DNA from: Thuidium tamariscinum
Taxonomy: Eukaryota > Streptophyta > Bryopsida > Hypnales > Thuidiaceae
DNA: 64,000 bases
Direction of reading: 5' to 3'
Assembly: GCA_947034885.2 (NCBI GenBank)
Contig: OX344750.2
Location: 18,284,053 to 18,348,052, forward strand
A program made the translations under genes and the position numbers. Positions 1 to 64,000 of this stretch are shown piece after piece; position 1 is the stretch's first letter, and every line of letters starts with the position of its first letter. The notes under the pieces were generated by a model. It searched no databases. It saw nothing but the letters and a program-made list of their open reading frames with translations, and was not told the DNA's origin.

Positions 1-2005
1 ATGGAGAAGCGAACTACTTTTCGCAATGTAATGGAGCGAATAGTGAATTTCTCAAGAAGTAGGTGTTTATAGTAGTGATGTTGTAAACGCAAGTGCATAT
101 GTGTCAATGCAACGTGCACGTAGGAAGCTGGAGCGTTGAAGAAAATGGCATTAGTTGTAAATGAATCAAATTTGATGTATGAATGCATAAGTACATGAAG
201 ATATGCAAATGTGAACAGGTCCTTAAGGTATGTGGCACCACTTCAGTGGGATTGCAGAAAAGCACAAGCTCTGTTGAATATGAACAGAACTGAAGTAGGT
301 AGATGGAAATATGTGCACTGAACATATTCAAGTTTTGTTTTTCACGACATCATTTCTAATACAAACCGTGAGACGTTATTTTCGAACAAACTCCTTCGTG
401 GAAGTACTTGTGGATGTTATACGAGAAGCAGTGTACCTATTTTTATGTGGATGTTGTTTGAAAACGTTGATTGTTTCGATTGGATGTCAATGGAAACAAG
501 AACATTCTCATTGGCAGGACCTTTGTTTTCCACTACTCTTGCTTTGTATCAAGAAACAACCACTATAATTTTTGAACCGAACGCATCTTTTATGCAGGTA
601 CTTCTGTGTTGCTTCGAACGTACATTGTTTGAAGCTAACATCCCCCAAAACGAAGGTTTCTTATAGTGTCGGAGATGAAAGGGGATATACATAGAAGTTG
701 TAGAAAGATAGACTTACAAGGTAGGGATTTGATAGTAAGGATGAATTATTTGTATTCACACTTAGGGACAAGAGGTTTGAGACCTTTTACATGTAGACTT
801 CAATACAATAGGTTCAAGTTGTTGAATTGTATTGTAAAGTGTTGCCTTTGCAATTGCTTAGCTTTGAGAAGACAAATAGAAAGAGGTACGCGCTTCCATT
901 GTGATTTTTAATTTTGATTGGATACTTTGAAAGATTGAAGAAGTCCCAATTTATTTATTTTCTCAAATGGAGTAATATTACAATTCCATAATATACAACT
1001 TTGTTGATAAAATTTTCAAAATTTGTTGTTGTAAATTGCTACAAAAATAAACTTGCCTACGACAAGCAAACCTTCCATGAGAATTACCTAAAGAACTATG
1101 CATTAGAGTCTTATATCAAATCATGATAGACTTTTTTGAAAAATGGAATTAGAAATAAATTAGGTTGATTTGTGGCCACAACCAATGCATGGGGAGGTGG
1201 TCATGGAGTTACTAGTGACTAATATAGGACAAATGCACCTTTCTAGTGTAATAAAAAGTTGTTTTACTCCTTCATGTCATGGCCATGTTAGGGGGAAAAT
1301 GTGCCTTGCTTTAGGTGGTAAGATGACTAAAGGAAAAAATCTGATTTTTTTAAGTAATGGCAAAATGACAAATTGCTCATTTTGCTTGTTATAGGTAGGT
1401 TTATCTTACTTTAGGGTACTTTGAATCCAAGAGAAAGTGTATTGACATAATAGAATTAATTGTAAAGTGTTTGCAATGGAAGCCTAGGAATCAAAGTTTC
1501 AAAAAAACATAGGATGAAACTCCTTAGAATACCAAATTTGAGGTCCAAAGGGTTTTGGTGCCTTATTTTTTTTTCTTTTCTACTAAGGCAGAACCATCCA
1601 TTGTTGACCAAAGACCCATATCCAACTTCTAGGATGTAGCTATTTCCAACTAAGGCTAAAAGATATTTTCTATCAAAGCTTGGAATGTAGCTTTTTTCTC
1701 ATTTTTAAGGTTGGCACTAATGAGATCGTGACACATATTATAAAGTGTGCCGGAATTACCAATTGGAAAAGTTGTCTCTTAAGTGATTGGAATTAGAAGA
1801 GTTTAGACATTGGCTATGAGTTTAAAGCACTTTTTGGCTTCCAAATATCATAGTAATTTCAATTTTGAGGATGAAATTATAAAAAATTGGCAATCTATAA
1901 ATTTCCTATCTTTCTACATAGAAGAAAATTGCATTGCATCATACTCTTGACGATCTCTTTCATAGTTGTTTAACCTTAAAGGACAGGCCTATAACAATTG
2001 ATTTA
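1..2005. other. Left-edge intergenic DNA, no gene recognised
   Basis: The first 950 bases are moderately AT-rich and carry only short open frames that overlap in different phases and match nothing I recognise. They could be the untranslated end of a gene lying off the left edge. From about 950 to 2005 the sequence becomes strongly AT-rich with no coding signal. I see no tRNA-like fold or long tandem repeat here. Confidence 0.5.
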
Positions 2006-3330
2006 GAGCCTCATTGTTCATCACCTAGTTTGTTGCCATTTTAAAACTAGATAGTATGAAAATATTTATATTTATTTTTCAGTGATGAAATTATGTGTCT
2101 TGTATACTTCATAAAAAATTTAGATTTTTTTGAGAATTTTCGAAGAAAAATTGAAGAAAAATCATATCAAATGAAAAATTGTTTCAAAAAATCTGAAAAT
2201 TTTACTATGGGTATATATTACAATGATCAACATCATGGTGTAAACTCAATTTCCATGTCATTCTATAATTAGAACTTGATAAACATAGGAAACACATTCA
2301 AAGTTCAAATGGCAATAAAAATTTGAATTTTAGGAATTTTTTCAAAATTTGAATTAGAACATAAACTAGAGTAGATGAACTTCATTTTGTTAGTTGGACT
2401 CAAATTCAAAAAAATATCATTTTTGTATATAAATTTTAGATTTAGAGCAAGAAGTAGCAACAGTTTCTAAAATACACTAAAATGACATATTTTGGGATCC
2501 CTTTTTCTTACTAATTTCTCATTTGCATGAAGACAAACACTAGGAAGGCTCCAAATTCAATTAGGTACTCTTCATAACCCTCCATGAAAGGTCAACAAGT
2601 AAAAAGTGGATGAAAAAAATGCTTTACCTCTTTGTCATCTAAATGCCACAAATTGGCACTGCCAATATAATTGGGTTAAGTGATCAGGCATGGATGGTTC
2701 TACATTATTCTTAGTCAACCTTGTAACGCGAGCAATGCCATTTTGTTGCATGTGGATGACTTTTGCACTAGTGTGGAGGGAGATTGAAAGCAATTTTTCA
2801 TTAGTTTCTTTTTTCTTGACTTTTCACAAAGGATTATAAAGAATATTACTTACTAATTTCCTTTGTAGTCTTCTTAGTCTTTGTTTTCATGTAAATAAGA
2901 AATTAGTAAAATAAATGGATCCCAACAAATGCTACTTTTCAGTGTATTTTGGGAAGTTGTGGCTCCTAGCTCTAAATCTGAAATTCATAGTATTGAATAT
3001 TTCATTGCAATTTGAACTTTGGATAAATTTTTGATGTCTTTTGTACTCTAAATATGGAATGACATGAGATTTGAGTTTGTCCTTGTAATTTATACGGATG
3101 GTGTAATTTTAATATTTTTTTAAAATAATTCTTTATTTGATATGATTTTTTCTTCATTATTTCTTAAAAAATTCTCATAAAAATCAATTTTCATAAAAAA
3201 AATTCTGAAAATTTCGTGGAATTAAAAAGACATGTAGCTTCATCTCTGAAAAATAAACATAAAAAGTTTCATACATATCTAGTTCAAAAATGGCAACAAA
3301 TTGAGTGACGGGCATTGAGGCTTCAAATTA
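2006..3330. mobile_element. Foldback element with about 450-bp inverted arms
   Basis: The left arm (about 2006-2530) reads as a diverged reverse complement of the right arm (about 2885-3330), with a loop of roughly 350 bp. The outer ends match as GAGCCTCATTG followed by a shared GTTTGTTGCCATTTT (left), against the reverse complement of the run ending at 3326. The innermost match is around TGGGATCC and ACTAATTTC at 2494-2515 and 2898-2925. There is no transposase frame, so this is a non-autonomous foldback-type DNA element. The arms are clearly diverged, which suggests an old insertion. The right edge lies only about 150 bp before the GC-rich leader of the ORMDL gene. Exact termini and target duplication are not clear. 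Confidence 0.7.
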
Positions 3331-3479
3331 GTGGTTATAGGCCAAGGTCAGTATTTTATAATGTCTCTACCCCCGCCGTCGATTTTAATTTAATAAGCTT
3401 ATGCCCCCCCCCCTTCACTGCCGTCGATCTTCATATTTTCAAAAGAATTCCCGCCGTTGATCACTCCGCCTCGCTCGCT

Positions 3480-6400
3480 GAGAGATTAGGGTTTCATTGG
3501 GTCGTCTCTCTCATTCATCACGCACCTTTGTCTTTTTGTGAAGTTGAGTGCTGGCACTTTCTGTGAGGAAGGGTTGTGAAGCTCCTGAGAAGAAAACGGA
3601 ACATTACTGGGAACGTCGAAGGAGCCCAAGCGGAGACATTCGTGTGCCAATTCAATCCGTGGACTTGGACTCTAGTAATTTTGTGAGGAGGGCGAGCAGG
3701 GTTTCCAGGTCGGGCAGCGTCGTCGTTGTGGATGCTCGAAGGTCTACCGCTCGAGGTCAGTGATCTCCGTGTTTAGGGTTTCGTGGCGTATTCTTGTTCC
3801 GTGGCGACGTGCTTTACGAGTTTTGCTTCGGAGTTAAGTTTTACGAAGGCTTTGCTTCTAAGGGTGCAAATTTAATTCGAATTCGAAAGTTTCCAAAACT
3901 TTCGACAACCAATTCTTAACATCTGTTTTTTTCTGAAAATTCTTGGGGTTCCACTTTCTGTTTGTGCAATCGAGGTTGTATGTAGGCCCATTCGCATTTA
4001 CCTTCAGTAGGGAGATTTTTGAGGGTTGCTTTCTTTGCAGTTTTGGTGTAGTATGGCTGGTTCTGCTTCAGCAGATCCCCAACCTATTTCTCCGTCGCAT
4101 GATACCAAGTCTGAGAACATGTAAGCACGAGCTGCTGACCCTACTTAATTCCAACGGCTTCGTTTTGTGGAAATTCTCATTGGACGAGCAATAGACTGCT
4201 CCTGTCCGCTCCTGTCCGCTCCTGTCCGATCTTATTGCAGTAGATCATTGGGTCGAAACAGTAGATCATGCAATCGGATGTCACCTAATTCCATAGGGGA
4301 CCGAAGTGAAAGCGCTGGTGGATTGTTTCGTGATTTGATAAGCTCGATGCCACTTTCAGGTTCACTGTGGCTCGCTGAGTTTGTCATGTCGTCGGGCAAA
4401 TGGGTAGGATGTTGCGCGGGTGGATATGATGTGCGCATTGCCCTGTATCGGGCATATCTGCTGGGTGGACTGACGCTGATGATTGGCTGAGCTTTCTATC
4501 TTGTAGATCGAGTAAGCGGCTACATTGTCTGATAAAATTGAGGAAAAGAATTCAGTCTACGGGTTATTTAGAAAAAAATGCAATTCAAGAAGGAAATGGT
4601 CTGAGGATATCGCGCGCTGGCTGCTTAATTGTTAATGGGTGGCGTATAGAGCAATCGTGTGATGGAGATTAATCTCTTTATTTATCTCGATTTCGATGTT
4701 CAGAGATTAATCGCTCGTTAGAATAATTGAGAGGGTGTTGTTTCGGATTTTCAGTCGACGATGGAATTTATGAATAGAATCACCGTCAGCGTCTTCGAAA
4801 AGGCAATTTCGGAGCCTGCACCAGTCCTATGCTTCTCTTATGATCCGAATTACCTGTATTTGGAGGTCTCGTAGGGTTTAGTCTCCAGATTTCCGAGTGA
4901 AGGAGATTTCGGCCCGTTACGAGTGCTTGGATCCCCTGTGTGGGCAAGTGGCTTTTGTTAACTGAAGCTAAGGCGGAGTTTGCAGTGATTGGTCTTTTTT
5001 TTCCAGTTGGAATGATTTGAGCTCCAATCTCTGCTGTGCCTTCTATTTGTAGACGATCGTGAATGATTCTGTTAATAACATTATTAATAATTATTGCAAT
5101 CGTTAGATTGACGGACTCAGATTAGGCACGAAGCAGGAATATTGGAGGAGTGTGTGCTGGCGTTGCTGTGGATAGGGGATTCATTAGGCTGGCGTTTGCT
5201 CCGATCGACGTGGTAAGCCAAGCATCCCCCGCTTTGATCGAATGGTCATATGTTTCTAGGATTCTTGGATTCGAGCTCTACTTCATCACCCTGCGCGGTT
5301 TGATGCGAACATTGGCAATGAATTCATACTTAAATAATGACGTGCCAGTGAATCTCGACTGTGAGTTTATCGTTTTCATGCTCAAGTTGGTGCGGTATAT
5401 CGGTTGGTCGATTTCGTTTTCAGGAATATTGTTTCCTGTTTTAGACTGGTAATTGGTTAATCTTCGAGGAGACCATGAGTTCGATCAGTGATGTGCTACT
5501 GATTGACCTTCCAGTGGCCGTCCGTCCGGTCAATCGGCTAGGAACTAAGTCACACAATATGCCTTCGTATTATGAGAACTGCTCTTTCAAATGCTGCTAG
5601 GGGCACAAATGGTTGTAGACCTGATATGAGGATGTGGAGAAACTTCCAGACATTGTAGGTGGCAGTATCTCACAATGCCAAATGAATGTAATGCAGGATT
5701 CTGTTGCGGGGAGGGCGAGCAGGGTTTCCAGGTCAGGTCGGGTAGCGTCGTCGTTGTGGGTGCTCGAAGGTCTGACGCTCAAGGTCAGTGAACTCCCGTT
5801 TTCTTGTTCTGTGGCGACGTGCTTTACGAGGTTTGCTTCGGCGTTAGGTTTTAAGAAGGCTTTGCCTCTGGTGGTGCTAATTTAATTCAAATGTGAAATT
5901 TCCAAAACTTTCGATAGCCAATTCTTAACATCTGTTTCTTTTGTAAATTCCTGGGGTTCCACTTGCTGTTTGTGCAATTGCGGTTGTGTGTAGGCCCATT
6001 GGCATTAAGCTGTAGCTGGGAGATTTTGAGAGTTGTTTTCTTTGCAGTTTTGGTGTAGTATGGCTGGTTCTGCTCCAGCAGATCCTCAACCTATTTCTCC
6101 GTCGCATGGTACCAAATCTGAGAACATGTAAGCATGAGCTGCTGACCCTACTTAATTCCAACGGCTTCGTTTTGTGGAAATTCTCATTGGACGCTCCTGT
6201 CCGATCTTATTGCTTATGACTTTGCCTGGTCCTCATAGGATTACAGAAGGGCTGCTGCATCGTTGGGGTAGAAGTGCGGAGGACTTTGTAGAGACTGTAC
6301 CTTCACCTGGAGGGCTTTACGTAAAAGTGGTGCCGCCTCCCGATACAAACAAGAATACCTCTTGGTTCCAGTATCCCGGCATTTGGACGACATATATTCT

Positions 6401-7525
6401 AATTCTCTTATTCTCGTGGCTCGCCATTGTCTCCGCTTTCCAATGTCAGGCCGGCACCGCCTGGACCGTCGTCAACCTCGTCCACTTCGCTGTAATGCGC
6501 CTCCTCTCTCCATTGCATCCACTTTTGAACACTCTTTGGGAAGCGCATTATTGTCTCTGCGTAGATGTTGGTATTGAGAGTCTATTTTTGAGTTTATGAG
6601 TTTAGTAGATTCGCCTTTTTGTTAGGGTTAACTAAGATATTCCTCTTTTCTTTCTAGAATTAAAGTGGGTGCGGGATACTTTGCTGTGTTGAATTGGTTT
6701 ATGAGCAGGTGACTTACAGATTCTTTCACTGGAAGAAAGGGACTCCTTTCGCTGAAGATCAAGGCGACTATGGAAAGCTTACATGGTGGGAGCAGGTGGA
6801 TGATGGCCGTCAGCTCACTCGTAACCGGAAGTTTTTGACTGTCGTGCCTGTTGTCCTGTACGTAGCCATTGTGCCTTTCACTTGCTTCTTCCTTCATTAG
6901 AGATTACTGCATGAGATTATTGCATGTTTACAGTGACTTTCTTTTGCCAATTATCGTCCATTCCGAAATATAGAGTCGCACGAGAACTTGAAATATCTAT
7001 GAATTGAGCAGATCTGATGTCGTTCACTTCGTAATGTTTCATGCTAAACAGCGAAGCTCAAGTGATTAGGGTCTTCCTTCACACAAACACTAGTTTTCTG
7101 GCATTCGCATGGCTCGACTCTTTGAGCTTAATCCTGAGCTATGGGTGTCTTAAGTGGAGATTCATGCAGGCAGGACATGGTTGTAGGTTTCGGACATTTT
7201 GTTTGGTTCGTATTTTCTTGAGTCCATTCGTATATCTGTATCTACGGATATGTATGGGTGTAGCATGTCTTCGTAAGCTTGAGATTGTTAAATTGGGCCT
7301 ATGTTAAACCTCAGGCATTAGGTCCGTGATGAGGATTGAGAATTGTATCTTGATGTTGTGGGATGTGTGATGTTAAACAGGTATCTGATAGCGTCACATA
7401 CGACCGACTACAAGAATCCAACTCTTTTCTTAAACACGATTGCGGTTTGTTGGTTGGTGATCGCCAAGTTTCCCAATATGCACAGAGTGCGCATTTTTGG
7501 TATAAACTCCGACTATGACACATGA
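3480..7525 (+). CDS. ORMDL: ORM1-like (ORMDL) regulator of serine palmitoyltransferase
   Basis: Endoplasmic reticulum membrane protein of the ORM/ORMDL family, which binds and restrains serine palmitoyltransferase, the first enzyme of sphingolipid synthesis. Coding exons are 6060-6127, 6239-6491, 6709-6857 and 7381-7525. All have GT-AG borders and keep phase, giving 615 nt and 204 residues. Family hallmarks in order: YPGIWTTYILILLFSWL (first membrane helix), TWWEQVDDG, RKFLTVVPVVLYLIASHTTD, and the C-terminal VRIFGIN. Angiosperm ORMs are about 157 residues and start close to the LYVK motif. Here about 45 extra N-terminal residues precede it, and no Met lies near LYVK, so the extension appears genuine. 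A second, nearly identical first exon lies at 4053-4120 with the same donor and phase, so either could be spliced to 6239. Untranslated leader exons probably end at 3755 or 5783. The family is certain; which first exon is used is not. Confidence 0.93.
3686..4236 (+). repeat. Duplicated ORMDL leader, copy A
   Basis: This segment is repeated at 5708-6213 with high similarity. It carries the end of an untranslated exon (donor GTCAGT at 3756), a 285-bp leader intron and the short first coding exon. It ends in a run of CTCCTGTCCG repeated three times, where copy B has a single unit. The order within each copy is identical, so this is a direct duplication of the gene's 5' end. Confidence 0.85.
4053..4120 (+). 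CDS. Alternative first coding exon of ORMDL (copy A)
   Basis: This 68-nt exon begins ATG, follows a leader acceptor (TTTGCAG at 4034-4040) and ends at a GTAAGC donor. It encodes the same 22 residues as exon 6060-6127 with two changes, Ser for Pro and Asp for Gly. It leaves the same two overhanging bases, so splicing to 6239 preserves the ORMDL frame. It lies in the upstream copy of the duplicated leader (3686-4236). The transcript from copy A would skip a 2.1-kb intron that contains copy B. It may be the real first exon, an alternative one, or a duplicate no longer used. Confidence 0.65.
4251..5130 (+). repeat. Segment shared with 27.3-28.2 kb
   Basis: About 880 bp match 27327-28229 in the same orientation with only scattered differences, starting near CAGTWGATCA and ending at ATTGACGGACT. 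A short insertion in the 27-kb copy (AGAGCTCGTTTCTGT-like) separates the two. No reading frame spans it. At 27 kb it lies directly 5' of the winged-helix gene and looks like its leader and leader intron. Here it sits inside the ORMDL leader duplication. The direction of copying is inferred to be from 27 kb to 4 kb. Confidence 0.85.
5708..6213 (+). repeat. Duplicated ORMDL leader, copy B
   Basis: The downstream copy of the leader segment contains a donor at 5784, an acceptor at 6046-6047 and the coding exon 6060-6127. Between copies A and B lies about 1.5 kb, most of which (4251-5130) matches the leader of the gene at 28 kb. The break between the two copies therefore coincides with foreign leader sequence. 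Confidence 0.85.
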
Positions 7526-8240
7526 TCACACTGCGGTTTACCTTTTATACAGCTCAGCTGGGTGCAAGTCAATGCAACCGAGATTTGTTTTTGTAGTTAC
7601 TACGTGATAGCTCACAAAGGAATCCTTTGTACAGGTTATCTGTGGCCCTTGATCAGGATTTATTCTTTCCAACTTTCCCAGTAGAAATTCTAGTGCAGTA
7701 CAGTAGACCGACTCAAGGCTTGTTGGCTATCCCTGCATACTTTTAGTGAGCACCACATCTGTGTTCGTTTAGTAGTCTTGTAAGTATTTCATTGGTCTGG
7801 AAATTGTAGTATAGTAGTACAGGGTAAGGGCAAGTGAGTGGGAACCGCTTGATAGTCCCGTGTCATGAGGCATGTCATTTCGTGATATATTTGATTTGAG
7901 ATGGCAAGTTATAAAAGGTATGTTTGCACTTTGTATTACGGGTGGTGTATGCAACTTTGAATTCAGTCCAAACTTACGTCTATAGTCGTTCCTAAGACCC
8001 TCAGGAATAACACTCTTTAACACCAAGTGTGAACATATAGGTAGTAACTTTGTGAACATATAGGTACTAAGTTACTGATTCATGTAGAACACAAATCCTT
8101 GTTGATCATGTTAACACTTAAGTGCTTAGTCCATGTTCACCTAAATCTAGACCCTCGTGCACTCATTTCAATCAAACTATCACTAAAAACAAGATCCACA
8201 AGTACTAATTGTATTGATTGGTAGTGGAGATCATCCCTTT
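7526..8240. other. ORMDL 3' region and following AT-rich DNA
   Basis: The first few hundred bases after the ORMDL stop keep the gene-like base composition and probably hold its 3' untranslated region. No unambiguous AATAAA signal was fixed. From about 8050 the composition falls into the AT-rich repeat background. The stretch around 8128-8180 resembles 14230-14300. Confidence 0.4.
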
Positions 8241-8261
8241 TTTTTCTGGCACCATAGGGCT

Positions 8262-8605
8262 AGATTGCACCATTTCAAAATAAATGTTTTTTTTTCACCA
8301 AGTAAAAATAATCTTTATTTGCCAAAAGTTTTCTAGTTTTCTTTAAAATATAGATGAAGTTGCCAAATTTGGATGAAAAAGTGTATGAATATGATGGAAA
8401 AGTGTTTGTAAGTCCGAAATATGGATGAATGTAAAAATACAATACTTCGTCAAATTTTAAGTGATCATCATCTTGGCACTTTCTCAAAAAGTAAAAAAAA
8501 AAGGTTGGTAGAGATAGCCTTTGAGCAATAAAGAAATAGACAAATGATTTGATCGTACTATTGAAAAGATTATAAGAGTCAACATAGGACAACCTTTCAA
8601 AAATC
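8262..8605. repeat. Dispersed repeat, copy 1 (with 11585-11845 and 14740-14835)
   Basis: The run from the GCACCATTTCAAAA motif through TGCCAAATTTGGATGA and on to GGCACTTTCTCAAAAAGT recurs in the same order at 11590-11840. The following piece, with AAGATTATAAGAGTCAA, recurs at 14809-14830. No coding capacity or clear terminal repeats were found. It may be part of a larger degenerate element. Confidence 0.6.
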
Positions 8606-9965
8606 ACTCTAAATTGTCATTCTTGTTGTTATCACCTAAAATATCAAGAATAACTGTTTTTTTAGAATCTAACTATAGGATCTTGTACTTTACGATGTCA
8701 AAAAAATTTCATGAAGTTTGATTGTATGGAAGATATGAGCATTCAAAGTTGGGAAAAAAAATTGAACTTTGATTAGTAATTTCAAATGATTGCATTGTAG
8801 AATTTGAAACAAAAAGAATTGTATATTGAAGTATTGAGTTGAGATCCTTAGAAAAAAATTTCACAAAAAACACACTTGACTCTCACTCTTCAAAAAATTG
8901 TTAAGTATAAGTAGGTTCAAGATTGAAAAAAAACTAAATTATTAATAGCTATAAGATGAGATTAAAACACAATAACTCCAACTATGAGATTGTTCAAGAA
9001 AGAGAACCTTTCTTTTTCCAACACTTTTTTGGGATAAATTGTAAAAATTACATTAAAAAATGAATCCTATAAATTATCTCATATTTTTTCAAGAAGATGT
9101 TTAGATTGCCCCCAAAACAAGATTGCCTTTAATTTTTTCATTACTAGTCTAAATAGAATCAATCAAAGCTTTGCATGTAGACAATAAAAGAATATTTTAG
9201 AAAAAGAAATTTTAAAATTTGGTTTCAACTTTTTATAATTTTATATATGTTGCCTACCAAGTTGAATTCTAGGCTTTTTGTAGTTAACTTTTACACCCAT
9301 GTACTAATTGGAATAAAATTTACAATAACAGTTGATTAATTTTTCTATCTTATGAAAAAGTTTCACAAAGTTTCACAAAGAATGAGGTCATAGGAACTTG
9401 TCCCAAACCCATTTTGTCCTCTAAAAGGACAATCGTCCTTTAGAGGTTAAAAATAGGTTTTGACTACAATTTATCTCTCTTAGAATTTGAATATTGTACC
9501 CTACTAGCAAGTTCAACTCATCAACAAAGATTATTTATTTGAAGTCCAAAGGTAAGGTTAGGCAAGATTAAAATAAATTTATGATATTTAAACAACCATT
9601 TAAAATTGAATAAGTTATAGGCATCTAAGTTGATGTAAATATTTCATTTGATGGTTTTAAAGGAGATAAGAGGTTATTTGTTCATGAAATAGATAGAATA
9701 TTGAGTCAAGCTTACTATAAATAGCAAGCACATGTCCCTAGGGAAGGATAATGCGATTTTCCTTCAATTATTGCAATTTTCAAGTATTAAATAAAACATG
9801 GAGATAATTGCTTTTTAAACTAGGCAAGAACTATTAGAATTATTTATTGAAAAAGTTGCTGATAAGATAAGGTAGTAATTATGGAAACATCCATAATTGT
9901 TAGTGTACACATTCTTTGATACTAGAGTTACCTTAAAGTGTCTCCAAAAGTACCTTGAAACATTA

Positions 9966-10289
9966 GAAGAGATTTGAAGGCATGAAGAAGTTGCGAGTTA
10001 TTTTGAGTTCCTAAGGTGTGGGAACTTGTCACATCACTAATATGACGTGGTACAAACATTGTCAAGTCAAAAAGTTATTTATTTATTTATAATAATAATT
10101 AATTTTTTTAATTCAGTTTTAGGTTTAGTAGTATTTTTTAGAAATTTTGGAATTTTTTTTTCTTAAATTCGAAAATTTGGAAATTTAGCCCATAATGGGC
10201 TAGTTCCACTAGTTCCTAATTTTTGGCTAAGTAAGGAACAATGTAGGAGACAACCCTGAAATGGGCTCTAAAAGCCCTCAATTCTCATC
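9966..10289. mobile_element. TA-flanked MITE, member 1
   Basis: A TA dinucleotide lies on each side (9964-9965 and 10290-10291). The left end reads GAAGAGATTTGAAGGC. The right end, read in reverse complement, is GATGAGAATTGAGGGC. The interior contains a GACGTGGT-like motif and an AT-rich core, and there is no reading frame. It belongs to the same family as the elements at 14923, 23104, 24401, 47763, 50353 and 51855. TA target sites fit the Tc1/mariner type, although the ends are not a textbook Stowaway sequence. Confidence 0.7.
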
Positions 10290-10306
10290 TAATGCCACTA
10301 TCTTAA

Positions 10307-11045
10307 CCCCTAAATGCCTAAGTTGCGTTTTTTGGCATTATAAATTTTTTGGGCAGCTCACTACAAATGGAGTTTTTATTTTTTTTCTTCAAAATTTTCA
10401 CACAACATGTGTCCAAGGAGTAGCTTCAAGGCCCAACAATTTTTGTAACTTTTGACTACACGGTTAAGAAGCTATGGCATGATATGTCATTTTGTTTGAA
10501 GGGAGGGCAGCCTAGGCAGCTGAAAAAACTTCTTTACAAAAACTTTTTTTCAAAAGTAAAATTTCAAATTGATTCTTTAGGTTTTTATAGACATGGGAAG
10601 CTTTGGATCATTCCATTTGGATTCATGAGTCAAAAGTTATGAGGAATTTTAGTTTGTGGGGAGGTATGGAGTTCCAAAAATTCCATACCTGCCCGCAAAC
10701 TAAAATTGCTCATAACTTTTGACTCTTTAATCCAAATGGGATGAAACAAAGTATCCTATGTCTGTAAAAACCTAAAGAATCAATTTGAAATTTCACTTTT
10801 GAAAAAAAAGTTTTTTTAAAGAAGTTTTTTCAGCTGCCCAGGCTGCCCTCCGAGTAAAGAAAACAACATATCATGCCTTAACTTTTTTAACCACAAAGTC
10901 AAAAGTTACAAAAATTGTTGGGCCTTAAATCTACTCCTTGGACACATCTTGTATAAAAATTTCAGAAAAAACAAACAAACTCCATTCGTAGTGAACTGCC
11001 CAAAAAATTTATAATGCCAAAAAATGCACCCTAGGGCTTTAAGGG
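10307..11045. mobile_element. TTAA-flanked palindromic element, copy 1
   Basis: This 739-bp element lies between TTAA at 10303-10306 and TTAA at 11046-11049. The whole element is one long inverted repeat with arms of about 365 bp and a centre near 10675, around GGTATGGAGTTCC. Ends are CCCCTAAATGCC and, in reverse complement, CCCTTAAAGCC. The TTAA target and CCC-beginning termini recall piggyBac-type elements. No transposase is present. A transcript through it would fold into a long hairpin. Its right flank is the right half of a Mutator-like element (see 11050-11185); its left flank is the end of TA-flanked member 1. Confidence 0.85.
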
Positions 11046-11049
11046 TTAA

Positions 11050-11185
11050 TAGTGTATGTATGCTATAAGTACCTATGTTATAAGTATTTATGATATAAAC
11101 ACCTTCAATGGTTATATGATATTCACTTATATGTATGCTCAAGGCTTACATGCTTACACTTTCATGCTCACATACTAGCACCAAT
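11050..11185. mobile_element. Right half of a Mutator-like MITE
   Basis: The 136 bp match the right part of the complete element at 12356-12581, starting at TAGTGTAT and ending in GCTCACATACTAGC. The left part is missing at this site and is replaced by the TTAA palindrome. The base run AATGTCATTGT directly follows at 11186-11196. The same 11 bases directly precede the left half at 23502, as expected of a target duplication belonging to one original insertion. Confidence 0.75.
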
Positions 11186-11196
11186 AATGTCATTGT

Positions 11197-12060
11197 TATC
11201 AAGTATTCATAAATTATTAATTATTAATTAATTAATTAATTAATTTTAAATAAATTAAATAATCCTATTTTCTTTAAGTTTTTTTTTCACTTTATTTCTT
11301 GAATAACTTTTGACCCAAATTTTTTTAGGTCTTACATTTTTAATGATATGGTTTTTTGCTATTATACTAATTATCTATATTTTATTTTCAATATTTTTCT
11401 CCAAAAGTCATTATTTAGTTAATATTTCCTCAAATGCTACAAAAATCTATAAGTCTTTCTCACAATAACCCTAATTTCATTTCATATATGTTAGAAGGAG
11501 GATTGTGTACAATCAAATCATTTGAAAATGAAGATTTTAACTCTTTCAGTTGTCACCAGCCCTTTTTTTTTGGGCGATATGGTGCCAGAAAGCACCATTT
11601 CAAAAAAACATCTTTTTTTCGCCAGAAAAGTATCGAAAAAAGGTTACTTTTTTTGCCAGAAATTTACCATTTTTATGAAAACCGTGGATGAAATCGCCAA
11701 ATTTAGATGATAAAGTGTATGAATATAACTATAAAGTATTTTTTAGTGCAAAAGTTGGATGAATGTAGAAATACAATGCTTCACCAAATTTTAAATGATT
11801 GCCATGTTGGCACTTTCTCAAAAAGTCAAAAAAAAAGGGCTAGTCATTTTATAGATTCAAAGGTTCTTGTAAATTCTAATAAAGTATCACAAATTCTAGG
11901 TAGTGATTCAATATATTCAATTATCAAAACATACTATAAATATAGATTTCAAATTTTTTGTTCATTTAAATTGGTTTCTATTAATGTACATTTTCAAAAA
12001 TCTTTCAAAATGGTGCATTTCAAATCTTACGGTAGTGGAGTTTAAAAAAATAGAGTGAGA
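11197..12060. other. AT-rich DNA with a TTAA/TAAT microsatellite and dispersed repeat
   Basis: The stretch begins with a simple (TTAA)n tract around 11215-11250. The part from 11585 to 11845 is a diverged copy of the repeat at 8262-8512. Short frames in it follow the repeat and show no codon bias or known motif. No gene is called. Confidence 0.5.
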
Positions 12061-12355
12061 TTATTCATCCTAGTCATATACACAAAATATAATATTTTTC
12101 CTAGCCAACGTAGTAAACTTGTGACTCCATTTAGTGTCATGTAATTGTAATAAAATGATTGAGCACGATTTGAATCAAATAAAACTGACAACTAATGATT
12201 GATTAGAGATGATTGAGAATATTCATCTTTGTATAACCAAACTTAGTCAAATGAATCAAAATGTCTAAAAGGGTCTCAAATGGAGGTATTGAAATTCATT
12301 TGGAATATGTGTTGAAAACAAAAAAGGCCGAAAATGATCAATTGAACTCTCACAT

Positions 12356-12581
12356 GAGGGTTGCTATTATGTGAGCATAAAAGTGTGAGCCTAGAAGACT
12401 ATACACCTATGATATAAGTGTCTATATTATAATAACCTTCTATACTAATAGTGTATATATACTATAAGTACTTATAATATAGGTGTTTATGTTATAAACA
12501 CCTTCAATGGTTGCATGATACATATATATATGCTCAAGGCTCACATGTTGACACTTTGATGCTCACATACTAGCCCGTTGA
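12356..12581. mobile_element. Mutator-like MITE, complete copy
   Basis: The element is 226 bp and is flanked by CTCTCACAT (12347-12355) and CTCCCACAT (12582-12590), a 9-bp target duplication with one mismatch. Ends are inverted: GCTATTATGTGAGCAT on the left, and GCTAGTATGTGAGCAT read in reverse complement on the right. Duplications of 9-11 bp are typical of Mutator superfamily elements. There is no frame inside. It serves as a near-empty reference for the palindrome insertion, with CTAATAGTG at the place where other copies have TTAATAGTG. Confidence 0.8.
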
Positions 12582-13471
12582 CTCCCACATTATAATGTTT
12601 AGAGTGACTTGTCTACTTTGACTACACTTGTGAATAAAGAATGTACTAGTCAACCTTGTCTTTTACTCTTGACTATAGTTTTAAGCCTCAATCTTTAAAA
12701 TTTAATTTTTTTGGTGGTGATTCAAATTCAAAAGTTTGTTCAATAAACTAAATTGACTTTTAAGAGTTTTGAAATTTAAAATTGAATTAAAAGAAGAATA
12801 AGAGACTAATATGTACTTAGTTGTCTATTGATATAAATAGGCACATGATTGAAACCATCTATAAGCTTTACAAGTTGAATTTCCAAAAGTCTGAAACAAA
12901 TATATCTTTTACTTACTATTGAATATTGTTGAAAGTTTTCAATTTAATACATAGAATGACATAAAATAGAAACAAATAGGATCAAAACTTACTAAAGACT
13001 ATATATATATATTTGTCAAAACAAAATTAATATGGGTGTAAAATAAAAGCCTAAATAAGTGCCAATAGTAAGTCTTTTTTAAAGTCTTGAATGAACATAT
13101 CATGGAGATAAATTAACAAATGTTATGTTTGTAGTAACTAACTTTTTATGTTTTAACTTCTCAAAGATAACTTGAGCTCTCCTATTTGAAATATGAATTC
13201 AATTTTTTCAAGCATGATGAGAAACAAAATATAATAGGTTTGAACTTTTTTCCACTATAAATTGCCCCTTGCAAGTCCACAAAAGACTCATCACTAACAA
13301 TTACTTGCATTTGTCTACAAACACTCTTCTACAAAATATTTACATTGTGTTGCCCTTTTGTAATTAGATTGCCTAATTTAACATAAAAATATATCATGAA
13401 AAAATAGATTTCAAAATATCACACTTCCTAGTCAACATTGTATACTTGCCACTATAGGCTTAGTATAAGTC

Positions 13472-13708
13472 AACGGTGCTAGTATGTGAGCATCAAAGTG
13501 TCAACATTTGAGCCTTGAGCATATATATAAGTATGTATCATGCAACCATTGAAGGTGTTTATAACATAAACACTTATATTATAGGTACTTATAATATATA
13601 TATACTATTAATATAGAAGGTTATTATAATATAGACACTTATATCATAGGTGTATAGTCTTCTAGGCTCATAGGCTCATACTTTTATGCTCACATAATAG
13701 CAATTCTC
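13472..13708. mobile_element. Mutator-like MITE, complete inverted copy
   Basis: The element is 237 bp in the opposite orientation to 12356-12581. It is flanked by a perfect 11-bp direct repeat, TAGTATAAGTC, at 13461-13471 and 13709-13719. Its interior contains an intact TTAA at 13608-13611, exactly the position where the 739-bp palindromes sit in the split copy. This makes it an empty-site reference. Confidence 0.85.
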
Positions 13709-14922
13709 TAGTATAAGTCATCTAATACCTCAAAAATGAATACCATTAGAAACAACATAATTGTCAACTATTGTGGTTGATTGGAGATGATTGAAAATAG
13801 TCATTTTTGTATGACTAAACTTAGCCAAATGAATCAAAATATGCAAGGAAGGACCAAATCAAGGTCCCAAAACTCATTTAGAATGTCCACTTAGAAACAA
13901 AAGGATCCAAAATGATCAAGGATGACTTCCTTTGTGAGTGCAAAATGTGCAAGGTAACCTTGTCCTTCACACTTGACCATAGTTGTAACCTTACTCATAA
14001 AAGAACCATTTATTTGCAATGATTCAAACTTAGAATTCTTTTTTGTATTTTTAATTTTTAAAATGGAATTGACATTCAAAAGTGTTGAAATTTAAGATTA
14101 TATTTGAGAAATAATAGGTGAATACTATTTAGTGGCCCGTTGGTACCAATATGCACATGATTGAATCCATCTATATCTCTAACATTGAAGCAAAAGCACA
14201 TGTTGCTTTCTATTGAATAATGTTGTAACCTTTGAGTACCTAGCCCATGTTCACTCAAATCCAAACCCTTTTACATTCATTCCAATTAAATTAAAGTAGA
14301 ACCACCCATAACCGATCATCTAAGGTATTTTAGACATGATTTGGTATAGTGTAAGGCAAAGCAAATATTTCTAGAGTTGTAATGATAGAGATGATACGGA
14401 TTGCAAAAACTTTGGTAATTTTATTGCATAAATTGAAATTACTATGAATTTTGAAAGGCAAAAGTTGGGCTTGACCTATAACCAACATCTAAAGTCATCC
14501 AATTTTGATCATCCAAGAATTATTATTCCACTCATTGCTTCATACTTTCTTGCTTATTTATGTATCATTAAGTTGCTAGTTCAAACCTTGAAAAAGTACA
14601 AAACACGCAATTCAATGAAAAAATGAAAATCTATTCCAACCTTGGTTGGAAATATTGTACCCTATTGATTGGTTATGGGGTGGTGATTGGAAATGGGTGG
14701 TTCTACCTTATCACCTAAGAAAAGATTCACACTAATTGACCTATTGGTAGTAGAGACATGTTTGGAAGTATATAGAAAGGGACAAGTCCTTTGACCTTAC
14801 CATTGACAAGATTATAAGAGTCAAATAAGGACATCTTTCGCAATATTTTCACCATTGGGGCACAACAAAAGGACAAGAATAGAAACAAATGAAAACCAAT
14901 TTGTCAAGGGATACATTCATTT

Positions 14923-15201
14923 GAAGAAATTAGAGGCCTCTAAGAGATAGCGAGTTCGTGTAGTTTAAGAGGGTAGAAATTACAGAATCGTAGGAATCTG
15001 ATGTAGCCACAATAGTGCCAGGTCATTAAATTATTTTTTTTGAAATTTTTTCAGACTTCCTTTTGCATTTCAGGACCCCAATTTTATTTTATTTTATTTA
15101 TTATAATTATAATTATTTTATAAATTTTGGCTTAACAATAGTCAACTATTTTAGGAACTATTTCGACCTACAACACTTCTTTGAAGACCTCAAATTTCAT
15201 T
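14923..15201. mobile_element. TA-flanked MITE, member 2 (degenerate)
   Basis: The left end GAAGAAATTAGAGGCC pairs with the right end, which in reverse complement reads AATGAAATTTGAGGTC. TA follows on the right, while the left flank is TT, presumably mutated. The interior retains a GTGCCAGGTCATTAA motif and an AT-rich tract, as in other family members. Confidence 0.55.
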
Positions 15202-15539
15202 TAATGTGCCAAAGATAAAGCAAAAAAAAATGGGATTCAAAAGTGCATGTAAATGCCCATAGTGAGCCTTTTTCAAAACCTCAAACTAGCATATCATAGG
15301 AATATATGATTTCCATTATTAATTCTTCCAATCACCCTTGCAAGGCCCACAAAAGACTTGCTACTCACAATTGCTTACACTTGCACTCATCTACAAAATA
15401 TTCTCAATAGGTTACTCATCCATAATTAGATTGCCTAATTTAACATACAGGCATATGATGAAAAATTAGATTCTAAAAATGTACAGTGTGAGTACATATT
15501 AAAAACTCAAGAGTATTGTACTCCTCATTCTAACAATTA

Positions 15540-16402
15540 TTCATATTAGTGTAAGAACTCGAGAAAATAGTGTGAGTCTGAGGGGTACAGTAACCGAGGG
15601 AGAATATTCATTTAGCTAAAGAGGAAACGCCAGGAAAGTCTGCATTCAAACCTCAAGACAGATCGTGTGTTTCGGCAGATGATTAGCGTCCACATCCAGC
15701 AAGTTGCCCAAAATTTCCTGGGTGGATTGCCGCGTTATGCCGCGGCATCTATGCAAGATGTTCCGGTCAGAGTGTAATACTCACTCCGTAAGTAACAAAG
15801 GGTAGTTTCTCTCACAGGACTACAGAAGTACCGGCAGAAGTTTTGCTACACGATTTTGCAATTGAAAATAGAAATCAACGGAGGAATCAGAGAATAGTAT
15901 TAGCAAATAGGGAATAGCGTATCAGCGTCACAAATTGCGTTTCCTCTTGGCAATTCTACTCTAACTGAATCAGATAAGAGGGCGGTACGCTACGTCGCAG
16001 ATTCCCAGAGCAACCGAGCAGGCCCGCCGCCAAGAATGACTGCCTCTCCCGAGCAGGACTGATGCGGACGAACGTTCGGACGAAAGTTCGAGGAAGCTTT
16101 GGAGATGGCCACCATCCTATCTGAGTATACAGTATAAAGGAGATCCGTAACAGATTGTTGGTGCCATTAAGGTAACGCATTTTTCATTTGACAGGTGCCG
16201 GGCAATGCGAGGCTGGTGTAACTACTCACAACCATAGATCTGACAGTGTTGCGGTACTCTCAGAATTAGTTCGGTGGCTACATCACATCGGTGATCGGTT
16301 AAACATTTTGCGATTAATTTGAGTTAGTTTAATTTCTTGCAAGTGTGGACTTTGCGTGTACTGTTACCTGAATTCTAGAGTCGCTGACCCTCGAGCGTGG
16401 CC
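15540..16402 (+). promoter_or_regulatory. Upstream region of the cysteine synthase gene
   Basis: The composition shifts from repeat-like to gene-like at about 15540. The segment has no long frame on the + strand. The bases just before the start codon (GCGTGGCCATGGCT) make a good plant initiation context. It probably contains the promoter and 5' untranslated region. No single element can be assigned from sequence alone. Confidence 0.5.
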
Positions 16403-18439
16403 ATGGCTCCTGCCGCAACCACTCTGCAATCCTGGAGTTTCGAACATCGGGCCGCGCCAATGGAGGAAACCATTTTCAGCAACGTTGATCAGGTACTAAA
16501 TTTCATTTCATTGTTTTTGCAATTGATTCGATTGATAGAACAGGATAGAAGCCGTCAACTTTTGATTGAGGGTTCTCTGAAAGCGTAACCTGTCGAGGAA
16601 GTTTGTGGGTTCGTAGAATTAGCTAGTCTGTGTGAGTAAGTAATTTGTGTGGAGCAATGCCTTGTGGCGATCGCAGGTCATCGGCGGGACGGCCCTGGTG
16701 GAAGTGGCGAAAGTTACCAAAGCCGAAGGCGCGGTGGCGCGAGTTGTGGCGAAATTAGAGAATCTGCAACCTGGCGGCTCTGTAAAAGATCGCATTGGAC
16801 TTGGGTACGTAGACAGAGTGACAAGCGGGTTGTAGCACGATTGTTCGTGAAATTGTTCGATTGCTTGGCACTGTGGTCCTAGTGAAGAGTTTCTAGTCCA
16901 AGGGTTTGATGTACACCTACTTGAAGAATTTGGACTTCTTGACACGGGTGAGAGTCTGTCCGCATTGCAGGATGGTATTGGATGCGGAGGAGAAGGGGCT
17001 CATAACGCCAGGCAAGACCGTGTTGATCGAACCCACGAGCGGCAACACGGGTGTGGCATTGGCCATGGTGGCCCGCAAAAGAGGTTACAAGGTCATACTC
17101 GTCATGCCCAGCTCCATGTCCTTGGAACGCCGCATGATCCTCCGGGCTCTGGACGCCGAAATCGTTCTCTCAGGTGCAATAATAACTCTCTCTTGTGTCT
17201 GCTTGGCTTGGAAGGGGTACAGATGCTTGGAATGCTTGCAATGGAAGCAAGATTAGCAACTGTATATAACGCGACCTCAGCTAGCTTTGCCAGATTATTT
17301 TGATGTGTGATCACTGAGTTTCGCAATTGGTGGTTCTTTCGACAGAGGCATCCGGTGGATTTACGGAAGCTTTGAAGGTCACGGAGGAGCTTCTTGCGAA
17401 GACTCCGAACTCGCACATGCTTTGCCAATTCAAGAACCCAGCGAACCCCGACACTCATTTCCGCTCAACTGGTAAGTTACCACCCCTGTTACTGCTTTTC
17501 AATCACGAAACATCATCAACATTACAACACTGTGATGCGTAGATTCGAAGTTTCTCGTTGATTCAGGCTGATGTTTGATGCTTCGAATGTAGGGCCGGAG
17601 ATTTGGAACGCAACAGCAGGGAAGGTTGACATTCTCGTGTCGGGAGTGGGGACCGGCGGAACCGTAACGGGCGCTGGACGCTACCTCAAAAGCAAAAACC
17701 CTGCGGTCCAGATTGTGGCAGTGGAGCCAGCGGAGAGCGCCGTCCTTTCGGGTACGTTAGTAACTTCCTCGCGCGACCATATCCTTGCAGTTCAAATCCG
17801 AAATCTGCTGATATTCAAAGTTCTTTCTGTCGCTGGAGCTGCAAAGCAATCACTCTCAAAGTTCAGTTGGAATCGTATGAAACTTCCACATCGATGATGA
17901 TAATGTTAGGACTCCTGGATTGAAGTTAACAGACGTGTCCATTGCGTGTTGTGCAGGAGGCCAAAAAGGTCCGCACAAGATCATGGGCATCGGAGCAGGG
18001 TTTATTCCCGACACTCTGGACGTGACTGTCTTAGACCGAGTGATAGCAGTGCACAGTGATGAGGCCATCGAGATGGCTCGCAGGCTGCACGCTGAAGATG
18101 GTCTGCTCGTGGGCATCTCTTCCGGTGCTGCTTTCGCCGCAGCTCTCAAGGTTTTATCCCTTTCTCCCTCAAACTTCCTGCACTAGCGCAAAGCTCTTTC
18201 AATGCTATTCACGGGTTCAGGAGTTCCTGTCTTGTCGCTGGACAATTTCTCAAAGGACCAATCTTTGCCCTCCTGTTTCCGAGCAGATTGCGAAGGAGCC
18301 AGCGAACGCCGGGAAACTCATCGTGGTGGTGCTCCCCAGTGGAGCGGAGCGGTATCTTTCCACGGCCCTCTTTGAGGGCATCAAACATGAGTGCGAAACG
18401 ATGACTTGCACCAAGTCCACCGGCGGACTTGCTCCTTGA
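16403..18439 (+). CDS. Cysteine synthase / O-acetylserine (thiol) lyase family
   Basis: PLP-dependent enzyme that joins sulfide to O-acetylserine to make cysteine. Seven exons: 16403-16492, 16677-16804, 16971-17173, 17346-17471, 17593-17751, 17957-18150 and 18287-18439. All are GT-AG and phase-consistent, totalling 1,053 nt and 350 residues. Key elements are the PLP lysine Lys67 in [10 protein letters not shown], the substrate loop TSGNTG (95-100), the phosphate-binding GTGGT (202-206), IGAGFIP, and the C-terminal [10 protein letters not shown]. The usual IGNTPLV near the N terminus reads IGGTALV here, losing the Asn and Pro. The N-terminal extension is short and does not look like a plastid or mitochondrial transit peptide, so a cytosolic enzyme is inferred. 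Beta-cyanoalanine synthase or a related activity cannot be excluded, because these members share all the main motifs. An AATAAA lies at 18860-18865. Confidence 0.95.
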
Positions 18440-19850
18440 AGACCATTGGCGTGCATTTTGGATAGTACACTCCGTCTGATATTTCTCCAGATTTTTCATG
18501 AGACTCTGGTTTCTGAAATTCGAGTCCATTGGACGTCCTTTTGAAGTTTCTCTTGCTTTGTTCGTCAAGATGACATATCTTCCGGCTCAGGTGATCTCTT
18601 ACGGATCTTCAAAGTAGATTGAGAATGTTTCCATCAGTAGACAATCATACAGCATGGCGAGTATATTTTTGAGTGAATCAAACCTACTTGGCCTGCCCAT
18701 TTCAGGAGGAATATAGGTCAGTAAAACAAACAGATTCTTGGTGAGAATTGAGTAGTTTATGATTGAAATACAGGCAGCCAGAGTGCTACAATAGATTAGG
18801 AGTGATAAAAAAAGCGATTTATCCCCTCAAAGTTTGCACAGCCTCATGTGTAACTCTTCAATAAAATGATCTCTGAATCTCTGTATCAGTTCTCACAATC
18901 TGGGCAGTCGATATCAGCAGCGTTACCTGAAAATTCACATGAACATGGCAATCCCCCCCGAGTGATCAACATTCTAATTCGTGTGAGTAACTCGTTTGCT
19001 GAAGAATGGAAATCGGTATCTACAGCCGGAAAGAATGCATGCAAGTCCAAATCATCTCACCAATTGTGAACCAAAGAGCTTCCCAGCTACGAACTCTTTC
19101 CTTGCACGCAAACTCCGTCAAACTCTCATATCGTGAACATTACACTGATTGCAAAAACGTTTGAACAGTGAAACACAATATCATTCCGCAGTTGACACTC
19201 AGCTTTGGCACGGGAATAACGTTTTTGAACGTGTTAGGTGAGAATTGATGAGTGTTTGCTGAAGTAAGTTAAGTTCCAGCGAGAATTTTACTGTAATTTT
19301 GTCTGAGGAGACGTACATTAACACGAAGCATCCTCCAAAGCGTTGCTAAAACATTGCTACAGATGTTCTAAACACTGGTACCAAAGCATCTTCCAAAACG
19401 TTGCTACCCACCCACCCAATTGTAGTAGTAGTGAAATCATCAAATTAACTTTCAATGGATGGCCGCAGTCAGCCAGGGAGCAGGTTAGGTCAAAAGACAT
19501 TAAAACTCTAACCTCAGAAGACCGTAAGAGAACGAAACATGCACCAAAAAAACTAAAACATTAAACATACATGAACAAAGAAGTTAACCCTTGAAGGACG
19601 GACCGGTGGCCGCGGAAATCATGCATTTTGATACCTTGTGACATCACCTACTTTGAAAAAGCCAAATATATGTATTGGAAGTCAAAGCACTGTAGAAGAT
19701 CTTCCCTTTCCACTCCCAATACCGAGGATGAAAAGTTGCATTTCCATCCTGGAAGGAAAGATTCTTTGTCATTCAGCAGACGCCAAACGTCCGCAACGTC
19801 ATTCAAGGGTTAAGCTAGAAATCACAACCAATTAAACATAAAGTTTCTCG
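18440..19850. other. Cysteine synthase 3' region and downstream spacer
   Basis: The untranslated end probably runs to just beyond the AATAAA at 18860. After it, the spacer keeps a moderate base composition to about 19840 but shows no credible coding exon. A short imperfect direct repeat is visible (AAGCATCCTCCAAAGCGTTGCTA and AAGCATCTTCCAAAACGTTG) at 19326-19410. Confidence 0.5.
18860..18865 (+). terminator. Probable polyadenylation signal
   Basis: AATAAA occurs 421 bases after the cysteine synthase stop codon, in the first T/A-rich stretch downstream. It is the best candidate signal for that transcript. The cleavage site itself is not identifiable. Confidence 0.45.
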
Positions 19851-21340
19851 CCACTATTTACTATAGTTGTTCATGAGCAAATTTCAACCACAGTTGGTTG
19901 GACAAGTGAAATATTATGTTGAATAATGCATAATTGAAAGCAAACCAATCTTTGATCCATATGAAGTCATTTTTTAACATATGTTCTTCAAATTTTGACT
20001 CCACAAGTGAACATAGATCCCCTGAGTGCAAATATTAGGTGTTTTTTTTAAGCATGTACTAAAATCAAACACTATATTGTCTTAAACTTTTTGGATAGCC
20101 TAGGTAACTTTGAATAGCATAGGCAAAACTTCTCCTATAATTTTGAAATATCACAACTATGTACATAATTTATATGATACAAAATGCAAATGTAAAATGT
20201 AAAATAAATTTATATTATAAAAAATTTTACTACAAGAGAGGTTAAAGTCTATTAGCCCTATAAGGCAAGATTAGAAAGAAAAATAACTTTTTCTTCTCAC
20301 TTCAAACATAATAATCTTTCAATCTATTATTTTGATAAAGTTTCGAAAAAAATTCTACACATTCCTATAGTAGTTCAATACAAATTTGTATAGTTGAATT
20401 TTTTTTAACTTTTTAGTTTTCTCATTTTTCCTCACTGCCCTAAGAACTAAAAAGTGACCATTTTTACACAATTTGTGCCAAAGATGTGCCAAATTGTTCT
20501 TTTCCAATTGATCATCAATCTATGCTTATAATAAGAGTAAAATTTTTAAGTTCTCAATCTTTAGATCATTTATCTTACATCACCACAAAGTTAGATTTGA
20601 TATGTAAATGAAGGATTAAATGAATTTCACACTTGGGGAGATCATTTAAATGAATCATGTGTATTTAAGTGATTTTTTGGCCCCCTACATCCTTTTTTAA
20701 AAACTATGATTTCAACTTATAATTTTGAACTTTGCATAATATTGACTATAGGTTTCTATTGCCAAAAAATTTCAACTCAAATAAGATATGAAATTATTTT
20801 TACAATAAGTTGAAAAATGAATTAAAATGGCATGATTTTCAATTTTATTGATAGAGAATGCATTTAGATGACCATGGCATGAATATTCAAGAAAAATGAA
20901 CTTTCAATAGAAATTTATTTTTTCATTTTTAGACAATTTATTCTTATATTACAAAATAGGGGTGTGAAAGTATTTTCAACTCTATAGTGTACTTTTTTAA
21001 TTAAATATAATTAATACATAAAAATATCAATAATTAAAAACATAAACTTTCAAAGTAAGAAAAGTTTGCTCATATATAATGGACACTCTAAGTAATGTCC
21101 CTAGACTTTCGCAACTCCTAATTGAAAGATTCCACTCACTTCAAGTAATGTATGGTGAAAAATGGTACTCCATATTAATTTTTGTTTTATAATAATATTG
21201 ACCCAAATATGAATATAGATTTTTTCCACCAAATTCAACTTAATGTAAAAGACGTCATTCAAAATATTAAGATGTGGTTTGAAATGCCTTTGTTGACGAG
21301 AATTTATTTTTAAAAATTTGAAAATACTTTTTCAGTAATA
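19851..21340. other. AT-rich intergenic DNA, nothing recognised
   Basis: The stretch is very AT-rich with frequent stops in all frames. It has no tandem repeats of note, no conserved termini and no tRNA-like segment. Confidence 0.5.
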
Positions 21341-21348
21341 AACCTTAC

Positions 21349-21850
21349 TGCCCAATGGAGTGCAGTATCACCCAAAAAATTGGATAATTTTACATTGATT
21401 CCAACATCCAATAACAATTGTGCTATTTCTTTGTATCCACCTTTAATTGCCTTCATTCTGCATTGTATAAATTAAAAATGTTATTTTATGAAAACAAGTT
21501 TTAATTAAAATTTTAAAATGTTAACTATACAATTAATGATCTTAAATTCAAATGAAATTTTAGAAAACTTTTTTTGGTGACAATTTCAATACATTTATGC
21601 ATGCACTCATTAATAAATTAAATATATAATTTGAATTTGTAAAATAGGTATGAATGTATAAGATATGTTAGAAATTAGGGTACAATGCTGAATCGCCATT
21701 TTGTGGGTCTTGAATATCAATGCCTTCACCACGTTCATATGCAAGCCTAACTTCTTCTATGCTTCCTTCATCAGCAGCTTCACACATAGTCTTGCCAATA
21801 ATTTTTTCTCCAAATAAATCTTCTTCTTCGTTGTTTGCCTTTATAAGCAA
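21349..21850 (-). pseudogene. Ankyrin-repeat gene fragment, two exons
   Basis: Read on the - strand, an exon ending at 21684 encodes an acidic segment followed by a typical ankyrin start (EAADEGSIEEVRLAYERG and then NGDSAL). After a GT-AG intron (21683 down to 21458), a second exon, 21457-21349, continues in phase with KGGYKEIAQLLLDVG and GDTALHWA, and ends at a GTAAGG donor. The joined reading gives about two ankyrin repeats. No further exons were found on either side, and there is no clear start codon at the 5' end, where an AG acceptor-like site lies near 21840. It is most likely a relic or a piece of a larger gene whose other exons have decayed. Ankyrin repeats only indicate protein-protein binding. 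Confidence 0.6.
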
Positions 21851-23103
21851 ACAAAAAATAATTGATAAAAGAATGCCACATTAGAATCTCTAATATGAAG
21901 TATATTTGTATTATATACTAAAGTTGTGAAATGTTGTACTATTGAAGCCAAATTATATATGATAAAAAAATTATGATATATTTATTTATCATAATTTATT
22001 GCTTAAAATCACCACACTTTCAAATCTTAAAGAAACAACATGTATAAGATATTTTAACTTGAATATTTTTTTAATTATTAGCTCCTACATTTAAAATGAA
22101 TCCTATACTAGGTCTCACATAGTCACATTGTTTCTAAAGTAACTTCTAGTATACAATTGTTAGGTTTCTATGACTCTAAAAGAATTAATAAGTGTAGTTG
22201 AAAAAAACTCAATTTCTTTTCATGTTATCAATGGTCAATATTCAATAACTATGATAAAAAGAAAATCCAATTTTTGAATTTTGAATTTTGAACTAAGCAT
22301 TGATAAGGTTCATGGAAAATCAAACAACATAGGTAGATTGAAAGATTATTATTAAAGTTGCATTTTTGCATTTGAATGATTTGTCATTTAGATTTTTTTG
22401 ATAATTAAGGATTACTTTAAGGTTTAAGGTAAGATTTCAATTTTTGTTACATTAGGAATATATTGATAGGTTTTTTGTATAAATTTCAAAAAGTAGACAA
22501 CTTTGTAATGTATTGTACAAGACTACAAGTTGACAACTAAGACACTAAGTATCTCTAAAAGTAATAGATTGTTTCATTTACAATAAAAGTCTTGTTTCAT
22601 TTTTCATTAGATAAATATCAATGATGAATTCTAGTTTAGACTCAGGTATTTGAAACAAGTAAAAATTTGTTAACAGAGGGTTTTTAAAAAGTCACACTTT
22701 TCAATAGAAATATTCAAAAGTTTAGAAGTTTTATGTACAAATTATAATATTCAAGTTATAGAGGGTGATTGCAAGAAGATTGATCCTTTTTTATTTCAAG
22801 TAATATGGTGGACTTGTCATGTGCTATAACTTTTGAACATAGTGAACTTGAAATTTTTTATTAGACATGGATAGTTCTATTTTAATCATAATTTTCATTT
22901 TTTTAAAATAAAAATAAATTTTATATTTTAAAGTCAATTTTTCTAATTTTTTGCACTCTTAAGATTTAGGTGTGTTTGTTAAAACTAGGGATAACTCAAT
23001 ATTATTGATGTAGAGCTAAAATTTTTGTAGTCTATTTCAATAGTAGGTAGGTATGTTCCTAATAGAAGAAGCTTCTAAAAGTTTATTGTTTCACATGTGA
23101 ATA
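21851..23103. other. AT-rich intergenic DNA
   Basis: No coding exon, RNA gene or delimited element was recognised. The region is mostly A/T runs with scattered short repeats. Confidence 0.5.
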
Positions 23104-23424
23104 AAATGAAATTTGAAGGCAAGAAGAGACTATGAGGTTTGAGACTATAGGAACTTTGGAAACAATGCCACATTAGCACTTTGATGTGGCTAAGATTGTG
23201 CTACATCATATATTAATTAAATTAATTTTTAAATAATTTTTTGAAAGAAAATAATTTTTTAAATTTTGTTTTCAATTTTTTAGTATTTTTGGAAATTTTT
23301 GGAAAAAAACAACCAGAAATTCAAAAAATCAAGCTATCAAGGCTCGTTGGTAGTTTTTGGATAGTATAGGGAACTATTGGGGGAACAATCCTAAAATAAT
23401 CTCTTCTTACCTTCAAATTTCATC
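23104..23424. mobile_element. TA-flanked MITE, member 3
   Basis: Flanking TA occurs at 23102-23103 and 23425-23426. Ends are ATGAAATTTGAAGGCAAG on the left and, in reverse complement, GATGAAATTTGAAGGTAAG on the right. The interior has GCCACATTAGCACTTTGATGTGG and an AT-rich core ending in a TAGGGAACTATTG motif, shared with the member at 50353. Confidence 0.75.
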
Positions 23425-23501
23425 TAATGGGATTCCTAGAAAGCACACATTTGAATATTGTAGATGGTTTCATAATCATTCTTTTGGTGAAATGTCATTG
23501 T

Positions 23502-23598
23502 GAGGGTTGCTATTATGTGAGCATAAAAGTGTGAGCCTATACGCCTAGAAGACTATATACCTATGATATAAGTGTCTATATTATAGTAACCTTTTATG
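23502..23598. mobile_element. Left half of a Mutator-like MITE
   Basis: The 97 bp match the left part of the complete element at 12356-12581, starting at GAGGGTTGCTATTATGTG. The match stops precisely at a TTAA, where the second palindrome begins. AATGTCATTGT directly precedes it at 23491-23501. The matching right half and the same 11-bp run are at 11050-11196. The lengths 97 and 136 add up to 233, within the 226-237 range of the complete copies. Confidence 0.75.
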
Positions 23599-23602
23599 TT
23601 AA

Positions 23603-24340
23603 CCCCTAAAGCCTTGAGGTGCATTTTTTGGAATTATAAATTTTTTGGGCAGCTCACTACAAATGGAGTTTTTATTTATTTTTGCTGAAATTTTTACACA
23701 AGATGTGCCAAAGGAGTAGCTTTAAGGGCCAACAATTTTCGTAACTTTTGACTTTTTGGTTAAAAAGTTATGGCATGATATGTTGTTTTCTTTACTCGGA
23801 GGGCAGCCTGGGCAGCTGAAAAAACTTCTTTAAAAAACTTTTTTTTCAAAAGTAAAATTTCAAATTGATTCTTTAGGTTTTTACAAACATAGGAAACTTT
23901 GTTTCATCCCATTCGAATTAAAGAGTCAAAAGTTATGAGCAATTTTAGTTTGTGGGTAGGTATGGTTTTTTCGAACTCCATACCTACCCACAAACTAAAA
24001 TTCCTCATAACTTTTGACTCATGAATCCAAATGGAATGATCCAAAGCTTTCCATGTCTGTAAAAACTAAAAGAATCAATTTGAAATTTTACTTTTGAAAA
24101 AAAGTTTTTTTAAAGAAGTTTTTTCAGCTGCCCAGGCTGCCCTCCGAGTAAAGAAAACAACATATCATGCCATAACTTCTTAACTGTGTAGTCAAAAGTT
24201 CCAAAAACTGTTGGGCCTTGAAGCTACTCCTTGGACACATGTTGTGTGAAAATTTTGAAGAAAATGAATAAAAACTCCATTCATAGTGAGCTGCCCAAAA
24301 AATTTATAATGCCAAAAAACACAGCTTAGGCATTTAGGGG
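23603..24340. mobile_element. TTAA-flanked palindromic element, copy 2
   Basis: This 738-bp copy of the element at 10307 is bounded by TTAA at 23599-23602 and by GTAA (one change from TTAA) at 24341-24344. Its arms are almost self-complementary, with a centre near 23965. Both arms include GGGCAGCTCACTACAAATGGAG-like sequence and the run AGCTGCCCAGGCTGCCCTCC or its complement. There is no coding capacity. Confidence 0.85.
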
Positions 24341-24400
24341 GTAATGCTTAATTGTCATTGGTGGGCTTTAATTTTTAAAAAATTTGGTGTGAGAATCATA

Positions 24401-24848
24401 AGAGGTTTTTTTGAGGCATTGAGAGACTATTTCAATATAGTTCCCTTGGGTTCTCCCTTCGGCAGTTCTAGAAATTCCCAATTTCCAATATAATTTGCAA
24501 AGTTCATAACCAGGCTCTATGATTGGGAGTTTGAGGTCGGGTTTACTACACCATAATACTCACACTAGTTATTTTGACTCTGCAGTAATTGAAAATCTGC
24601 AACTATAGTAGTAGATGAGAAGACTGACCTCGGCCTTGTTGCCCTATTCACCAACTTCCAACCACAGCCATTGTAATCCCGACCCGGCTTGTCAGAGAGG
24701 AAGTGGCCCTTTGTCCATTCTTTACTCGTATGATGTGGTAGTCACTCTACCACCAATTAGATTCGTTCCCATAAGAGCCAACAATAAAAGCCTGTTCATG
24801 GGAATTTCTTAGGAACTCACAGTCTCCTAATGCCTCTAGAAAACCTCT
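24401..24848. mobile_element. TA-flanked MITE, member 4
   Basis: TA flanks lie at 24399-24400 and 24849-24850. The left end AGAGGTTTTTTTGAGGCATT pairs with the right end, read in reverse complement as AGAGGTTTTCTAGAGGCATT. At 448 bp it is the longest member. Its interior between about 24600 and 24800 is GC-richer and contains a short open frame that resembles nothing known. Confidence 0.7.
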
Positions 24849-24859
24849 TATGCAAGGCA

Positions 24860-27000
24860 AATTTATTAGAGTGTGATTTAGGGAATTCTACTTTGAAATT
24901 CATAGAAATTTGATGCATTATCCAAAAATTTAAATTTAAGAAAAAGAATTCATGATTCTCAATTCCTAATACTACAAAAAGAATTTTAGAAAAACTATGT
25001 TGAATTGCTTATTTTGACAATTGTATGTACTACTACCTTAAAGGACCAAATCCATTGCCAAATGGTCAAACATTGTATTCCAACTTGTTTTGTGAAAAAT
25101 TGTCATTGTTGTGATTTTAGTGCCAAAAATTTGATAAATAAAAACAAGAAAAATCACTCTGATGAATTTCAAATTTTTCAAAAAATACACATTGCAACAG
25201 AAATTAGAGTGAAAATTTTCAATTGATTAATTAATTTTTTACAACAAAAAGAACACTTAGCATAGATCTTCAATTCAAATTTGATAGTTGACATACACTC
25301 AACCTTTTGTGTAATTGATATATAAGATTTCAATCTTTTTGGTGGTAAAAGAATGTATTTTTTATTTATGTTTGTTTTTCAAAAACTTTTATGGAAAAAT
25401 CAAATTATTGTGATTTCTTAAATTGAAAGGTGGAAATCAAATTATATCAATGAGTGTGTAGAATAATCTAGGATTTTTGATTTACTATAAATGAAATTTA
25501 GAATGGAAAGCATAATTGTGTAATTTAGATTTGAGAACCATTTTAAAAGAAGAAAATATGAATGAAAAACACATACTATTGTTTATTTGGATTTTAAGAT
25601 TTGAAGCTTGCAATTGCAATAATTTTTCTTTAATTTTTAATTTTTTCAAAATTTTAAAATGAAGAAGAAAGAGATTTCCGTATGCATCAATTTCTTAGTT
25701 TAAACCCTAAAAGGACCAAATTGCATTTTGGGGCAACATAGTAGTTTTGGGCAATTCACTACAAATGCAAATTTTATTTATGTCTTTGAAATTTTCACAC
25801 GACATTTATTTTGCTAAAAAAGTAGCTTTAAAGCCCAACAGTTTTCATAAATTTTCACTACATGGATAAAAATATATTATATGATATACATTTTTCAATG
25901 TTTGGTGGATAGCATGGACAATCCAAAAAAATTGAAACTGGTTATATATATATGTTACATTTATTTTCAATATTTTTGAAAAAAATTAAAATATTGGTTG
26001 TAGACTATTTATTACAACATTACAACCATTGAGGTTTGCATTTGTCAATTCCATAACTAAGTTATTAATAGTTTAGTGTTTTGAATCATTTTTAGTTCTT
26101 TCTAATTACTATTTTTTTCTATATATTGTACAATTTCAAATTATTTGAAAAAATTTCAAGCATGTAGCCAACTTGCCTTGAAGAATGAATGCAAAGAGTT
26201 ACAACCATTTTGAACAGTTTTTTATACAAATATGAGATTGTGAAGTGCAACTACCTCAATTTTTGCAGGGCAGAAAAAGGATTTTTGTCATTTCAAATGC
26301 TAACATCTTCCAATCTACATAGTGAAAATTTCTGAAATCTTCTTACATCTTTTTAAATTAGCTTACTACAAGATCCTATAGTTACATGTGTCCAAAAATG
26401 TTTTTTTTCTTACAATTTGGTACTTGTACTAGAAATGGCAGTTTTAGAGTGTTTTTGTAAAGACTAGTGAAAAGCCTTTAAGCGTTAAATCAAAAACCAA
26501 AAATGGTTATATTCATAGTTACAATTAAGATTGATCAAAGCTCATCCACTTTTTGGATTGCTTAACAAAAATTGAATAGATGATAACCATAGCTTGAAGC
26601 AAATTGTCTTAGTTTTCCATAGAAACTAGCCTATTCCACTAATTTTTAACCTCCAAATTTCTTGCATAATAATTTTAGATTGTTTTGACCTTTATATGGA
26701 ATCAAAAGTTTTTGAATTAGGTATTGTATATCGTGTAGAATTTTTGAAATCCAAGTTTTGAGGTACATTGAGTTTATTTTATTTGTTTTAAATTATTAAA
26801 TTTTCTTACAAACACGAATCCAACTTCCAATTCTTACATTTTAACACTTCAGCCCAATACAGAAGAATTATACCAAAGAAGTATTCAACCTTCATATTTT
26901 GTACTGTAGACATTTCATATTACAGAAGTTGCCAATTTCATTTATTTTTATACATTTTTGCTAAAATTAGGCATCATAATTGATCAAGATTATTGATTAT
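24860..27000. other. AT-rich intergenic DNA with an old palindrome remnant
   Basis: Most of this stretch is featureless AT-rich sequence. The part 25735-25890 is a diverged copy of one arm of the TTAA palindrome, recognisable by GGGCAATTCACTACAAATG and AAGCCCAACAGTTTTC. The second arm is not evident, so this is probably a decayed or single-arm relic. Confidence 0.5.
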
Positions 27001-27174
27001 ATATCCTTAAATGCAAAAGAAAACTCTCAGGTAGAGCAGAAAATAAATTTCCGTTGCCCTGCCCCGGGCAGCGCCAAACACTGCCCGTGCTTCACCACTC
27101 TCCATACTTGGCCATTGAAGCTCCCTCTTACACTTAACTGAAGCCATTTTCTGCCACTTTTCTTGGTGCCTTCC

Positions 27175-27276
27175 ATGGCTGCTGTAACTGCTCTCTCGCT
27201 GCTTCTCCCTGCAGCTTCTTTGCCATGCCTTCACGCTCTCCTCTGCAAATGCGTCTTTGCATTGCTGCTCCTCTAA
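27175..27276 (+). CDS. Small ORF in the winged-helix gene leader, 33 residues
   Basis: ATG at 27175 in a good context (TTCCATGGCT) opens a 33-residue frame rich in Leu and Ala, beginning MAAVTALSLLLPAASL. It reads like a signal peptide or a hydrophobic upstream ORF. It lies in a GC-rich island about 1.1 kb before the coding start of the winged-helix gene. It could be an upstream ORF in a long leader, the first exon of something else, or chance. Confidence 0.25.
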   Translation: MAAVTALSLLLPAASLPCLHALLCKCVFALLLL

Positions 27277-27326
27277 TTAACTTTTGTTTCATGTCCTTGA
27301 ACATGCTCTGCGATTTGAATTGGATC

Positions 27327-28229
27327 GAAGCAGTTGATCACACAAGCGGATGGAACCTAATTCCATAGGGGACCGAAGTGACAGCACTGGTGGAGAGCTC
27401 GTTTCTGTGATTGTTTCGTGATTTGAGAAGCCCGATGCCGCTTTAAGGCTTACTGAGTTTGGCTTGCTGAGTTTATCATGTCGTCGGGCAAATGCGTGGT
27501 TGAATGTTGCGCGGGTGAATATGATGTGCGCATTGCTCTGTATCGGGCGTATCTGCTTGCTGGACTGATGTTGATGATTGGTTGAGCTTTCTATCTTGTA
27601 GATCGAGTAAGCGGCTACATTGTCTGATAAAATCGAGGAAAAGAATTAAGTCTACGGATTATTTAGAAAAAATTGCAATTCAAGAAGGAAATGGTCTGAG
27701 GATATCGCGCGCGCTGGCTGCTTAATTGTTAACGGGTGACGTACAGAGCAATCGTGTGATGGAGATTAGTGTATTTATTTGTCTCGATTTCGATGTTCAG
27801 AGATTAATCTTTCGTTAGAATAATTGAGGGACTGTTGTTTCGGATTTTTCAGTCGACGGTGGAATTTATGAATAGAATCACCGTCAGCGTCTTCGAAAAG
27901 GCCATTTCGTAGCCTGCACCAGTTGTATGGCTTCTCTTATGATCCGAATTACCTGTATTTGGAGGTCTCGTAGGGTTTAGTCTCCAGATTTCCGAGTGAA
28001 GGAGATTTCGGCCCGTTACGAGTGCTTGGATCCCCTGTGTGGGCAAGCGGCTTTTGTTAACTGAAGCTAAGGCGGAGTTTGCAGTGATTGGTCTTTTTTT
28101 TCCAGTTGGAATGATTTGAGCTCCAATCTCTGCTGTGCCTTCCATTTGTAGACGATCCTGAATGATTCTGTTAATAACGTTATTAATAATTATTGCAATC
28201 GTTAGATTGACGGACTTGGATTAGACGGT
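27327..28229 (+). repeat. Leader segment shared with 4.25-5.13 kb
   Basis: This is the second copy of the 0.9-kb segment found inside the ORMDL leader. Here it ends about 110 bp before the first likely coding exon of the winged-helix gene. It contains pyrimidine-rich acceptor-like stretches (TCTTTTTTTTCCAG at 28091-28104), consistent with a leader intron. It is presumed to be the original copy. Confidence 0.8.
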
Positions 28230-28337
28230 GGCCATTCTGTCGAGACTTTAAATTCTCAAAGTCTGCTTAAGTTTGAATTACAATCGAGGTTGCATGCCGG
28301 AGACGTCCACGATCCCTACATCCGTGCAAACTCTCCA

Positions 28338-31300
28338 ATGATGCCTACGACGAGGCAAATGGTCTGTGATGAGGAGCTTCGGCTAAGTAATGGCAAGGAA
28401 AATTCCGCCGGAAAAATTTGTTTTAGGACATCGGAGATTCTCTGCCCTGAGTCAACGAGTACTGCGGTGGCGATTGTTGAACAGCCGGAGTTAAGGTATG
28501 CACGACTGTACGAGTATTGTCTGCCATGTCCATAAGTGACTTTCTGAAGGTCAGAATATATGTGCTAGCGTCACAACGTGTTCAAGATCGGTAATCGACA
28601 CACAAGGGCACTTGCATTCGCTTCTTGAATCAAATATGTGGTGCCTGAAGGATCTCTTCAGTGATCTCTCGCCGTTGACCTTTGAAATACACCTCCAGCA
28701 CACAAGGCAGAGTGGGAGCAACGATCGTTCAAGGATTGATTAGCATCAGGGCATTCCAGGGGTCTTAGGAATGCAGCAAAACAGAGATGAGCCGTGCGGT
28801 TCTATCATCTGTGCTGATTAATCTAGTAATCTCTAATTGCCGCGCTAGCATTTGAATTCGTTTACTTACACCATATCCAATGCTAACCGTCATTCATGCA
28901 GAGCGTACAAACTCGGAAAGCAAAAGTGCTCTTACAATCAAGTTGAGCTGGTAATTAAAGATATTAGTGGCGGCAAGTTGTCGGAGCTGCGGGTTTCAGA
29001 AGCGATCGAGACAATCGTTGGAACTGAAGTGGAAGAGCAGCTTCGTGAAAGTTGTCTGAAATTCCACGTGCGATTCGTTAACAACATGCGTATTCAGTTG
29101 TACATTTACGTGGTTTACTCGAGTCCTTATGGGACAACGAGACACGATAAGCATACCGTGTTGTATCATTGGATGCCAGTCACACGCTCAAAATGCAGGA
29201 AAGGATGCACTGGTTCTGTGATTCGAGGTCTGCAGCGATTTGGTAGAATGCCGCGAAGAGGGGCGGCGGCCGCGGATGGAGAGGACACTTGGAAAGAGCC
29301 TCGGCATCTCTACATCGCAATTGACGAGGCCAGCACTCACGTTTGTCCCCGGCAGGAGACCTCGAAATTCAGATTGCTCGTTGCTGCTTACGATGATAGA
29401 CATCAGTTACTTGGAACAACAGTCTCCAGCAGCATTCGAGTCCTAGCAAATAATGATGCTCCCCTTGGTGCTGCTTCGTTCAAGCTACATTGCCACTTGA
29501 AAGGTAGGGGTCGATAGTTAGGACATATTTTTTGGCAATGACAGCAGAGTCAAAATCAGGGATATCGTCTTGATAGACTGGGCTGTTGCCTGTTGATTCT
29601 AGAATTCTCACTCTGAGAGTATCCTCGAGGTCTCAAATAATATTTTCTCGCACCTAGGATCTCTAGGCAATTAGGGGATCCTGTTCCAAAGTGGACAGTT
29701 ATCCCTCATCGCTTTATAGGAGTTTATTCCACATCTCGATCTAGTTAATGATAGTCTAAATGATATTGAATAGTTCGGGCAATCAGTCAGCATCAATTTG
29801 AACGTACTTCGACGACTATGTACGATTGCACGCCAATTTGAGCATTAATAGATTGGAGGAGAATTGATAGTTGAGAAACTGTGAATTGCGGTTGCAGAGG
29901 TCGATAATGGCTCGAGTGTAAGACTTTGTAGCTGCGAATGCTGAAATTCTCTGTATTACAGAGGTTAAATTTACTTAAAATGTGTGCATGGTCCTTTATA
30001 AGCAGGAGCACTTAAAGTTCCGTCACCAATTCGAAGTAGCAGACTCCAATTGAGTGACTTTCAAAATCCAGTTCAATGCCGCTTACCTCTTCAAGGTGGA
30101 CCTTCCGCTACCTGTCTCCTAATCCTTCAAGAGAACTTTATGTAGTTCATTTATAAGCTTGTGCTTGTGATGATCTTGAAATATTCGACCGTTTTTGTGG
30201 ACTAATCCTAAGTTTTCAGCAGCATCTGCTTGCTACTGAATCAATTCTGAATAGGGCCACGTTAGGACCTACACAAATCTGTACAATCATGTCAAAACCA
30301 GTAATAATGACTTTATCGTGCTACTCTACAGCTCTTCCTCCAAATACGAGCCCCTCAAGGTCAAAAACAACGGCAACCGAGGAGATGCCGAAAAGCGATT
30401 CATCTACCTCGAAAGCTACAGTGTTATTTATGCCTAATGCAACAAGTGAATCCTCAAATAAGCAGGTGAAACGAATATTCTGAGAATCTCCACCTTTGAG
30501 CAACAATTTTCTCTGATCTCGTGAGGTGAAACGGAGAAGTGAATTAAAACTGCCGTATAAGCTTTATATAACGAGGACACGCGAGAGTAGTATCGATTAC
30601 CTGAAGTAAACTTTAATAATTCGCTTTGTAATACTGCTACTCTAGTTGGTCACCATGTGTAGGACAGTTCACGATTGAAGACCGTATTCTCAATCGGTTC
30701 CGTCTTTCAGGTTGCTGTTGTGACAGGTGAGGAGCAGCGCAAGAGCCCTGCTATTGACGGCCCTCAGGGCGATATCATCGAGAATGCTGTGTCTCATGTT
30801 ACCAGCAGGTTAGTAAATCATAAAAGAAATGATCACCTGCAAAAGGAAAGGAATATTTTAAAACATTTGACAATGGAAAACACGTAATGGAACTGTAAAA
30901 TTTTCTGTTTGTAACTGCGTACATTTAGCCGAACATTCTTCTTTACTCAATCACTCAATTAGAAACGCGGTTGGACTTGGCAGGGTCTTGGAAGTCTGCT
31001 CCATGAAGCCGGTTGAGTCAATCGTATCCTTGAGGACACTAGCAAAGATTGTCGGTGAGAATCGAAAGGGTTATCCCCCAATCTTTCAGTATTCCCAGAT
31101 ATATTATAGGAGTAGTCTTCGTTCAGACTATATTTATTCGGTCTGCTTTAGTTAGTTCTATGAGGTGAACTAATTGCTTCGTTTGAACAGATTCTAAACG
31201 AGAGGTCGTGGCGGAGATCCTCAGCGTTCTTCAGAGCGTTGGAGTAGTGCATCAGCAAGAGAAAGAAAAGTACAGATGGCTCGGTAGTTCGTCAATAATG

Positions 31301-34300
31301 TCCACCCTCATAAAATTGTCTAAGGTGCCAATCATTTCCTAGAGAAATATTTAATTTTTGAACTAAATTGTACGTTTTGAATTTGAGTTTAAATTGAATT
31401 ACATTACGATCCTCAGGAGGAAGTTCCCACGTACCGTACACCAGTGACACATCACTGTCGATATATTGTTTCTTCAGAGATTGTTACGAATTACTATCTC
31501 ACATCTCTTGTATGATAGACTTCATGCTAGTTGGCCTTCAGTTCTCGGGATAGCATCTGGACTACCGTTCGTGTGTCAAGTGCTAATTTAAGGCCATATT
31601 CTGCCACTTGGCAATTATGTCAGGAAATAAATCCAAACGGGAGAAGAAAGACAAAGGTGCAAAGTGCAGGATCTAGAAACGGTCCAAGCGCTTCTTTGAT
31701 ACAACAGCGAACTTCTCGACGTGAGTAAGCCAGAACTGCATGACTGTGTACAATGTCAGAGACAATCATGTAAAGTAACCTTTGCAAAGATGTCGTCCAA
31801 TCTGAAGCTCGGTCCTTTATAGACATAACTGGCAAGAAGATCATTTATACCTATTTTGTCTTCTTAGCTTCTTCAAAAGTGGCTATATTTAACTGCAACT
31901 TCTGCTCCTGGTTGAGATGCATCAGACGACGAGACGGTGGATAATTCAATATTTGGTCTCAGCAAGAGACTCATTCGACTATTTTTGATTGATGTGGTAT
32001 GTGTCTAAACCGCCGTTCTAAATTATCTATAGCATTTCCTCTTAGTGGAGAAAAATTCTACTCCTCAGATGCTGTAGGAATGTTGCTCCCTAAGAGAGCA
32101 ATTGCGAAGGATGGATACTGATTTGGGACGGTGCTATCTCCTCATATAATTCACTGCTCTGAAAATGCATGTGTTACACCCATGCAGACCGCCCCTGTCT
32201 CGTGGGACCAAGCATTCTCCATCTTCCAAGACAACCATCATGATGACAATGATGCTGAAGAACTTCGTCGTGAGTATTTTCCATCAAGAAATCTTACAGT
32301 TTAGGTTCACTAGAGGTTCAACAATGTACTTCACTTTTATATCATTCGACGGCCAACACTTGTTCTGTCACTGTCCCAAGCAGCTATTTGCAAGCTAACT
32401 CCCACTTGGTTGTTTGACATTCAGTGAAAGGAAGGAGACTATTAGAGATATTGAGAATTTTTGGAACTCTGCACCTGGTCAAGCGGTGTGTACCGAAAAG
32501 ATATTCAGCATCTAGCACCTACCACTGGGTTGGTGCGGAAGCAGTGATAAATTATCTAAGCGAACTCTCAGGCAAGCAACACATAAATGCATTTACACTT
32601 CAATATGACCTGAATTGTACTTGTGTTTGTGCGCAACCTTCGTCTAGGGAGGAGAAGCTAAAATCACATCTTTGCAGGATCATTAATCATAGGAAGTTTA
32701 CACATTCAAGCCCTCAGACAAGATATTTCTTTAATGTAAATTGCGTCATGACCTGGCGCTAAACCCGTTAAATCAGCATGTAAAAATCACATTGGATCAT
32801 TCCAACCAGTGTGGTTAGGCTACAAACAACTTGTGTTGTACATGTCAGGGAGGGTGTCATGCCCTTACAACACTGGTCTCAACCAGCAAGGAAGGGGCGG
32901 GTGTGGTGTGTGGTGTGTGGGGTGGGGTGCACTAGAAGTATGTATGCCGTTCACCAAGATTAATGCAATACAATCTGTACTGTACATAGAGTAAAAGGAA
33001 TTGCTATACCTTCATAGTAAAAGATCGATTCACAGATTATCGTCTCAAGTTATGATTTTGTACAGAAGGACCACTTTGTGCCCAAATGCCTTACAAGGGA
33101 TTCATTGGTATTTGCAGCAGGGCCTTCCATGCAAAGTAATGTTCGTAGCAGTGCCCCACACTACTTGAGATCCTCAAAGAATATAACAGCGAGAAGGAGA
33201 GATTCCAGTTATGAATCTACAAATGGTAGTTACGAAAGCGATGACGCATTTGCCAACAATTCGATCGAACTTTCTCAGCATTTGGGAGTACCCGACAATT
33301 TTCCGAAGGGGTTGGAAAATGTGAACGAAAAATTCAGAAGATCTAAGAGAAAATCCTCGGACTCCAATGAGGACTCCAACGAATGTGATCCATTCTCTGC
33401 CTCTAGATTGACTGGCTGCCAATTAAAACGTTTCAAAACCCGAACCAGCATCCCCAAACGGCCTCGTCTAGTTGCATCAAGATCGCTCGTCACAGATGTC
33501 TCCAGCGTTGAACAGGATGGTCACAATTGCACAGGAATGATTAATAACCACATCTATCAACCACCTTTTCTCGAACGCAGGGGTCAAGAGCAGGTCTGTT
33601 GTGGCGTTACGGATCCTATCACACAGCCTTTGCTCGAAGAGAGACAAGATGGTCCCACACAGCAACAAGAGACTGATGCAACATGTGGAAATGATGGGTA
33701 TCCCTTTGGATCAGGATTCTCAATTGCAGGCTGCCTAGGGACCGACGTCGCAGCTGAGAAAACAAAGAATACCAGAACGTCATCAACAACAGTCATATTC
33801 AATTCCCAATGCGGAGGTGATCATGACGTGCTGTTGAGGACAGGAGTGGAGTCCTCCGAAAGTTCAAATGGTAGAGTTCTGGAAGCAAGTGAAGCTCCAA
33901 CCACAAAGTTTGGTGTCGACAATGTCTGGCCAGAATATGGGCCTGCTGGTCCAAGTGTGTTTCAATTTCCTTACAAGAAGAGACCTCACAACTGGAGTTC
34001 CTTCCTTGCAGTAGCCGCTCCGAGGTGTTTTGATAATCAGCCACTTCCCATAGATTATTCTCATCCAGGATATTTCCTAGATCTTACCGACCACAATTAT
34101 GAGCTGCCGTGTTTCAAACCTATTTACTACCTGCAGCAACTCTTGACGCCTCAGCAAGTTGAGCAAGTGACAGCACTAAATCCAGGTACGGAGTGGGTAT
34201 GGTCCTAAGGAAATGTAAGCATGCACTTGTAAAGAATCAACTGAACGAACCCGTGTGCTGTGAAATTGCAGAATTACAATTTGTAACGGAATTCAAAGAC

Positions 34301-34969
34301 TTTGAAGGGTTTTAAAAAATGGTCACAGATAGTAAAAGAAAAAGAAACAGGATATATAATATGGAAACTTGGCAAAGAACGAGGAGATCGGTAGCAATGA
34401 AGTACAAAGATGAGTCCATGCATGAAAGCTGAGAATGGCCTTTACGAAAACAATAAGTTGAGTCTTTCAGGTATCATATAAATTTCGTATAAAATTAGCA
34501 ACGCCTCACAGCACAATCTCAGCACAGTAGTAAGTTGGGATTAACTCCCCCCTCCCCCCTCCCTCCCGTTGTTGTGAATGATTAACGAAGATTTTGATCC
34601 AAATTGTATGCAGCTTTCCTCTTCCACTATGTGCACTACTTCAGAGTGATCTACCACAAGCTCTCTGCACAAGCAGCGCGCAAGGACCAAGCTGTGGTGC
34701 GTCCAGTTGCTGAGCATGGCGCTGTTGAGATGCCCAGCTATCTTTTTGCTAAGAGAGGAGAAGAAAGTTCCGCCGCTCGGATCCTGCCTACTCTCCAGCA
34801 GCTTTTGATTCCCTTTTCTCAAGCAGGACTATGGCTGAAGAAATGTCCAGATTCTGACCGAACCAGCTGCCATAGCCCGATCTCAACTCACTATGTCGAT
34901 AAGGCAACTGCTGAAGAGGGTTTGCCGGATCAAATGTCATTGCTCCACAGCCCAGTTAGCCCGCTTTGA
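28338..34969 (+). CDS. Divergent double winged-helix (atypical E2F-like) protein with unknown N-terminal domain
   Basis: Proposed exons: 28338-28495, 28902-29503, 30332-30465, 30711-30808, 30963-31054, 31191-31324, 31624-31720, 31868-31910, 31963-31996, 32188-32269, 32425-32571, 33118-34185 and 34614-34969. They keep one frame and give about 1,014 residues. The 32571 donor is GC-AG; an alternative GT donor at 32739 paired with an exon start at 33066 also keeps frame (about 1,087 residues). Residues 75-250 form an unrecognised, probably beta-rich domain with YIYVVYSSPYGTTR and SIRVLANNDAPLGAA. Residues 330-390 (SLRTLAKIVG, then VVAEILSVLQSVGVV and YRWLG) and 455-530 (RLIRLFLIDV, then RRLLEILRIFGTLHLVKR and YHWVG) match the layout of the two E2F-type winged helices of atypical E2Fs. 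The RRxYD DNA-contact motif is not conserved in either. A low-complexity Ser/Asn-rich linker and a conserved-looking tail follow. DNA binding in the nucleus is inferred. The small exons 8 and 9 are the least secure. Confidence 0.68.
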
Positions 34970-36000
34970 ATATCTGAATCACAATGCCATCCCGTCTACT
35001 ACTAGATCGACTGCAAACTGTAGTACAGTATCCTTCTATTTAATGGCTTCTGGATATTATATGTAGGTAAGCATCTTCTCTTTTTTGCAAGCTAATCCTT
35101 CGTTCAGTTGTCGAAATTAGGAACTGTAAGCTTAAACTAAAGACACAATCTTTTATGGAAGCACCGTATCAATTCAGTTAAACTTGGAACCAGCGATATT
35201 TTGATTTTTTTTCTTGGACCAATGGTTATGTGGCCTTTCTCCCAAGATTATGAGTTTCCTGGCTCCTTCATTTCGGGGGGCTCAAATTGAGGGTTAACTT
35301 TCAGTATGTACTTTTTGTATGTACTTTTTGTATGTGTTGGCTGTACACAACAAATGAAATGAGGTTATGGAAACATTGTAGCAGCCACAAGCAAGGCACA
35401 TTTGGCATCATTTGACCACTTTTTTTTCTTCTCTTTAGGCTTTTAGTTGTCTACTATTTTTTTGAGACAATTGGGCATTAAAATGCCTAGAATTTTTTTT
35501 CTTGGAACTCTAGAAGGATGTCTATGACATTCTTTCCATTGGATGATAAACTAGGCTTTTTGAGCATATTGAAGAATGGATCATTTTCATCCAATTTAAT
35601 TTGTCTATGCAAACTATTGATGGTGTATCCACATCATTGAATTAATCTAAGACATTTTAGAGCTAAAAAGGGAATCATGAATGGTCAAATAATACTACAT
35701 ATTAAATTGTATTGAAAGAGGGATTATTTTCATCCAATTTTCATCCAATTATTTTCAGAAACTAGAAATTGGACAAAGAAGTAAATATTACAAAATACTT
35801 AGCCACTATGACAACAAGCCAATGCATTCACTTTTATTTCTTAAAGTTTTGCTATTTTGATATGCCAAAAAAATTTAGAAAAAGAAAAAATATGATGCAA
35901 AAATTGATATAACAAAAGATAATAAATGCCCCAATACTATAGGTGATTTGTCATATTCAAAGGAATAAAATGGATATAGTGGAGAAAAAGATAAAGGCCA
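34970..36000. other. Spacer between convergent genes
   Basis: The 3' region of the winged-helix gene grades into AT-rich sequence. Around 35315-35340 the ten-base string TATGTACTTT is repeated in tandem. No gene is recognised. Confidence 0.45.
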
Positions 36001-36205
36001 CCTATTAAAGGAGACATACCCATCGTTGAACCTCTTCCCAATTGTACCACTTTCTACATTTACCTAAACCATGTATTGAGGGAGACATATCTAATGTTGA
36101 CCCTCTTCCCAATTGTACCCCTTTCTACATCTACCTAAACCACCTATTAAAAGAGACATATCTGATGTTGACCGTCTTCCCAATTGCATATTAACCCAAA
36201 CCAAC
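36000..36205. repeat. 71-bp tandem repeat, about 2.8 copies
   Basis: The GAGACATA core recurs at 36011, 36082 and 36153, an exact 71-bp spacing. CCTCTTCCCAATTGTACC and CTACATYTACCTAAACCA are common to the units. It lies about 0.9 kb beyond the UPF2 stop codon, in the spacer between the two convergent genes. Confidence 0.85.
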
Positions 36206-37118
36206 ATTTCAGCACCTCATAATGGCTAGCCTTACTTTATAAGGACACCATCCTCAGATGCATAAGGTGCACATACCTTAAGCATCTGAGCATTTGGACA
36301 CTATTCAGGTGCACACACCTTGCATCATCAAAGGTCAGCACTAAAGTTGAAAAAAATGTGAATATACGGTAAAAGTACCTCCGTTGAACGTCAAAAAAAC
36401 TGCATGACTTAAATAAAAATGTTACACATGGGAACATCAACTAAATAGAGTTACATTGGGCAAGGTGGGTCCAACAGATGTGTACAACCTGCAAAAAACG
36501 GACTCTCAACACTGGAAGCTCGAAATTTCCGACATTCCCTCTACACTGAGCTCCACAAACTCGAAAGATGTAAGAAAGTATATTATGGTTTCTTAGTCCT
36601 GGTGATGGAGGTTACGTGATAATCTTTCATAGCAAATAAGGAGTAGACTCCCTCACCATGCCTCCAAATCAGCCTGCCGAAGCACAAGTGTTAAGTTAGG
36701 AGCAGGACAAAATGGGGACAAATCTGCGAATGATCAAAAGTCACGCCTAAAATGTAATTTGCAAAGTAAAGCTTAATCTTTCTATATCTACAACGTCAGA
36801 ATCACATATTGCCTAGAAACCATTCTCTTTCTGAGACCATAATCGTGATAGCCCTCTTGACTGTAACCAACAGCAACCAACAATAAGAGAGAATCCCAAG
36901 TACTGTAGCACATCAGAATCCATTGAAAAGAACTCACCAGGGAAGTTCGCATGGCGAGTGGTACCCTCTGTGGCATTCCACCCAAAGGTCTCCCAGCAAC
37001 AACAGGCCTCCAGAGCTCGCACTTTCTTTCTCTAGAAATTTTCTTACAAAGAAGCAGCCCTTCTGTTGCTACCCAACCCCAAATGATGACCGAGTACCTT
37101 GACAATGTTAGTACGCCT

Positions 37119-40100
37119 TCATCGCCGTCTTCCAGCTGCAATAGGCCGTCTCTGCCTCGCTGTATTTCCTACTCTGCCACCCCCTTCTCCCCAGTGTCCT
37201 CCTCCCCTGCCACGGCCCAACCCAGGCGGCCCTTGGTGCGTGGCCCAGTTCATAGGCTGCGGGGCAGTGCCTGCCCGATCCTCTTCATCCCTCTCGTTGT
37301 ACTCCAACACGAGTCGCTTGATATCTTGTTTCTCCTCCAGTTCCGCGGCTTCCTTCTGCTTCGTACTCAGGACCAGAGAACAATCACGAGGAATGCGGAG
37401 CTGTTTCGTCTGCTGTTTGTTCCCTTTCTTGACCAAAACTCGAAACTGGACACTAGTTCCACTCGTTTGATCATCCACCACCTCGTCCCCAGACTCGATG
37501 TCAGTGCCTCCACCACGGCCATGATCCTTGGAATCGAAGAGGTTGAGAGGGATTGTCATGTTCAGGGCGGGGCGAGATCGCATTTCGAGTTTTCGAGAAT
37601 CGATGCTTTCTTGCATAAGGGCACGATATTCACGATCAAACTCGGCTTCTTCAGCAGGGTCGGACTCTGGAATCTTCTTCTGCATCACCTTAACTTTCTC
37701 TTCTTCCTCGGAACCTGCAGTGTCGGCTCCACCTTCCAGCTCCTCTGCTTCCAACTCATCGTCACCTGCAAAGGTACTGGTGAATATAATGAACAACAGC
37801 AGCTAAACAGAAGCAAAACTTCATGAAACTTGATAGAGAGAATGGAGACAACACACCAGAAACTTATCAACAATCTCATATCTCGTAGATTGACCCCTAA
37901 AGATTCGTGTATTAGAAATTGGCAAATACTCACAAAACAGCCAAAAATGATCATTCTCTATGAAAGGGTTATAAATCAAATTTTATTCACATTTGGAATT
38001 TGTAACCGTTCGATCTTACTCTTGCCTAGTATTATGAGTGACAAAAAAAATGGGGGTCTCAAAGCAATGTATACGTGAGAACAAAGCTTGTAAAGTGGAG
38101 CTTGTAAAATGTTTTTTAAGGACTGCCCAGGCTTTTGACAATGTGGCTTTGTCGGACTTTTGAGCTCCATAACTCAAAATGGTTTTGGTTTTTGCAAGGA
38201 AGATTAAAGGACTTCAGATTTTAATACAGTCTCAAGTTAGGAAGAAGTATGCAAATTTTCAAAGCAATATGATGTTGCACTCAAGTCAAGAAGTATGTAA
38301 ATTTTCAAAGCAAAATGATGTTGAGGTTGCCCTTGCTGAGTTGGGGCTCAAAGCTTTTTTAGACGCAAAACTTTCTTTTAACCTTTGGATCTTTATGAGA
38401 GTTGGATTCCCTGGAAGTTCGTTTGATTCCCTGATCCCGGAAAAAATTGAAGAAAAAGAACAGTATTACTTCAGTTTAGCTGACCAATTTTTTCAAAACC
38501 CATTTCGGCTTGCGAGGAGCTTAAGGAGTCAGCCAACGAAATAGTGCGACTCGAACTCAAAGTAGTTTCCCAATCCTAAACGCAAAAAAAAATTTTAACC
38601 TTTGGACCTTCATGAGAGATGGATTCCCTGGAAGTTCGTTTGATTCCCTAATCCCGGAAAAAAATTGAGGAAAAAAAACAGTATTACTTCAGTTTAGCTG
38701 CCCAAATTTTCCAAACCCCATTTCGGCTTGCGAGGAGCTTTAGGAGTCAGATGACGAAATAGTGCAACTCGAACTCAAAGTAGTTTCACATTCCTAAACG
38801 CAAAAAAAAAATTAACCGTCGGATCTTCATGAGAGTTGGATTCCCTGGAAGTTCGTTTGATTCCCTAATCCCGGAAAAAGCTTGAGGAAAAAAAACAGTA
38901 TTACTTCAGTTTAGCTGCCCAAATTTTCCAAAACCCATTTCGGCTTGCAAGGAGCTTTAGGGGTCAGCCGACGAAATAGTGCGATTCGAACTCAAAGAAG
39001 TTTCCCATTCCTACCTTCATCGTCGTGAAATGCATACTTGTCTTCTTCCAGTTCCTCCTCTTCCTCCTGGCCATCAGCCTCCATACTGCCACTTTCTGTC
39101 TCTGATTCGCTATCTCCATCATCTGCCAATCCTGTTCCATGAACTCCTGCAGCTCTTGTTCCAAGTGGTGCAACTCCAGTAATTTGTGTATCCTTACCAT
39201 ATTCCGATCCTTGATTGTGGGCATGCACCTCCCCATCTGTTTGTGTTGTATTTGAGGGACGAGAATTCCGCTCCTTCTCAGAAGCTGCTAAGTTCCGATC
39301 AACCTCCTCCAACTCAAGCAACGCTTGATTGGCCTCGTCATAGGTAGCATAACGTACCATCTTTGGACGAAGATCTGCGAATAGATCCTGTAAAAAATAA
39401 TACATCGTCATACTTCAAGTAATGCTTTCCCACCCCACCCCACCCCACCCCGCAGTAATTTCACTCGAATTCACAACTTAAGACATTATTAATCAAGTCG
39501 CTACAGCAATACTAATTGCGACACAAAAGAAAAAAATTTGCAGTATAATTATATGAGAACCAGGAGGAAAGGTGTTATGATCATTGCTGTACTACCTGAA
39601 GGTCAAATTCCACGTCCAAAGGAATGACTCCCTTACTAAGAACGTATCTTTGAAAATAGAGTAGAAATCGATCAAGTCGGCGCTTAGATGAACCTCGATC
39701 AAAGAATTGTCCACATGTCTCAAGAAGCGTGATGACCATCCGTAGCCGAAAGCAGTCTTCTGGAGGGTCCAGTACATCTTGCTGGATTGCACATAAAAAG
39801 TGAAGGGGTAAGAACAAATGAAAAACCCTTGCAAGTTGTACACATATGGAATTTCCGATATGAATGTTGCCATTAGAACGACAGCAGATAATACTAAATC
39901 GAAAAATCTTTAAAATTGCAATGAACGTAGGACATAATTAAACAGCATTCATACTCGAATCCTCGAAGGATAATTATCAGTACTGTTTTGAACATTGCAG
40001 GAGCACATATACTAGACTTTGAAAACTGTCAGTGCAGGCAAGGTAGACTGCTATAGTGATTGTAAATATTTCAGGAGCAAAGCTGTTGGAGAGCACTACG

Positions 40101-43100
40101 AAACAGACTGAGGAGCCTGAAAGGCTGAAAACAACGCATATTCACAACTTCATGGTTGCTATTAAGGATCCTGGAAACTCGTGATATAAATTCAAATGTA
40201 TGGTGTTGCAATACTCCCCATCAATTGATGTCCTGTAATGTAAAGAAACTCCGAAAATGGAAGCTATTTACCTCTGAAGTCCCATGACCAAAACCAATGA
40301 TCAGATATAGTGTATCAAATATGACAGGAGAGTCAATGAGGCGGTAGCTATAAAGTTCTCCAAGAAATCTCATGTACGCAATGCGTCGCTGCTGCATCCC
40401 ATACTCGTTCAACTCTAGACCAACTCTAATAGCTTCCAGAACCTGGAATCATGTACTAGGATTAGTGATCTCTCTTGATTATGCATACAACAAATCCGCG
40501 AAAAAGGGAAACAGTAAGATTGATGCAACTTAGCAATAATGTAATGTGAAGGCTTTGACAGGTGGATAATCATTACCTCATCAACCACAGCAACTGCAAA
40601 CGCATCATGATATCGGCTTAGACCAGCAGTTAAAGAGGCTATTAAGTGAACTTGACTATATTTCCCTTTGTAGACCTTCATGAAGCAATTCAACAAATAT
40701 GATTCACACTCGCTCCATGGAAGCTTTCTCAATTGCCGAAGAACTCGCTCGATTGTCGTTTTATCAAGATCTGCAAACAGCAGCTTCCGGATGTACTGCA
40801 AAGTACGGTGTGAAAATGAGTATCGATGCTTTCGGTAAGCATTTGCGTTATGAACCAAATCCAGTGTAAAGAGAACAAGCAAGTGACGCAAGAGTAGGTA
40901 GATGTTTTTCAACCTGGTGTAAGGGTGGGCGAACTTTAGAGACACGAGCAGACCTCTCAGGGGGCTTGCACTGGTAATAAGCATTCTCTACAAGAGTACT
41001 ATGGCGAGCGTCCAGATTCTTGACATTCTTGAGGCGCATTATGATCTCTAGCATATTTCCCATACGTAAGGATGTCTCTGGAAACCGATACAGGAAGCGC
41101 CCACAAGTTTCAAGCAAGTTGCACGCCACATCAATATTGTGGTGTGTGAAATCGTCTAAACATGACTGAAAAGCACACGCAATATTATTAGAGAAAGAAA
41201 CACACTTACTTGCAATGTATGGTATTGAGAGGGTCCGCTATAGTAAAATTCAAAGACAGAAAGGTTGCAAAAATTATCAAACACGGGACATAAATTCTGG
41301 ATGCATAGGGGAAACGCCGCTCAATATAGTCAGAATGAGCGTTCAGTCATAAATTGGCCAAATTAGAACAAGATTAACACTGACTTTGAACTTTCGTGAC
41401 GCACCTTCAAACAGCTGAATACGAGGCCAGGAGATGCCACCTTGAACTTTGCAAGTTCACCTAAGAAACGGATATTCCTAATCTTGGTCTCAATGTTCAT
41501 TTGGTCCTACATAGCATTGTCAAGTCAAGTGTAAACCATGAGAATCATTTGCCAGTCGCTTAAATTAAATGTCTCAGGGAAAATATGGCACTAGAGTTAT
41601 ACACTTCTCAACGCTGCTCAAATCTTACGACTGTGAAGCGAATCACACATACATAAGAGAACTATCATAAGCATTCCTTTGAATCCTGCAAACACAATCG
41701 AAAGCGCCGAAATTCCTACTTAGATTCAAATCCATCAATCAAGAATGTTCCGAGCATCCACGCAATTATCGTGCCAAGCAATCTCAAGAAAAGAAATTTA
41801 CATCATACCTTCTTGTTCATTAGAAAATTAAATTCTTCTTCAAGTAATTGTAGAATCATAGGGGATACATCCTTCATGCATGTAGACAGCGTGGCGATCA
41901 TTCGAGAATAATATGGAATAAGCTCCAAAGAACTTCGAGGGACATTGAAAAGAGTGCGCACAAGCTTCTTTCGGCTGCTCTTTGAGTTCAAATAGCAGAA
42001 ATCTACCTGCTCAGAGATGAGATATCCATAAGCACAAAACTGGGAATACACAGATAGAATTCAGTTCTACCCTTTCAAAAAACGTTGAAATATCGTCAGA
42101 GGACGGTGCCCTCTTACAGACTTCAAATCTCAAAAATATAAGGGCTTGAAAAAGAATACCGTGAGTTGGTCGATGAGGTCTCGACTGACACAGCCAGGGA
42201 GCCTTTGAAGAAGACTGTCAAGACTAGCACCTTCAACACCCTTCACTTTTTCCTTCTCAGTTTCTTTGTCCAACTTTTTTTCACCATCCTTGCCTTTCTC
42301 TTTCAGCTTCTCCTTCTCTGGATCCCGAGTTCTATCTTTGCCATCCTTGTCTTTATCTTTGGGCTTCTCAGTAGCAGAAGAAACAGATTTATCGTCTAGT
42401 ACTATTGGTAGTATCTCCAAAGTTTGAGTCTCTGTTTCCAGAATCACATCAGGAGTTTCTGCTACTGGACCAGCACTCTGTTCAGGTTCCTGTCAACAAA
42501 GAATCAATGACTATCATACTTGGACAGAGGCACTTTTCACACCAAATAAGGAACGCAAATCTTTCTAGATGCACAACCACATCAGGATATAATATGAAGA
42601 GAACAAAGAGGATGCATACTCACCACTTGTTCTGCAGCCTTGTGTGAAGCTTCTGCAACCCCCTTTGGTTCAGACTCTCCAAGTAAAACAGCGGGGACAA
42701 ACGCACTGGCAACACGTGAAAGTTTCATCATCAGGACGACACAATAAAATTTGACATATTTAATACACAAACCCTACACCAACCCTGCGAATGGGCTATA
42801 ATAGCAGAATTTGACGGACAATGAGACGAATATCACTGGGTCATTTGTCATTATAAAATTGTTGAACCAGCTGATGAATACAAAGAAAGGGAGAAAAGAG
42901 GTAAAGAAAATATGTACCGTAGATCAGGCAGACTTTCATAGAAGGAGCGGGTATCTTCATCATCCCAAATAGGCTCTGGAGAAGCAGGCTCCTTTCCAAC
43001 CACTTGGGAGGCCCCATCATCTCCAGTAGTAACACGGGTAGTGTGGCCATCTTCCGGCGTCACTGGAGGCTGTGTATCCATTGCTTCGGCCAAACTGCGC

Positions 43101-46100
43101 AAAGGAAAGTCACGACAGATCAAAATCAGACAAATCAATAAAACGCAAAACTCGGAAGTAAAAGAAGAACATTATATGCATGCTTAAACAAGCTCAGCAG
43201 ACTGTTCATGACTGCTCTACAGAGACTGAAAGAAGAGGCTTACGAAGAGATATTGCGAAAGAGGTGCTCATAAGACTTTCGAAGTTTTTCATACGCAGCA
43301 GCATTTTCCTCACTTAGTTCTCCCTTAACATTGAGCATTCGTGCATTCTCTAATTCCAATTGCCGCAACGCCTGTCCCAATTTCACACAAGTCACAGACT
43401 TTGTAATTCCAGCTCCATATATACACAGGAGAGGATTCGAACGTCCTTTTTCTAGTGACAATTCAAGATCAAGAAAGCGAACGAAATATTATGAATTCAG
43501 CCTGAGGATGGTACTGACAACAAGAATAGTACCATCACAAAAGGACATATGTGAGAGAACCTATGACCGAAATATATGGTGCTTGATTTAAAAGCTGAGG
43601 CCTGATTCTGTTAGTGAAGAAAAGTTCACAACGCACAATCTAATGGCTTAAAATGAAAAATGCACCAAGTGTGATATAAAAGACAACCCGAATCATTACC
43701 CCGTGCTCTGTCTGAAGAAGTTCCACCACTGCATCAAGAAATGACTGAAAAAGCTTGCGCAAATGTTTCTTCTGATCAGTCGTCACACTCAGCTCCTTGT
43801 AAAGCTGCACAAATCTCAAGAATTTAATGAAGAACAACATATAATGCAGATGCGTTAGCCCATCAACTTTATGCGCTGCAGCTCAAAATATGTTAATTGA
43901 CACTTTACATCATACGCTGTCTTAAGATGTCAATACGTGAAACGCACGGAAGTGGTTTTATTTCTCTCCGGATGGCATCTCAACATGACTATCTCGACGT
44001 TTCCAACAGATTTGGACAGTGAATGAACACAACTAACGGATATGCGTTACATGAGGAACCTAATATGAAAACACGTGGAAAGGTACACAAACAATAAAAA
44101 ACATGTCCTAGTATTAACTCAAACTGAGTGGCTGTGAAAATCACCTCCTCTTGTCCATCTTGCCCGTTTAGAGAAAGGCCAAGAAGACACCGACCTTGCC
44201 TTGCGAAGCTAACCAGAAGGGTAAGATTTGTTTGGGTAGTTTCCCGGTCCTTCAAGTGCTCACTGCTCGTGAGATCCTTAATGATACTAACAAACACGCT
44301 TCCATCCTCAAATACTCCGCAGAAGTAAAGCTCCATCAACAGCCTGAGCGTGCTACGTTTCTTCATTGCCCGTGAGCTACGATCACCGTCGATTTCATCC
44401 CCTTTAGCAGGAAAGAAAACTTTCAACAGCCCGGCCAAAAGGGTTGGTGCAAAGTCTTTGTATCTTTGGTGAAGTAAAGAGCAGACCTACGTTCACAACA
44501 TGATGTCAAAGACAGATCACATCGACCTACATAGTCGATTATATTCGAAACTGGAGTCACATGTTCGAAAGGGGGCAAACAAAGGAAAGAAGAATAGGTC
44601 GGCACCTGCACGGCTGCATTGATATCTGAGCTTTTCAACTTCGCATCTAAAATTGCAGTCACTGCTTCACTCACGAACTTGCTCAAATTTACAACCCGAA
44701 GCTCTTCAAGTAGACCTTCTCTCTGCTCTTCATTGATCTGTTTCAACTTCTTGATCACCGCTGTATTGCGTTTGATGCTTGAATCTAAAGTTTTGAAGAA
44801 GCTGGCATCTGATAACCATGGTCAACCAAGCAAAGATAGTGACTAATATATCTTCAAACAGGAGACAAACATATTTGCGTTGAAGTATCCAAACAGTGAC
44901 ACACATACGCACTTCAAACCTAAATTCCTTTTTCCTAAATGTCACCGCAGCAACATCGATTAGGGCTTGATCCGACCCGCACTTTAGAGCAACAGGTTTC
45001 TACAAGAAAAATTAAAGCTCGGAAGTTTAACCAGACAACAGTAAAACCTTAAACTCCACGCCAAAAACTTGACTACAAGACTTCGCACAGTTGTGGAAAG
45101 GGATTCAAAAGAAATCCCATACGAGTTTCAAAAAGAAAAGATCCCTCGCTCACTTCGTCTAACACAACCCAATATCTAGCCACACATGACACAACGGTTG
45201 CCCACACGCCAATTCGATTCAATTACCAGGTCTATCCGGCGCTAAATTGGCTTGACGCAACGCACGCTTAGCCTCCGCCGACTTTTTCAGCTCCTCTGCA
45301 CGCGCAACAGCTTCCTGCCAAAGGAGACAGGATAAACCCTAACAAGCTCAATTCAGCCAGTCCAGAAATGAAAAACGATCAAAGCCGTCGCACGGCATTC
45401 CTATAAGAAAATCGAGGCCAGCACTGCGACGTCTAAAAATCAACAACGCTAGTCTGGAAAAACGACACAGAGAACACTCTTAATCATTTCAGTTGCATAA
45501 ATTCGGCAGGAAAAGAACATCAAATTCACTCTCGACGTGATTTCCTAGATTCAAGAACCACATAATTACAAGCACCACGCAGCATTACAGCATCTTAATA
45601 CTCTCGTCCACCAGAGGCAAGAGCTTCCTGCTAATGAGATACAGAGTAAACCCTACACAGATCAATTCGGCCATAGCAGACGATGAAAATCCTCACAGCT
45701 CGCTCACACCGGTCCGCATTGATAAATCAGCACTGCAATTTCTACATCAACGAGACTAGCCTGAACAGAACGACGCTGAAAACGCTCTCAATTACTTCAA
45801 CCGCGTAAAGTTGCCACGGAAAGGGCATCGAATTCACTCCCGACAATCAAGAACCGCATCAACTCGCATGAAAAACAAGAAACACGCTGCATTATAAAAT
45901 TCAAAACTCAAATCCACCAGAGGCCAAAAAGTAAACCCTAAATAGTTCAATTCACTCCCAATGCATGATTCCAAAACCTCTTTCATCGGCCAGCGGCTCA
46001 CCTCATCACCATCCTTGCTCCGATGAGCAGACTCACCCCCGTGATCGTCATCGTCATGCGCACCACCACTTGGTCCAACAACGTCCCCGTCCGCTCCTTT

Positions 46101-46115
46101 CGCCTTCAACCCCAT
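37119..46115 (-). CDS. UPF2: UPF2, regulator of nonsense transcripts 2
   Basis: Core nonsense-mediated decay factor that links UPF3 on exon junctions to the helicase UPF1. Coding exons in order on the - strand: 46115-46002, 45314-45227, 44808-44606, 44486-44145, 43804-43700, 43371-43244, 43094-42918, 42705-42624, 42489-42160, 42006-41809, 41506-41405, 41165-40914, 40795-40577, 40442-40272, 39781-39596, 39387-39015 and 37765-37119. All junctions are GT-AG and in phase, giving 3,717 nt and 1,238 residues, the normal family length. MIF4G domain 1 covers about 75-325 (INEEQREGLLEELR, AMKKRSTLRLL, TTQTNLTLLVSFARQGR). Domain 2 is about 500-690 (LPGCVSRDLIDQLT, ACNLLETCGRFLYR). Domain 3 is about 700-900 (KLPWSECESYLLNCFMKV, LLETCGQFFDRGSSK). 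Acidic stretches (960-1050) precede the UPF1-binding tail with RPALNMTIP and TKQKEAAELEEKQDIKRLVL. A Lys/Glu-rich linker lies at 440-505. Two introns hold tandem repeats. Confidence 0.97.
38368..39014 (-). repeat. 217-bp tandem repeat in the last UPF2 intron, three units
   Basis: GGATTCCCTGGAAGTTCGTT occurs at 38404, 38621 and 38838, a constant 217-bp spacing. Each unit also carries CAGTATTACTTCAGTTTAGCTG and CATTTCGGCTTGC. The last unit on the + strand runs directly into the exon donor at 39014. The intron's 5' end (on the gene strand) is therefore the repeated piece. The two extra copies lack the GTAGG donor. Just beyond, 38234-38330 holds a shorter direct repeat around AATTTTCAAAGCAA. Confidence 0.9.
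45300..45990 (-). repeat. Tandem repeat of about 300 bp in the first UPF2 intron
   Basis: Three successive blocks share TAAACCCTA plus TCAATTC (around 45333, 45648 and 45929), CCACCAGAGG (45609 and 45915) and the run AACRCTCTYAATYAYTTCA (45473 and 45784). Spacing is about 297-315 bp, with noticeable divergence. The innermost unit overlaps exon 2 at CTTCCTGCC, and a similar CTTCCTGCT recurs at 45627. The intron has therefore grown by repetition that began at the exon 2 acceptor. Confidence 0.7.
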
Positions 46116-46428
46116 GGCTGAGTCCAAACCCTAAATCTTAAGCTCAAATCACCAAGCAATATCCGCCATGAAAATATAGAAACTCACATAGAAAGTGACG
46201 AGTGCACTGAATCTTTCCCCGGCGATACACGCAGTTCCGTGGAGTTGAATTGGACCTGCTCCGATGAGTTCAAAGCAGGGCGCGCTGGGGGCCGTCGATG
46301 AAAATCATCGGAGGCAGACTTCATCGTCCCGTCTCAGTTCATGAGACTAACGAGAGTATACGTTAAGGTAGACGAGCCTATTACCATGCAAACTAGCGAC
46401 CAATGTAAAATATTCCATTTCAAACAAA
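46116..46428 (-). promoter_or_regulatory. UPF2 upstream region
   Basis: About 310 bases of GC-richer sequence separate the UPF2 start codon from the foldback element that begins at 46429. They should hold the leader and core promoter. A possible leader segment lies around 46190-46330. No specific promoter motif can be named with confidence. Confidence 0.45.
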
Positions 46429-47400
46429 ACTAGGGTGGCCCATGCCGTTGCCACAATCTAAAAGAAAAGAAAAACAACAGAATAAATAATTTTCTAATTT
46501 TTTTAATGTATAGAAACTTCAAAATTCAATAATTTTTATGCTGTAGGTTGGAACACCATGAATCAAAACCCGTGCACCCCTCCTCGCTAAAGGCTTTCTG
46601 ACGGTACCAAACACGCACCCGGGAGATTCACGGTCCGAGAGATCTCAATGTAACAAACAAACAAACAATAATTTTCTAATTTTTTAATGTATAGAAACTT
46701 CAAAATTCAATAACTTTCATGCCATAGGTTGGAACACCATGAATAAAAGCCCGTGCACCCTTTCTCGCCGAGGGCTTTCCGACGCTACCAAACACGCACC
46801 CGGGGGACTCACGGTCCGGGAGATCTCAACGTAACAAACATCCAAACAAACAAACAAACAAACAGTGTATCTTCATAGGGGGATGGGAGCAACTTCATAG
46901 TGGGCAACATTGTCATCTATACCTTAAGACAGGTTATTTGTTTTGTTTTATATTGTTTTGTGTCCCCAAGTCACATTCTTGGTACTATTGCCAAACTCTC
47001 AACGAGGAGGGATGCACGGGCTTGATTTCATGGCATTGTGACCTTAGTGTGAAAGTTATTGAATTTCATTTCAAAAATTTTATGGATTAAAGATTAGAAA
47101 ATTAATTTTACTTTGGACTTAAGTGTAGCAATGATACAGGGCACACTAGTAAGATAGGTTGTTTGTTTCTTTTCTTTTGTTTGTTTGTTATGTTGAGATC
47201 TCACACCCTATGCATCCCCTAGTCGCATGTTTGGTATCATCGGAAAGCCCTTGGCGAGTAGGGGTGCAAAGGTTTTGTTTCATGACATTTGGACAGACGA
47301 TGAGAAAGTTATTGAATTTCAAAGTTTTAATGGATTAAAAAATTAAAGAATTACTTTTACTTTGGATATGAATGTAGCAACAATATAGGGCACACTAGTT
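46429..47400. mobile_element. Foldback element with doubled inverted arms, upstream of UPF2
   Basis: Four related blocks of about 190-235 bp are arranged two forward (46429-46655 and 46666-46850) and two inverted (46960-47152 and 47165-47400). Shared runs are AAACTTCAAAATTCAATAA, TAGGTTGGAACACCATGAA and CCAAACACGCACCCGGG in the forward blocks, with their diverged complements in the inverted ones. The outer ends pair: AACTAGGGTGGCCCATGCCG on the left, and AACTAGTGTGCCCTATATTG read in reverse complement on the right. (AAAC)n-like short repeats occur at 46655 and 46840-46865. There is no reading frame. The forward arms are alike, while the inverted ones are more diverged. Confidence 0.8.
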
Positions 47401-47693
47401 GTAATGAAGATGTAATGGTGGTGTACACCTTCATTTGATTACAATTTTGTCCACAATGGGTGTGCTCCCATTTTATTTGTAATAGGGTAGTTTATCCTAT
47501 TTGAATATCTTGAAGCCAACTCCCAAAAAGAGGCATTTTTTTCTTAAAGAAGTGGGGAGCTTTATTTCACAAATCAAACTCAAGTGGAATTATAATTTTC
47601 CAATTAAAATTATAATTTTTGTAAATTTCTTAAGAGGTTTGCCCTAAACTTATGAAACCATTTGTAAGATAAAGTCATAAACATACAACTCAA
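47401..47693. other. Short AT-rich spacer
   Basis: There is no gene and no delimited element here. The block at 47580-47650 is simple AT-rich sequence with an imperfect AATTATAATTTTC inverted motif. Confidence 0.4.
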
Positions 47694-48936
47694 CCCCTCA
47701 TTGCCTATTGGGATGAAAAGTGTCCTCACATTGACTAGCAGTCCAATTTAAGTGTAACATTAGAGGAAATCTGAGGCCTCCAAAGGGCCGTTTCGGGGCT
47801 ATTCCCCGAAACTGTTCCCTAACTGCTGGCCGATGTCAGGGCGGCATTTACCCAAAAAAAAAAATTTAAAAATATGGGTCCTGAAATATGAAAAAAAGCC
47901 CAAAAAAAAATTCAAATTTTTTTATTTTATTACGTGGCACTCTCTCGACCATGTCGGATTTCAGTTCCTATGGCAGAAACTGCGTTCCCGCAGTCCGGGA
48001 ACCCGCAGTCTTCTAATGCCTTCAGATTTCCTCTAATGCTTTTGCATCTAATGTCCAAATTCAATAAAACTTATAGGAAAAGTTGTGCATACTAATCTAA
48101 TTTGTGTGGTAAATTTTTCAAATCAATCCAAGATGTCTAGATGTTTTAATCACCAATCAAAATTCACAAGTTTAATTTGAGTTCACCAAATTGTAGTTGA
48201 TGGCTACAACTTTGGGATCTTGTATCTCTATCATCCAATGTTTATTTTCACTAAAAATGTGTTGAATAATATTCCTCTAGAAGTTTAGTTAATGTGGTCA
48301 AATTTTCATGGCAATCTAAATTGTTTTGAATATTTGGGAGCAATTCAAAGTTTAAAAACCAAACATTTTTGGATTACAATAGACTTCAGTGACTTGTTTC
48401 CACCTCATATGGTGTCCATTTCTAATCATTTTTTAGGAAAAAATTGTGAATTCTAATGTAAGTTAGTTTGTGTGGATAAAATTTCATATCAATCCAAGAA
48501 GTTATGAGTGACTGAGAAGCATTTTAGTAGAAGGAGATTCAATTATAGATGTGTTTTTTTCACCCTTTTTCTATCTTTTTGCAATTTCAAGGTCATTTAG
48601 CAAACATAATGAATCAATTACATGACATTTTTTCACCAATGTGTTTGTGTGTTGATTTTGAAGCACTTTCTAGTTTTAAGTTTTTTCTTTTGAGTAAGTT
48701 CAAAAATCAAATTTGACCTCCAAATGTGTTTTTAGGAAAATTTCAACATCTTTTTTCAACACTAAAACATTATAATCTTGCATTCTATGAGTCAAACGAC
48801 TCCAAATTTGATCCACATCATCTAAATACAATATGCACACAATAAAATTGTATAGTTGAAATTTTCATACCTTAATGACATGTAGACTTATAAGGCTCGA
48901 AAAGCAAAGATGCTCTTAGGTACATTTGGACTTTAT
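47694..48936. mobile_element. TTAA-type element, interrupted and truncated copy
   Basis: The left end CCCCTCATTGCC and the body match the element at 54323-55285 almost throughout. Shared runs include TTTTGCATCYAATGTCCAAATTC, TTCATGGCAATYYAARTTGTTTTGAA and CCTCCAAATGTGTTTT. The flank is TCAA rather than TTAA. The copy is interrupted by the TA-flanked MITE at 47763-48033, and its right end stops near GGACTTTA at 48936, before the CCAGTGACGGG terminus. No coding frame was found. Confidence 0.8.
47763..48033. mobile_element. TA-flanked MITE, member 5
   Basis: The element is 271 bp with perfect terminal inverted repeats GAGGAAATCTGA(A)GGC and TA on both sides (47761-47762 and 48034-48035). The interior has GGCCGTTTCGGGGCTATTCC, CACTCTCTCGACCATGTCGG and AACTGCGTTCCCGCAG. 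The host element's intact relative at 54.4 kb shows the uninterrupted sequence TTCTATAACTTTTGCATC at this point, which confirms insertion at a TA. Confidence 0.88.
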
Positions 48937-49082
48937 ACTACTATTGTATAAAGTACCTTGAAGAGTATGTGGATGGATGTTGGATGAAGGTACTAACCAT
49001 ATTTTGTATAGCTAGTGTGTAAGCACAAAGGTAAAGATTACATTGCAGACGTGTGCAATGGAGTAGAACAACTCCAACTGGA

Positions 49083-49325
49083 GTGAATCAGTGGCTTAGA
49101 TAATCCAAAGGAGCACTGGGATGGACCGGTAGCATTCATGGCTTGAATAATTCAAGGGAGTACTAAGTGGATCGGTGGCTTGGATGAGTTCAAGGGAGTA
49201 CTGAAGTAAACTGGTGGCTTGGATAGTTCAAGGGAGCACTGAAGTAAACCGGTGGCTTGGATAATTCAAGGGAGCACTAGGATGGACCGTGGCTTGGATG
49301 AGTCCAAGGGAGCACTAGATATGGA
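49083..49325. repeat. Minisatellite, about six units of 36-47 bp
   Basis: Units share GGCTTGGATRAKTYCAAGGGAG followed by YACTRRRRTGGACCGGT-like sequence. They are imperfect and vary in length, so this is not a CRISPR array. It lies in non-coding DNA immediately after the truncated TTAA-type element. Confidence 0.85.
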
Positions 49326-50350
49326 CAAGTGGACTATACTAAGAGTTGTGTGGTCCATAAATAAGGATGGAAGCTTCTAGAGACTATCTATGCATAGTTA
49401 AGATTACAAGGAATAAAGTAAAGGTAATAAAGTAAAAGAGTGACTAGAGTTCCACTAGAGTTCATCTTGTTGGAACTCATAGTCCTAGAGACTATAAGAT
49501 GTAAAGCTCGGGGGTGTGGAAAGGGACTTGCTTGTTAGGTTCTCCTCTATGGTTGTGTGGTTGAGCTTATAGATTAAGTATATTGGGCAAGGTTCGTAAC
49601 ATATTGGAAGTATAAATGATTGTCCAAAATGACTATTTTCTAGTCATTTTGGACTACAATGATTGAAAAATGACTTCAAGCCTGTGAAGTCATTGTAAAC
49701 AAGTCATTCTTTAAATGAGTATGATTCTATTATCACCATCTATTTTAGCCTTGGATGAAAAAAATATGACAAAGTCTATGTGGTTGATGAGGTAAACAAG
49801 CAATTTTTTGGGTAAAGCTAGGAAATTGCCCATTTTCAAAGGAATTTTGCTAATATTGACATCCACGTCAACCAATTATGCAATCATTTTGCAATTGTGA
49901 TACAATCCATATTTTATTGACATAGACGTCCATGTGAGCTAATTATGCAACTGTTTTGTAATTGTAATACAGTCTGAGCGTTGTTAACATGGACATCCAT
50001 GTCAGAGTCATATGTAAGTCATTCTAAAGTCATTATGCAATCATTTAAAAGTTATGATGGAATAAGTGATTTTATAGTCATTCTAAAGTAACATAGATTT
50101 AGGATTTAGGTCACTCTCTAAGGATGTAGAAAGTTGTTTTCTTGTCATTTTCAATTTGTGGGCAATGAATGAAAAAGAAGAGTATAATGACAATTATATA
50201 GGCAACAGTTATTTTATAGTCAAATATGAATACATTCCAATTCTACAACAATATACCATATACAATCTCTTATATTCAATACACCAGATGTCATACATAA
50301 TACACCATATATAATATATTTTATACAATACACAACATACAATATACTAT
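49326..50350. other. AT-rich intergenic DNA with short duplications
   Basis: A 66-bp direct repeat pair occurs at about 49858-50005 (CAATTATGCAATCATTTTGC and CTAATTATGCAACTGTTTTG, each with an ACRTCCAYGT motif). GTCATT-rich sequence at 49620-49720 resembles the hairpin at 52150. The end (50225-50350) is low-complexity ATACA-rich DNA. No gene was seen. Confidence 0.5.
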
Positions 50351-50352
50351 TA

Positions 50353-50693
50353 GGGGAGATTGAAGCCAAAATAAGATTGTGAGTTCCCGCATTGAAGGAA
50401 CTCTAGAAATAGTGCCACATCAACAATTTGACATGGTCGAGACCATGCCATGTCAGATATTAATATAATTAAATAATTAAATAATTTTTAAATAGTTTAT
50501 TTTCTAAATTCAATTTTAATTTAGTTTTCAATTTTTGAATATTTTTTGAAATTTTTGAAATTTTTATTTTTATTTTTATTTGAAAATTCAAAAAAATTGA
50601 GCTATCATGGCTAGTTTGCAATTCCTAGACAACATAGGGAATTGCCAAGGAAATAGACCCCAAATGGCCCTTTTTGGCCCTTGAATCTTTCCA
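50353..50693. mobile_element. TA-flanked MITE, member 6 (degenerate)
   Basis: The left end after TA reads GGGGAGATTGAAGCC. The right end in reverse complement is TGGAAAGATTCAAGGGCC. The interior keeps GTGCCACATCA, the self-complementary CATGGTCGAGACCATG, and GCTATCATGGCTAG as in member 3. The right-hand TA is lost. Confidence 0.65.
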
Positions 50694-51852
50694 AATCCTA
50701 CAACATGTTTGGCACATGTGTTGTATGGCTTCCAAAGCCACTTAGTGTATGAATAAGAAGAAATGACATGACAAGCCTTTTATACCAATGGGGCAAGACA
50801 AAGGATGTGGGATACATAAAATAGAGGAATTGCGTTATAAGTAAGACTTCATTGAGGTATAGTAGATTTTTTTTTAAAACTTTGAACTGATATAAGTTGG
50901 GAAATCAATCTCACTTTCAATTTCTAAAAGTCCATTCTAGGTTTTTAGCCTTAAATTAAAAGTTATAGACAAATTTGTTTTATGGATTAGAAAGGATTGG
51001 CACAAGAAAGTAATGGGGTCACCTATTTGACTTCCCCCAAAGGATGTATGTAGTTGTCCTAGGTCTCTTCATTTCATGTAAGGAAAGTGTGACAATGACT
51101 ACACAAGATGTCTCTACATTATACAATAAACCATAGTGCACAAGGTGTCGAAGCAAAAGTAGAGTAGGTGCACAACAATCAAAGACTTCTAGATAGTCAT
51201 ATAGTAGTCACAAAAAGTCTCTGTGTAGTCACATTGAAGTGGAAACACTGTCAATTGCACAAGGGAGAAATGGGACTTAACAACCATTGTTGGCCCTGTT
51301 TGAATACCTTAGTATATGTGTTTAGGACTCCTAGTAGTGATTCAAATGTGAATTATATGAAGTATTCAAAAGTAGTGTAGTAACAATGGCACAAATTTCC
51401 CAAAATCATTGTTGGCATACTAATAAGAGTTTAAACAAATCATAAAAATAGATTTTAAGGTAAGAAAAACAATGTATACCAACAAAGTAAAAGGCTAGTG
51501 GCAATGTATGATTTCTAAGAAAAAATCTTCAATTGAATTTTTCAAATTAAACAAATAAGGAAAGATTAGAGAAATTGAAAAAATTGTCCGAGAACTTATT
51601 AGCTCAACAAGTGTATTGGAGTGCAAATGTTAGAAAATCCTAAGCTACATGTGTTGTTGTAGTTGCCAAGCACCTTCTAAATAGGTACATTTGTAACCTT
51701 ATTCACATGCATGTTGAATGTGAATAACATAGTCTAAAACAATCCTCAAAGCACCTTAGTATTTTGGGAAATAGGTGCACAAGAGTCCTTACCCTCAAGA
51801 TATTATTGTCTCTAGTTGCATTTAGTTATTTTCTAGTGCTAATGCAAATCAT
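50694..51852. other. Intergenic DNA, nothing recognised
   Basis: There is no credible gene. Short frames lack codon bias or motifs. Weak internal repeats around TAGTCACA (51190-51230) are too short to delimit. Confidence 0.45.
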
Positions 51853-51854
51853 TA

Positions 51855-52125
51855 GGAGGGATTTGAGGGCTTCAGAGGGCTGTTTCGGGACTGTTCCCGA
51901 AACTAGTCTGGGAACAGTCGGTCGCTGTCAGGTTAGCATTTTTTAATAAAAAATAAAAAATAAAATGGGGGTCTTGAAATATGAAAAAAAAGTCCAAAAA
52001 AACAAAGTCAATGACGTGGCACGGTCTCGACCACGTCGGATTCTTGCAGAACTGTGTTCTCGCGGCTGTTTTTGCGATATCGGGCTATGGGAACTCACAA
52101 GCTTCCAGAGCCTTCAAATCCCTCC
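51855..52125. mobile_element. TA-flanked MITE, member 7
   Basis: The element is 271 bp, the same length as member 5, flanked by TA at 51853-51854 and 52126-52127. Terminal repeats are GGAGGGATTTGAGGGCT and, in reverse complement, GGAGGGATTTGAAGGCT. The interior shares GACGTGGCACGGTCTCGACC and ACTGTTCCCGAAACT with member 5. Members 5 and 7 form the best preserved, presumably youngest, subfamily. Confidence 0.88.
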
Positions 52126-52147
52126 TATTGACTAGAAAAAAAACCCG

Positions 52148-52268
52148 GTTTGAATGACTTGTCCACAATGATTGTAAAGACAATAATGATTGCAAAATAG
52201 TCATTTTGTAGTCATTTAGCAATCATTGTCATTGTTATCTTTACAATAATTGTCAACAAGTCATCTAT
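52148..52268. repeat. Imperfect hairpin, about 120 bp
   Basis: ATGACTTGTCCACAATGATTG on the left pairs with the reverse complement of CAATAATTGTCAACAAGTCAT on the right, with further pairing inward around GTAAAGA. It may be a small foldback element or a remnant related to 49620-49720. Confidence 0.6.
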
Positions 52269-52269
52269 A

Positions 52270-54318
52270 TCCTAGTTTTTTGGTAGTGAAAGGTAATGTA
52301 GGACTTTACGCCATATAAATCAACACTATTGACATTGAAACTATAATTTCAACATATGATGTGTCTTTGTTTTAGGTATATTGAAAAACAACCATGTCAT
52401 ATTGGTACAACTGGATTGTACAAAGTCTTTAAAAAATTAATATATGCATCAATTTTGAAATTTAATGACTGTTATCATTAGCATATTTTTGGAATATCTT
52501 CAAAAAATTTGGAATCAATCTAATTATTTTGTCTCGATAATTATACTAGATTGAACCTTGTATTTTTGTAATTGCTAAAAATACAAACTTGAAAAAAACT
52601 CCTTGAACCTAAATTGTCTATACAAACTAAATAAGCCTATAAATGTTCAAGAAAGTGTTTTTTTTCCATCCCTATTGTTCTTGTCATTGAAAAAGAAATT
52701 ACGTTTGCTCTCTTTTTCTATTACACTAAATTTTCTATATAAAATTTGAAATAAATTTTCCATTGAAATATTGAAAATTAGAAAATGAAATAAGTTTTCA
52801 TCTTATTAGTATATAAGATCCAAAGTTACAAATTATTGGAATTTGTTTCACACTATGCCATTGAAGATTTGAAGAGGATGTATTGTGTCCCTTAGTCCTT
52901 GAGGAGTTAATCCCATTAATTTCCCAATCGACTATAAATAGTCAATTAAAAATTTTAGGTATGTTTCTATATAGGTACTTAAGTTTTTTTGATCATTTTT
53001 TAAAAATTGAGTAATTTGGAATAAACTATTAAAAACTTTCATTTTTCATTCTAAATAAATAAATATTTGATTGTTGAAAGGCCTTCAAATGCATAAGTGT
53101 ATCATTAATGGAAGAATAGAGCTTGCCAATTTTACTTTGTTTCCCGGCTTCAACAAAGTTTGCCAATTTCATTCGATTTGAGATGTAAGAAATTGTACTT
53201 ATTCATTTGCATTGAAAATGGTTCCAATGGAAGGGTTAAAGTGATTTTGTAATTTCTACCATTGAAAATTTAAACATATAAGTGTCGATTTGGAGTTATT
53301 TGCAATTTCTATTTATAAAAAAAAGTACATTTCAACAATTGCAAGGTGGATTGTGTAATGAGTTTGATAGATTTTCATGTAAAAATAAGATTTTTGGAAG
53401 TGCATTTGTCTACTAACACTCTTTGTGGTTGTTCATGCCACTAACAATCCCCCAAAAAATTTATATGCACATTTCTAAAAAAAATTGGGAAAAGGCAACA
53501 TACTAAAACCAAAAAACATACATTCTCAAGGAGGCACTCCATCTTATATTTTGCATACACTTGCAATAATGAACTATTTTTAAAGGAGGTTATTTACCTT
53601 GTAACATTGAATAAAAGAAATGGTATTTTTTAAAATAAAGGTAAATGTTGGTGATTAATTGCACCATATTGATACTTATAATTTTTCTAGGGATTCATTT
53701 TTAAATGGATTATATTACTTATACCCCATTTTTTTCCTTGCATCCCATTTTTTTACTACTTCATTGTAATTGTGAAAGTGCATAGCAATTTTAAAGCAAT
53801 GTTAAAACACATGTATGGAAGAAAAACAACATAACCAAAGACAAACATGATGAATGCCCAAACGTGTCTAAAATAACTGGAAGTGCTAGAAGAAGACTAA
53901 ATTTACATTCAATAACACATTTCAAAGACTATGAAAATCTTTGCAGTGAAGAAACTTCAATTCTTTGCAAACATGAGTATGTAGTGCAACTACTTAATTA
54001 GTTCACAAAAGTATGCAACAAAAAATGCAAGTCTAGTAGAGTAATTCAAATTTGCACAACACTTAAGATATAAAAGACTACACAAAATTATACAAGTAGG
54101 TTGCAAGTGCTCTAGAAATATTCACATGGTTGTTTTATCCATAGCTCATACAAATAATTGAACCCTGAAGATTTGCAAACTAACGAAATCAAGAACATTA
54201 GCATTCATAAAAGATAAAGCACTTTTCAATTGTTAATATAGAGTCATAGTAGCCAATCAAAATCATAACACCTAATGAGAACTACACAAATACTTAAATT
54301 TTTTTAAAGCAATGAACA
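52270..54318. other. AT-rich intergenic DNA, nothing recognised
   Basis: About 2 kb of very AT-rich sequence with many stops in all frames. I see no delimited repeat, coding exon or RNA gene. Confidence 0.5.
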
Positions 54319-54322
54319 TTAA

Positions 54323-55285
54323 CCCCTCATTGCTATAGGGGATAAAAAGTGTCCTCACAACCTGGCAAATTCATTTATATTTCTATAACTTTTGCATCCA
54401 ATGTCCAAATTCAATACAACTTATTGTAAAAGTTGCGCATACTAGTCTAGTTTGCGTGGTAAAATTTTCAAATCAATCCAAGATATAAAAATGATTTGGG
54501 AGCCAGTCAAAGTTCACAAGTTCAATTTGAGTTCACTATTGCAATTGATGGCCACAACTTTAAAGGCTTGTATCTCCTTCATATAGTGTTTGTTTTCAAT
54601 CAAATCTATTGGGTCACATTCTTCTACAAGTCTAGTTATTGTGGTCAGATTTTCATGGCAATTCAAGTTGTTTTGAATGCTTGGGAGCAATTTGAAGTTT
54701 GAAAACCTGACATATTTGGATTATAGTGAACTTCCGTGGCTTGTTTCTTCCTCATATGGTATTGGTTTCTAATAAAAAAATTTGGAAAAGTTGCACATTC
54801 AAATCTAGTTTGTGTGTCTAAAATTTCATATCAATCCAAGAACTTATGAGTGTCTAAAAAGAAATTTAGTAGAAGGAGATTCAGTCAAAGATGTGTTTTT
54901 TTGCACACTTTTTTGCTATTTTTTTTGACATTTCAAGTCATTTTGCAAACACAATGAGTCAATTGAATGAAATTTTTTTACCAATGTGTTTATATGCTGA
55001 TTTTGAAGTATTTTCTAGTTCAAAGTTTTTACATTTGAGTAGGTTTAGAAATGAAATTTGACCTCCAAATGTGTTTTCAAAAAAAATTCAGCATCTTTTT
55101 TCAACACTAAAACACTATAATCTTTCAATCTATGCAGTCAAATGACTCCAAATTTGATCCACATCATCTACAATATTCACACTACAAGATTTTACAGTTA
55201 AGATCTTCATAACTTAGTCTCATATAGACTTACAAAGTTTGAAAAGTAAGCAATTTTTTGGCACAGTTGGACTTCCAGTGACGGG
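54323..55285. mobile_element. TTAA-flanked non-autonomous element, complete copy
   Basis: The element is 963 bp between TTAA at 54319-54322 and TTAA at 55286-55289. Termini are CCCCTCATTG and, in reverse complement, CCCGTCACTGG, a short imperfect inverted repeat of about ten bases. The TTAA target and CCC ends again recall the piggyBac type. The interior has no frame and is not palindromic, unlike the 739-bp elements. It provides the uninterrupted reference for the copy at 47694. Confidence 0.75.
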
Positions 55286-55289
55286 TTAA

Positions 55290-57330
55290 CTAATTGCACC
55301 TAATTGAGACATGACAAGGAGTGACATACAAATTCTTTGGCAATTCCTATAGATTCCCTTTTTAATTTTCAATCTTCTACATTTGTATGCTTTGCACGAA
55401 CTTTCTTCAATTTGAGCTAGAATCATGTGGATAGATTTTCAAATAGAATCAGAGGCTTCAAAATTGTTGCCAATCTTGCAACACTCTTCAACATCCTAAA
55501 ATTAAAAAGGCCCCAACTACTTGAAAACATTTAGGTACTCCAATCTATTCCGCAAAAAGTATTCACAGGCATTATCTTTGTATCTATAAGATTGAATAGC
55601 TTTAGCAATCACCTTCTTGTTTCTAAAAGTATGCCTTAATTTGCATGATGGTAGGATGTTGATGAGTAGCTTGCCTTTCTCTAAATACAAAATCAAAGTT
55701 AAATTATAAAATAGAAGACTGGATCCTTTTGTTGTAGTGTTCAAATTGCAAATTTGAAGTCCTCTAGTACATGAATTTGGCAAATTGAATCTAAAAATCT
55801 AAATGATGGTGTATGATTCCAATGATTTCCAAACCCTAAATCTTGGGAAAAAAATTGGTAGCAAAATCAAATAACAATAGGACTCTACATCCAAAAAAAA
55901 CAAGAAAATGATTATTGCGTACAATTTCCAAACAAAAGAAGGCATTTAATACTTATGTTCGGCATGCAAAGCTCAGAGAAGATTGAAGTTAAGTAGAACT
56001 TCAAGAAGACATGCTTCCTGGACACTTCCCCAAAGGTGAAGAAAACCACTAAAACTAATAACATTTCATTTTGAATTTTGTAACCAAGCAGCAAGATGGC
56101 ACCAAAACTTAAAATCAAAAATTAGAAACCTAAATAAAATACATCTAGCCTAGTGTGCATAGAGTAATCACAATAGAAAAATTTGAACCTATGTAATTGT
56201 GTTTTCCATCTTGCACCTTCTCAACAAAATTTCAATGCAGTAATTGGATGCACAACTTCAAATATTCAATTCTGAAGTATTTATTGCATATATCATATAT
56301 ATTTTGTTGAGAAGTACTTTGTTTAGAACATGTGTTGAATTTAATTACAAACCACCCAATTCATAATTTTGGAGCCTCTATATGATAACCTATATCTTTT
56401 TTTCTTTTCTTTTGATATTCTTTTTTTGTATATGCTATATTACATGTACTATCACATAATTCTATGGTATTATATGTAATCCTATATTACATATAATCAT
56501 ATTTCACACTATTAAAGCACCCTATAACTCATATAATTTGTTTACAAATTTTACACAGAATGAATATATTAGACCCTATATTTCATTGCAAGTAGTTCCT
56601 ATCTTTTTTGATAGTGCCCCCTCCACCCCACCTACCCCAACCCTACATTTCTTTTGTTATAATCTCACAACTCCTATATAATTTCGCACTCAAAATTAGT
56701 ATACATACTACAAAGCTAGTTCTTTAAAAGTCTAAACAATTAGATTTTGAAGAAAAAAACAATTTGCTTCATTGAAATAACTACAAGCCAATGCTTTTGA
56801 TTTGCTTTTAGTCAAAATTCACTTGGAAGGCTTGGACATTTAGAAGTTAAAAGTAGACTAAATTTACCTTTAACCATATAACGCCCCTACAAACATTAAG
56901 TGTCCAATGGATGACAAAAAATTCTTATATGTAAAATAGAACTACAATTGTTCATCTTTAGAATTTTGTGCAAAAAAGGCGAGGTCACAAATAGTAATTT
57001 GGTCTCTTATGAATTTTTTTAAGTAGATGATTTGTATGGTTTCAAAAAGTATGATTTCCACAGAGACTAGCCCGCCCACCCTCCGCAAGGCAAACTAAAA
57101 ATGGATACATCCAAAAGCACAGCTAATCCTAAAGCACCATCTATGATCTGTGTACATTTCCAAAATATTGTAGATAACACTTTTAGAAATAAACTTTAAC
57201 CCTTAATAACTTTTGCATATTGTATCCAAATGTTGTGTTCTTTAGTGCATTGGAACATAATTTCACTTGCCAACAAGGCTATATGAAAATCTGAATAGTC
57301 TAATCATAGTAACTAGGTACAATATCAATT
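55290..57330. other. AT-rich intergenic DNA
   Basis: No gene is recognised. 56400-56530 is low-complexity TATATTACATGTA-type sequence. A CCCCTACAAACATTAAGTGTCC run near 56884 and a TTAACCCTTAATA run near 57197 look like isolated ends of TTAA-type elements but cannot be paired. Confidence 0.45.
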
Positions 57331-57339
57331 TGTGGCTTT

Positions 57340-58027
57340 TGGAGGGTGTCCCCACCTTACAATCATCCCTCCCAAAGACCCAAACCCGTGGGGCCTCGGC
57401 AAGTCCCGCGGTCACCAGTCCACGCCGGCCATAGGCCTCATTTATTTGCGGTCTTGGGTATCGACTTCGTCTCGCACCTCTCGTACTGACATATCCCTCA
57501 TTGCAATACCATCTCCATCGCCACAGTTCCCTTCACTCGTTAAAATCATCACCACCAGCGTTTCTCGGTTTCCTCTCGCACTTCCCTTTTCCCCTTTTTT
57601 CTGAATTGCCCTTGCTTGCCTCATTCCATCCGTCTCTTTCTCGCCTCTTCTCGTCATGTGGATCGCTCGATTTTGTACATTAGGGTTACAAGAGGTCCTA
57701 GGAATCTTGAACTGGAATGGCGTGTGGGTCTTAGTTGAATTGGTCTTCTTCTTTTCTATTTTGTGAAGTTTTTATTTAGATGATATTTCGTTTTCAGCTC
57801 ATCGAACGGGTTGTTTGAATGTTGGATCTCCCCTCTTCTCGTACCATGGATCGCTCGTTTTTGTAATTTAGGGTTGTGGGAGGTCATACGGATCTTGAAT
57901 TTGAATGGCGTGGGGATCTTTGTTGAATTGGTCATCTTTTCTATTCTGTGAAATTCTTGGAATTCGAGGATGTTTCGTTTTCAGCTTATCGAACTAGTTG
58001 TTGGAATGTCGGGCAGGGTGAAGGATC
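57340..58027 (+). promoter_or_regulatory. MPC1 upstream region with 188-bp tandem leader duplication
   Basis: The composition becomes GC-rich at about 57340. The leader contains two copies, offset by 188 bp, of a block with CCTCTTCTCGT, GGATCGCTCG, TTAGGGTT, TTGAATTGGTC and ATTTCGTTTTCAGC (about 57641-57828 and 57829-58012). Each copy ends in GTTTTCAGCT(C/T)ATCGAAC, which resembles a splice acceptor, so the leader exon boundary may also be doubled. The start codon at 58028 follows 15 bases after copy 2. Confidence 0.75.
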
Positions 58028-59216
58028 ATGGCGGCGATGAGAGCATTCTGGAACAGTCCCGTGGGACCGAAGACCACGCACTTCTGGGGCCCAGTGGCGA
58101 ATTGGGGTTTCGTAGTTGCGGTAATGTTCGGAAATTGATTGAAATGGTGGATTGATTGGCTCTCATTTGGAAATGCGGACAGGATGGTAGGGTCTGTGAT
58201 TTCTTTCAGGTAGTGTTAATGAGAATATAGGAATTGCACTCAACTATATTAGAAACTTGAGTCAAAGAGCTGCAATAGAATTTATCAATCAAGGCAATGA
58301 TCTTCTTACAATGATAGAGAGGAAGTTCAGGCCGTTGACATGTCTGTCCTGTTTACCCCTAGAAGAAACTCTGAAATTGAGACTCTGTACGCGTTGACAT
58401 GCGCAGGCCCAGTCTCCGTGACATTCTGTCTGTCCTTTATTCCTATCCATGTTGTAGGCTTTTCGGATGATATCTTCAGACAGTTTATCATGAATACACG
58501 TGAATTCCTTGTCAAGTACACCCATCATAATCGCTGTGTACTGCAATGTTCATTTGAGGGAAATTGGGTCAAGTATGCCTTCAGCATATCAGGGTATAGT
58601 GTGAATTTTCAGGAGATCAATTTGTCGAATCATTATTCGGAACTGAAGTGGTACGTTGGTAATTGGAGATTGGTGATGGATCTCTAGGTTTGTCTAAGAA
58701 GGACATTCCTACTAAGGAAATTTTCTATCTACGCGGCAAGACTTTCTTTAGTATACTAGTAAAACTTTGTCCAGCTCTTCTAAGTGTCTTACAAACCTGC
58801 TTCGATGTTGTAGGGTTTGGTGGACACGCAGAAGCCACCTGAAATGATTTCGGGAAACATGACGGGCGTGATGTGCGTGTACTCGTGTCTTTTCATGAGA
58901 TTTGCTTGGATGGTCCAGCCACGAAATTATCTCCTTTTTGGTGTTCATGCCTCCAACGAGACCGTGCAGCTGTACCAGTTCCAGCGTTGGTACCGATGGT
59001 ATAGCGCTCAGTAAGTTTTCATGACTTTCATCGCGCATTGTAGTCAATTTCTGCTTATGCATAAGCTCTATTGGACGACCTGTGAAGGTGGAATTGAAGT
59101 GAAGGAATTGTGATTATTGAAGTGATTAATCAAATACACTCTTCCTGTTCTTGCATGCATGTGATTGCAGACGTACTGTAGTGCGTGAGCCAGCCATTCT
59201 CCCGAAAGATATGTGA
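58028..59216 (+). CDS. MPC1: Mitochondrial pyruvate carrier subunit 1
   Basis: Small inner-membrane protein that, paired with MPC2, imports pyruvate into mitochondria. Exons are 58028-58120, 58814-59010 and 59171-59216, all GT-AG and in phase, giving 336 nt and 111 residues, which is family length. Motifs are [51 protein letters not shown] and [11 protein letters not shown]. Three hydrophobic segments fit the MPC fold. The C terminus departs from the usual SRWARSQGYL pattern, reading [10 protein letters not shown]. If the last intron is retained, translation stops directly after YSAQ (stop at 59011). If spliced, 15 more residues follow. The 693-bp first intron holds a 115-residue open frame that matches nothing and is probably chance. 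Confidence 0.92.
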
Positions 59217-61000
59217 GGGGCGCGGACACACGTAGCTTGTTTTTGTGTAGTGAGAGGTCTTTTGCCCCTTGTGGTTAGAGTAAGGAGACTTCTTCTGAAT
59301 GATTAAAAGGAAAACAAACAAACTCAGATTCAGATGTAGACGAACGTCGTTGCCTAAGATTTTGATGAAGCAGTTGATTATTTCAAAAACTGTGTCCTGA
59401 TGGTATCGTGTGTTTACTACTGAACTGCAGGCCAGACACGGACCCCAAGACCAAAAGCTCTTAAATCACATTACTTGCTGGAAACTAGTTTTGCTTTACT
59501 TTCTTGTTTCACTGCAATTCGCACCACGGTGATTTATTGCCTGAAACTCATAAGAGGCGTCCTCCCTTGACTGCCTCTATAGTCGAGGGGCAGGCGGAGC
59601 TTCCAATGTCGCTAGGAACATCCTGTATCTAAAATAATTAGCACGCAATGTTTTTCAAAGCCATTGTACTGTCTTGGCATGTTTTACGCTTCCAGCGGCC
59701 TGCAAGAATTGGTGGTTTATATCGAACTTTGAACTCTTGGTGTCGGGTTTGTTTCACTTGGAAACTGGTGACCATCATTTGCATTGGTGTAGTTGGAAAT
59801 TATAACTACATTTGCAGTTTGAGAGAATTGAGTAGTAGCAGTTTCCATCTGCTAGTGCCTGCTGTAGATGCTGAATTCAAATTTGTTCGCCTGATCAATA
59901 CTGAACGAGGTTATGTGCGGACTTTGATGCAGCTTGCAAGCATGCATACTTTGGAGAGTAACGTTGATTAACACATGCCCACAGGAGTACAGATATTTAG
60001 TTGAATTATGGAGAAGAATGATACACTAGTTACTGCACATAATTGAATTTGGAAATTGTGATCCTATTGCTAACCATGCCTAACAGAGCAAGCAGCAAGG
60101 GTATTGAAAGGCCGATAACAGCAGCAAGGTATGGAAGGCTGATCCTTTCTAATTTCCGAACGGTCTGAAAGGGAGTGTACTGTACTGTACTGTACAACAG
60201 TAGTTTCCAAGTATATGTGAATTTCAGTTGTTGTGCTACTCCTATGTGCTGTAGATTCGAACATGTTTCATTTAGATGTCTCTGATCTCAAAATAAAATT
60301 AATGGAATCAAGGACCTATTCGGTGCAGCTGCATTCTAATGGAAGAAGTTTGCATACCTAGTCTATTCAATTCAGGTAAACATAGAAAACCCTGTTTCTG
60401 TTCTCCTCAGTTGGTAACAGTTCTTGTCATACCAGCTATATCTTTATTTACAATGTGGAGTCGATTCATGATCTACGCAGTACTACGGTAGTCCTTGTGT
60501 GACTGGTCAGAACTGTCCAACTTATGACTTGAGAATTTTCAAACTTCAATTGGATATTTGGATTGCACAGCAGCTCAGTTACGGACACTTCTTCCGGAAC
60601 CTATTATGAACCAGTTCTGTGATGAACTTCACATGAATGCACAATAATCAATCCTCATAGATTAGGTGAAAAAAGTCACATTCAGTTGGTGAAAACTAAT
60701 ACATGTGTTATTTCGTTGATGATCTCATCTCAGACACAAATGCTGCTGCATATGTATGCATTCCACCTTGTATAAGTAGAGTGGAGTTGTGCTTTAAGGT
60801 ATGCAATATGATGTTTCTCCAAGGCAAATTGAGGGCGAGAGAAGAGTACAAATTGGGAGGTTGGCTTGCATTTTAGAGGGTCATTTTCAAGGAAGATTTG
60901 TGACAATTAAAGAGCATCTCAAATCCAATTCTTAGGTTTGTACAATAGAAGAGAAGGTTTGCATTGTGGGTATGCAAGGAATGTGAATATTATGCACTCA
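59217..61000. other. MPC1 downstream region
   Basis: The sequence stays moderately GC-rich to about 60750 and may include the MPC1 3' untranslated region and a decayed gene. A 107-residue open frame at 59648-59971 has no recognisable motif. A small CTGTA repeat occurs at 60176-60195. No coding exon is supported. Confidence 0.45.
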
Positions 61001-63400
61001 AATTGAATGTGAATTGGCCATAGCATTGATCTTATGAAGTAGAATGGATTTCAAGGGAGCATTTAGGAAGATGTGAAGTTCACCTTTTGTGTTCAAGTAG
61101 TAACTAGTACAATTTGTAGTTGTTGATTTGGTGTGAATTTTTTGTTGCAATTCAAACCCTAATGATGACAAAAGTTTGCATCTATGAGAAAATATGAAAG
61201 ACCATGTTCAAAACAAATATCCTCGCAAGTATTGGCCATGGAATATGGAACAAATGGTTGTTGCAATCCCATGTGCTTACGAAGGAGTCTTGAAAGACGG
61301 GCTTGATATTCTCATTTCCACAATGCTTTGTAGAATGAAGGTTGTTATTGATGTTCAAGGTGTAGTATTAGAAGACAAATATCATACAAAAATAATCCAA
61401 ATTGATGTATATTTTATACTTTTATGTGTAAAAATCTTATGTAAGATGAAAACAATCTTTTTGAATTTTCCATTGCACTTTCACGAATTCTCAATTTCAA
61501 TAAAATTTTGAATATTTGAAAGCTTTTCAAATTTCATGGTACTCTTCACAAGGTTGGAGCAATTTGAAAAGTGTCAGTTCATATCTTATCTTTCAGGTAC
61601 TATACCAAAAAAAACTCTTTCCAAAAAAGAAGTGCAAACATCATTTCATGTACTCATGAGAATATCAAGCCCAGGGTTTGAATACACACAAAGGTAAAGG
61701 AAGAACAAAACTTTTTGACATTGCATGAAATATGTTGTTGAACAGACTCACAGTTGGTTTGTACCATGCAATGTGTTTTCCTAACTGATGATATGTTCAA
61801 AAATTCAAATACATCTACCTACTTCAGCATTGCAATGAAATTCTATTTCATTTCGTCTCTGTAAAAAATAAAAATAAATTTTAAATTTTAAATCAAACAC
61901 ATTTTTAAAAATTCCATTTCATTAGTTCCCAAAAAAAAACCAAAAAATATACCCTTTTTCAAACCCTGGTTGGTCAAAATTGACCAACCACCATATTTCA
62001 AAGTCATGTGTTGAAACTGACAATACAATGTCTTGTGTTATACCATTCATGTGGAATTAGTTGGAAGAATTGAAGAATCTTATGTTGCATTTATGAAATT
62101 GATTGCCTATTTGTTGATTGTTGATGGTGCTGAAGTCTAGTTTTAAAATACATCTAAAGTTGATAGTTTGTTAGTTTGCTGAATCAAAGGGTGGCCCTTT
62201 ATTTGTGTTAAAAAAAAATTGTGCATAAAACGGTTTATTTTTTATTTTTGCTTTTATGAGATTTATGAAACCTAGGGCATTGACATAAGGTAAAGTGGTT
62301 TAGAAGACTTGACAATATAAGTATGTTGCAAGAGAAAGAAGATCATTTAATTAGGGGAATATTAGCAAAGTGTCATAAGTCCATCAAAATGTAATGCATT
62401 TATTGCATGATTGGCTTTGTTTCAGGCTTCCTGGCAAAATACATGACAAATGATGGAGACAACAAATCTATGAAGAACTCAAAGCAGATTTTTCAATTGT
62501 TAGGCAAAAACTTAGTTTATGGCCTAAAAGAAATGTATGTACAACTAATGAAGCATTGCATACTTTCAAAACAATTGTGATGTCAATAAAGACTTGAAAG
62601 CTAGCAATTGATAAATTGAATTTTAAATATAAATGAAACTTATGTAACACTCCTTTGGACCAACTTGAAATTAATATTTCAACCTTTGTTGGATACGAAG
62701 AGTTTCAAAACATCCCTCAAATTTTATTTCAAATCGTATCAAATTGTCTAAAACTACACACATCCATTCATTTATTGCAAACCACCTCCACAAGATTTTT
62801 CGTACAAATGTTTGGTCAAATTCCTAACCATAATTAGAAATATGATGCGCATTATATAGATTTGATCATGTACACAAAATTTACACCTTTTTCATTTGTG
62901 GACAAAATTCTTCTACAATTGTTGGCAAAAGTTTTTAAAATCTAGGAAAAGTTGGTCTAGTAATGCCCCCTCCAAATTTGGAAATTATACAAGAAAGGAT
63001 CCCTCCCAATCTAATTCTATTGTTAGCACTTTTTTTCCTTGTAATTTATAAATTGTCAAGCATTGCACTATACTTAACCTTGTAATGCCATTGCAGACAC
63101 TATATGTTCAACGGATGCCAAAGAATCCTTTCATATAAGACAAAAGTGCAAATGTTCATCATTAAAAAAAAATTGTTGTAAAGGCAAAAGTCTTGCATTG
63201 TAATTTGACCACCAACAAGTGTTCTTGGATTCTTTTTTCTTCAAGCAAATGATTGTCATAGCACCCAAAAGGATGATTTTTCCATGGTGCCCTTCCTAAC
63301 ATTTCTTGTTCAATTAAGAGTGCATGCAATTTTTTTGGTCATTGGTTCATTATATGTAGGAAAATTCTAAAATTTTGACACCCCAATTCGAAATTACAAG
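61000..63400. other. AT-rich intergenic DNA
   Basis: There is no supported gene, RNA or delimited element. The self-complementary TTGGTCAAAATTGACCAA at 61969-61986 is the only compact hairpin noted. Confidence 0.45.
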
Positions 63401-64000
63401 CAACCACAATATGTTGTCCTCAAGCCTAACTTCCCTCTTTCCAAGTACTTGAATAAATGGCCATTGCAAGGCTCGTCGTCGTCGTCACCACCACCACCAT
63501 GAGCTTGAATATATTTTTTGCGTCCATTTCCTAACTTGTTCAACTTTGTTACTACAACCACAAAGAAGAGACGTGGGACAATCGGACACCTACAAAACAA
63601 AAAAATGGGATTTTCGACCACAACATACCACCAAACACTCCATCCATTTCCCCCTTCCTTTTTTCCCTTTTTTTTCTTTTTCTTTTTTCCTTTCCTTCTT
63701 CTTTCCCCCTCTTTCATCTCTCTACAATTGGAAGAATGAATGAAATAGATTCAAGCAGATCACGCTGATGATGAGTATGAGTACAACAATCGCTGGCGGG
63801 GGCAAACCCAGCAACGACGGACGAGGGAATCACTACCTCTCGGTTCCGTCCGTCCGTCCATTGGTCGATCGAGCACACAACTGCTCCTCAAGTTCAAAGT
63901 CGTGGGTGGAACACAATGATTGAATACAACTTTCAAAGCCACGTCCAAACAGCCAGCAAGCTGAAGACTTGAGACGAATAACTTATTCTCCCCGATTTCA
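63400..64000. other. GC-richer right edge, possibly a gene promoter
   Basis: Composition rises again. A pyrimidine tract of about 60 bases (63645-63725) is followed by a CGGACGG-type (CCGT)n run near 63845-63860. The pattern resembles the leaders of the other genes in this window, so a gene may begin just past the edge. No start codon or exon can be assigned. Confidence 0.35.

Follow-up and report, generated by a model that had tools for sequence, protein, structure and literature searches.

The window, which is the whole 64-kb stretch of DNA analysed here, contains a block of about 13 kb that is bounded by two palindromes. Each palindrome adjoins one half of a Mutator-like MITE, and the halves lie at opposite ends of the block. 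The features are listed below in their order along the window, where C2 denotes the contig, and A and B are two subfamilies of the palindrome.

9880..9961, plus strand: left side of the target site, dispersed repeat X
9962..10296, no strand: repeat Y, a separate insertion into X next to the palindrome site, with an approximate end coordinate
10303..11049, no strand: palindrome 1, a hybrid with left arm B (resident) and right arm A (donor type)
11050..11185, plus strand: right half of the Mutator-like MITE
11186..11196, plus strand: right copy of the 11-bp target-site duplication (TSD), AATGTCATTGT
11197..17480, plus strand: donor MITE's right flank, corresponding to C2:36596279 to ~36604.8 kb with ~3.3% divergence
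16677..18403, plus strand: pieces of a cysteine synthase (O-acetylserine thiol-lyase)-like gene, Pfam PALP
17480..20137, plus strand: right flank, continued, 7.9% diverged from the donor
20138..21144, plus strand: filler of ~1 kb between right- and left-flank sequence, absent from the donor
21145..23490, plus strand: donor MITE's left flank, corresponding to C2:36592996 to ~36595.3 kb
23491..23501, plus strand: left copy of the MITE's TSD
23502..23598, plus strand: left half of the Mutator-like MITE
23599..24344, no strand: palindrome 2, the reciprocal hybrid with left arm A (donor type) and right arm B (resident)
24345..24398, plus strand: right side of the target site, continuation of repeat X

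An earlier, sequence-only reading of this DNA had proposed that the two halves are parts of one split MITE, ending at TTAA and bearing a matching TSD. The coordinates and intact copies of the element confirm this. Both halves end at TTAA where they adjoin the palindromes, and when joined they amount to 234 bp and align nearly end to end to two intact MITEs that also lie within the block, one at 12356-12574 (85.7% identity to the joined halves) and one, inverted, at 13475-13703 (88.2%). When both strands of the window are searched, the run AATGTCATTGT occurs exactly twice, at 11186 and 23491, against an expectation of 0.18 occurrences; no shuffle contained two copies. The outermost TTAA of palindrome 2 is now GTAA.

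The same reading had considered that the 11-bp run might belong to a wider repeat. This was rejected for the 40 matches scored, which were the best of 2137 candidates: among them, all 147 query bases (MITE half plus TSD) are covered only by the window itself and by C2:36596132-36596278. One of the other 38 matches (86% identity) reaches base 140, and the remaining 37 end at base 134 or before.

An unpermuted locus on the same contig

It had been suggested that a locus be sought in which the sequence left of 23491 is joined to the sequence right of 11196. Such a locus is present in the same genome and on the same contig, 18.3 Mb away, at C2:36.593-36.607 Mb, and there the two sequences are joined in normal order. 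This locus, which we call the donor, reads in one piece as left flank, left MITE half, one palindrome, right MITE half and right flank. Its MITE bears both target duplications, the right copy of which has one substitution (GATGTCATTGT), and is split by a single 728-bp TTAA palindrome. The circular permutation proposed from the window is borne out by this ancestral order: the block in the window is a circularly permuted version of the donor locus, as in circular-DNA-mediated segmental duplications. The ancestral copy can be distinguished from the derived one: of the places found, only that at 36.6 Mb has a complete MITE, with both TSDs, surrounding one palindrome. The block diverges from the donor by 4.4% over 10,328 aligned bases, and it has insertions of its own. 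Of the searches behind these comparisons, one listed only matches of at least 300 bp and 88%, and another only matches within C2:36.590-36.612 Mb.

In other copies of repeat X, the sequence outside palindrome 1 and that outside palindrome 2 flank one and the same site, such that the acceptor is contiguous there. Four other X copies run straight from the 9961 side into 24345 onwards, with four bases in place of the window's TTAA.

Palindrome subfamilies and the two hybrids

The division of the palindrome family into subfamilies A and B has a support of 1.0 and a branch of 0.064 with 44 elements, and 0.998 and 0.065 with 62 elements. The palindromes compared were the 20 best matches to palindrome 1, 39 other scored places (one in common) and two in the donor region; they were not drawn at random from the thousands of candidates. 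In 51 of the 53 two-armed copies examined, the arms belong to a single subfamily (two of these 51 have a shortened second arm). The window's pair are the only mixed palindromes among the 53; their inner arms are A, like the donor, and their outer arms B. Adding the remaining 18 of the 39 scored places, from which nine one-armed copies came, yielded no additional mixed element. Arm-to-arm identity is also lowest in palindromes 1 and 2 (86.8 and 87.2%), the next value among 44 elements being 90.2%.

At 24 diagnostic sites, palindrome 1 is B at 12 of 12 in its left arm and A at 11 of 12 in its right arm, while palindrome 2 is A at 12 of 12 on the left and B at 9 of 12 on the right, where there is an A-type patch at ~24125-24180. 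A test using 17 sites assigned only 11 of 17 to B in the right arm of palindrome 2, and 14 of 17 to A in the right arm of palindrome 1. The switch between A and B falls at 10644-10708 in palindrome 1 and at 23940-24003 in palindrome 2, i.e., inside the 64 bp at the centre of either palindrome. Central switching with reciprocal products is the pattern of PATRR-type exchange. The loops at the exchange points show no clear loss and no small symmetric deletion; however, B loops differ between copies, so the switch can be placed firmly only within these 64 bp. The central stretches fold as near-complete hairpins, with z about -15 to -16. Long palindromes are present on both sides of the exchange, as for PATRR partners: the donor palindrome's arms are 92% alike, and those of sampled B elements 94-100%.

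Variants within the arms bear on which copies took part. The outer arms have 12 subfamily-B variants in common, compared with a maximum of 11 among 684 arm pairs of different B elements, but the left arm of palindrome 1 has 14 in common with an unrelated copy (L044) as against the 12 with the right arm of palindrome 2. The inner arms have 3 and 2 rare variants in common with the matching donor arms, where the maxima with 44 other A arms are 2 and 1. The left arm of palindrome 2 has 2 in common with either donor arm, and therefore these variants do not distinguish the matching arm in that case. Divergence between inner and donor arms is 7.7 and 8.9%, versus ~3% in most of the flanking sequence. 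The best match of an arm, taken alone, does not identify the donor among A copies.

In Foldback (FB) composite transposons, a piece of DNA is bounded by inverted-repeat elements. It might seem that the block moved in this manner, with the two palindromes acting as transposon ends, given that two TTAA palindromes bound it, that TTAA (GTAA on the right) lies outside and that there is a single target site. However, a composite that moved would bring its own ends, and the ends found here are recombinants of donor and resident, with B outer arms where the donor is A on both arms. A permuted source would also still be needed. We therefore reject composite transposition, which we regard as extremely improbable.

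Another possibility is that a diverged tandem or circular copy was spliced into the palindrome at 18.29 Mb during assembly. Long palindromes are indeed difficult to assemble, but two misjoins would have to give exactly reciprocal hybrids. Moreover, the block is not a duplicated contig, because it is diverged from the donor and has its own insertions. An assembly artefact is thus very unlikely.

Probable integration of a circle through palindromes

Our preferred reading, to which we assign a probability of roughly 0.78, is that the 13-kb block is a copy of the donor locus that moved in circular form and was inserted at the centre of a palindrome already in place. The permutation, the ancestral order of the donor, the reciprocal hybrids with central switches and the origin of the outer flanks from one site are apparent at the level of sequence, and we infer that the DNA moved as a free circle. 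In this scenario, a circular DNA of ~13 kb would have been made from the locus now at 36.6 Mb, carrying the cysteine synthase-like gene and the MITE together with the subfamily-A palindrome that interrupts it. The palindrome of the circle would then have undergone reciprocal exchange with a resident subfamily-B palindrome in a copy of repeat X, and this would have placed the circle in the chromosome at 18.29 Mb. Exchange at or very near both palindrome centres would account for the complementary hybrids (B+A and A+B) that flank the block, and for the MITE halves at its opposite ends. The sequence-only reading had offered two routes, namely integration of a circle via palindromes and tandem duplication followed by loss. 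The former fits better, because duplication within the donor alone would leave A-type outer arms, whereas those observed are B.

As to cause, the palindromes were probably extruded as cruciforms and broken at their hairpin tips, rather than joined by ordinary homologous crossover. Human PATRR translocations, which depend on cruciform extrusion and end joining, are the model for this. Exchange at hairpin tips is supported by the nine one-armed A copies, since all of them end in the loop. They belong to a set of 11 copies, selected for a full first arm, in which the second arm is incomplete; the other two of the set end elsewhere. In one of the nine (L111) the interruption is a transposon that inserted with an 8-bp duplication, so that to some extent the loop may be a preferred site of insertion and not of breakage.

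The same circle could instead have entered by an ordinary (Campbell-type) homologous crossover between dispersed repeats that are ~88% alike, in which case the central position would be accidental. The palindromes are long, similar repeats, and the exchange was conservative, with no clear loss at the loop. However, uniformly placed crossovers would hit the central 64 of ~748 bp in roughly 9% of cases, and the interruption of other copies at the loop also argues against accident. We consider such a crossover unlikely, although it deserves some weight.

The preferred reading, integration of a circle by exchange at palindrome centres, combines features of two known systems. Circular-DNA-mediated duplications likewise convert a donor order A-B/C-D into a copy B-A/D-C that lies megabases away. 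Cattle KIT colour-sidedness and tilapia vasa are cited as duplications of this kind in passages of PMC7450558 and PMC3420103. In the human circular-DNA-mediated segmental duplications (cSDPs), the resolved insertion points show only microhomology and short indels (PMC7450558), whereas both insertion seams here fall within palindromes, two members of a single repeat family. Human PATRR translocations (PMC4940405) resemble the present case in their palindromic partners, exchange at the centres and reciprocal hybrid products. They differ in four respects: here one partner would be a circle, so that reciprocal exchange amounts to insertion; both palindromes belong to a single dispersed family of TTAA elements; the centre shows no clear small deletion, unlike PATRR junctions with their small and often identical deletions, with the caveat that B loops vary between copies; and the host would be a plant. 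In the open-access literature searched, we found no paper that treats palindrome, eccDNA, integration, cruciform and circular DNA together.

How circles re-enter chromosomes has been posed explicitly as an open question (PMC7450558). While circle-mediated duplications are already known, in this case the donor, the resident site and the product can be read at the resolution of a single palindrome, and the position of both seams at palindrome centres ties circle integration to the palindrome-centre exchange of human translocations. Any long-read genome could be screened for palindromes that combine arms of two subfamilies or are interrupted in the loop. More tentatively, the dispersed 750-bp TTAA palindromes could be genome-wide docking sites, with palindrome-bearing circles exchanged into any copy at the hairpin tip; we hold this to be possible but doubtful. 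If it is true, other DNA would also be captured there, and palindromes would drive long-distance gene duplication without a dedicated transposase.

Flanks, filler and gene within the block

The right flank includes a repeat, at ~11557-11838, that is found only in the window. The more diverged 3' half of this flank, from 17480 onwards, possibly came from another tandem unit. In a search for its source, the donor copy (90%) was the best other match and the tandem copy (84%) the next. The donor locus itself contains tandem cysteine synthase-like units (the self-comparison of the donor region took matches of at least 250 bp), and the step in divergence near 17.5 kb suggests recombination between units. 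Both observations favour an alternative with no free circle, in which tandem duplication at the donor freed a linear block between two broken palindrome centres, and this block was joined into a broken resident palindrome. The same hybrid palindromes would result. However, two breaks at exactly matching palindromes would be required, as would a tandem copy of the MITE and palindrome, which is absent from the 90 kb of the donor region examined. We judge this alternative improbable.

If a circle was integrated, as we prefer, its closure would lie within the filler or upstream. The filler holds what remains of an old repeat, as far as ~20490, as well as a TIR element that inserted at ~20634-21101, and the donor region has three short, weak matches to it. 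The idea that the filler is present whole elsewhere was rejected; the matches to its individual pieces are old dispersed repeats. The sequence at the donor's left-flank boundary (L028:2300-3000) matched only itself when searched.

The cysteine synthase gene that had been recognized in the block from the sequence corresponds to the gene pieces listed above. They comprise six exon-like peptides, which have no frame-breaking gaps relative to the donor copy.

A split element and the order of its source locus

The sequence-only reading had described one Mutator-like MITE broken into two halves that each end at TTAA. Its coordinates are borne out: the right half occupies 11050-11185 and the left half 23502-23598, each stops at TTAA and adjoins a palindrome of about 747 bp (palindrome 1, 10303-11049, and palindrome 2, 23599-24344), and the target duplication AATGTCATTGT lies at 11186-11196 and 23491-23501, with no third occurrence on either strand of the 64 kb. 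When rejoined, the halves give a nearly full-length alignment to each of two intact relatives inside the block between the palindromes.

We searched the genome (363 Mb, 19 contigs), in which the window occupies C2:18284053-18348052, with each half and its flank. For the right half (147 bases; best 40 of 2137 candidates scored), full-length matches were obtained only in the window itself and at C2:36596132-36596278 (96%), on the same contig; among the remaining 38, one reaches base 140 and 37 go no further than base 134, where the element ends. For the left half with 100 bp of flank (40 scored), the sole full-length non-self match is C2:36595206-36595406 (97%). These two donor matches are separated by 725 bp, and a single member of the palindrome family fills this interval. 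The unpermuted locus that had been predicted therefore exists at 36.6 Mb, as a single MITE with both target duplications, interrupted by one TTAA palindrome. With the MITE whole, the locus at 36.6 Mb has the ancestral order, of which the window block is a circular permutation.

Window segments and their donor counterparts on C2, aligned piecewise
11050-11556 and 11847 to about 20137: donor 36596133 to about 36607399, in an alignment that contains gaps and insertions
21145-23598: donor 36592996-36595404

Block and donor differ by 4.4% (10,328 aligned bases; K2P 0.0457). Two intact MITEs of the same family, at 12356-12574 and 13475-13703, are oppositely oriented with about 0.9 kb between them and have counterparts at the donor.

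The gene in the block yields six exon-like peptides of the PALP family (PF00291) that match plant-type cysteine synthases. Its best structural match is the mitochondrial cysteine synthase entry 4aec, which we take to be the Arabidopsis enzyme. No frame-breaking gap relative to the donor copy was found in any of the six peptides, and of the differences in the exon-like pieces, 12 are synonymous and 25 non-synonymous (dS 0.053, dN 0.037).

In the right flank, divergence rises abruptly from 3.3% to 7.9% near 17.48 kb, within this gene (a step reached by 0 of 500 block shuffles), and 20 of 33 gap events fall at or past 17.1 kb; the step lies where window 17100-20137 pairs with C2:36604.4-36607.4 kb. 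The adjoining segment, 20138-21144, is without counterpart at the donor. The donor has the first part of an old dispersed repeat, and this segment has the rest; it also carries an inserted terminal-inverted-repeat element whose right part is shortened. Tandem cysteine synthase-like units (fetched loci L029-L030; C2:36603395-36605783 and 36609624-36612143), 80% alike, are present at the donor locus. On a simple reading, the block travelled as a circle that two recombining units closed, and the sequence at 17.5-21.14 kb would derive from an adjacent unit since lost at the donor. Alternatively, gene conversion at the donor might have produced the divergence step.

Hybrid palindromes at the seams

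We compared 62 palindromes: the 20 that best match palindrome 1, every one of the 39 other places scored with the palindrome 2 left arm (one common to both sets), the donor palindrome, a second one from the donor region and the window's two. They split into subfamilies A and B with support of 1.0 (44 elements) or 0.998 (62 elements). Single-subfamily two-armed palindromes account for 51 of the 62 (32 A and 19 B; in two of the A palindromes the second arm is shortened), and nine are one-armed. The two mixed ones are palindrome 1 (outer arm B, inner arm A) and palindrome 2 (inner A, outer B), which also have the lowest arm-to-arm identity, at 86.8 and 87.2% (next, 90.2%, in the 44-element set).

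At 24 diagnostic sites, palindrome 1 reads BBBBBBBBBBBB AAAAAAAAABAA and palindrome 2 reads AAAAAAAAAAAA BAAABBBBBBBB. The right arms are less clean with a 17-site set from the larger sample (14/17 A in palindrome 1, 11/17 B in palindrome 2). The A sites in the B arm of palindrome 2 cluster in one patch (24125-24180) that is 98% identical to its own left arm, and this looks like hairpin-guided correction after exchange. Central stretches of the palindromes fold to near-complete hairpins, and the switch between A and B lies around each hairpin centre, at 10644-10708 and 23940-24003. The loop letters suggest a switch at the hairpin tip itself; because B loops differ between copies, we claim only the 64-bp interval.

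These seams are what would be expected of an exchange between one resident B palindrome and the single A palindrome of a circle, as such an exchange would have to yield complementary hybrid seams with the MITE halves at opposite ends. An ordinary crossover at a random position would have about a 9% chance of falling in the central 64 bp. Exchange at the centre has a parallel in the human palindrome-mediated (PATRR) translocations: according to a review, breakage is always at the palindrome centre, plasmids bearing these palindromes are fused at the centre through end joining that involves no replication, and there is coordination between the two derivative junctions (PMC4940405). A permutation like that of the window is seen in human circle-mediated duplications. 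However, the insertion points resolved there have microhomology and short indels alone, in contrast to the hybrid palindromes of the window, and how a circle can be integrated with no homologous recombination is a question that the authors raise (PMC7450558).

As to whether the inner arms are the donor's, the palindrome 1 right arm has three rare variants in common with the donor right arm and at most two with each of 44 other A arms; the palindrome 2 left arm has two in common with either donor arm and at most one with other A arms. A stronger argument for donor origin than these variants is that the inner arms are contiguous with the MITE halves and flanks. Divergence between inner and donor arms is 7.7 and 8.9%, above that of most of the flanks.

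The former target site

In four other copies of the target repeat (L082, L084, L085 and L086), sequence up to 9961 is followed directly by sequence from 24345, with four other bases in place of the window's TTAA; the window has an additional repeat at the same place (9962 to about 10296). Since the outer flanks are contiguous in these copies, the two palindromes and the block between them fill one former site. The outer arms have 12 variants relative to the B consensus in common (patch excluded), compared with 0 to 13 for two arms of one B element and at most 11 for arms of different B elements (684 pairs). However, the palindrome 1 left arm has 14 variants in common with one arm of another palindrome, L044. 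The flanks decide the question of a single site better than variant sharing does.

Another copy of the target repeat, L083 (C3:27789023-27789874), has palindrome-end-like sequence abutting TTAA at about its position 401, four bases off the window's insertion point; this is apparently an independent insertion.

Opening of palindromes at the loop

All nine one-armed A copies (L093-L101, on C5, C2, C8, C7, C1, C9, C2, C4 and C3) end in the hairpin loop, with nine different sequences beyond, and only 2 of 39 copies have the second arm cut elsewhere, in a sample selected for a full first arm. One of the nine, in fetched locus L111 (C8:3712434-3718434, positions 370-5471), does have a second arm, at a distance of about 5.1 kb. 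The intervening DNA has inverted ends CAGGGCTTTTG...CAAAAGCCCTG and an 8-bp direct repeat, GTATGGTT, at both seams, and so a 5.1-kb transposon, hAT-like in its features, has opened this palindrome at its loop. For three others of the nine, no second arm of comparable identity was found inside the 6 kb fetched; locus L113 contains an arm-like copy that is more distant (72%) and directly oriented. Opening therefore recurs at the loop, through breakage or favoured insertion. Together with the empty site, this recurrence shifts the odds slightly toward exchange at the palindrome centres.

A window-only insertion at about 19573-19836, with ends TTAACCCTTGA...TCAAGGGTTAA, is bounded by TTAA and has termini resembling those of the palindromes. 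Elsewhere in the window, minus-strand open frames at 37119-37802 and 43989-44486 match Pfam Upf2 (E 4.8e-36) and, under its cut-off, MIF4G, and are probably exons of a UPF2 gene. A repeat pair, 48015-48933 and 54368-55274, is 80% alike and also matches C2:36.551-36.554 Mb, close to the donor, at about 78%.
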